Origin: Desulfuromonadales bacterium
Lineage (GTDB): Bacteria; Desulfobacterota; Desulfuromonadia; Geobacterales; Pseudopelobacteraceae
NCBI GenBank assembly: GCA_016650295.1
Contig: JAENWA010000042.1
Span: forward strand, 1-34,867
Length of the DNA: 34,867 nucleotides
Direction: 5' to 3'
The number at the start of each line of letters is the position of its first letter. Within the stretch, counting starts at the first letter, position 1. The notes beneath the pieces are model-generated. The model ran no database searches. It saw only the letters and a list, made by a program, of their open reading frames with translations, and had not been told where the DNA came from. Made by a program: the position numbers and the translations under genes. Shown here piece by piece: positions 1-34,867 of this stretch.

Positions 1-354
1 GAGGTTACCGGGGCCGCCAAGGAACAGGCCCTAGGCGGCAAACAGATCCGTAGTGCGGTAGAGAACATGAACCACGTGACAGGGCAAGTGACCATAGCCA
101 CCAAGGAACAGGCGCTATCGGCCCGCCAGATCGTTACTGCGGTCAATGACATGAATGCCATGACTCAGTCTGTAGCCAACGCCACCGCTGAACAGAAAAA
201 GGGCGGTGAGATGATTGTGACCGCCATGGAGAATATCAGCGGCATTACCAGAGAGAATCTCACCTCTGTCGAGCAGCTCTCCAGGGCCGCGCAAGCCCTC
301 TCCCGGCAGGCAGAGGACATGGCGACCATGGTGGGCGCCTTTAAGACCCGATGA
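1..354 (+). CDS. Methyl-accepting chemotaxis protein, C-terminal end (partial)
   Basis: The reading frame is open from the first base, so only the last 117 residues are present; the start lies outside the window. The sequence is an Ala/Gln/Glu-rich coiled coil typical of the cytoplasmic signalling or methylation helices of chemoreceptors, ending in a short tail (AEDMATMVGAFKTR). About 2.5 copies of a 28-residue unit (four heptads) can be aligned on the motif KEQA...QI..AV..MN. Chemoreceptors bind CheA/CheW in the cytoplasm, and their Glu/Gln sites are methylated by CheR and demethylated by CheB. Two cheR genes and a cheB follow, so this receptor probably belongs to the same system. The ligand-binding part is not visible. 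No cheA or cheW lies in the window; they may lie upstream. Confidence 0.85.
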   Translation, partial: EVTGAAKEQALGGKQIRSAVENMNHVTGQVTIATKEQALSARQIVTAVNDMNAMTQSVANATAEQKKGGEMIVTAMENISGITRENLTSVEQLSRAAQALSRQAEDMATMVGAFKTR

Positions 355-432
355 TGGAGGCAATCACTCAGGCAGGCAGGCAGATACTGACAGGTAACGT
401 CTCGATACTGTCTGTGTCGGTAATTGCAGAGT

Positions 433-1341
433 ATGGATTGCCGTATGGGTGATGCATATCTGGACAAGATCAGTGAGTTCGTTTCACATCAGAGCAGACT
501 ATGTTTCAGCGGCCACAAGCGGGAGATACTGCGTCACAGGCTTGAAAGCCGTCTGAAAAAGCTGGGGCTGGCCAATTATGCAGCTTACTGGTATTATCTG
601 AAACAGACATCCGGTGAGGAAACCGTGCTGCTGGATTGTCTGACAACCAACGAAACGTTCTTTTTCAGAAATACTGATCAGTTCAGCCACCTACGGGATG
701 TGATCATTCCTGACATTGAAACATTACGGGGGCAGGATGTTGTAAAGTCGTGGGGTGGAAACAGCCGGGTACCAGCCTTGTCAATAATGAAGTTGCGTGT
801 TCTTTCTGCAGGCTGTTCCACCGGCGAGGAGCCATATTCCATAGCAATGACGATTCTTGAATCACTGCGCCATCCAAAAGCCTGGGATCTGGAGATCATT
901 GCAGGTGATTTGAGTGAAAGTTGCCTCAAGACGGCAACCGAAGGGTATTATGAAAATGAAAAGTTGAAAAACATCCCGGATCACTACATTGACAAGTATA
1001 TGCGCCGAGATGCCGATGGCGCAGTAATCAGAGAAGAGGTGAGAAATCTGGTCTCATTTACCCATCTCAACCTGAACGGCCTCATGAAGGGTGTAGCATT
1101 TCCGGGAGCTGTCTCATTCTCTGCACCGTTCGATATCATTTTTTGCCGAAACGTAATGATATATTTTTCTTCTTCTTGTCAACAAATGCTCGTGGACATG
1201 CTTCATCGCCTGCTGGTTCCCGGAGGCTATCTGTTTACGGGAGATGCCGAGCCTCTCCACCTTTTTGATCATGATTTCGAAACGATCAAGGGTGCCAAAT
1301 GCCTTATATACAAAAAAACGGAGATGACTGACTATGCCTAA
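433..1341 (+). CDS. cheR: CheR-type chemoreceptor methyltransferase (first copy)
   Basis: CheR transfers methyl groups from S-adenosylmethionine to receptor glutamates. The N-terminal helical domain carries TNETFFFR. The SAM-binding domain shows LSAGCSTGEEPYS (motif I region), and FCRNVMIYF and GGYLFTGDAE lie near the C-terminus. Length is about 302 residues, normal for the family. A loop of roughly 20 residues before the SAM motif (around GQDVVKSWGGNSRVP) is longer than in the second CheR downstream. The start is uncertain: TTG 424, ATG 433 and ATG 445 are in frame and none has a strong Shine-Dalgarno; ATG 433 is chosen. The end overlaps the HEAT-repeat gene by 8 bases, which suggests translational coupling. 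There is no C-terminal TPR extension or receptor-docking pentapeptide module. Confidence 0.9.
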   Translation: MDCRMGDAYLDKISEFVSHQSRLCFSGHKREILRHRLESRLKKLGLANYAAYWYYLKQTSGEETVLLDCLTTNETFFFRNTDQFSHLRDVIIPDIETLRGQDVVKSWGGNSRVPALSIMKLRVLSAGCSTGEEPYSIAMTILESLRHPKAWDLEIIAGDLSESCLKTATEGYYENEKLKNIPDHYIDKYMRRDADGAVIREEVRNLVSFTHLNLNGLMKGVAFPGAVSFSAPFDIIFCRNVMIYFSSSCQQMLVDMLHRLLVPGGYLFTGDAEPLHLFDHDFETIKGAKCLIYKKTEMTDYA

Positions 1342-3694
1342 TCCCTTTGAAGACGCAGCGCCTGCTGCACAAATACTGCATGGGAAAAGTGTCGAGGAAC
1401 TCCTGCTCCTCGTTGCTGACAACGAAAAGGGTTACAAGCCGGAAGCAGTAGAAATGCTGCTCGCCATGGGTTTTGAAACTAATTATCCGTTTTTTGAGCA
1501 GGCGGTCCGGGACGATGACAACGCCGACCTGCGTAACGGCGCCATGGAGATACTTGTCAGCTTCGGAGTGAAGTCAACTCCTAAATTGATCAAGCTGCTT
1601 GAGGACCCAAACGAAGAGGTTAGAAACTTCAGCGCGGTCATGTTGGGCGACATCGGCAGGCGTGAAGCGGTCGGGCCTCTAATCCTGGCCCTCGGCGATC
1701 CGGACATGAATGTACGGCTTGCTGTGGCAGAAGCGTTGGGCAAGATCGGCGATCGGGCAGCTATACCTCCCCTCATAAGTTCGCTTAAAAGTGACTTCTG
1801 GCTTCAGTACGCCGCCATTTCCGCTCTTGGCAACATTGGAGATTACCAGGCGGCTCCTTATTTGCTTGAAATACTTGAAGACGAGAACTGGAGCGCTCCT
1901 GTCGTGGATGCCCTCTGCAAGATCGGCGACCCGCGTTCGCTCAAACCGCTAGCTGATATCATTCCGCAACTTGAAGAAAACCTGTGCGCCGCCGTAACAA
2001 AGGCTCTTGTGTCAATTTACCTGGGACTCAATGAAAGCTTGAGGTTCAAGAACAGCTTGGTTGAGTACAATAAGTCTGAATTAAAGGATATCATCAGTCG
2101 TGTTGGAATCCAGAAAATCAGGAGCTTGCTTGACAAATCCAAAGAGAGGGAGACCGTCGAGGCTGCCATAACACTTCTGGGATGGCTGGGTGAAACGGAC
2201 GCCATCAACGATTTCTTTGGACATCTTAAAGATACCGGATATATCAAGACCGTCGAGAGTGCCATTTTTTCGATAGGTATGCCGGCAATCCCATACCTGC
2301 AAGCGGCCCTCTCCCATGAAAATGATAACGTAAAAATCGTCGCGCTCCATTCCTTGCGGTGGATGGGGGTGGTTCCGGAACCTGATACACTGGAAGCACT
2401 TTTATCCCAGACCGACAGGACGGTTCAACTTGAAGTCCTGGAATCGCTTGTTGACTCGCATCCAACACGAATTCTGCCCTTGCTTTTTAATTTGTTCATA
2501 CATGAAGATGAAGAATTCTGCCTCAAGGTCGCCGAGGTCCTGGCAGGATTTCCATTCAACAGTCTCCATGAACTATTGAAAACCATGACCGGGTCTGAAG
2601 ATGCTGAAAGGAGAAGAAGGGCGGCTCTTCTTCTGGGCAAACTGGAAGAGTGTGGGGATATCAGTCTCGTCGAAGCCTTGATTGCCGACCAGGATAACCA
2701 TGTTCGAAAAGAGGCCATCAAGGCTGCCGGCCTGCAGAAGCTTGTCACTACAGTGCCGATGATCCGTCAGGCATTGGCTGATCCGGACCCCGGTGTCAAG
2801 GAAACGGCTGTAATGGCGCTTACCGGACTCGGTAACAATCCGGAAGTTATAGAAGATATACTGGGTCTGTTGGGGAAGTTTGAAGAAACCCTGGATTATG
2901 CGGTAGTCAAGGCGGTCGGAATCGTTGGTTGCGAGAAGGCCGGAGCTGTGCTCATGAAGGAGCTTCAAAATAAACGGCTCTCCGGCAGTCTCGTCTACCC
3001 GATTCTGGAAACATTAGGAAAGATAGCTTATAAACCGGTTTCGGAACTGATAATCAATCAATTCCTGCATCATCAAGATCTGGATATACGTCGGCTGGCA
3101 GTTGAAGTTCTCGGAAGTTTTTGTGATGAAAAATCGCTTCAGGGGATTCAATCTGTAATTAACGATTCCCATTGGAGTGTTCGCATTACTGCCATAAAGG
3201 CTCTTGTGAAAATTGGTGGCCCCCAGGCGACGCACATAATTCTGAATGCTTTACATGACAATGATTATCTGGTCAGAAAACAGGCAATTATCTCTCTGGG
3301 CACCCTGCGTGACGTAAAAACAATTTCTGAAATAGTGAAACAATTGGCCGACAAGGAAATGAACGAGTTTGCATGTGAAGCGATTCTGAATTTCGGCCGT
3401 TCTTCGCTTCCGTACCTTCACAGGTTTATAAAAATGGAAGGTTATAATGAAATCAGGGAGAAGGTTATCGACCTGATAGGCAAGATTGGCGAGAGCAGCA
3501 GTGTCGTGCCGTTGCTGGAACTCCTTGAAGACCCGAACCCGAATATCAGGTTGGCGACCATAGACTCGCTGGCGTTCTGCTTTGATAGCGTTCTACTTAA
3601 AAAGCTGATGTACATAAGAAAGTATGACGGCACCGAAGAGGTAAAAAACAGGGCAGCTCTGGCTCTTAAGACGTTCATGCTGGAGAGCTACTGA
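1334..3694 (+). CDS. HEAT-repeat (PBS-lyase-like) scaffold protein in chemosensory operon
   Basis: A 786-residue protein made almost entirely of HEAT/PBS-lyase-like repeats of about 30 residues. Typical units read VRLAVAEALGKIGDRAAIPP and VRITAIKALVKIGGPQATHI, and they recur from near residue 60 to the C-terminus, so an extended alpha-solenoid is expected. No enzymatic motif, signal peptide or membrane segment is visible, which points to a cytoplasmic protein-binding scaffold. It overlaps the first cheR by 8 bases and ends two bases before the second cheR, so it is surely co-expressed with the methylation enzymes. Despite the family name, nothing indicates a phycobilin lyase in this non-photosynthetic context. 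A role in recruiting CheR, CheB or receptors is inference from the operon only. Confidence 0.88.
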   Translation: MPNPFEDAAPAAQILHGKSVEELLLLVADNEKGYKPEAVEMLLAMGFETNYPFFEQAVRDDDNADLRNGAMEILVSFGVKSTPKLIKLLEDPNEEVRNFSAVMLGDIGRREAVGPLILALGDPDMNVRLAVAEALGKIGDRAAIPPLISSLKSDFWLQYAAISALGNIGDYQAAPYLLEILEDENWSAPVVDALCKIGDPRSLKPLADIIPQLEENLCAAVTKALVSIYLGLNESLRFKNSLVEYNKSELKDIISRVGIQKIRSLLDKSKERETVEAAITLLGWLGETDAINDFFGHLKDTGYIKTVESAIFSIGMPAIPYLQAALSHENDNVKIVALHSLRWMGVVPEPDTLEALLSQTDRTVQLEVLESLVDSHPTRILPLLFNLFIHEDEEFCLKVAEVLAGFPFNSLHELLKTMTGSEDAERRRRAALLLGKLEECGDISLVEALIADQDNHVRKEAIKAAGLQKLVTTVPMIRQALADPDPGVKETAVMALTGLGNNPEVIEDILGLLGKFEETLDYAVVKAVGIVGCEKAGAVLMKELQNKRLSGSLVYPILETLGKIAYKPVSELIINQFLHHQDLDIRRLAVEVLGSFCDEKSLQGIQSVINDSHWSVRITAIKALVKIGGPQATHIILNALHDNDYLVRKQAIISLGTLRDVKTISEIVKQLADKEMNEFACEAILNFGRSSLPYLHRFIKMEGYNEIREKVIDLIGKIGESSSVVPLLELLEDPNPNIRLATIDSLAFCFDSVLLKKLMYIRKYDGTEEVKNRAALALKTFMLESY

Positions 3695-3696
3695 TA

Positions 3697-4548
3697 ATGA
3701 GCAGCCACTTTAAACCTCCCATACGTTCCGATGAACTGAGGCTGCTCAAGGAGTTCATTTCCGAGGTATTCGGGCTGGTGCTGGACAAAAATAATGATGG
3801 TCATTTTACCAAGAAACTTCTTCCAAGGCTTGAAAGCCTGGGACTTGCGACGTTTGCCGATTATTATGCGCATCTCAAATTTTCGCCGCGAGCCAAAGAG
3901 GAACTCAAGCGGCTTATTTCAATTATTACCAACAATGAAACCTATTTTTTCAGGGAAGAATCTCAGTTGAGCGTACTGGCCGATGTGGTGCTTCCGGCCC
4001 TGAAAGAGAAAAAACTGAAAAGTAGAGATAAAAAACTCCGTATCGTTTCTGCCGGTTGTTCCAGTGGTGAGGAAGTCTATACCCTGGCTATGCTCGTCAT
4101 AGAATCAGGATGCTTTCTATGGGATTGGGATATTGAAATAATAGGAGTTGATATTGATCCACAGATTATCGAGAGAGCGAGAAGCGGAGTTTACGTGGGA
4201 AGGGCGTTTCAGACGACACAGCCCCATTATCTTGAACGCTATTTCAGAAAATCTGATGAAGGATTGAAGGTAAAGGAGATCGTCACCAAGATTACGAGCT
4301 TTACCGAGGGCAATCTTCTTCAGATGGATCAGATTATTGAAAAACAGACTGTTGATATTATCTTCTGTCGCAACGTTCTGATCTACTTTGATGATGAATC
4401 CATAAAACGCGGAGTGCATAGTTTTGCTAATGTGCTGCGTCCTGAAGGGCATCTTTTTCTGGGACATTCAGAATCTCTTTCCAGGATAACGAGTAATTTT
4501 ATCTCTGTGAGGTTTCCAGGTGCCATTATCTACAAAAAAAGGGATTGA
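3697..4548 (+). CDS. cheR: CheR-type chemoreceptor methyltransferase (second copy)
   Basis: A second SAM-dependent receptor methyltransferase of 283 residues. It shows the N-terminal NNETYFFRE motif, the SAM site VSAGCSSGEEVYTLAM, then DIIFCRNVLIYFDD and GHLFLGHSESL. It is complete and of normal length. It is clearly diverged from the first CheR (different N-terminus, shorter linker before the SAM motif), so this is not a recent tandem duplication. ATG 3697 lies two bases after the HEAT-gene stop, with GGAGAG about 11 bases upstream. The stop overlaps the start region of cheB. Two different CheR enzymes may serve different receptors or sites; that is inference. Confidence 0.92.
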   Translation: MSSHFKPPIRSDELRLLKEFISEVFGLVLDKNNDGHFTKKLLPRLESLGLATFADYYAHLKFSPRAKEELKRLISIITNNETYFFREESQLSVLADVVLPALKEKKLKSRDKKLRIVSAGCSSGEEVYTLAMLVIESGCFLWDWDIEIIGVDIDPQIIERARSGVYVGRAFQTTQPHYLERYFRKSDEGLKVKEIVTKITSFTEGNLLQMDQIIEKQTVDIIFCRNVLIYFDDESIKRGVHSFANVLRPEGHLFLGHSESLSRITSNFISVRFPGAIIYKKRD

Positions 4549-4550
4549 TC

Positions 4551-5615
4551 GTGGACATGACATCAACCAGCAGCAAGATAAGAGTGCTCGTCGTAGATGA
4601 TTCGGCATTTGTTCGCCGAGCGATCATCAAGATGTTCGAGCAAAGTGCAGAGATTCAGATCATTGATGTGGCCGCTGATGGAATAATGGCCCTCGACCTG
4701 ATCAAGAAGCTCCATCCGGATGTCGTTACTCTGGATGTCCAAATGCCGGTATTAGATGGGCTTCAGGCGTTGGAAAGGATCATGAACGAATGTCCGGTTC
4801 CGGTACTCATGCTCAGTTCCCTGACCGGCAAGGGTGGGGACAAGACTTTGAAGGCGCTGGAGCTTGGAGCGGTCGATTTCATCGACAAAAGTTCCGCCGG
4901 CGGTCAAATGGATATTTCCGGACTTGCCATGGAACTGACTGCTAAGATAAAAATCGCAGCCAAGATCGACTTGAAGAAGCTGAAAACCGTCGATATGACG
5001 GGATGTGTTACCAAGGCTGCGCCGTTAACAACCAGGTTTACAAACACGGAAATCGTGATTATCGGCACCTCAACTGGCGGGCCGCCTGCATTGCAGACGA
5101 TTCTTACGAAAATCCCCGCAAATTATCCTTGCCCCATTCTTGTGGTCCAGCACATGTCGGTAGGTTTCACTGCGCCATTGGCTGAAAGATTGGACAGGCT
5201 TTGCCCCCTGCGGGTCATGGAGGCCAGGGACGGGGATAAGCTTGAGGCCGGAACGGTTTATATCGCCCCGGCTGGCAGGCATTTAAAGATCTGCCGGCGT
5301 TCCGGCAATCTATTTGCCTGGCTGGACAAGTACCCGGACCATGTATTGCATATGCCTTCCGTTGATGTACTTTTCACGTCTGCAGCCGGTGCAATCGGCA
5401 AAAATTGTCTTGTCTTTGTCCTTACCGGCATGGGCAGGGACGGCGCTGTTGGCGCCCAGGACATTAAAAAGGCCGGGGGGAGGGTGGTCGTTGAATCAGA
5501 GGAGACGGCCATCGTATTTGGAATGCCGAAGGCGGTCATGGAGGCGGTCAAGGTGGATCGCTCCGCGCCTCTTTACCGTATTGCGGACCTGATGCTGGAA
5601 ATGATTTATTCGTGA
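4551..5615 (+). CDS. cheB: CheB receptor methylesterase/glutamine deamidase with receiver domain
   Basis: The N-terminal receiver domain has the acidic pair in RVLVVDDSAF, the phosphoacceptor Asp in VTLDVQMPVLDG (about residue 62) and the Lys in DFIDKS. A linker follows, then the methylesterase domain with the catalytic triad: Ser in IGTSTGGP, His in VVQHMSVGFT and Asp in LTGMGRDGA. CheB removes methyl groups from receptor glutamates and deamidates glutamines; phosphorylation by a CheA-type kinase relieves autoinhibition. Length of about 354 residues is standard. The start is a choice among TTG 4545, GTG 4551 and ATG 4557; AAGGGA just upstream is best spaced for GTG 4551. It overlaps or abuts the second cheR and closes the visible chemosensory operon. 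Confidence 0.95.
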   Translation: MDMTSTSSKIRVLVVDDSAFVRRAIIKMFEQSAEIQIIDVAADGIMALDLIKKLHPDVVTLDVQMPVLDGLQALERIMNECPVPVLMLSSLTGKGGDKTLKALELGAVDFIDKSSAGGQMDISGLAMELTAKIKIAAKIDLKKLKTVDMTGCVTKAAPLTTRFTNTEIVIIGTSTGGPPALQTILTKIPANYPCPILVVQHMSVGFTAPLAERLDRLCPLRVMEARDGDKLEAGTVYIAPAGRHLKICRRSGNLFAWLDKYPDHVLHMPSVDVLFTSAAGAIGKNCLVFVLTGMGRDGAVGAQDIKKAGGRVVVESEETAIVFGMPKAVMEAVKVDRSAPLYRIADLMLEMIYS

Positions 5616-5739
5616 AAGTGTTTCAGAGAGTTAACGTACGTATCTTGTTTATCAGGGTCAGACGATAAGCTGCGCCTTTCAACTCAACAGGTCCCAGGGT
5701 ATTTCAGCCAGACACCTTATCATGTACCGAGAGGGAAAA

Positions 5740-6810
5740 ATGAATGTTACTATACTGAATCAAATCCTGGAAATCGCATTTGAGAAAAAGGTTTCAGATC
5801 TCCATTTCGAGGTTGATAACCCGCCGTTTTTACGAGGATGTGGTCAGTTGATCCGCTCCAGGATGGCGAATCTGACCGCTAGGGACACCGAATTCATTGC
5901 ATCCCAAATTCTGGAGCAGAACGGTTCCCAGCTGACGAGCGATCTCAAGGAACTGGACGCATCATATTCACTTCCCAGTGGAGGACGTTTTCGCGCCAGT
6001 ATCTTTCGACAAAGGGGACAGGTGGGTATTGTCATGCGTGCCATCCCTCCCACTATCCACTCCTTTGAGACGCTGAACCTCCCTCCCGTGCTTGCAGAAA
6101 TCACAAAGGCTCCCAACGGTCTTATTCTTGTCACCGGCCCCACTGGCGCAGGCAAATCAACCACCTTGGCTTCCATGCTTCAATTCATCAATGAAAACGA
6201 GAACTTCAACATCATCACCATCGAAGATCCCATCGAGTTTCTCTTTACCTCTATGAAAAGCTGCGTTATCCAGAGAGAGGTCGGAATCGACACAGCGAGT
6301 TTCAGTTCGGCACTGAAAGCCGTCCTCCGTATGGACCCCGATGTGGTCATGGTGGGCGAAATGCGCGACAGCGAGACAATTGAAGCCTGTATCAAGGCGT
6401 CCGAAACCGGACACCTCGTGCTTTCCACCCTGCATACCCAGGGCGCTGTTTCCACTATTAACCGCATTGTCGGTCATTTTCCGCCGGATGCACAGGAAAT
6501 TGTACGCCACAGGCTGGCGGATATCCTTGTGGCAATCATTTCGCTTCAACTGGTGAAGGACAAGACAGGTAAGTACGTTCTTCCGGTTGTTGAGATCATG
6601 CGTGTCACGACAACCATAGAGGCCTGCATCCGTGAGGGCCGTCTCGATGAGATAGAAAAACATATAGAAAACGGATCGTCACAGTACCAGATGCAAACCA
6701 AGGACCAGCACCTGCTGCAACTCTCCCGACAGGGTTTTATTTCCATTGACGACGCGAAACTAATGACACACTCGATGGATTTCGAACGTAAGCTCTTATA
6801 TGAAAACTGA
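5740..6810 (+). CDS. pilT: PilT-family type IV pilus retraction ATPase
   Basis: A 356-residue hexameric secretion-ATPase family protein. After a small N-terminal domain (KKVSDLHFEV) come the Walker A motif GPTGAGKST (about 133-141), the Asp box IITIEDPIEF, the Walker B VVMVGEMRDSE, the His box GHLVLSTLHT, and a C-terminal IREGR helix followed by MQTKDQHLL, corresponding to the PilT IREGK and TFDQ-like elements. This is closer to PilT than to PilB (far longer) or PilU. Such ATPases depolymerise pili at the inner membrane and drive twitching. ATG 5740 is preferred over ATG 5722 because GAGAGGG precedes it; the spacing is short. The gene lies 124 bases after cheB, so the chemosensory cluster may control pilus-based motility. 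Desulfuromonadales often carry several paralogues, so this may not be the main retraction motor. Confidence 0.88.
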   Translation: MNVTILNQILEIAFEKKVSDLHFEVDNPPFLRGCGQLIRSRMANLTARDTEFIASQILEQNGSQLTSDLKELDASYSLPSGGRFRASIFRQRGQVGIVMRAIPPTIHSFETLNLPPVLAEITKAPNGLILVTGPTGAGKSTTLASMLQFINENENFNIITIEDPIEFLFTSMKSCVIQREVGIDTASFSSALKAVLRMDPDVVMVGEMRDSETIEACIKASETGHLVLSTLHTQGAVSTINRIVGHFPPDAQEIVRHRLADILVAIISLQLVKDKTGKYVLPVVEIMRVTTTIEACIREGRLDEIEKHIENGSSQYQMQTKDQHLLQLSRQGFISIDDAKLMTHSMDFERKLLYEN

Positions 6811-6891
6811 TCGGGCCGGAGGCTGGAATATCTCCGACCGGCTTGCAAAAAGGAACAAATATACTCTTTTGATGAAACGCGTCAGTTGTGA

Positions 6892-6919
6892 TTGACCAGC
6901 GATGAAAAGGTGTCATAAT
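6892..6919 (+). promoter_or_regulatory. Sigma70-like promoter of rluB
   Basis: TTGACC (6892-6897) and CATAAT (6914-6919) are separated by 16 bases and end about 26 bases before the rluB start. A T-rich run follows the -10 box. This is a motif match only. Confidence 0.55.
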
Positions 6920-6945
6920 GTGTTTTTTTTCTCAAAGAGGACACC

Positions 6946-7824
6946 ATGCTCGAACGACTTCAAAAAATAATCTCGGCGGCCGGCGTCACTTCCCGGCGCG
7001 CTTCTGAAGAGCTGATCCTGGCCGGGCGGGTAACCATCAACGGTGTCGTTGTAACCGAACTGGGCAGTAAGGCTGATCCTTCAACCGATACGGTCGCCGT
7101 TGACGGCAAGCCGCTGACTATCGCCTCCAAGAAGCTCTATATCCTGCTCTACAAGCCGGTTGGCTACATGACCACCCTGGATGACCCGGAGGGACGCCCG
7201 CTGGTCACGGATCTGCTGAAAGAGGTCGGTGAGCGGGTTTATCCGGTCGGCCGTCTGGATTACAACACCGAGGGACTGCTGCTGTTGACCAGCGATGGCG
7301 AGTGGGCCAATCAGCTGATGCATCCGCGTCACGAAGTCGAAAAGGAATACCATGTCCGGGTTCGGGGCAAGGTCCATAAAAGTCAACTCGACCAACTGGC
7401 GGGCGGGGTGGAGATCGAAGGGAGAAAGACGGCCCCGGCCAAGGTCAGCATAATCAAGGAAGGGGAGCAGAACGACTGGTTCTCCATCGCCATCCACGAA
7501 GGACGCAACCGGCAGGTTCGGCGTATGTGCGAAACGGTCAGCCTGGCCGTGGTACGTTTGAGAAGGGTGCGTTACGGCATGCTCTCCCTGGGCGCCCTGA
7601 AGCCGGGTGAATTCCGGTTTCTGACTGAGGCCGAGGTCAGCGGGCTTCGCGATCCGCACCTGAAAAATACTGCTATTACACCCAAGGCCCCGGCTTCTAA
7701 CAAGACTGCTGCCTCTGCGCGAACATCACAGCGATCAGGTCCGGCTGCAAAGCCCGCGCATCCCGCATCCTCCGGAAGACGGGCTTCTTCACCCAAAAAA
7801 AACGGGCCTTCCGGAAAACGGTAG
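6946..7824 (+). CDS. rluB: RluB/RsuA-family rRNA pseudouridine synthase
   Basis: The N-terminal S4 RNA-binding domain (residues 1-60, LQKIISAAGVTSRRASEE) is followed by the RsuA/RluB/E/F catalytic domain with GRLDYNTEGLLLLTSDG, where Asp of RLD (about 105) is the catalytic residue. The RQVRRMCE motif near 190 is also typical. RluB converts U2605 of 23S rRNA to pseudouridine; the position in this organism is inferred by family. The last 50 or so residues are a Lys/Arg/Ala/Pro/Ser-rich tail, probably disordered and RNA-binding. AGAGGA before ATG 6946 supports the start, and a sigma70-like promoter lies just upstream. The stop lies inside a hairpin shared with the convergent gene. RsuA-type (16S) specificity cannot be excluded. 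Confidence 0.9.
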   Translation: MLERLQKIISAAGVTSRRASEELILAGRVTINGVVVTELGSKADPSTDTVAVDGKPLTIASKKLYILLYKPVGYMTTLDDPEGRPLVTDLLKEVGERVYPVGRLDYNTEGLLLLTSDGEWANQLMHPRHEVEKEYHVRVRGKVHKSQLDQLAGGVEIEGRKTAPAKVSIIKEGEQNDWFSIAIHEGRNRQVRRMCETVSLAVVRLRRVRYGMLSLGALKPGEFRFLTEAEVSGLRDPHLKNTAITPKAPASNKTAASARTSQRSGPAAKPAHPASSGRRASSPKKNGPSGKR

Positions 7825-7842
7825 TTTTCCGGGGACCCGTTT
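7800..7842. terminator. Bidirectional hairpin between convergent genes
   Basis: A perfect 9-bp stem (CCGGAAAAC 7811-7819 with GTTTTCCGG 7824-7832) is enclosed by an outer stem AAACGGG (7800-7806) with CCCGTTT (7836-7842). It overlaps the rluB stop codon and lies 24 bases from the end of the convergent gene. The A/T runs at both edges suit termination in both directions. Confidence 0.65.
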
Positions 7843-7865
7843 GAATGCAGTGACAAATCTAAAAA

Positions 7866-8246
7866 TTACTTCTTTGTCTGGGCCTTGTTCAGTGACTCCA
7901 TGAACTGCTCAGGTGTGAAGCCCTTGACCACGATCTCATTGCTGCCGGTTCCGATCACGATCACCGGCACACCGTTGCTGTTGTATTTCCCCGTAAGCAC
8001 CTCCATCGCTTTTTCGTCGACCTCCACATCACGATTGATAAAGGGAATATTGTTTCTGGTCAGGTATTCCTTTGCTTCCTTGCAATGCGGACACCAGGAC
8101 ACCGAATACAGAACTATCTGCGGTGCTTTTTTTGCGTCCAGTGCCTTGGCCGGATTAAGCTGGCTCTGGTGGACTTGATCGGCTGCCATGCCGGATGCAG
8201 TGAACATACACGTAACAGCCAGTAGAACCAGAATCCTTGAAAACAT
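7866..8246 (-). CDS. Secreted glutaredoxin/thioredoxin-like protein with CPHC motif
   Basis: A 126-residue protein. Residues 1-21 form a signal peptide (hydrophobic RILVLLAVTCMFTASG, then AA), so it should act in the periplasm. The mature part is a short glutaredoxin-like fold with an active-site motif WCPHC (Cys52 and Cys55), a cis-Pro motif GVPVIVIG and a C-terminal helix. The DVEVDEKAMEVL region matches small glutaredoxin-type proteins better than classical thioredoxin. It probably exchanges thiols and disulfides in envelope proteins; the partner is unknown. GAGGAG precedes ATG 8246. The gene is divergent from asnS and convergent with rluB, so it is transcribed alone. Confidence 0.85.
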   Translation of the reverse strand: MFSRILVLLAVTCMFTASGMAADQVHQSQLNPAKALDAKKAPQIVLYSVSWCPHCKEAKEYLTRNNIPFINRDVEVDEKAMEVLTGKYNSNGVPVIVIGTGSNEIVVKGFTPEQFMESLNKAQTKK

Positions 8247-8326
8247 GGTTATTCTCCTCGTATGGTTTCATGTGTGATGATTTTAAACGTATCATACACA
8301 CCTCGGCAGGTCAAATAACAAGGGTC

Positions 8327-8355
8327 TTGAACTCTCGCCCGGCACAACGTATCAT
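8327..8355 (+). promoter_or_regulatory. Sigma70-like promoter of asnS
   Basis: TTGAAC (8327-8332) and TATCAT (8350-8355) with a 17-base spacer, about 32 bases before the asnS start. The spacing is ideal and the boxes imperfect. Confidence 0.5.
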
Positions 8356-8387
8356 CAACGGCAATTTCATCACAGGAGAAGAGTGCC

Positions 8388-9767
<1,380 letters not shown>

Positions 9768-9769
9768 CC

Positions 9770-10051
9770 ATGTTCATCTACTGCCTTGAACTCCATCTCT
9801 CCCTCCCTTCCCGCTCCCTCAAGGAAAAACGAGGGATCGTCAAGAGCATCCTGGGCCGGGCCAGAAACCGCTTCAATACGGCCTGCGCCGAGGTGGACCG
9901 GCAGGACAACCCGTCCGTAGCGGTGCTGGGGTTTGTCACGGTCAGCCCGGACAAGGTCATCGCCCGCAGCGCACTGGAACGGGTCGAGGACTGGATCTAT
10001 GAAAGCTGGCCGGAGGTGGAGATTACCGGCAGCGATATTTCCGAGGTATGA
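9770..10051 (+). CDS. DUF503 (YlxP-like) family small protein
   Basis: A 93-residue protein matching the DUF503 pattern: an N-terminal beta strand (MFIYCLELHLSLP), then the conserved SLKEKRGIVKSIL helix, then an AEVDRQD...VAVLGFVTVS core. It is cytoplasmic, with no signal peptide. Homologues often lie near infB or rbfA and are suspected of ribosome- or RNA-related roles, but no biochemical function is established. Here it is tightly coupled to asnS (two-base gap), which fits a translation-linked role by context only. A long palindrome follows 10 bases after its stop. Confidence 0.85.
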   Translation: MFIYCLELHLSLPSRSLKEKRGIVKSILGRARNRFNTACAEVDRQDNPSVAVLGFVTVSPDKVIARSALERVEDWIYESWPEVEITGSDISEV

Positions 10052-10061
10052 TAGAATCAGA

Positions 10062-10219
10062 AGTCTGTCGGACTTAGGAAATCGTAGCGAAAATCCGACT
10101 GGGCGAGGACAGATTTTGCCGATTTTGCAGGTCAATAGTCGTTCTATTGACCAAGAAAGCGGTGAAATATGGACCGCACAGGCGGATTTGCAGTAGATTT
10201 CTCCTAAGTCCGACAGACT
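10062..10219. repeat. 158-bp imperfect palindrome (REP/MITE-like)
   Basis: The two halves are reverse complements along most of their length. The outer arms read AGTCTGTCGGACTTAGG and CCTAAGTCCGACAGACT. The AAATCCG blocks also match, and the centre is a perfect 9-bp stem GGTCAATAG/CTATTGACC with a TCGTT loop. A two-base insertion and scattered mismatches interrupt the alignment. It lies between the DUF503 gene and the SNF2 helicase gene and encodes no credible ORF. It could act as a terminator-like RNA hairpin or be a non-autonomous mobile element. Confidence 0.8.
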
Positions 10220-10222
10220 CCG

Positions 10223-10256
10223 CAGACCTCCGAGGTTTGAAAACCTGGGAGGTCTG
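10223..10256. repeat. 34-bp palindrome, CAGACCTCC family
   Basis: 16-bp arms (CAGACCTCCGAGGTTT and AAACCTGGGAGGTCTG) with one mismatch and a two-base loop. It resembles the perfect palindrome at 22097-22129, which has the AGACCTGCGAGGTTTT version. It sits 56 bases before the SNF2-family gene start, directly after the 158-bp palindrome. Confidence 0.75.
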
Positions 10257-10311
10257 TTGTAGTGACAGCAACTGTACATCTGTACCGTAACCACCACCAG
10301 ATGGAGTTTTC

Positions 10312-13300
10312 ATGACCTTACAAACACCACTCCTCGCGAGTTCTCCGCTTCTGACCATGCTGAAGAGCCGCATTCCGGGTGATATTCATAGCATTGCAGC
10401 CAAGGTTCATCTGTTGTCAGCCTTTGAGACATGCAAGGGAAATACGCTGAAAGGCGCTGTCTGGAATGGTGATAAGACCGCCCTGATAGTTACCTTTGCC
10501 GGCGGGAACCAGTCCACACTTCTGGTGGAAGGCTGGCGACTGCTGACGAAATGCACCTGTCGCGAATGGCAGCCGGCTCGCAACTGCCCGCATGTGGTCA
10601 TCGCCTGGGCGACCCTCAAACGGCTGGTATCGCCGGAAACCCTGTTGCACATGAAAATCAACCAGCAGATGCTTTCGGATATGAAACACGTTATCGGACT
10701 GGAAGCTGTTGCAGATGACATTGCTGTATCTGAGGCGGTCGGGCAGCGCCTGACCGAACAGACCCTGCGGGCGATCCGTAACAATCAGACCCAAAAGAAG
10801 AGCGCGGAAACCCCTGCCGCCGGATACCGGCTGGTTATTTCGGCGAGCCGGCACGGCAATGGTCTGGCCGGCAGTATCATGCGGGGAGACTGTGTCGTCC
10901 CCAGCTGGGCCACGTCCGGAATTTCGGCAACCCTGGCCCGCTTTCTCGTCTCGCACTTTTACTACGAACCAACACCCCGCTATTATGAATCGTTTCTTGC
11001 ACTGACAAATGGGGCCTATCCCATCGTGTATCGTGATGCGGAAGCACACGAGACGGTCCTTGTCTATAAGGTCGATGATTCTCGGGCGGCCGGGATTGCA
11101 TTTGATATTCGTGGCCAAGAGGTGTTTGTATCCTGCTGCCTTGACAAGGGAAGCCCTATTCCCCACGGCGCCATTCTCCACGGCCAGTTGCTGATAGACC
11201 CCCAGGCCGGTTCCCTGTATCCGGTTACAAACCGCGGGGCCTGGAAATTGTGGGAAGCGGTGGTTGATGACCTGGATTCTGTCAACGACCCCTATGGATG
11301 TGACGACTACGATTTTGAAGATGATGAAGATGATGAAGATTGCGAGTCAGGCGATGATGACCATGATGCGATCACGGCCTTGTCTGAACTCAGGCGCATC
11401 CCGAATGGTGTCGCCGTGCCACTGCACCTGTTCAATCAGGCCGGTATCAGTCTCAATCCTGAACTGCTCGACAACCCGGAAAGTGCCTGCTGTTTTCTTT
11501 TTTATAACTCCCTTGCAACGCAGGCGGAGTGTGCCATTCCTTCCTACCTGCTGGACATACCGCGCGGCATGGCACACTCCATCGTAGCACTGGAACCGGT
11601 CGGGACATATAACGGCCATACCTTCCCCTGTTCCGGCGAGGTGTTCTGGCTGCTGGACCCTGCCCACCGTTCAGGATTTTCTGGGCCGATGAAAACGAAA
11701 AAACGGGTGCGCGCCGTTTTTGAAACAGCATTCGCACTGCGGGATGAACCAATTGCAACAAAACGTGCCGCCCTCATCCGGAAGCTGAGCGGCTCGCCGG
11801 ATTTTTTAAAACGGGTCGTGAAGCGGGAGGCAAAACAGCTGTTGACGCATCTTGCCGACCAATGGAGCCGCACAACCCAGCTGCTTGAGGCGAATCAGGA
11901 CGGCTGGCTGCTGGTAACGGTTGAGAACGATACCCAGGCCCGGATGCTGCGCATTCTGTATGAAACATTCGGGATGGAGGCTTTTGAACGCCCTGAAGCT
12001 CCGGGTGGCCTGGAGGTGCCGGCAGCACGATTGCTCAAGGAATTGCCCGATCTGATGTTGAAGCTTCAGGCTCAGGGTTTTTCACTGCGCGTGGGAAGTG
12101 AGCCACTGGTGAACGCATCCTGGTCATTCTCACTGGATGCCACCAGCAGCAGTCTGGATTGGTTCGAACTCAAGCCCGAGATTCGCTGCAACGGCGAGAT
12201 CTTGACCGAGGTCGAGTTGTGCGGGCTGCTGGAAGGCGGCGGCATGGTCCGACGCGATGGCCAGCTGCTGATATTGGATGACGTCAGCGCCCGGGTCCTG
12301 GCCATGTTTGCCGGCGCCATGCCGACCGGCAAGAAAAAGAAGAAAGGGGAGCAGGAGCTGGTGCGTGTGCCGCGCCTGCAGATTCTCGATTGGCTGCAAC
12401 TGCGCAGCCATGGGGTTGAGATCCGGCTGTCGCCGGACGATGCCCGGATTCTGGAAAATCTGGTCAACTTTTCTTCGATCCCCGAGCGGCCGCTTCCAGT
12501 CGGGCTCAACGCCACCCTGCGTCACTATCAGATCGATGCCTGGCACTGGCTGGCCTTTCTCTATGAACACCGCTTCGGAGCCTGCCTGGCCGACGATATG
12601 GGGCTTGGCAAGACCCTGCAGGGGATTACCCTGCTGGCCGGGATCATGTCGGGCGAACTTGCCAGTGCCGCTGTCCCCGGCACACCACACCTGGTGGTTG
12701 CGCCGCCGTCGCTCCTGTTTAACTGGGAGGCGGAAATCGCCCGTTTTCTGCCTGCCGCCCGCGTCATGCTCTACACCGGCACTGGCCGCAGCAGCGCCGA
12801 CTTTGCCGGTCACGATGTGATCATCACCAGCTACGGCATTGTGCAGCGTGATTGCGACATGTTGGCCGGGCACCGCTTCGATGTCCTGATCTTCGACGAG
12901 ACCCAGATGGTAAAAAATCTCCAGGCCGCGACCTCCAACGCTGTCCGCAAGCTGAAAGGCTCTTTTACCCTGGCGCTGACCGGGACTCCGGTTGAGAACC
13001 ATCTGGGGGAATACTACGCCATCATGGATCTCTGTCTGCCGGGATTATTGGGAACCCGTGAGGAATTCAGCCGGACCTTGGGCAAGGATGGTGCAGCCGG
13101 AACCGCGCGACTGATCGGACGCACGAAACCTTTTGTGCTGCGGCGCACCAAACAGCTGATTGCCAATGAATTGCCCCCGAAAATCGAGATGGATATCCCG
13201 CTGGAGTTGACAACGAAACAGAAGGCGTTTTATCAGCGGACCGTCGAGGAGGTCCGCGGTCAGGTGAAAGAGGCCTACGAAAGCCGCGCCCCGGCCCAAG

Positions 13301-13902
13301 CCCGCATCATCGCACTGACCGCCATCCTGCGGCTGCGCCAGATCTGTCTGGCGCCGTCACTGGCCTCACCCGACGCCAGCAGCGCCTCGCCAAAACTGGA
13401 GTTTCTGGCGGAACAGCTGGCCGAGCTGCGGGACGAAGGGCACAGTGCTTTGGTATTCTCCCAGTTCACCGGTTATCTGGACATTATCGAAAAAGGGCTG
13501 CGGGAGCAGGGTTTTTCCTGTGTGCGGCTGGATGGTTCAACACCGGTGCCGCAGCGCAAAAAACTGGTGCAGGCCTTCCAGAATTCAGAGGAACCGATGG
13601 TGTTCCTGATCAGCCTCAAGGCTGGTGGTAAAGGGCTCAACCTGACCCGCGCCACTTATGTCTACCATATGGACCCCTGGTGGAATCCGGCGGTGGAAAA
13701 TCAGGCCTCCGACCGTGCCCACCGTATCGGCCAGACCGAACAGGTCACCATTACTCGCCTGATAATGCGCCACACCATCGAAGAAAAGATGATGGCGCTC
13801 AAAGAGCAGAAAACCAGGCTCTACAAGGCGATCCTGGAGGATGGCGCCGGAGGTGGCGGGGCAGGACTGACCCGTGAAGAATTCGAGTTTTTACTGGGGT
13901 GA
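10312..13902 (+). CDS. SWIM zinc-finger SNF2/Rad54-family helicase-like ATPase
   Basis: A 1196-residue protein. An N-terminal SWIM zinc finger (CTCREWQPARNCPH, Cys81, Cys83, Cys92, His94) is followed by a long middle region with an acidic tract at about 324-348. The C-terminal half is a complete SNF2 motor: motif I DDMGLGKTLQ (about 761), motif II variant FDETQMVKN (about 862), motif III LTGTPVEN, and a helicase-C domain with VFSQFTGYLDII, LKAGGKGLNLT and SDRAHRIGQ. Such proteins are ATP-driven DNA translocases; the bacterial HepA-like SWIM class may remodel protein-DNA or transcription complexes. The substrate is unknown. ATG 10312 has GATGGAG upstream. It appears monocistronic, with a terminator at its end. 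Confidence 0.92.
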   Translation: MTLQTPLLASSPLLTMLKSRIPGDIHSIAAKVHLLSAFETCKGNTLKGAVWNGDKTALIVTFAGGNQSTLLVEGWRLLTKCTCREWQPARNCPHVVIAWATLKRLVSPETLLHMKINQQMLSDMKHVIGLEAVADDIAVSEAVGQRLTEQTLRAIRNNQTQKKSAETPAAGYRLVISASRHGNGLAGSIMRGDCVVPSWATSGISATLARFLVSHFYYEPTPRYYESFLALTNGAYPIVYRDAEAHETVLVYKVDDSRAAGIAFDIRGQEVFVSCCLDKGSPIPHGAILHGQLLIDPQAGSLYPVTNRGAWKLWEAVVDDLDSVNDPYGCDDYDFEDDEDDEDCESGDDDHDAITALSELRRIPNGVAVPLHLFNQAGISLNPELLDNPESACCFLFYNSLATQAECAIPSYLLDIPRGMAHSIVALEPVGTYNGHTFPCSGEVFWLLDPAHRSGFSGPMKTKKRVRAVFETAFALRDEPIATKRAALIRKLSGSPDFLKRVVKREAKQLLTHLADQWSRTTQLLEANQDGWLLVTVENDTQARMLRILYETFGMEAFERPEAPGGLEVPAARLLKELPDLMLKLQAQGFSLRVGSEPLVNASWSFSLDATSSSLDWFELKPEIRCNGEILTEVELCGLLEGGGMVRRDGQLLILDDVSARVLAMFAGAMPTGKKKKKGEQELVRVPRLQILDWLQLRSHGVEIRLSPDDARILENLVNFSSIPERPLPVGLNATLRHYQIDAWHWLAFLYEHRFGACLADDMGLGKTLQGITLLAGIMSGELASAAVPGTPHLVVAPPSLLFNWEAEIARFLPAARVMLYTGTGRSSADFAGHDVIITSYGIVQRDCDMLAGHRFDVLIFDETQMVKNLQAATSNAVRKLKGSFTLALTGTPVENHLGEYYAIMDLCLPGLLGTREEFSRTLGKDGAAGTARLIGRTKPFVLRRTKQLIANELPPKIEMDIPLELTTKQKAFYQRTVEEVRGQVKEAYESRAPAQARIIALTAILRLRQICLAPSLASPDASSASPKLEFLAEQLAELRDEGHSALVFSQFTGYLDIIEKGLREQGFSCVRLDGSTPVPQRKKLVQAFQNSEEPMVFLISLKAGGKGLNLTRATYVYHMDPWWNPAVENQASDRAHRIGQTEQVTITRLIMRHTIEEKMMALKEQKTRLYKAILEDGAGGGGAGLTREEFEFLLG

Positions 13903-13913
13903 TTTGATATTGG

Positions 13914-13941
13914 GCCTGTTCATGGCTATGGCAGGCTTTTT
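13914..13941 (+). terminator. Rho-independent terminator after the SNF2-family gene
   Basis: GCCTG (13914-13918) pairs with CAGGC (13932-13936), with an inner CAT/ATG pairing, and is followed by five T. It lies 12 bases past the stop codon. Confidence 0.6.
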
Positions 13942-13994
13942 AGTGAATGAATCATCAAAAGATTACATAAAGGGAAAGTGGTCTGCCGGTATTA

Positions 13995-14213
13995 TCAAAA
14001 GAAACCGTACTTCTGGTCGTCGAATTTCGGCATTACCTTGTCGGTGAGGATCACCTGGGGTTTTGAGGCGATTATTGTGTTAAAACCCTCCAGCCCGTTA
14101 TTTGCAACAAGAACATGATAATTGGCCTTGGCCAGGACATCTTTCATGCATGTCTGCGAGACCAGTTCATCCTCAACAACCAGAACCGAGTTTTTATTTG
14201 GTTCCTGAGCCAT
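13995..14213 (-). pseudogene. Truncated response-regulator receiver domain
   Basis: A 72-residue frame encoding the first half of a receiver domain: the acidic pair in VLVVEDELVSQ and the phosphoacceptor Asp58 in VILTDKVMP. It stops 12 residues later (ending DQKYGFF), before the conserved Thr/Ser and Lys and the last two beta-alpha units. A receiver needs about 120 residues, so this cannot fold normally. No continuation was found in the other frames of the 90 bases that follow. It starts 12 bases after the MshEN-repeat gene and would be co-transcribed with it. A functional mini-receiver is possible but unlikely. Confidence 0.7.
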
Positions 14214-14225
14214 TTTATCCGAATA

Positions 14226-15419
14226 TTACAATTTGTTTATAGGCCCGTATTCACCCATTTTGAAGTTAAAGGCTCCCTTCATATGATGCCGGGGTAACGG
14301 AACTGTTTCTGATGCGTAATCCGTCATGGTGACATCAAACGAGCCGCTTACATGATCTGAAGACACTGAGTCAGGCGTGAATGTGATGGTTCCTTGCTCA
14401 ACCTTGCTCATGGTTGACGGGCTCCCGTTGAAGACCAGTATCTGGCCGGGGAATTTCGCGAACTGCGGATTATCTTCGATGGAAAATACTGTATTGAGGT
14501 GTGGCCAGCCGCCATTAATTTTGGGGACATCAATCCGAATGACACAGCGTGTGTCAATATCCAGCAGGTTTTTAGCGATATTGGCCTGAATTGACCAGAA
14601 GGATTCATTGACGGTTGAGTAGTAGAAGTTTGGAGCTGCAAGGTTGTAATCATCACTGGTTACGGTCAGATAACTGTTTGTGAGTGTCTTACCTGCCTCG
14701 TTGGGGAGTTTTTCAACCTGGGATACACCACCTCCCGCACTTCCTCCGCCACTGCCGCAGCCGGCTAATGTCAGTCCGCCACAGGCAAGTATTGCAGCAA
14801 GTGCCGCGGTTATCAAACTCTGCTGAAGGCGAATGCCGTGTGATACATGATGGGGAGCGGCATAACCATCCTCAACAAGAACCTCGCCCAGTTTTTTAGC
14901 TGAGCTGTACTGTTTCAGGAGGGCGTCGTCCAGCTGCCCGCGTGTGATATAGCCCGCAGTGACCAGGATTTCTCCGAGTCTGAAAGGATTGGAAGTTGTC
15001 GAACCGTTAGTCTGGTTTTTTTGAAAGGCCAGCAGGTTGTCAAGCTGTTCTACTTTCAGAATTCCCAATCGGGTGAATACCTCACCCAGCTTTTCCCCCG
15101 TTATCTTCTGGACGGCAATGGCGTGTTCAAGCTGCTCGTTTGTTATCCGTCCGGCCATGATGAGCAAAGCCCCCAGCATCTGACGAGTGCCGGCAGCTGA
15201 ACGTATGGCATCTTCAAGGTTTCCAAGATGATCCTGAACCGATAGAGCAGCCTTGATTTCTACCGGACCTACCACCCCCATCCTGACCAGAATCTGGCCC
15301 AGAAGTTCGTTGGTCTGTTTCTGTTCCGCCAAGGCCCGTACCAGGTTGCTGCTGGAAAGAAAGCCGCCGTCCATCAGAATTTGACCAAGCAACTGCCTCT
15401 TCTGTCCTTGAGTTGTCAT
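14226..15419 (-). CDS. MshEN/GspE-N-like repeat protein fused to lipobox-anchored domain
   Basis: A 397-residue protein. Residues 9-200 hold six copies of the pattern xLGxxLxxxGxxxxxxLxxALxxQ (for example KLGEVFTRLGILKVEQLDNL and RLGEILVTAGYITRGQLDDA). Pairs of this motif build the MshEN/GspE-N domain, which binds c-di-GMP in several T2SS and pilus ATPases, so three domains are likely. Only the fifth copy keeps the leading Arg of the RLG binding motif. A hydrophobic segment (about 201-220) ends in LAGC (Cys221), a textbook lipobox, then a Gly/Ser-rich linker and about 165 residues of unrecognised, probably extracytoplasmic sequence. ATG 15419 has a strong AGGAG; upstream TTG 15437 is rejected. 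No ATPase domain is present. The function is unknown; a sensor joining a second messenger to the envelope is inference. Confidence 0.8.
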   Translation of the reverse strand: MTTQGQKRQLLGQILMDGGFLSSSNLVRALAEQKQTNELLGQILVRMGVVGPVEIKAALSVQDHLGNLEDAIRSAAGTRQMLGALLIMAGRITNEQLEHAIAVQKITGEKLGEVFTRLGILKVEQLDNLLAFQKNQTNGSTTSNPFRLGEILVTAGYITRGQLDDALLKQYSSAKKLGEVLVEDGYAAPHHVSHGIRLQQSLITAALAAILACGGLTLAGCGSGGGSAGGGVSQVEKLPNEAGKTLTNSYLTVTSDDYNLAAPNFYYSTVNESFWSIQANIAKNLLDIDTRCVIRIDVPKINGGWPHLNTVFSIEDNPQFAKFPGQILVFNGSPSTMSKVEQGTITFTPDSVSSDHVSGSFDVTMTDYASETVPLPRHHMKGAFNFKMGEYGPINKL

Positions 15420-15523
15420 CTGAATCTCCTTTTGCAATCAATGGTTATCAATTTCAAAGCATCATCTCACTACGAATAACGGAACTCATGATTTGATTAT
15501 CAGCTATTGTGAATAGTTAAGTC

Positions 15524-15540
15524 TGTAGGGAAAGCTTGAA
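15524..15540 (-). promoter_or_regulatory. 17-bp shared upstream element, copy 1
   Basis: Minus-strand sequence TTCAAGCTTTCCCTACA, identical to 25068-25084. ATTAAT lies a few bases upstream in both copies. It is 104 bases before the MshEN-repeat gene start and just after the stop of the NarL-type regulator gene. It may be a promoter or operator; its class cannot be named. Confidence 0.4.
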
Positions 15541-15547
15541 TGTTACA

Positions 15548-16201
15548 TTAATTGTTGTCGGCAGGTGTAATTCCGTGCAGGAGGGCGAATTTGACCAGGG
15601 AGGGGATGTTATTGACGTTGAGTTTCAACATGAGTCTGCTGCGATAGGTTTCAACACTTTTTGGTGAAAGGGACAGAATCTCAGCTATCTCAGCGCTTGT
15701 CTTCCCTTCAGCGACAAACTGGAGAACTTCCCGTTCACGCTGACTCAGACTTTCCAGGGGGCTTGCACAACGGTGCGAATTCCTGGCATACGACAGCCTG
15801 GATGGGGCCTCTACCCCCGCGCCAAAATAATGTTGTCCCTTCATAACCGCGTGAATGGCCTTGACGACCCATGCCCCCGCGGATTCCTTGAGCAGGTAGG
15901 CGTGCGCACCGGCCTGCATCGCTCGAAAGATATGCTCATTGGTATGATGCATGGAGAGAATGATAATCTTGACTGATGGCAGACGTTCACAGATCATGCG
16001 TGTTGCCTCGATACCGTTCATCTCCGGCATGGCGATGTCCATTACGATGACATCGGGTTTCAGCGCCACGGCCTTTTCTATCGCATCGCGACCGTCAAGG
16101 GCTTCACCGACAACGATCATTTCTTCAAGGGATTCGAGAATCATCCTGAGGCCTTCACGTACAACGGCATGGTCATCTGCGATCAAGATTCTGACTGGCA
16201 T
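15548..16201 (-). CDS. NarL/LuxR-family response regulator
   Basis: A 217-residue two-component regulator. The receiver domain (1-120) has the acidic pair in ILIADDHAVVREG, phosphoacceptor Asp55 in VIVMDIAMPEMNG and Lys105 in YLLKES. The LuxR-type helix-turn-helix (about 150-212) reads LSQREREVLQFVAEGKTSAE and then SVETYRSRLMLKL. Such proteins bind DNA as dimers after phosphorylation. ATG 16201 directly abuts the stop of the kinase gene upstream, so the two are translationally coupled and form a cognate pair. Its targets are unknown; the shared 17-bp element downstream of its own gene is a candidate site, but that is speculation. Confidence 0.93.
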   Translation of the reverse strand: MPVRILIADDHAVVREGLRMILESLEEMIVVGEALDGRDAIEKAVALKPDVIVMDIAMPEMNGIEATRMICERLPSVKIIILSMHHTNEHIFRAMQAGAHAYLLKESAGAWVVKAIHAVMKGQHYFGAGVEAPSRLSYARNSHRCASPLESLSQREREVLQFVAEGKTSAEIAEILSLSPKSVETYRSRLMLKLNVNNIPSLVKFALLHGITPADNN

Positions 16202-17275
16202 CTAAACGCCCTCCATGGGTATTTCAACCATTACCGAGGTGCCCTGTCCGGGTGCCGAATCGACAGAAAACGAACCGCCGATCAATTCCGCACGTTCACG
16301 CATGATTGACATCCCCCAGCCCGGCATCCGACGCATTGAAGGCGGCGTGGGGGCACTTCCGGTCCCGTCGTCGCCGACGGTGAACAGCAATCTGCTGTTA
16401 TCCAGATGGAGTGAAATCGTCACGGTTTTCGCATGTGCATGTTTCGCCGTGTTCATGAGAGCCTCCTGGTATATACGGAACAGTGCCGTCTCAACCTCAG
16501 TTTTCAATCGGGGGAAGGGCTCGTCGGCTTGTATGGATACCGCGATACCGGTACGTGAAGAAAAGAGCTCGGCGTGCCAGCGCAGAGCGGAAAGCAGGCC
16601 GTAGTCGTCAAGCACCGGGGGGCGCAGGCCGGACATGATATTTCTGGTGGTGCGACTAATGGTTTCGATCAATCTTGAAGAATCATCGAGCCGTGCGGCT
16701 ACGTTTTTCGTTACGTTCTGTGCAAGCGCATTGCTGATAATCGAGAAATTCATACCCAGGACCGTCAGGTCCCGACCGATTTCATCATGAAGTTCAGTTG
16801 CGAGTTTTCTCCTGAGTTCTTCTTCCATCTCGATCAGTCGTCGAGCGTAATCGCGCAGAGCTTCTTCGGCCTGTTTGCGGGCCAGTATCAGTGTCCAGGC
16901 CTTGAGTGCGTGGTTAACGGTTTCGGGTATATGCGCAAAAGTTTCGGCAGACTTTACAACGTAATCCTGTATTCCCGCCTTCATAACCTGCACAGCAATC
17001 TGTTCACTGCCTTTGGATGTCATCAGGATTATCGGCCAGGCTTCATGTGCCAATGATGCCAAATCACTGCCGTTGCCATCCGGCAAGCGATAATCGGTCA
17101 GAACAAGGGCCGGTTGGTGGCGACTCAGCAAATCCCCCGCCTCCTGAAGTGTACCGGCAATTTCCAGCCTGTAGTTCTCAGGCGCGAGCTGAAACGATCG
17201 TTGAATGGCAATCACATGGCTAAGGTCGTCTTCGACAAGCAGAATCAGGGGGGCATCTGTATTTTTTGTCAACAT
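16202..17275 (-). CDS. Receiver-HisKA_3 histidine kinase (NarX/DegS type)
   Basis: A 357-residue soluble kinase with no membrane segment. The N-terminal receiver domain (LLVEDDLSHV, Asp61 in VLTDYRLPDGNG, Lys in DYVVKS) is joined by a short coiled coil to a HisKA_3 dimerisation domain with His163 in ATELHDEIGRDL. The ATPase domain has an N-box-like YQEALMNTAKHAHA, then VGDDGTG and GWGMSIMRERA. HisKA_3 kinases partner NarL-type regulators, and one follows with no gap. A receiver at the N-terminus suggests that another kinase controls this one, as in a relay. ATG 17275 has only a weak Shine-Dalgarno. Confidence 0.92.
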   Translation of the reverse strand: MLTKNTDAPLILLVEDDLSHVIAIQRSFQLAPENYRLEIAGTLQEAGDLLSRHQPALVLTDYRLPDGNGSDLASLAHEAWPIILMTSKGSEQIAVQVMKAGIQDYVVKSAETFAHIPETVNHALKAWTLILARKQAEEALRDYARRLIEMEEELRRKLATELHDEIGRDLTVLGMNFSIISNALAQNVTKNVAARLDDSSRLIETISRTTRNIMSGLRPPVLDDYGLLSALRWHAELFSSRTGIAVSIQADEPFPRLKTEVETALFRIYQEALMNTAKHAHAKTVTISLHLDNSRLLFTVGDDGTGSAPTPPSMRRMPGWGMSIMRERAELIGGSFSVDSAPGQGTSVMVEIPMEGV

Positions 17276-17364
17276 GCTGTCTCACGGATTTTCTGCGGTC
17301 ATGACTTTTATAGTTGTGGCAGGGGACTTGATCAGCGGAAACCGTGAAATAAGGTTGCAGCATC

Positions 17365-17943
17365 TCACGATTTATTTGCCAAGCCGCCTGCCAGTTCTGT
17401 CTCACATTCTTCAATGATCCTGGCGAGTTCATCCTCTGAGATATCCGACAGTACAAAGGTACCCGTGGCATTCTTTTGAACACGGCTGATACCGGGATAG
17501 CGTTTTTCCAGAACTTTGATCTCCATGGCCTGACTTTTGACCGTTGCCAGCAAACGGCGATTTTCGGCCTCCAGATCATACTTCTCTATGGCCGACATGA
17601 GTGCATAGCGCAGTTGGGTGTCATCCCAGGGCTTCAGGAAAAAGCGATAAATCTCTCCGACGTTAACGGCCCGCATGGCAGCATCCAGGGTTGCATGCCC
17701 GGTCAACAGGATACGGACAGTATTGGGCGAGCGGCGTTTTACCTCGGCCAGCAGCTCTGAGCCCTGCATTCCTACCATACGCTCATCGGAAACAATTACT
17801 TTGACGTTCTTGCCCTTCATGAGTTCAAGGGCCTCGTTGCCGCTGGAAGCGGTAATCAGCTCATAAGGTTCATCTATCAGCGACCGGGTGAGAGCAGACA
17901 AAACATTTGCTTCATCGTCCACCAGCATGACCAGATTTTTCAT
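17365..17943 (-). CDS. RpfG-type receiver protein without HD-GYP output domain
   Basis: A 192-residue protein. The receiver domain (1-125) has MLVDDEANVLSALTR, Asp53 in IVSDERMVGM and FFLKPWDD, signatures normally seen in receivers fused to HD-GYP domains. After it comes a helix-rich, probably coiled-coil segment (about 125-155) and a short acidic tail (FVLSDISEDELARIIEE). No HD, HTH or other enzymatic domain follows, so it may act by protein contact or as a phosphate sink. It ends 89 bases before the receiver-HisKA_3 kinase gene and starts 87 bases after the HD-GYP gene, all on the same strand. Confidence 0.88.
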   Translation of the reverse strand: MKNLVMLVDDEANVLSALTRSLIDEPYELITASSGNEALELMKGKNVKVIVSDERMVGMQGSELLAEVKRRSPNTVRILLTGHATLDAAMRAVNVGEIYRFFLKPWDDTQLRYALMSAIEKYDLEAENRRLLATVKSQAMEIKVLEKRYPGISRVQKNATGTFVLSDISEDELARIIEECETELAGGLANKS

Positions 17944-18030
17944 GATTCATCTCCCGTGTTATGACACTGCGGTAACTGTTCAGGTTGAAAGGCTGAAGGC
18001 TGATGTAAATGCATTTCTTGGGTATTGACT

Positions 18031-18987
18031 TCAAACTTCCAATTCCAGTTCTTTTACAATCTCCAGAAAATTATCCACGATAACCGGATCAAGTACCGTT
18101 CCGCTCATTGCCAGGAACTCGCGCATGGCGACCTCCGGTGGCATGGCTTTCCGGTAGGGGCGATCGGAAACCAGGGCGTCATATACATCTGCTACCGCCA
18201 CTATGCGCGCCTCCAGCGGGATGGCTTCGCCGGACAGGCCTGTGGGATAGCCCAGCCCGTTAAAGTTTTCATGGTGGTAGAGAACAATATTTACGGTTAT
18301 CTGATGCATGCCGGCCGCCCGGGCGACTTCGCCGCCCCAGTCGGGATGCTGGCGGATAACCTTCATCTGATCATCATCCAGTTTTCCCGGAAAATTAAGC
18401 GTGGCTTCCGGTACACCAATCTTGCCGCAGTCGTGGAGCATGGCGCCATGCTCCACGTGGGTAAGTACCTCCGGGCTCAATCCCAGTCGTTTGCCAAGCG
18501 CCACGGAAAATTCCACCACCCGGTCACAATGCCCGCGGGTGTAGTGATCCTTCAGTTCGATTGCCTGAGCCAGAGAGCGGTAAACCGCTTCATCTTTCAG
18601 CCGCAGGGAATTCAACAGTTCGTAGCGCATCACACAGCCATCTACCATATCCATCAGCTCCTGGTCGTCCCAGGGTTTGACCACGAAGCGATACGCCTCG
18701 CAGCGGTTAATGGCGTTAAGCGTCGTCCCCAGATCGGCGTAAGCGGTCATCATGACCCTGATCGTATCGGGAGCCAGATGTCGGGCTTTGCAGAGAAAAT
18801 CAATGCCCGACCCGCCCGGCATCTGGTTATCCGAAACAATTACGGCACATGTGTTCGAATTCAGGAGTTCCAGTGCCTGAGCGGCGCTGTCCGCAAAAAG
18901 AATCCTGTGCGGCGAATCTGCGAACAATCGCCGGAGTGCGTTACGGATCCCAGCTTCATCATCTACAAACATGATAGTTGCCATCAT
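18031..18987 (-). CDS. Receiver-HD-GYP cyclic-di-GMP phosphodiesterase
   Basis: A 318-residue RpfG-like response regulator. The receiver domain has MFVDDEAGI, Asp53 in VIVSDNQMPGG and VVKPWDD. The HD-GYP domain (about 130-315) keeps the full metal and catalytic set: His153, HD at 185-186 in AMLHDCGKIGVP, His214, HH at 238-239 and GYP at 246-248 in FNGLGYPTGL, then VAVADVYDAL. Such enzymes hydrolyse c-di-GMP (some cGAMP) to linear products or mononucleotides. No residue is missing, so activity is expected. Start ATG 18987 (or ATG 18984) overlaps the stop of the receiver-kinase gene upstream, which is the likely cognate kinase. Confidence 0.94.
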   Translation of the reverse strand: MMATIMFVDDEAGIRNALRRLFADSPHRILFADSAAQALELLNSNTCAVIVSDNQMPGGSGIDFLCKARHLAPDTIRVMMTAYADLGTTLNAINRCEAYRFVVKPWDDQELMDMVDGCVMRYELLNSLRLKDEAVYRSLAQAIELKDHYTRGHCDRVVEFSVALGKRLGLSPEVLTHVEHGAMLHDCGKIGVPEATLNFPGKLDDDQMKVIRQHPDWGGEVARAAGMHQITVNIVLYHHENFNGLGYPTGLSGEAIPLEARIVAVADVYDALVSDRPYRKAMPPEVAMREFLAMSGTVLDPVIVDNFLEIVKELELEV

Positions 18988-20228
18988 AAATCCTTGAGAT
19001 GCGAGAAACTGTTTTCGGGATCAATCGGCAGTCGGATTGTGAAGGTAGTGCCCACGCCGACCGTGCTCTGAACCAGCAGATCGCCGCCGTGCCTTTTGAC
19101 GATGTCGAAACTGATGGCCAGTCCGAGGCCGGTTCCTTTACCGATGTCCTTGGTTGTGAAAAACGGCTCAAATATCTTGCCCAGATATTCAGAGGGGATG
19201 CCGCATCCATTATCGGCAACACTGATTTCAACCGAATCTCCGATCTGTGCTGTCGCCAGGGTAATCAATCCGTTTCCATTAACAGAGTGGGCGGCATTTA
19301 TCAGAAGATTCATGACCACCTGCCCGATCTGCTGCGGTCGGCAGAGTACCGGAGGCAGGTCCGAAAGTTGCAGTACGAGTTCAGCCACATATTTTAATTC
19401 GTTACTCACGATGCTGGCCGTGTTCCTGATAACCTCTGTCAAGTTGCAACAAACAGCCTCGTTACCGTCGGCCCGCGCAAAACTTTGCAACTCCTGTACG
19501 ATCTTGGAAACCCGTCGTGAGCCTTCCATCGTCTCGCTTATCATTTCGTGCAGGTCAGCGATCAGATAATCCAGGCTGATCTGCTGTTTCAGGTCTGCAA
19601 TCGCCGATCTGGTGGCTTGATCGGCACATTTTTGAATGGCCTGTTCTTGAGACTCGATAAAGCTGATCAGTTTATCGGTATATTTCCTGAGAGAGTTCAG
19701 ATTGCTGGTGATGTATCCGATCGGGTTATTGATCTCGTGCGCGACACCGGCAGCCAGAAACCCGATGGAAGCCATCTTTTCCTGCTGAATGACCTGCGCC
19801 TGGGACTCCCGCAACTGTTTCTCAACGTTTTTCTTGTCCAGCAGCAGCTTCCATTCACGTAGCGCCCGTTCAAGGGTGCCGGCCATTAATGCAAAAGCCT
19901 CGGGTGATTTTACGATATAGTCAAGCGCTCCGGCCTTGATCGCCTCGACCGCTACCTGCTCGTTGCCGTAACTGGTCATCAGCAGGATCGGAAAAAGGCC
20001 GTCTTCCGCCGGGCTGGTCAGAACTTCGACCGCCCGGCCATCAGGCAGGTTCAGGTCCATAATGGCAACATCGGGTGACTGCTGTGCCGCGTGTTCATGA
20101 AATCCCTGCAACGAATCGACGATCTCGATGTCGTATTTATTGTCGGAAGTTTTGAGGGCACGTCTGATCGCCGTGGAATGCGCGATATCATCCTCAACGA
20201 TCAGAATTTTCAGAGGAGGTGTTTCCAT
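18984..20228 (-). CDS. Receiver-HisKA histidine kinase
   Basis: A 414-residue soluble kinase. The N-terminal receiver (ILIVEDDIAHS, Asp58 in VAIMDLNLPDGR, DYIVKS) leads through a coiled coil to a HisKA-type phosphoacceptor His164 in [14 protein letters not shown]. The HATPase domain has NLLINAAHSV (N box), VADNGCGIP (G1), FEPFFTTK and GTGLGLAIS (G2). The linker [17 protein letters not shown] is common in this kinase group. ATG 20228 is chosen: an upstream in-frame codon at 20273 would overlap the preceding gene by 34 bases, and GAGAG precedes 20228. Its stop is inside the start of the HD-GYP gene, so the two are translationally coupled. The receiver suggests control by another kinase. Confidence 0.92.
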   Translation of the reverse strand: METPPLKILIVEDDIAHSTAIRRALKTSDNKYDIEIVDSLQGFHEHAAQQSPDVAIMDLNLPDGRAVEVLTSPAEDGLFPILLMTSYGNEQVAVEAIKAGALDYIVKSPEAFALMAGTLERALREWKLLLDKKNVEKQLRESQAQVIQQEKMASIGFLAAGVAHEINNPIGYITSNLNSLRKYTDKLISFIESQEQAIQKCADQATRSAIADLKQQISLDYLIADLHEMISETMEGSRRVSKIVQELQSFARADGNEAVCCNLTEVIRNTASIVSNELKYVAELVLQLSDLPPVLCRPQQIGQVVMNLLINAAHSVNGNGLITLATAQIGDSVEISVADNGCGIPSEYLGKIFEPFFTTKDIGKGTGLGLAISFDIVKRHGGDLLVQSTVGVGTTFTIRLPIDPENSFSHLKDL

Positions 20229-20239
20229 TGTGCTCTCTT

Positions 20240-20683
20240 TCAAGTCTGCGGGTATTTGTTCAAAGTCAGCCAATAGCCCCCGAACGCGTCCAGCAGGCTG
20301 GAAAACTGCGAGAAATCAACCGGTTTGACCAGATAACTGTTGGCACGATACTCATATGCCTTGGTAATATCCGACTCACTTGCCGAGGTTGTCAGGATCA
20401 CGACCGGTATCTGGAGCAGAGACGGGTCTTCCTTTATCATTTTAAGTACTTGCAAACCATCAACCTTGGGCAGCCGGAGGTCCAGCAACACAATTCCGGG
20501 GCGGGGAGAATTGACGGGATCGCTGTAGTCAGCGCGTCGATACAGGTAGTCCAGTGCGGCCTGGCCGTCAGGCACCGAAATCATGCGGTTGGCAGTCCGG
20601 AGCTTTTCAAAATTTCTCCTTACGATCTCGGCATGGGCCGGATCATCTTCCACCAGTAGTATAATGAACTGTTCAGTATGCAT
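20240..20683 (-). CDS. Stand-alone receiver (Rcp1/CheY-like response regulator)
   Basis: A 147-residue single-domain receiver. It has ILLVEDDPAHAEIV, phosphoacceptor Asp68 in IVLLDLRLPKVDG, Thr in ILTTSASE and Lys in YLVKPVDF. The extra loop between the third helix and the Asp strand (ADYSDPVNSPRPG) is typical of Rcp1-like regulators paired with phytochrome or PAS kinases. With no output domain, it probably passes phosphate on or acts by protein contact. ATG 20683 is preferred over GTG 20692 because GGAG is well spaced only for the former. Its gene precedes the receiver-kinase gene by 11 bases, so the two are co-expressed. Confidence 0.92.
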   Translation of the reverse strand: MHTEQFIILLVEDDPAHAEIVRRNFEKLRTANRMISVPDGQAALDYLYRRADYSDPVNSPRPGIVLLDLRLPKVDGLQVLKMIKEDPSLLQIPVVILTTSASESDITKAYEYRANSYLVKPVDFSQFSSLLDAFGGYWLTLNKYPQT

Positions 20684-20832
20684 GTTTGACACTCCGGAAG
20701 GTTTAACTTCATAGATCAGTTGTAGCCTACCGTAAAACTGAAAAGTTTCAAGCAGAACCGTATAATCAAATTAGATTTTTTCAAAACTCCGGGTTGTTTA
20801 AATTTTTCTTTGTTTGTTCGGCAACGCAATCT

Positions 20833-22059
20833 CTACATGTTTTCTTTGCAAGCATCCGGAAGGGTAAACCGGAAGCAGCTGCCTTGCCCCACACCAGCGG
20901 ATTCAACCCGGATATGGCCGCCGTACAGCTCTATGATACGCCTGACCATTGTCAGACCCATGCCGACACCGCCGCTGTGTTGGTCCAGTTGTTCAAATAT
21001 TCCGAAGACCTTTTCCTGGTGTTCGGGGGCGATACCAATGCCGTTGTCGCAGACATAAAAGACTGTTTCTCCCGGCTGTATTTCGACGCCGATTTCGATC
21101 AGTGGCGCAGGTTGGTCGCCCATGTACTTGACGGCATTATCCAGCAGATTCTGCCAGATCTGCAGCAGACGACGCCGGTCACCACACAGGAGCAGGTCGG
21201 CGTCGCTGACCCGGACATCAACCCTGCCGGCACTGATCTGACCCGCCACTGCATCCAGCGCCTCTGTGGCCAGCTCCCGGAATGTGATCTCTTTATGGGG
21301 GAGAATTGACCGGCCGATTCGTGACATTTCCAGCAATTCATTCAGCAAGGCCTCCATCCTGTTGGCTGCGGAATGGATGAACTCCAGGTCCTTGCCGATA
21401 CGCTTGTTGTTGGCGGCGGATATGTCCTGCTCCAGATAACCGAGGAAGGTTTTGAACGTTATCAGCGGGCTGCGCAGGTCGTGGGAAACGGAGTAGATCA
21501 TCTGTTCAATTTCGTGGTTCTTCCTGTTCAGCTCATCTGCCACCTGTTTGCGTTCGGTGATATCGTGGATGATGTGGATGCTGCCGGTCAATTCCCCGGC
21601 AGTGTCATACAGCGGGGTCACGCTGATGGAATAGTCACCGTGCAGCACCGGCAGATAGACCTCTTCCTTGTGTGAGGCACCATCTTTCAGCAGTTTGGCG
21701 TGCGGGCAGTAGTCGGGATGGGTATCCTGTTGATGTATAAGGCGGCAGCAGTGCTGGCCGATGAGAGCGGTGGCGTTAAGCTGCAGTTTTTCCCTCATGG
21801 TCCGGTTGGCCCTGACGATACGGTGCTCCCTGTCCAGGATGGCGATCAGGTCCGGCATGCTGTCGAAGGTGTTCTGCCATTCATCACGTGATACTCTGAG
21901 GGCCTGCACAGCGCGCCGGCGCTGGACGAGGTAGATTGCAAGAGGTACAAGGAACACCAGGATCAGCACCAGAAACTTGGCTGTTTCAAGCGCTTTACTG
22001 CTCCCGAGTAACGATTGCAGCATGGTTTTTCCAAACGTTGCACCGGCGGATTCCGCCAT
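20833..22059 (-). CDS. Membrane PAS-domain sensor histidine kinase
   Basis: A 408-residue kinase with one transmembrane helix (about 27-46, FLVLILVFLVPLAIYLV) and no sizeable periplasmic loop, so sensing is probably cytoplasmic. The PAS domain (about 57-172) contains a Cys/His-rich loop CCRLIHQQ...DYCPHAKLL. HisKA has His193 in YSVSHDLRSPLITF. The HATPase domain has NLLDNAVKY, VCDNGIGIAP, FGIFEQL and GVGMGLTMV, complete. This DLRSPL-type kinase group is similar to phytochrome-like kinases, whose usual partners are Rcp1-type receivers; one is encoded next downstream. ATG 22059 is preceded by AGGAGA. The 140 bases to the next gene are AT-rich and may hold a promoter. Confidence 0.93.
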   Translation of the reverse strand: MAESAGATFGKTMLQSLLGSSKALETAKFLVLILVFLVPLAIYLVQRRRAVQALRVSRDEWQNTFDSMPDLIAILDREHRIVRANRTMREKLQLNATALIGQHCCRLIHQQDTHPDYCPHAKLLKDGASHKEEVYLPVLHGDYSISVTPLYDTAGELTGSIHIIHDITERKQVADELNRKNHEIEQMIYSVSHDLRSPLITFKTFLGYLEQDISAANNKRIGKDLEFIHSAANRMEALLNELLEMSRIGRSILPHKEITFRELATEALDAVAGQISAGRVDVRVSDADLLLCGDRRRLLQIWQNLLDNAVKYMGDQPAPLIEIGVEIQPGETVFYVCDNGIGIAPEHQEKVFGIFEQLDQHSGGVGMGLTMVRRIIELYGGHIRVESAGVGQGSCFRFTLPDACKENM

Positions 22060-22096
22060 CTTGTTTCTCCTGGTTTACTGGATGACCCTTCACCAG

Positions 22097-22129
22097 AGAC
22101 CTGCGAGGTTTTGAAAACCTCGCAGGTCT
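22097..22129. repeat. 33-bp perfect palindrome, AGACCTGCGAGG family
   Basis: 16-bp perfect arms (AGACCTGCGAGGTTTT and its complement) around a single G. It lies in the gap upstream of the membrane PAS kinase start. There is no T-run, so terminator function is doubtful. It is related to 10223-10256. From general knowledge, this palindrome type recurs widely in environmental bacterial genomes. Confidence 0.8.
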
Positions 22130-22138
22130 TTCTCTCAA

Positions 22139-22162
22139 CCCTTCGACTCCGCTCAGGGCAGG
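22139..22162. repeat. Widespread CTTCGACTCCGCTCAGG repeat
   Basis: The segment reads CCTTCGACTCCGCTCAGGGC. It translates on the minus strand to CPERSRRVE and on the plus strand to LRLRSGQA, both hallmark spurious peptides of a repeat seen in very many bacterial genomes. Only one arm of the usual palindromic unit is obvious here. Confidence 0.6.
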
Positions 22163-22172
22163 CCCTCATCTC

Positions 22173-22200
22173 TCAACCTTCAACCTTCAACCTTCAACCT
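22173..22200. repeat. Four tandem TCAACCT heptamers
   Basis: Four perfect copies of TCAACCT in a row. The stop codon of the large PAS kinase gene lies inside the third copy, and the last residues of that kinase (VEG) are encoded by the repeat. Copy number is expected to vary by slippage. Confidence 0.85.
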
Positions 22201-24985
22201 GATGGTTAAGCGGCAGCCGCACGGTAAAGCTTGTGCCGATACCGACCTCGCTCTCGACGGTTATCTCGCCGCCATGCTGCTTGATGATGTCGTAGCTGAT
22301 CGAGAGCCCCAGGCCGGTGCCCTTGCCGACCTCTTTCGTAGTAAAGAACGGATCGAAGATACGGGTCAGATTTTCCGGGGCGATACCCTTGCCGGTATCG
22401 CTGATACGTATGAAAATATCGCCGTTTTCATTAAACGTTCTGACACGAATGATACCGTGTCCTTCGATGGCGTGGGCCGCATTGACCACCAAATTCATGA
22501 ACACCTGACTGAGTTTTTGGGGATAGCAGTTCAGCAGGGGGAGTTGCGGGTCGTAATCCAGCTCCACATCGGCCACGTATCGAATCTCGTTGCGGGCCAT
22601 GTTGAGGGTACTATCCAGGCAGTCATTGATGTTGAACGGCTTGCACTGGTCTTCATCCGCATGGGAGAAACTTTTCAGGTCATTAACGATGCCGCGCACC
22701 CGTCCCGTGCCCTCCAGCGATTCTTCCAGCAGTTTGTGGAGGTCGTTCAGGATAAAGTCGATTCGCATTTTTGTCCGGATTTCGTCCAATAATGCGACGG
22801 TTTCCAGGTCGCCCTTCTTCTGAACCGATTCAATCACGGCATTCTCGAAATCCTTAAGCCGTTGCATGTACTTGGTCATAGTGGTGAGATTGCTGGAGAT
22901 AAAACCCATCGGATTGTTGATCTCGTGGGCCACACCGGCGGCCAACTGTCCGATTGAAGCCATTTTTTCCTGCTGGAAGGCCTGGGCTTGGGTCTGCTGC
23001 AGCTCGGCGTAGGCCTTCTGAAGGTTTGTGTTCATCTTGCGAAACTCGGTCGTTTCGTGGATGGTGACAACTGAACCCCGCACGTTGTCGGTACCGACCT
23101 GTTTCAGTTCGTTGAAGAGCAGCTCAAAGTGGCGGGCACCGCCATCGCTGACCATATGTCCGTGTATGTCATCGCAACTGATGATCTCCATGCCGGAACT
23201 GATAAACAGCTCAAGACAATTGAGGCCGAGGATCTGGTTGTAGAAAAGTCCGGTGAAGGTTGTGACGGCCCGGTTACAGCGTGTGATGCCGCCGGCGGGA
23301 TCGCACATCAGAACCATTTCGGGGATGCTGTCCAGGGTATCTTCCCATTCCTGTTTGCCGATCGTGACCAGGGAGAACATTGCATTCAGTTCGCTATGCT
23401 TGAGCAGCAGTTCCTCTGTATTGTTCAAAAGCTCAGCTTCGTATATTTTCCGATGGGTAATATCCTCATTGACGGCCAGGAAGCGGATGATCTTCCCCTG
23501 ATCATCCATGATCGGGGAGATGGAAGCGCTTTCCCAGTAAAGCTCGCCGCTTTTCTTCTTGTTGTGAAATTCCCCGTGCCAGCTGTTGCCCCGGGTGATG
23601 GTTCGCCAGAGTTCGGCATACTGATCGGGCGGCGTTTCTCCTGACTTGAGAATCCGCGGATTCTGACCCACAGCTTCTGCGGCGCTATAGCCGGTCAGCG
23701 TGCAGAATTTGTGATTGACGTACTCGATTGTACCGTCTGGGTCGGTGATAACGATGGCATTGGGGTTGTTTTCAACGGCCCAGGAGAGTATGCGCTGTTC
23801 TTCTTCGGCAAGCTTGCGCTCGGTCATATCCAGCAGGGTCTCTATGGCGGCAACTTTGCGGTCTTTTCCGTCATAAACCGGGGCCGCATCGAAATACAGA
23901 TAACACCGGCGGCCATTGATGTTTTCATACCACCCCTCTGACTGAAGTCCCCCCGGGACATGCTGCGAAAGCCGGATGGAACCGTAGAGCTGAGCCGGCT
24001 GCGCCTCGTCTCCCGACAGGATGATGTCGGCCAGCACCGGTCGCGGGCCCGGATAAAAAGGCTGCCACTGGCGGTTGCTGCCGATCATCTCATCGGCCGT
24101 CAAGCCGGTAAGATCCTGCATGGCGCTGTTCCAGACCAGGATGCGGTGTGCGGCATCCAGGACAAAGATCGGTACAGCGGCCTTGTTGATCAGTTCTTCG
24201 GCAAATGACCTTTGATAACGCATCTCAGCCTGCATCCTGCGAATCAGGGTGATATCGGTGAAGCTGCCCCGCATCCCCAACAGATCACCCTGATCATTAT
24301 ATACCGTGTGGTGCAGATGGCTGACCCAGCGTTTTTCACCATCTTTCCTCACAATGATCAGCTCGATATGCTCACGAGTCCCGGAGGCTTCAACCGGCTC
24401 GTGCCGATGTTGGTCCCATTTCTTACGCGAAACGGGATGAATGATTCTGTCCAGCAGGTCAGGTGCTGCATAGAATTCTTCATCATGGAAACCGGTCAGA
24501 TCCAGACAATTGGGCGAGATAAACCGCGTCGTTCCACCCGGTTCGCGCCAATAGGCGACCTCGGCCGTAAATTCAGCCACGATGCGATAGGTTTCCTGAG
24601 ACACCAGCAGGTTCTGATGCTGGGAGTCAAATTCTTTGACCATGCTGTTCAGAGCTATACCCAACTGCCTCAGGTCACCGCTGAGAGTATCGGGCAGCAT
24701 ACGGTCGTGGCCCTGCCTGGTGTGCATGCCGCTGATGTGGTCGATGACGAGTTGCAGGGGGGCCATCAACGTACCGATTACCTTCCGGATAATCAGCCCG
24801 GACAACAGTGCGATCAGTACGAATGAAATTACAAGTTTTTGGATTAAGTCGGTCTTATTTGGTTGGGAGCTGAAAAGGTAAAAAGTGATGGAAGAAGTCA
24901 AAGCCGGGGCGAGGATTGACATAACAACCGCGTAGATTGTTATTTTTGACCTGAGAGACATATCTCTGGTACTGGCAGGCGCCAT
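22187..24985 (-). CDS. Multi-PAS membrane sensor histidine kinase
   Basis: A 932-residue hybrid-free kinase. Two hydrophobic segments (about 14-38 and 48-68) are separated by only about 10 residues, followed by a HAMP-like stretch. Four PAS-type domains follow: one near [14 protein letters not shown], one at [15 protein letters not shown], one at [15 protein letters not shown] with PAC, and one at [15 protein letters not shown]. HisKA has [14 protein letters not shown], and the HATPase domain has [29 protein letters not shown] and GTGLGLSIS. It is complete. ATG 24985 is chosen (GGGG upstream); an in-frame TTG at 25042 is rejected. The C-terminus ends inside tandem heptamers. The signal sensed is unknown, but the lack of a periplasmic domain points to cytoplasmic or redox cues. 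Confidence 0.92.
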
Positions 24986-25306
24986 AAATGCCCCAATGCG
25001 GAATCGATTTCTACAGCTTATCGCAACATGTTTATATTGCAACCTATCTGAATGTAAAACACTTGTATGTAGGGAAAGCTTGAAAGTAATTAATCCTCAA
25101 TCCGGGCTGGAATAAGATCCGGCGGAGCGCCCGGAATCAGTACCCGTTTGACGACAACGGCCCGGAATTGCCATGAAGGTCAACACCGGGCCATGTATCG
25201 GAAACATGTCTGAAGCAGGAGAAGATGTGTTGATGCTACGGTTTGAGGTTAAGGACGTGATCGTGCTGATGAACGTACGGGCAATAGCCGCGACAGTCTC
25301 TGTGTC
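24986..25306. other. 321-base intergenic region between rseP and the multi-PAS kinase
   Basis: It holds the second copy of the 17-bp shared element (25068-25084) and a 7-bp perfect inverted repeat GGCCCGG (25159-25165)/CCGGGCC (25186-25192) with a 20-base loop and no T-run. No gene is supported. Minus-strand frames downstream of the rseP stop stay open for about 70 codons but have no convincing start. Confidence 0.5.
25068..25084 (-). promoter_or_regulatory. 17-bp shared upstream element, copy 2
   Basis: TTCAAGCTTTCCCTACA on the minus strand, 82 bases before the multi-PAS kinase start and identical to 15524-15540. An ATTAAT box again lies just upstream. It is a candidate promoter or operator. 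Confidence 0.4.
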
Positions 25307-26455
25307 TTACCCCTGGCTGCTGAAGAAATACCTGACAATGTCATTGTAAAAGGCCAGCACCATCAGACTCAGCAGCAGGAACAGCCCGATCTGCTGGGCG
25401 TATTCACGCACCTTCCGGTTGACCGGGCGTCCGATAATCAGTTCGCAGAAGAAAAAGAACAGGTGCCCGCCGTCCAGCACCGGCACCGGCAACAGGTTGA
25501 GCACCCCCAGATTGATCGACAGCAGGGCCATGAAGGCCAAAAAGCTTGATGCGCCCATCTGGGCGGTCTCACCGGCCATTTTTGCGATCATGATCGGCCC
25601 GCCGACGCTGTCCATCGGTACTACCCGCTGGACCATCTTGACCAGCGACATGAATGTCAGGTCAATCACCTTCCAGGTCTGTAAAGAACCTTTGATGACC
25701 GCCTGGAAAGGGTTTGATTTCTCTGTGATGATTTCACCGGCGGCGGCAATTCCTATGGCGTGACCCTTGATGCTCTCGCCGAAAAGGTTCTTTGAGACCC
25801 GAGCTTCCGGGGTGATGGTGAATTGGAGCGATTCAGCTCCTCGTTTTACGCTCAGCTTGACCGGTTGTCCCTTGCCCGCAGCGATCGTCCCGGCGATATC
25901 GTCCCACTGCGTAATGGTCTTGCCGTTTATGTCCGTGACAACATCGCCCTTGAGCACACCCGCCCGGGCAGCCGGTTTGTCCTTGATAACTTCACCGATT
26001 TTGGAGGTGACAGTCGGGACCCCCAGTATGCAGAGCAGGATAAAAATCAGCCAGGCAAAAACCAGATTGAAGACCGGGCCGGCCATGACTATGGCAATGC
26101 GGGCCAGGGGCGGCTTATGGGCAAAGGAGCGGGCCTTCTCGGCTTCGGTCAGTTCCGGCAGTTCATCAAGAGGCTCCCCCGATTCCTCGTCGTAGGCCTT
26201 CTCCGTGTCCAGGGGAGTTTTTTCGGCACCGCCTTCAATGACCCCGCCTTCTCCGAACATCTTGACATAGCCCCCCAGCGGGAAGGCCGACAACAGGTAC
26301 TCCGTCTCGCCGATCTGTTTTCCGAACAGTTTGGGGCCAAAGCCGAGGGAGAATTTTTCGACCTTGACATTGAACAGCTTGGCTACGATGAAATGTCCGA
26401 ACTCATGGACAAATATCAGGATTCCCAGGACAAATATTGCATAGATAACCATCAT
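25307..26455 (-). CDS. rseP: RseP-family site-2 intramembrane metalloprotease
   Basis: A 382-residue zinc protease of the inner membrane. The first helix carries the zinc motif VHEFGHF (His17, Glu18, His21), and the last helices carry the third ligand in PVPVLDGGH. A single PDZ domain (GVLKGDVVTDINGKTITQWD) sits in the periplasmic loop. RseP enzymes cut anti-sigma factors and remnant signal peptides within the membrane. An acidic insertion (about residues 70-112, ending PELTEAEKARSF) follows the GGYVKMFGE motif and is usual in this group. E. coli RseP has two PDZ domains and about 450 residues; one PDZ is normal for the shorter class. ATG 26455 begins one base after the dxr stop. It is the last gene of the operon. 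Confidence 0.94.
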   Translation of the reverse strand: MMVIYAIFVLGILIFVHEFGHFIVAKLFNVKVEKFSLGFGPKLFGKQIGETEYLLSAFPLGGYVKMFGEGGVIEGGAEKTPLDTEKAYDEESGEPLDELPELTEAEKARSFAHKPPLARIAIVMAGPVFNLVFAWLIFILLCILGVPTVTSKIGEVIKDKPAARAGVLKGDVVTDINGKTITQWDDIAGTIAAGKGQPVKLSVKRGAESLQFTITPEARVSKNLFGESIKGHAIGIAAAGEIITEKSNPFQAVIKGSLQTWKVIDLTFMSLVKMVQRVVPMDSVGGPIMIAKMAGETAQMGASSFLAFMALLSINLGVLNLLPVPVLDGGHLFFFFCELIIGRPVNRKVREYAQQIGLFLLLSLMVLAFYNDIVRYFFSSQG

Positions 26456-26456
26456 A

Positions 26457-27617
26457 TCAGTTTCTCAAGCCTCCGCAGATTGTGCATGCCGTATCCCGGC
26501 CCCAGCTGTCGGCCAGCAGAACCTCGTCAATAGATTTCAAATCATGGGCCTGGTGCCGGTCCATGGTGCGTTCAATCACATCCGCAATCTGAATGAAGCC
26601 GATTTCACCGTTCAGAAAGGCCTCAACGGCGATCTCGTTGGCGGCGTTCATGACCGCCGGCATGCTCTCACCATCGTTGATGGCCCGATAGGCCAGTCCC
26701 AGGCAGCGGAATTTGTCCAGATCCGGTTTGAAGAAGGTCAGCCCGGAGAAGATTGTCAGATCCAGGGCCTTGACACCGGTTGCGATCCGTTCGGGGTAGG
26801 AGAGGGCATAGGCGATGGGCGCCTTCATATCCGGCGTGCCGAGCTGGGCAATGACACAGCCGTCCACATACTCGACCATGGAGTGGATGATGCTCTGGGG
26901 GTGGATGTTGACCTCGATCTTTTCCACCGGTACGTCAAACAGCCAGCGTGCCTCCAGAACCTCCAGCCCCTTGTTCATCATGGTGGCCGAATCGATGGTG
27001 ATCTTTCGGCCCATGCTCCAGTTGGGGTGATTCAGGGCGTCACGCACGGTGACCTGTGCCAGCTGCTCGACCGGGGTGTTCCTGAAGGGGCCGCCGGACG
27101 CGGTCAGGATGATCTTGCTGATGTCCTGGCTGCGATGACCCTCGATGGACTGGAATACGGCGCTGTGCTCGCTGTCCACCGGATACAGCCTGACGTTGTA
27201 GCGGGCGACCATCTCCATGAAAATATGTCCGGCCGTGACCAGGGTTTCCTTATTGGCCAGGGCGATGTCCTTGCCGGCACGTACCGCTGCTGCAGTGGGG
27301 GTAAGACCGGCGGCCCCGACGATGGCGGCAACAACCATCTCGGTCTCATCGGAGGTCGCGGCCGCTATCAGTCCTTCCACGCCGCCCAGAATCTCGACCT
27401 CAAGACCGTGACACAGCTCTTTCAACTGCGGAACATCCGCCTCCGAGGCAACGGCAGCGATGCGCGGAGAGAACTGGCGGATCTGGCGGGCAAACAGTTC
27501 CAGGTTTTTCCCGGCTGTCAGGGCAACGACCCGGAAACGGTCGGGGTAGGCGGCGACGATCTCCAGGGTGCTGACACCGATGGAGCCGGTCGAGCCGAGG
27601 ATGGAAAGATGTTTCAT
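26457..27617 (-). CDS. dxr: 1-deoxy-D-xylulose 5-phosphate reductoisomerase
   Basis: Converts DXP to MEP using NADPH and a divalent metal, the first committed step of the MEP isoprenoid pathway. The 386-residue protein shows the NADPH fold [14 protein letters not shown] at the N-terminus, [11 protein letters not shown], the metal-binding region [20 protein letters not shown], the substrate loop [20 protein letters not shown] and a C-terminal [11 protein letters not shown]. All are canonical. AAGGGA precedes ATG 27617. Upstream lies a palindromic element separating it from cdsA by 160 bases, so a separate promoter or processing site is possible. rseP follows directly. Confidence 0.97.
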
Positions 27618-27650
27618 GGGTTATCCCTTGCCCTTCATGAATTGGATACG

Positions 27651-27777
27651 TACGTTTACAAAATCAATTCTGCGTACCCCGATAAACGGAGATAGTGCGT
27701 TTACGAAATGTTTTCTGCTAAATACATGCAGAAAACATTTCTAACTTACTAAAGCCGCAGAATTGATTTTGAACGTA
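27651..27777. repeat. Palindromic element between cdsA and dxr, copy 1
   Basis: Outer arms TACGTTTACAAAATCAATTC(TGCG) at 27651-27674 and their complement at 27756-27777 differ by a two-base insertion. The inner 14-bp perfect stem is GAAATGTTTTCTGC (27705-27718)/GCAGAAAACATTTC (27728-27741). A mini-hairpin CCG-ATAAA-CGG lies between. The core 27675-27753 is homologous to 32600-32679. It abuts the cdsA stop codon. Confidence 0.85.
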
Positions 27778-28566
27778 CTAAAAAAAGTAGATGACGTAAT
27801 AGTACAGGGCTGGAGCAGCAAAGATGATGCTGTCAAGCCGGTCCAGGACGCCGCCGTGACCGGGTATGCAGGTGCCGGAATCCTTGACGCCGAAACTGCG
27901 CTTGAGCAGGGATTCGAACAGGTCGCCGGTCTGGCCCAGGACACCTACCAATACAGCTGTCAGCAGTGCATCTGTCAAGGTCAGTTGCGGAAAGAAGGTG
28001 AACTTTGCCAGCAGGGTGCCGCCGATGCTGCCGACCAAACCGCCCAGGGCTCCCTCGATGCTTTTCTTGGGGCTGACCAGCGGATAGAGGCGGTGCTTGC
28101 CGAATGCGCAGCCGGTGTAGTAGGCGGCCGAGTCATTGGTCATGACGATCAGCATCAGCACCAGCAGCCACTGCCAGCCATAGACTGTCAGATCCAGCAG
28201 CACCAGGTGCATCAGCAGAAAGGGTATGTAGATGAAGCCCAGTATGGCATAGGCTATTTCCAGGGCGGCGCTGCCGATGTCCCGGATGCGGAACAGGAAC
28301 AACAGTGCGAATGCCAGAAACAGCCCGGTGATGCCGGCAAGCGCCAACCGGTCACTCCCGGCGAAAGGAATGAAGATCATCAAGGCGCTGAAGACTGCCG
28401 CCGGCCAGATTTCAAGCCTGCGCGCCGGCAGGGCCATGCGGTAAAACTCGTACATTCCAAGAAAGCAGAAAACGGACAGCAGGCAGGCAAACGGAAGGGG
28501 GCCGCCTTTTGTGATGGTCAGGATGACAACCGGCAGAAGGATGAGGGCCGTAATCAGGCGTTTAAT
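27778..28566 (-). CDS. cdsA: Phosphatidate cytidylyltransferase, probable ATT start
   Basis: Makes CDP-diacylglycerol from CTP and phosphatidate in the inner membrane, the entry to phospholipid synthesis. It has many hydrophobic helices and the CdsA signature near the C-terminus (LLKRSFGVKDSG, then PGHGGVLDRLDS). The first ATG (28455) would remove the first transmembrane helix, which is clearly encoded upstream in frame (KRLITALILLPVVILTITKG). No ATG, GTG or TTG precedes that helix in the near upstream frame. AAGGGGG lies seven bases before ATT 28566, directly before AAACGCCTG, so ATT is the likely start, giving 262 residues. The gap to uppS is two bases. A sequencing error (ATG read as ATT) is the alternative. 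Confidence 0.85.
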   Translation of the reverse strand: MKRLITALILLPVVILTITKGGPLPFACLLSVFCFLGMYEFYRMALPARRLEIWPAAVFSALMIFIPFAGSDRLALAGITGLFLAFALLFLFRIRDIGSAALEIAYAILGFIYIPFLLMHLVLLDLTVYGWQWLLVLMLIVMTNDSAAYYTGCAFGKHRLYPLVSPKKSIEGALGGLVGSIGGTLLAKFTFFPQLTLTDALLTAVLVGVLGQTGDLFESLLKRSFGVKDSGTCIPGHGGVLDRLDSIIFAAPALYYYVIYFF

Positions 28567-28568
28567 GA

Positions 28569-29309
28569 TTAATCCCCCTTGTTGAGTTGATCGCTGGTCT
28601 TGCCGAAACGTCGCTCGCGGGACTGAAAATCGGACAGCGCTTTATGGAATTCGTTGATGGTGAAATCGGGCCAGTTGATATCGGTGAAGTACAGTTCGGT
28701 GTAGGCCAGCTGCCAGAGCAGAAAATTACTGATGCGCATTTCGCCGCTGGTCCGTATCAGGAAGTCGGGGTCAGGCAGTCCGCCGGTATCAAGGTAACTG
28801 CCGAAAATATCGATTGTAATATCATCCGGCGAGAGTTTGCCGACCATCACATCCCGGGTCAGGCGGGCGGCAGCCATGCTCAGCTCCTGGCGGCCGCCGT
28901 AGGAAAGCGCCAGCGTCAGAACCATGCCGGTGTTGTTGGCTGTCTCATGGATAGCTTCTTCCAGAGTCTGGTTGACGTCATCCGGCAGATCGCTGCGGTT
29001 GCCGATTACGTTGTAGCGGATATTATTGCGCATCATCCGGGCGGTTTCATTGCGGATGTATTTCTTGAGCAGCGTCATCAAGGCCCGCACCTCTATGGCC
29101 GGCCGCAACCAGTTCTCCGATGAGAATGCGAACAGGGTCAGGTATCTGATTCCCATCAGAGATGCCTGTTCAACCACCATCTTGACCGTTTCGGCGCCGC
29201 GCTGGTGCCCGACGATGCGTTTGAGCATACGCTGCTGAGCCCAGCGGCCGTTGCCATCCATGATAATGGCCAGGTGTTTTGGAAGCTTGTCCGGATCAAG
29301 CGGCTCCAT
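28569..29309 (-). CDS. uppS: Undecaprenyl diphosphate synthase (cis-prenyltransferase)
   Basis: Extends farnesyl diphosphate with isopentenyl diphosphate to C55, the carrier lipid for peptidoglycan and O-antigen. The 246-residue protein has IIMDGNGRWAQQR (catalytic Asp and diphosphate-binding Arg), HQRGAETVK, TLFAFSSENW, LSYGGRQEL and the C-terminal FLIRTSGEMRISNFLLWQ. These are complete and standard. Start ATG 29309 shares one base with the frr stop (TGATG), so translation is coupled. The end carries GGGGG that serves as the cdsA ribosome-binding site. Confidence 0.97.
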   Translation of the reverse strand: MEPLDPDKLPKHLAIIMDGNGRWAQQRMLKRIVGHQRGAETVKMVVEQASLMGIRYLTLFAFSSENWLRPAIEVRALMTLLKKYIRNETARMMRNNIRYNVIGNRSDLPDDVNQTLEEAIHETANNTGMVLTLALSYGGRQELSMAAARLTRDVMVGKLSPDDITIDIFGSYLDTGGLPDPDFLIRTSGEMRISNFLLWQLAYTELYFTDINWPDFTINEFHKALSDFQSRERRFGKTSDQLNKGD

Positions 29310-29866
29310 CAGACTTCCATAACCTCTTTTTCCTTATGGGCCACGGCCTCATCCACCTTTGCCTCGAAGCTCTTGGTGACATCCTGGACGTCTTTCTCGT
29401 TTTTTTTGAGATCATCCTCGGTGATGGCCTTGTCCTTCTCAAGCTTCTTCAGCTTGTCGATAGCATCACGGCGGATGTTGCGCAGGGCAACCTTGTCTTC
29501 TTCGGCCTTTTTCTTGAGATCCTTGACAATCTCCCGGCGGCGGTCTTCCGTCAGCGGCGGCAGGTTCAGCCGGATCGTACGGCCATCGTTGGAGGGGGTC
29601 AGGCCGATGTTGGCATTCAGGATGGCCTTTTCGATGGCCGGGATGATTTTGGCTTCCCAGGGCGAGATGGTGATAGTGCGCGGTTCGGGCACCGCCAGGG
29701 TCGCAACCTGGCTGATTGATGACGCATTGCCGTAATAATCGACTTTGAGGCCGTCAAGGATCGAAGTCGATGCACGGCCGGTTCTGACTTTCTGGAATTC
29801 ATTCTTGAGAACACCCAGGGTTTTCTCCATATGGACCTTCATATCATCGAGTACGGTTTTCGGCAT
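29309..29866 (-). CDS. frr: Ribosome recycling factor
   Basis: With EF-G, splits post-termination ribosomes. At 185 residues it has the normal length and the three-helix-bundle plus domain II pattern. It shows the conserved VRTGRASTSILDGLKVDYYG at the domain hinge, TITISPWEAKIIPAIEKAI, NDGRTIRLNLPPLTEDRR and a long charged C-terminal helix. ATG 29866 has AAGGAGA upstream, two bases after the pyrH stop. It overlaps uppS by one base. Confidence 0.97.
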   Translation of the reverse strand: MPKTVLDDMKVHMEKTLGVLKNEFQKVRTGRASTSILDGLKVDYYGNASSISQVATLAVPEPRTITISPWEAKIIPAIEKAILNANIGLTPSNDGRTIRLNLPPLTEDRRREIVKDLKKKAEEDKVALRNIRRDAIDKLKKLEKDKAITEDDLKKNEKDVQDVTKSFEAKVDEAVAHKEKEVMEV

Positions 29867-29868
29867 GT

Positions 29869-30739
<871 letters not shown>

Positions 30740-30744
30740 ATAAT

Positions 30745-30772
30745 AAAAAAGCCGGCCATGTTGGCCGGCTTT
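30745..30772 (-). terminator. Rho-independent terminator of the rpsB-tsf unit
   Basis: An 11-bp perfect stem (AAAGCCGGCCA 30748-30758 with TGGCCGGCTTT 30762-30772) and a three-base loop, followed on the minus strand by a run of T. It begins 7 bases after the tsf stop codon. Confidence 0.88.
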
Positions 30773-30779
30773 ACCGTAT

Positions 30780-31715
30780 TTACAGGCCGGCCGCTGCCGC
30801 CACCTCGGCGGCAAAGTCCGATTCCTTTTTCTGGAGCCCCTCGCCGAGGACATAGCGCTCGAAGCCCGTGATGGTCACGTTGCCGCTGACAGCGTTACCG
30901 CAATCCTTGGCAACCTGCTGGATGGACTTGTCGGTGTCCTTGACGAACTGCTGCTCGACCAGACAGATCTCGGCATAGAACTTCTTGACCTGTCCCTCGA
31001 TGATCTTTTCGATGATTGCGTCCGGCTTGCCTGATTCCTTGGCTTTGGCGCGGTAGATGTCCTTCTCGCGCTCCAGCACGTCGCTATCGACCTGATCCTG
31101 ATTGACATAACGCGGAGCAGCCGCGGCGGCGTGCATGGCGATGTCTCGTGTGAAGGCCTTGAGGAGATCTTTATTGGCATCGGTAACGGCGGGGCTTGCA
31201 ATCTGCACCAGCACGCCGATCTTGCCGCCGGCATGAATGTAGGAACCGACACAGCCGTCGCCTTCCACAGCCAGCTTTGCAAAGCGACGGATCTGAAGGT
31301 TCTCGCCGATGATTGAAATGGATTCTTTCAGGTAGGACTCAACGGTTTTCGATGCATCGCCGCAGAACGGCTGCTGCAGCATGGCTTCGACATCGGCCGG
31401 GGAGTTGGCCAGAATGTGCTGGCCGATGTTTGCGACAAAGGCCTGAAAGGTGTCGTTCTTGGCCACGAAATCGGTTTCACTGTTGACTTCCAGCAGGACA
31501 CCGGTTTTCAGGTCGTCGGAAATGAACGCTGCGACCATACCTTCGGTCGCGGCGCGACCGGCTTTCTTGGCTGCTGCGGCAAGGCCTTTGGTACGAAGAA
31601 AGTCAACGGCTTTCTCAAAGTCGCCACCGGTTTCTTCAAGAGCTTTTTTGCAGTCGAGCATACCTGCTCCGGTGGATTTTCTCAATTCATTGATCTGTGC
31701 AGCTGTAACAGCCAT
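30780..31715 (-). CDS. tsf: Elongation factor Ts
   Basis: Nucleotide-exchange factor for EF-Tu. The N-terminal UBA-like domain ([20 protein letters not shown]) is followed by the core with [15 protein letters not shown], the EF-Tu-contacting TDFVAKN motif, and two core subdomains; a C-terminal extension contains [18 protein letters not shown]. At 311 residues it is longer than E. coli EF-Ts (283) because of the second subdomain. GGAGG precedes ATG 31715. It is co-transcribed with rpsB, and a strong terminator follows. Confidence 0.97.
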
Positions 31716-31726
31716 TTCTATCCTCC

Positions 31727-31744
31727 ATTCCCGTCTGCGGGAAT
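31727..31744 (-). promoter_or_regulatory. Hairpin in the rpsB-tsf gap
   Basis: A perfect 7-bp stem ATTCCCG (31727-31733)/CGGGAAT (31738-31744) with a four-base loop, directly upstream of the tsf Shine-Dalgarno. With no T-run it is more likely an RNA processing or translation-control hairpin than a terminator. Confidence 0.4.
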
Positions 31745-31786
31745 TCTTAGTAGTGAGATTGGTGGTACGGTGTTGGAAAACTTCTT

Positions 31787-32551
31787 TTATGCCGCAACTT
31801 CTTCAACGGCTTCGGCTGCGGTCTCTTCAAGGGCTTCGGCGGCATCGTCCTTTGAACGGGCGGCGTTGCGGGCGGCGTTGCCTTCGATGACGGCATCAGC
31901 CATTTTCGAGGTCAGCAGGCGGATGGCGCGGATAGCATCGTCGTTACCCGGGATGACGTGATCGATCGGGTCGGGGTCGCAGTTGGTGTCAACGATGGCC
32001 ACAACCGGGATGCCCAGCTTGTTGGCTTCCTGAACAGCGATCTCTTCGTTTTTGGGGTCGATGACAAATATCAGGCCGGGGAGCTTGTGCATGGCTTTGA
32101 TACCGCCCAGGATCTTCTGCAGCTTGGCGCGTTCCTTGTCAAACTGGAGCGATTCCTTTTTGGTATAGGCTTCAACAGTGCCGTCTTCGAACATGGCATC
32201 CAGGCGCTTGAGGCGGTCGATGCTCTGCTTGACCGTGGCGAAGTTGGTCAGCATGCCGCCCAGCCAGCGCTGGTTGACGTAATGCATGCCGCAGCGCAGG
32301 GCCTCTTCGGCAACCGAGTCCTGGGCCTGTTTCTTGGTTCCGACGAACAGGATCGTGTTGCCTTCCTGGGCGGATTCCTTGACGAAGTTGTAGGCGGATT
32401 TGAAATAACGGACGGTTTTCTGCAGGTCGATGATGTAGATCCCGTTACGGGCCCCGAAAATGTAGGGTTTCATCTTGGGGTTCCAACGCTTGGTCTGGTG
32501 ACCGAAATGAACACCGGCCTCCAGAAGTTCCTTCATGCTGATACTTGACAT
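31787..32551 (-). CDS. rpsB: 30S ribosomal protein S2
   Basis: A 254-residue small-subunit protein. Typical S2 motifs are seen: [20 protein letters not shown] at the N-terminus, [61 protein letters not shown] and [20 protein letters not shown]. The C-terminus is an Ala/Glu-rich tail ([13 protein letters not shown]). ATG 32551 is chosen because AAAGGAGAAAGACT precedes it and it matches the family start; an in-frame TTG at 32656 is rejected. Expression starts from the promoter about 180 bases upstream, and the leader contains a palindromic element. Confidence 0.97.
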
Positions 32552-32599
32552 AGTCTTTCTCCTTTGGTTTGTCCTCCACCCCGTAAATCCCTGCAAGCC

Positions 32600-32680
32600 T
32601 ACCCCCGGTAATCGGGATAAGTTAGTTGACGAAATTGTTTTCTGCCAAAAACGCATAAAACAATTTCTAACTTACTAAAA
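32600..32680. repeat. Palindromic element in the rpsB leader, copy 2
   Basis: The main stem is GAAATTGTTTT (32631-32641)/AAAACAATTTC (32657-32667), extended by TAAGTTAG (32618-32625)/CTAACTTA (32667-32674). A CCCG-GTAAT-CGGG mini-hairpin precedes it. It is homologous to 27675-27753, with an identical right end TTTCTAACTTACTAAA. Stem bases differ between the copies but remain paired. Confidence 0.85.
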
Positions 32681-32727
32681 GGGACACCGCTGGTTCAAAT
32701 CGGGGTGTGTGAAATGAAAAGCGTTAT

Positions 32728-32757
32728 TTTATATCACAGTGGTACTAATGAAGGCAA
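32728..32757 (-). promoter_or_regulatory. Sigma70-like promoter of rpsB-tsf
   Basis: On the minus strand, TTGCCT (32752-32757) and TATAAA (32728-32733) with an 18-base spacer. The predicted transcript would carry a leader of about 170 bases containing palindrome copy 2. Confidence 0.55.
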
Positions 32758-32773
32758 GCGGAAATTCCTGAGG

Positions 32774-32947
32774 TCAGTATGTTCGGCTTGCAGAGGGACT
32801 TCCCATCAGAAAGAGGCTGTAGTCTCCCGGTGCGAGGTGTACCGCGTTGACGGATGAATCGGGAAAGGTCTTGGCGTAAAAGCGCGCCGCGTCCTCGGCG
32901 TCGCGGTCGTACCAAAGGCAAATCGTGTTCTTTGCTGGCTTGGTCAT
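32774..32947 (-). pseudogene. N-terminal fragment of a PhnB-like VOC-family protein
   Basis: A 57-codon frame with its own Shine-Dalgarno (AAAGGAGAAATGAC) before ATG 32947. It reads MTKPAKNTICLWYDRDAEDA, then ARFYAKTFPDS and AVHLAPGDY, which matches the first strand-helix unit of PhnB-like glyoxalase/VOC proteins (CLWYD...A..FY...FP.S). After GDY the sequence departs from the family and stops within 16 residues, so more than half of a protein of about 150 residues is missing. The break is only 17 bases from the rpsB promoter, so sequence was probably lost at this junction. It lies downstream of an attC-like site, and VOC genes are common integron-cassette cargo. Confidence 0.65.
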
Positions 32948-33023
32948 GTCATTTCTCCTTTGTGATTAGACACCCGACGCCGGAGTAAAAGATGCGCTCG
33001 CAGTCGAAGGGCATTGGCTCGGC

Positions 33024-33094
33024 GGCCAACGTGGAAAGGCACACCGGCTCGGCGGGGGCTTTTTCCCGCTGACCGGTGCTGCCGTTAGTTGGAA
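33024..33094 (-). other. attC-like folded recombination site
   Basis: Read on the minus strand: TTCCAAC (R''-like), TAAC, GGCAGCACCGG, a GCGGG...CCCGC hairpin, CCGGTGTGCC, TTTCCAC, then GTTGGCC (R'-like). CCAAC pairs with GTTGG and GGCA/CACCGG pairs with CCGGTG/TGCC, leaving one extra G in the left arm and an unpaired spacer. This is the layout of integron attC sites, and 71 bp is within their usual size. Deviations: R' is GTTGGCC, not exact GTTRRRY, R'' is TTCCAAC, not RYYYAAC, and the bulged base is G rather than the commoner C. It separates the BrnA-type antitoxin gene from the VOC fragment. The minus-strand orientation rests on which arm carries the bulge. Confidence 0.45.
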
Positions 33095-33146
33095 CTTCGG
33101 TTTTTCTCTGTGCATTTCCGTAAAAGATGACTCTGAGGCAGGAACT

Positions 33147-33485
33147 CTAGCCGACGCGTACTTTTTTGGTGCGGCTGCTTGATCTTGTAGTTAGGCAGGT
33201 TTCAAGGGTTTCATGGATAGCTTCACGTACTATGTCGGTAAGTTTCAATCCTTGACTGAACTGTTTTAATGCCTCATTCATCAGAGTCTGATAATTGCCT
33301 CCGACCATCTCCGCTCGTGCTTTGAAGGTTGCTAACACGTCGTTGTCCACTCGCATGGTAATGCGTGATTTTCCTCCGCTTTCTGCTTGAAGCTTTGCAA
33401 GATGAGGAGTCTCACTCACCGATTTTGCAGATGTAAAATCAAAGTCTTTGTATTTTTCATACATTTTGTCAGAACTGGTTTTCAT
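33147..33485 (-). CDS. brnA: BrnA-type antitoxin
   Basis: A 112-residue antitoxin. The N-terminal part (KMYEKYKDFDFTSAKSVSET) is followed by a ribbon-helix-helix-like segment SRITMRVDNDVLATFKARAE and a BrnA-like NYQTLMNEALKQF. It neutralises the BrnT ribonuclease and represses its own promoter as a DNA-binding dimer. ATG 33485 is chosen; it overlaps the toxin frame by 17 bases, the standard brnTA arrangement, and GGGGGCGCT precedes it. The family usually ends soon after the RHH region; here the tail is ETCLTTRSSSRTKKVRVG. The toxin is broken, so this may be an orphan antitoxin. An attC-like site follows its stop. Confidence 0.8.
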   Translation of the reverse strand: MKTSSDKMYEKYKDFDFTSAKSVSETPHLAKLQAESGGKSRITMRVDNDVLATFKARAEMVGGNYQTLMNEALKQFSQGLKLTDIVREAIHETLETCLTTRSSSRTKKVRVG

Positions 33486-33690
33486 AGCGCCCCCGTTGCG
33501 GCTCATTTGCTTTCCATGCAGATATGAGTCGTATTGTTTCATCTCTGTAAGTGTAGACAACCATTAAAATCCGCCCTTTACCGCCCATTCCCAATGTGAT
33601 GAATCTTTGTTCGTCTACTGAATCACTGTCCTCTCGCGTCAATGCAAATGGGTCAAGCAGGACGTGCTGGGCTTCCTCGAATGGTGTCAA
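33469..33690 (-). pseudogene. brnT: BrnT-type toxin, N-terminus missing
   Basis: The frame encodes FEEAQHVLLDPFALTREDSD, then EQRFITLGMGGKGRILMVVY and IRLISAWKANEPQRGRYE, the body of a BrnT ribonuclease. The usual N-terminal 20 or so residues (FEWD...K...HGVS, including the conserved His) are absent. In their place the frame runs into the inverted repeat of the transposase element; the only start is a TTG inside that repeat. Intact BrnT would be about 90 residues. Loss of the N-terminal strand and helix probably abolishes toxicity. The IS-proximal break dates the damage to element insertion or later rearrangement. Confidence 0.75.
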
Positions 33691-34718
33691 ACCTACACTT
33701 TTTATATATTAAGATTTTTTCTGACTTTTTCAATCTGATTCAGTAAACCTTTATCACTCTCCAAAGCTTGTGCAAATCTACGGCTCGCCTGTGAGACTGC
33801 CGATTCCTTCGTCCCGAACTTCTCGCCGATCTCCTTAAGGCCAGCTCCGCTGTATTTGTGACAAAGGTAGATACTCGCATTTTTGGTTACCCTACTACTA
33901 TTTGAGATATCCATTACCGCTTCCATGATTGCCTGCAATGATGGTTTAGACATCAGCTTTCTGGCTGCGGGCAATTCCCTGTCATTCTGCTTGCCGTCTA
34001 TATGCTTTTCGGTAAGCTCATAAACAAAGCTTTCACTCCCGAGTATGGTAGAGGCAATAACGCCGCTGAACGGGCTTTCATTTTCACTTCCAAGCAACTC
34101 TTCGACAAATCCCCGGTATTTTCCGAAACGATCTTCTCCCTTACCGAAATAATCTAGTATTAAGGATGTTTCCAACCATTCGGGGCGTTTTCTTTCGCCG
34201 ACATAATCAAGGTAGCTCGACCATCGGTACTCTTCCGGCTTGCCTACTATATTCGCTCGCACAGGATTGAGATGGATGTAGCGGGACAACTCCTGAGCGT
34301 ATTCATCAGCTTCAATGACTATCGCCTTATAACGCCCTTGGAAGAGATGGCCGCTCCTTTTCCGTTTCATGTTGAAGTAGTTGGTGTAAGCGCCATTTAT
34401 ATGCTGCATGATTTTCGACAGATTACCGGAAGGGGTTTCCAAGAGAAGATGATAGTGGTTGCTCATAAGGCAATATGCATGGATTACTGCTTCATACCTG
34501 TTTACAGAAGATTCAAGGTAAGAAAGAAACTGTTCTCTATCTTTCTGACTCTTGAATACGTCTTTGCGCTCGTTCCCCCGTGATGTCACATGATAGTGTG
34601 CGCCTGGATATTCGATTCGAAGTGCTCTTCCCATATTTGATCTCCTTCACTTGCCAAGTTTCAGGAGAACGATATCGTCTAGAAGCTGTTTTGTCAATAG
34701 TGTAGGTTTGACACCATT
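33680..34718 (-). mobile_element. RAYT/Y1 transposase element with 20-bp inverted ends
   Basis: A 1039-bp unit containing one transposase gene, bounded by perfect inverted repeats AATGGTGTCAAACCTACACT (33680-33699) and its complement (34699-34718). The left end lies three bases after the transposase stop; the right end is 64 bases before its start. The left flank is the BrnT fragment and the right flank is an integrase fragment. Long perfect inverted ends are unusual for Y1-type elements, whose ends are normally subterminal hairpins. Confidence 0.7.
33702..34634 (-). CDS. REP-associated tyrosine transposase (RAYT, Y1_Tnp)
   Basis: A 310-residue single-strand transposase of the HUH superfamily. 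The Y1 domain (1-150) has RIEYPGAHYHVTSRGNER, the HUH motif HYH at 60-62 in MSNHYHLLLETP, then GHLFQGRYKAI and ELSRYIHLNPVRA, where the catalytic Tyr region lies. The C-terminal segment (SGAGLKEIGEKFGTKESAVS) resembles the DnaA domain IV helix-turn-helix found in some RAYTs. All core motifs are intact, so it may be active. ATG 34634 has AAGGAG upstream. RAYTs act on REP palindromes scattered through genomes; several palindromes occur in this window, but none obviously matches the element's ends. Confidence 0.9.
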   Translation of the reverse strand: MGRALRIEYPGAHYHVTSRGNERKDVFKSQKDREQFLSYLESSVNRYEAVIHAYCLMSNHYHLLLETPSGNLSKIMQHINGAYTNYFNMKRKRSGHLFQGRYKAIVIEADEYAQELSRYIHLNPVRANIVGKPEEYRWSSYLDYVGERKRPEWLETSLILDYFGKGEDRFGKYRGFVEELLGSENESPFSGVIASTILGSESFVYELTEKHIDGKQNDRELPAARKLMSKPSLQAIMEAVMDISNSSRVTKNASIYLCHKYSGAGLKEIGEKFGTKESAVSQASRRFAQALESDKGLLNQIEKVRKNLNI

Positions 34719-34811
34719 ACTCCACCCGGTTGCAATATAGCTGTCAACGGTTCTGGGGGAATACCCGGCAAGCTGTAAATCTTCCTTCATCCTGCGTCTG
34801 AGCTCGGTCAT
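34647..34811 (-). pseudogene. Tyrosine recombinase/integrase, N-terminal fragment
   Basis: ATG 34811 has a strong AAAGGAGA. The native part encodes MTELRRRMKEDLQLAGYSPR, then TVDSYIATGWS, matching the start of the SAM-like core-binding domain of tyrosine recombinases. From 34718 on the frame reads through the inverted repeat and transposase leader and stops at 34647, giving a 54-codon chimera. The remaining 250-plus residues, including the catalytic R-H-R-Y set, are absent from the window. It is not recognisably an IntI; it looks like a phage- or transposon-type integrase. Confidence 0.6.
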
Positions 34812-34867
34812 GATTATTTCTCCTTTTCATGGGGTTCGGCCCTCAGGCCGTGAAAAGAAGCATGAAA

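Follow-up and report, generated by a model that had tools for sequence, protein, structure and literature searches.

The window, a stretch of 34,867 nucleotides from a Desulfuromonadales bacterium, contains a gene for a 397-residue protein whose apparent anatomy is well supported: three MshEN-type domains lead directly into a signal-peptide-like stretch with a lipobox, and an all-beta domain follows. We propose, with a probability of about one half, that the N-terminal part is an extended sensory signal peptide that would place the export or release of single surface proteins under c-di-GMP control. The features of the gene and its immediate surroundings are as follows.

14226..15419, minus strand: the whole gene, three MshEN-like domains, lipobox signal peptide and all-beta domain (sequence, start context)
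15426..15430, minus strand: AGGAG, ribosome-binding site of the gene (sequence and start context)
15234..15392, minus strand: MshEN-like domain 1, residues 10-62, motifs LLG..Q and LLG..Q (NCBIfam, motifs)
15021..15179, minus strand: MshEN-like domain 2, residues 81-133, motifs MLG..Q and KLG..Q (NCBIfam, motifs)
14823..14981, minus strand: MshEN-like domain 3, residues 147-199, motifs RLG..Q and KLG..Q (NCBIfam, motifs; the best-modelled domain)
14760..14822, minus strand: signal-peptide-like hydrophobic segment, residues 200-220 (relatives, and a model in which it is continuous with the last MshEN helix)
14757..14768, minus strand: lipobox LAGC, residues 218-221, with Cys221 the predicted lipidation site (sequence, relatives)
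14229..14717, minus strand: all-beta C-terminal cargo domain, residues 235-397, of a family that includes ordinary lipoproteins (relatives, model)
13995..14213, minus strand: truncated 72-residue receiver (REC) reading frame, starting 12 bases past the gene's stop (Response_reg, 7.1e-8, first half of the profile only)

On the minus strand, the reading frame opens with an ATG at 15419 and closes with a stop at 14226; residues 7-220 make up the part that recurs in other proteins, referred to here as the cassette. An earlier note, made from the letters alone and naming no strand, had described six motifs forming MshEN-type repeats with no ATPase, a lipobox as the tie to the envelope, and a C-terminal domain of no known family, and all three descriptions held. 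The NCBIfam model NF053729 matches three stretches, and a Pfam scan of the protein finds no ATPase domain of the type II/IV secretion ATPases (GspE/PilB) and none of the EAL, GGDEF or HAMP families of LapD-type receptors. LAGC follows a hydrophobic stretch and is itself followed immediately by a linker of the Gly/Ser type, GSGGGSAGGG. Neither Pfam nor NCBIfam gives a family above cut-off for the C-terminal domain.

The published MshEN consensus is RLGxx(L/V/I)(L/V/I)xxG(L/V/I)(L/V/I)xxxxLxxxLxxQ, and the same source, in the excerpts used here, reports that the isolated MshE bundle binds c-di-GMP at 0.35 uM and that a non-binding GspE is without such ligand residues (PMC5013675). The first motif position was later widened to R/K/L, and excerpts of that second source describe in Thermus PilF a similar triple of MshEN domains, the first of which does not bind (PMC11731258). 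In the window protein the motifs, each of 24 residues, start at residues 10, 39, 81, 110, 147 and 176 and form three pairs (10/39, 81/110, 147/176) with a spacing of exactly 24-5-24. None of the six matches the strict consensus (R/K/L first), four (10, 39, 147 and 176) match a relaxed pattern of the published type, and all six match a looser pattern that was devised after the sequence was known. Their first residues are L, L, M, K, R and K, so that five of six are R/K/L, the exception being Met81, while the third-position glycine and the final glutamine are present in all six. A spaced core of hydrophobic-Gly, Gly and Gln, itself picked post hoc, occurs six times in the protein and at most twice in any of 20,000 residue shuffles. 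Independent evidence comes from the match to NF053729 (c-di-GMP_motif, MshE-related c-di-GMP-binding domain) at 2.9e-43, scoring 145 bits where the cut-off is 38; no MshEN-type family in Pfam matches the protein even at E values up to 10. A profile of the region finds MshE (5htl, 1.1e-11) and PilF (6f8l, 9.9e-24) among PDB sequences. Membership in the MshEN family is supported by family score and fold, though not by the strict consensus.

Conservation among relatives is concentrated in the second and third domains. Across the 65 near-complete cassettes described below, the third-position glycine is present in all 65 in each of the four motifs of domains 2 and 3, the final glutamine in 62, 65, 64 and 64, and domain 3 opens with R/K in 62. 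Domain 1 is degenerate in the relatives, with R or L at the first position in 16 of 65 among the residues listed and the second glycine in 27 of 65. From these sequences we infer that the cassette binds c-di-GMP.

The AlphaFold model is modest, with a mean pLDDT of 60, values of about 71-82 for residues 151-200 and values below 50 from residue 211. On this model a four-helix bundle is recognizable for domains 1 and 3, and the best seven structural matches are all MshEN, GSPII or PilB N-domains, the next being fumarase at Z 7.0. The top match is MshE with c-di-GMP (5htl), on domain 1, at Z 10.5 and 2.2 A over 60 residues, a score in the range (below 13) where the tool urges caution for helical bundles; domain 3 superimposes on 8pe0 at 1.1 A over 56 residues (Z 5.9). 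Foldseek returned nothing with E below 0.001 for either cassette or cargo, the best E for the cassette model being 0.39. The cargo domain is modelled as all-beta with a pLDDT of 86, and its best match is LpqH (4zjm, Z 7.6 over 104 residues). This score lies under Z 8, the level below which the tool warns of common arrangements, so we read no function from the match.

Several properties of the hydrophobic stretch resemble those of a Sec signal peptide, which is supportive of that assignment but not proof of it. Judged by eye, the stretch directly follows the last motif position in all 65 proteins, that position being glutamine in 64. The mean net charge is +3.0 before it and -1.3 after it, and a 19-residue Kyte-Doolittle mean of 1.6 is reached by 66% of the 65. 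LAGC at 218-221 conforms to the lipobox pattern [LVI][ASTVI][GAS]C behind a hydrophobic core. Lipoboxes are found in four of the 65, three with window-type cargo and one beta-helix protein from a Nitrospiraceae contig whose cargo is unrelated (L055); the truncated L099 has GC where the lipobox would be. A strict AxA site is present in 30 of the 61 proteins without a lipobox, against 19.3 expected by shuffling, and in 8 of 61 for a stretch farther downstream; a loose AxA pattern, weak and without a control comparison, is present in all 61. The segment begins near residue 200, and not at an N-terminal position with a short charged n-region; the homologue L168, discussed below, has an intact short version. 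The median hydrophobicity of the stretch is 1.67, compared with 1.97 to 2.39 in the signal peptides of nearby fimbrial-operon proteins; as a test of cleaved signal versus permanent anchor, hydrophobicity discriminates poorly and was dropped as support.

A lipobox in the middle of a protein raises the question of whether one protein is really present. The earlier note had allowed for a frameshift or fusion error, for an internal start, and for homologues in which the two halves are always separate genes. The genome is a draft in 123 contigs, which would favour an artefact of assembly or frameshift joining two genes, but the same fusion is found in genomes G043 and G050 at 50-54% identity, the continuous architecture is present in 65 proteins, single-contig genomes included, and the median dN/dS of the cassettes is 0.14 (70 non-independent pairs); we regard such an artefact as already refuted by the relatives and give it practically no weight. 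Homologues are found both fused and unfused, so the halves are not always separate. An internal start would give two products from one gene, a separate lipoprotein and a tail that is an unrelated soluble sensor, and an in-frame ATG, GTG or TTG is indeed near the junction in 56 of the 65 genes. Against this, no Shine-Dalgarno match of five or more bases was found at the junction in any of the 65 genes (the best match never goes beyond four bases, a length reached in seven), while the best match at the main start is at least four bases in 61 of 65, the figures at both places being the best among several candidate codons. A start within the hydrophobic stretch would also leave scant positive n-region, and we consider two products very improbable. 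The mid-protein lipobox is the work of neither a frameshift nor, on present evidence, a second start.

The cassette is found well beyond this genome. In the first search for relatives, residues ~5-220 recurred at 42-60% identity before unrelated C-termini in some of 57 genomes; 54 of the 57 have some match at an E of 0.001, though in many cases what is matched is another MshEN protein. An order-level profile search found matches at 1e-20 in 45 of 141 genomes, at least six of them solely through partial or other MshEN proteins, and a sample of the phylum gave 13 of 395 genomes at 1e-30, the window's own included. A scan of named genomes yielded 201 relatives, of which 80 loci were taken, with the last 21 (L101-L121) matching other proteins weakly. 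Among the named genomes that carry the cassette are Geobacter sp. OR-1, several Geomonas species, Desulfuromonadaceae, Smithella, Nitrospirota and an uncultured acidobacterium. The host genome itself encodes another cassette protein on contig C102, in this case a cytochrome.

For comparison we used 65 near-complete cassettes, out of 74 distinct reading frames; the 65 come from Geobacter, Geomonas and kin, other deltaproteobacteria, Nitrospirota and one acidobacterium. "Distinct" here means non-identical over the first 150 residues, so that the near-copies L017, L049 and L058 count separately, and the nine left out (L026, L094, L099, two fragments in L100, L031, L030, L033 and L032) are truncated, partial or other MshEN proteins. 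The profile used for selection spans part of the signal region, and cassettes without a signal are therefore under-counted. Other genomes had been proposed as the place to look for the same architecture, and the continuous layout from cassette to cargo is indeed present in all 65 proteins. Two loci of Geomonas oryzae, L094 and L095, have equal match length and score, the L094 reading frame (206 residues) being without the last motif and signal peptide. The Nitrospiraceae contig L055 carries two genes of the cassette cluster, at 3301-4539 and 5992-7815, with a gene of a glycosyltransferase cluster after the second.

What follows the cassette varies widely. The cargo labels for the 65 proteins are FN3/Ig (32), fimbrial-operon beta domain (16), cytochrome (8), CAP (4), the window's lipoprotein domain (3), right-handed beta-helix (1) and an acidobacterial domain without family (1). 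Pfam scans covered representatives of each class, with the window class covered by the window protein, and found no family for the representatives of the fimbrial-operon and acidobacterial cargoes. Automatic clustering joined the FN3 and fimbrial cargoes through a single link at 28% identity (L042-L084, E 6e-4), and the two were split by sequence pattern. Laid on the cassette tree, the labels change nine times against a minimum of six, so some exchange of cargo among cassettes during evolution is likely. Clustering of the genes around 58 named loci revealed no universal partner; the top cluster, histidine kinases, is present at 19 of the 58.

Several cargo families also exist behind plain signal peptides. 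Domains of the window's cargo type are found without the cassette, behind an ordinary-looking lipoprotein signal, and often with a C-terminal CxxCH segment. Genome G043 has both forms: L014 carries the cassette, and L168 has a short signal peptide with a nearly identical core and lipobox. This pair indicates, at the level of sequence, that the cassette was added ahead of an already complete signal peptide. In the stand-alone relatives (L027, L089, L162, L163 and others) the beta domain is often trailed by one CxxCH haem-binding segment, so the window protein may be related to a redox lipoprotein while lacking the haem.

Only the fimbrial-operon cargo has a recurrent gene setting, adjoining genes for a PapD-type chaperone and/or an usher in 12 of 15 loci listed, some of them clipped by contig ends. 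Of 38 distinct reading frames with this cargo, 22 have six or five motifs before the signal by a motif pattern; two have three motifs, three have two, one has a single motif and seven have none, while the remaining three carry a receiver domain there. The seven motif-free cases are fragments (L100, L201), a degenerate remnant (L210) and four that look like plain signals (two in L191, L198 and L199). L196 has a single MshEN domain and lies within an SCPU-PapD-usher operon, and L197 has half an MshEN domain before the signal. In L211 and L212 the N-terminus matches Response_reg (1.8e-20 and 3.5e-20), and the gene overlaps one for a PAS/HisKA/HATPase kinase. The order of receiver, signal-peptide-like segment and fimbrial-operon beta domain is seen at L211:6442-7332 and L212:6765-7658, and also in L209. 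A counter-example is L208:1165-1875 (reverse-complement coordinates), with one MshEN domain and the fimbrial-operon domain and no hydrophobic segment, which may be cytoplasmic or a gene in decay.

Beside the gene in the window, at 15548-25042 on the minus strand, lies a run of two-component genes comprising a LuxR-type regulator, hybrid kinases, single receivers, an HD-GYP response regulator and PAS kinases. The HD-GYP neighbour had been put forward as a special link to the cassette protein. We do not find support for this, because the two-component array, HD-GYP included, is absent from the flanks examined (about 4.5-6 kb on each side) of the orthologues L047 and L051. The HD-GYP protein retains its Pfam domains, so a general role in c-di-GMP turnover is still possible for it; the host genome has 20 GGDEF matches. 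Elsewhere in the window are a T2SSE-type ATPase gene of pilus or secretion type (5722-6810, plus strand) and an IS200-like transposase (33702-34634, minus strand) with a weak, sub-cut-off DnaA-C match at its end.

A parallel to the cassette is found in riboswitches. FN3 genes regulated by the GEMM riboswitch have been described in Geobacter bemidjiensis (PMC2996986), and control of Geobacter cytochromes by GEMM riboswitches, with many Geobacter aptamers favouring cGAMP, is described in another report (PMC6456294), each as given in the excerpts used here. All 32 FN3 cassette genes were scanned, and four of them (L016, L124, L044, which has the L125 sequence, and L072) have an aptamer of the c-di-GMP-I class directly upstream on the same strand, and L016 and L124 also show a strong hairpin and a T-run ahead of the ATG. 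For these four genes, control by cyclic dinucleotides is predicted at the levels of both RNA and protein. The Geomonas loci L022 and L143/L063 differ: there the aptamer lies in front of the divergent gene, which encodes an FN3 paralogue that has a plain signal peptide and is 53% (L022) or about 48% (L143, L063) identical to the cargo of the L022 cassette protein. L076 and L078 also have aptamers close by, on the opposite strand. Rfam gives no match in the window, and no aptamer lies directly upstream of the cassette genes scanned for cytochromes (8 of 8), CAP proteins (4 of 4) and lipoproteins (3 of 3); the scan of the fimbrial class covered L025 alone of 16 genes. Rfam searches of 18 loci at E values up to 1 gave no additional riboswitch.

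In the mechanism that we propose, the MshEN tail of about 199 residues would stay in the cytoplasm while the hydrophobic helix enters Sec in an N-in/C-out orientation. Lgt and signal peptidase II would then lipidate and cut the protein at Cys221, and the mature lipoprotein would go to the outer membrane, a destination suggested by the lack of Asp at position +2 under the sorting rule from E. coli. The least certain step is that c-di-GMP bound by domains 2 and 3 would alter the way in which the translocon or the peptidase meets the signal; the hydrophobic helix begins at a ligand-type residue, Gln199, so binding of the messenger could have this effect. If the tail is cut off, any regulatory role would have to precede cleavage. 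Release of the window lipoprotein would then track the level of c-di-GMP, and in the sister proteins the cassette would gate FN3 adhesin-like, cytochrome and fimbrial-operon cargo by way of signal peptidase I.

The chief rival to this proposal is that the protein is never cut and is a transmembrane receptor, in which a permanent anchor would let c-di-GMP binding on the inside change the periplasmic domain much as in LapD. MshEN and REC domains are classic signalling inputs, at two of the three REC loci the gene overlaps one for a histidine kinase, and in the model the last MshEN motif and the hydrophobic stretch share a single helix (residues 189-218), albeit at low confidence at its end. An uncut receptor is harder to reconcile with the lipobox or AxA-like site behind the segment and with cargo relatives that have plain signal peptides, and the representatives of the cargoes that were scanned, being structural or redox domains of the surface, are implausible as outputs of a signal at the inner membrane; we think this reading unlikely, though it deserves to be taken seriously. 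Somewhat less probable again is a docking role, in which the MshEN domains would guide the precursor to a platform for type II secretion or type IV pili, or to a cell pole, with c-di-GMP minor or merely setting affinity. The domain family is typical of traffic ATPases (the GspE/PilB N-domains), the cargoes are surface-like, and the fimbrial class adjoins chaperone-usher genes, all of which would suit docking. A REC domain can occupy the same place, however, and no secretion or pilus genes other than chaperone-usher genes are prominent among the 25 largest clusters of neighbours, which are partly annotated. Moreover, nearly all 65 proteins retain the ligand-type Gly and Gln in domains 2 and 3, unlike the non-binding GspE as described in the excerpts of its source (PMC5013675).

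We extend the proposal of a sensory signal peptide more tentatively, and at something short of even odds, to a general form of modular export gating. Sensors of the MshEN or REC type placed before intact signal peptides would switch Sec export or processing post-translationally, the tripled cassette having spread in Geobacter-type bacteria over adhesin-like proteins, cytochromes, fimbrial-operon proteins and lipoproteins, with some genes stacked with a GEMM-class riboswitch. Targets of c-di-GMP include transcription, pilus motors, polysaccharide synthases and adhesin proteolysis. Control inside the exported protein's own signal peptide, if true, would be a different layer of c-di-GMP action, would explain how each surface cytochrome or adhesin could be set separately in electroactive bacteria, and would amount to a portable export switch. 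Natural pairs, in which the same cargo family is found with and without the cassette, with REC or with a riboswitch, make the gating directly testable.

LapD-type receptors have a cytoplasmic c-di-GMP sensor, a membrane helix and an envelope domain, using degenerate EAL/GGDEF domains and a HAMP domain with a periplasmic output. The cassette proteins share the order of cytoplasmic sensor, membrane helix and envelope domain, but the receptor domain is another one, a cleavage-type site follows the helix, and the cargo is the surface protein itself. Autotransporters with extended signal peptide regions have a long N-terminal extension, made of short peptides; the cassette is likewise a long extension before the signal, but its domains are of a ligand-binding kind. 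No description of MshEN domains ahead of a signal peptide was found among the titles, abstract openings and excerpts of the literature searched (the excerpts being from PMC5013675, PMC11731258, PMC12002112, PMC2996986, PMC12943098, PMC8835794, PMC6456294 and PMC12285248), which does not imply absence from print.

The closest likeness is to the MshEN/GSPII domain of MshE and the PilB/PilF N-domains, with which the cassette shares two 24-residue motifs, a 5-residue linker and a four-helix bundle; Thermus PilF, going by excerpts of its description (PMC11731258), also has three consecutive domains with a degenerate first. Unlike MshE, PilB and PilF, the window protein has no ATPase that we could find, a spacing too tight for an MshEN_C subdomain, and a signal peptide with exported-type cargo directly attached. 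It resembles bacterial type II lipoproteins in its LAGC lipobox, Gly/Ser tether and beta domain, and its cargo homologues are ordinary-looking lipoproteins, but the lipobox lies at 218-221, behind a sensory tail of about 200 residues. With the GEMM riboswitch (c-di-GMP-I, RF01051) of Geobacter the cassette would share cyclic-dinucleotide control of FN3 proteins (PMC2996986) and cytochromes (PMC6456294), as far as the excerpts of those reports describe it, with the difference that cassette control would be post-translational and act on the protein; four cassette genes have both. The parts are ordinary, and it is their assembly that is unusual.
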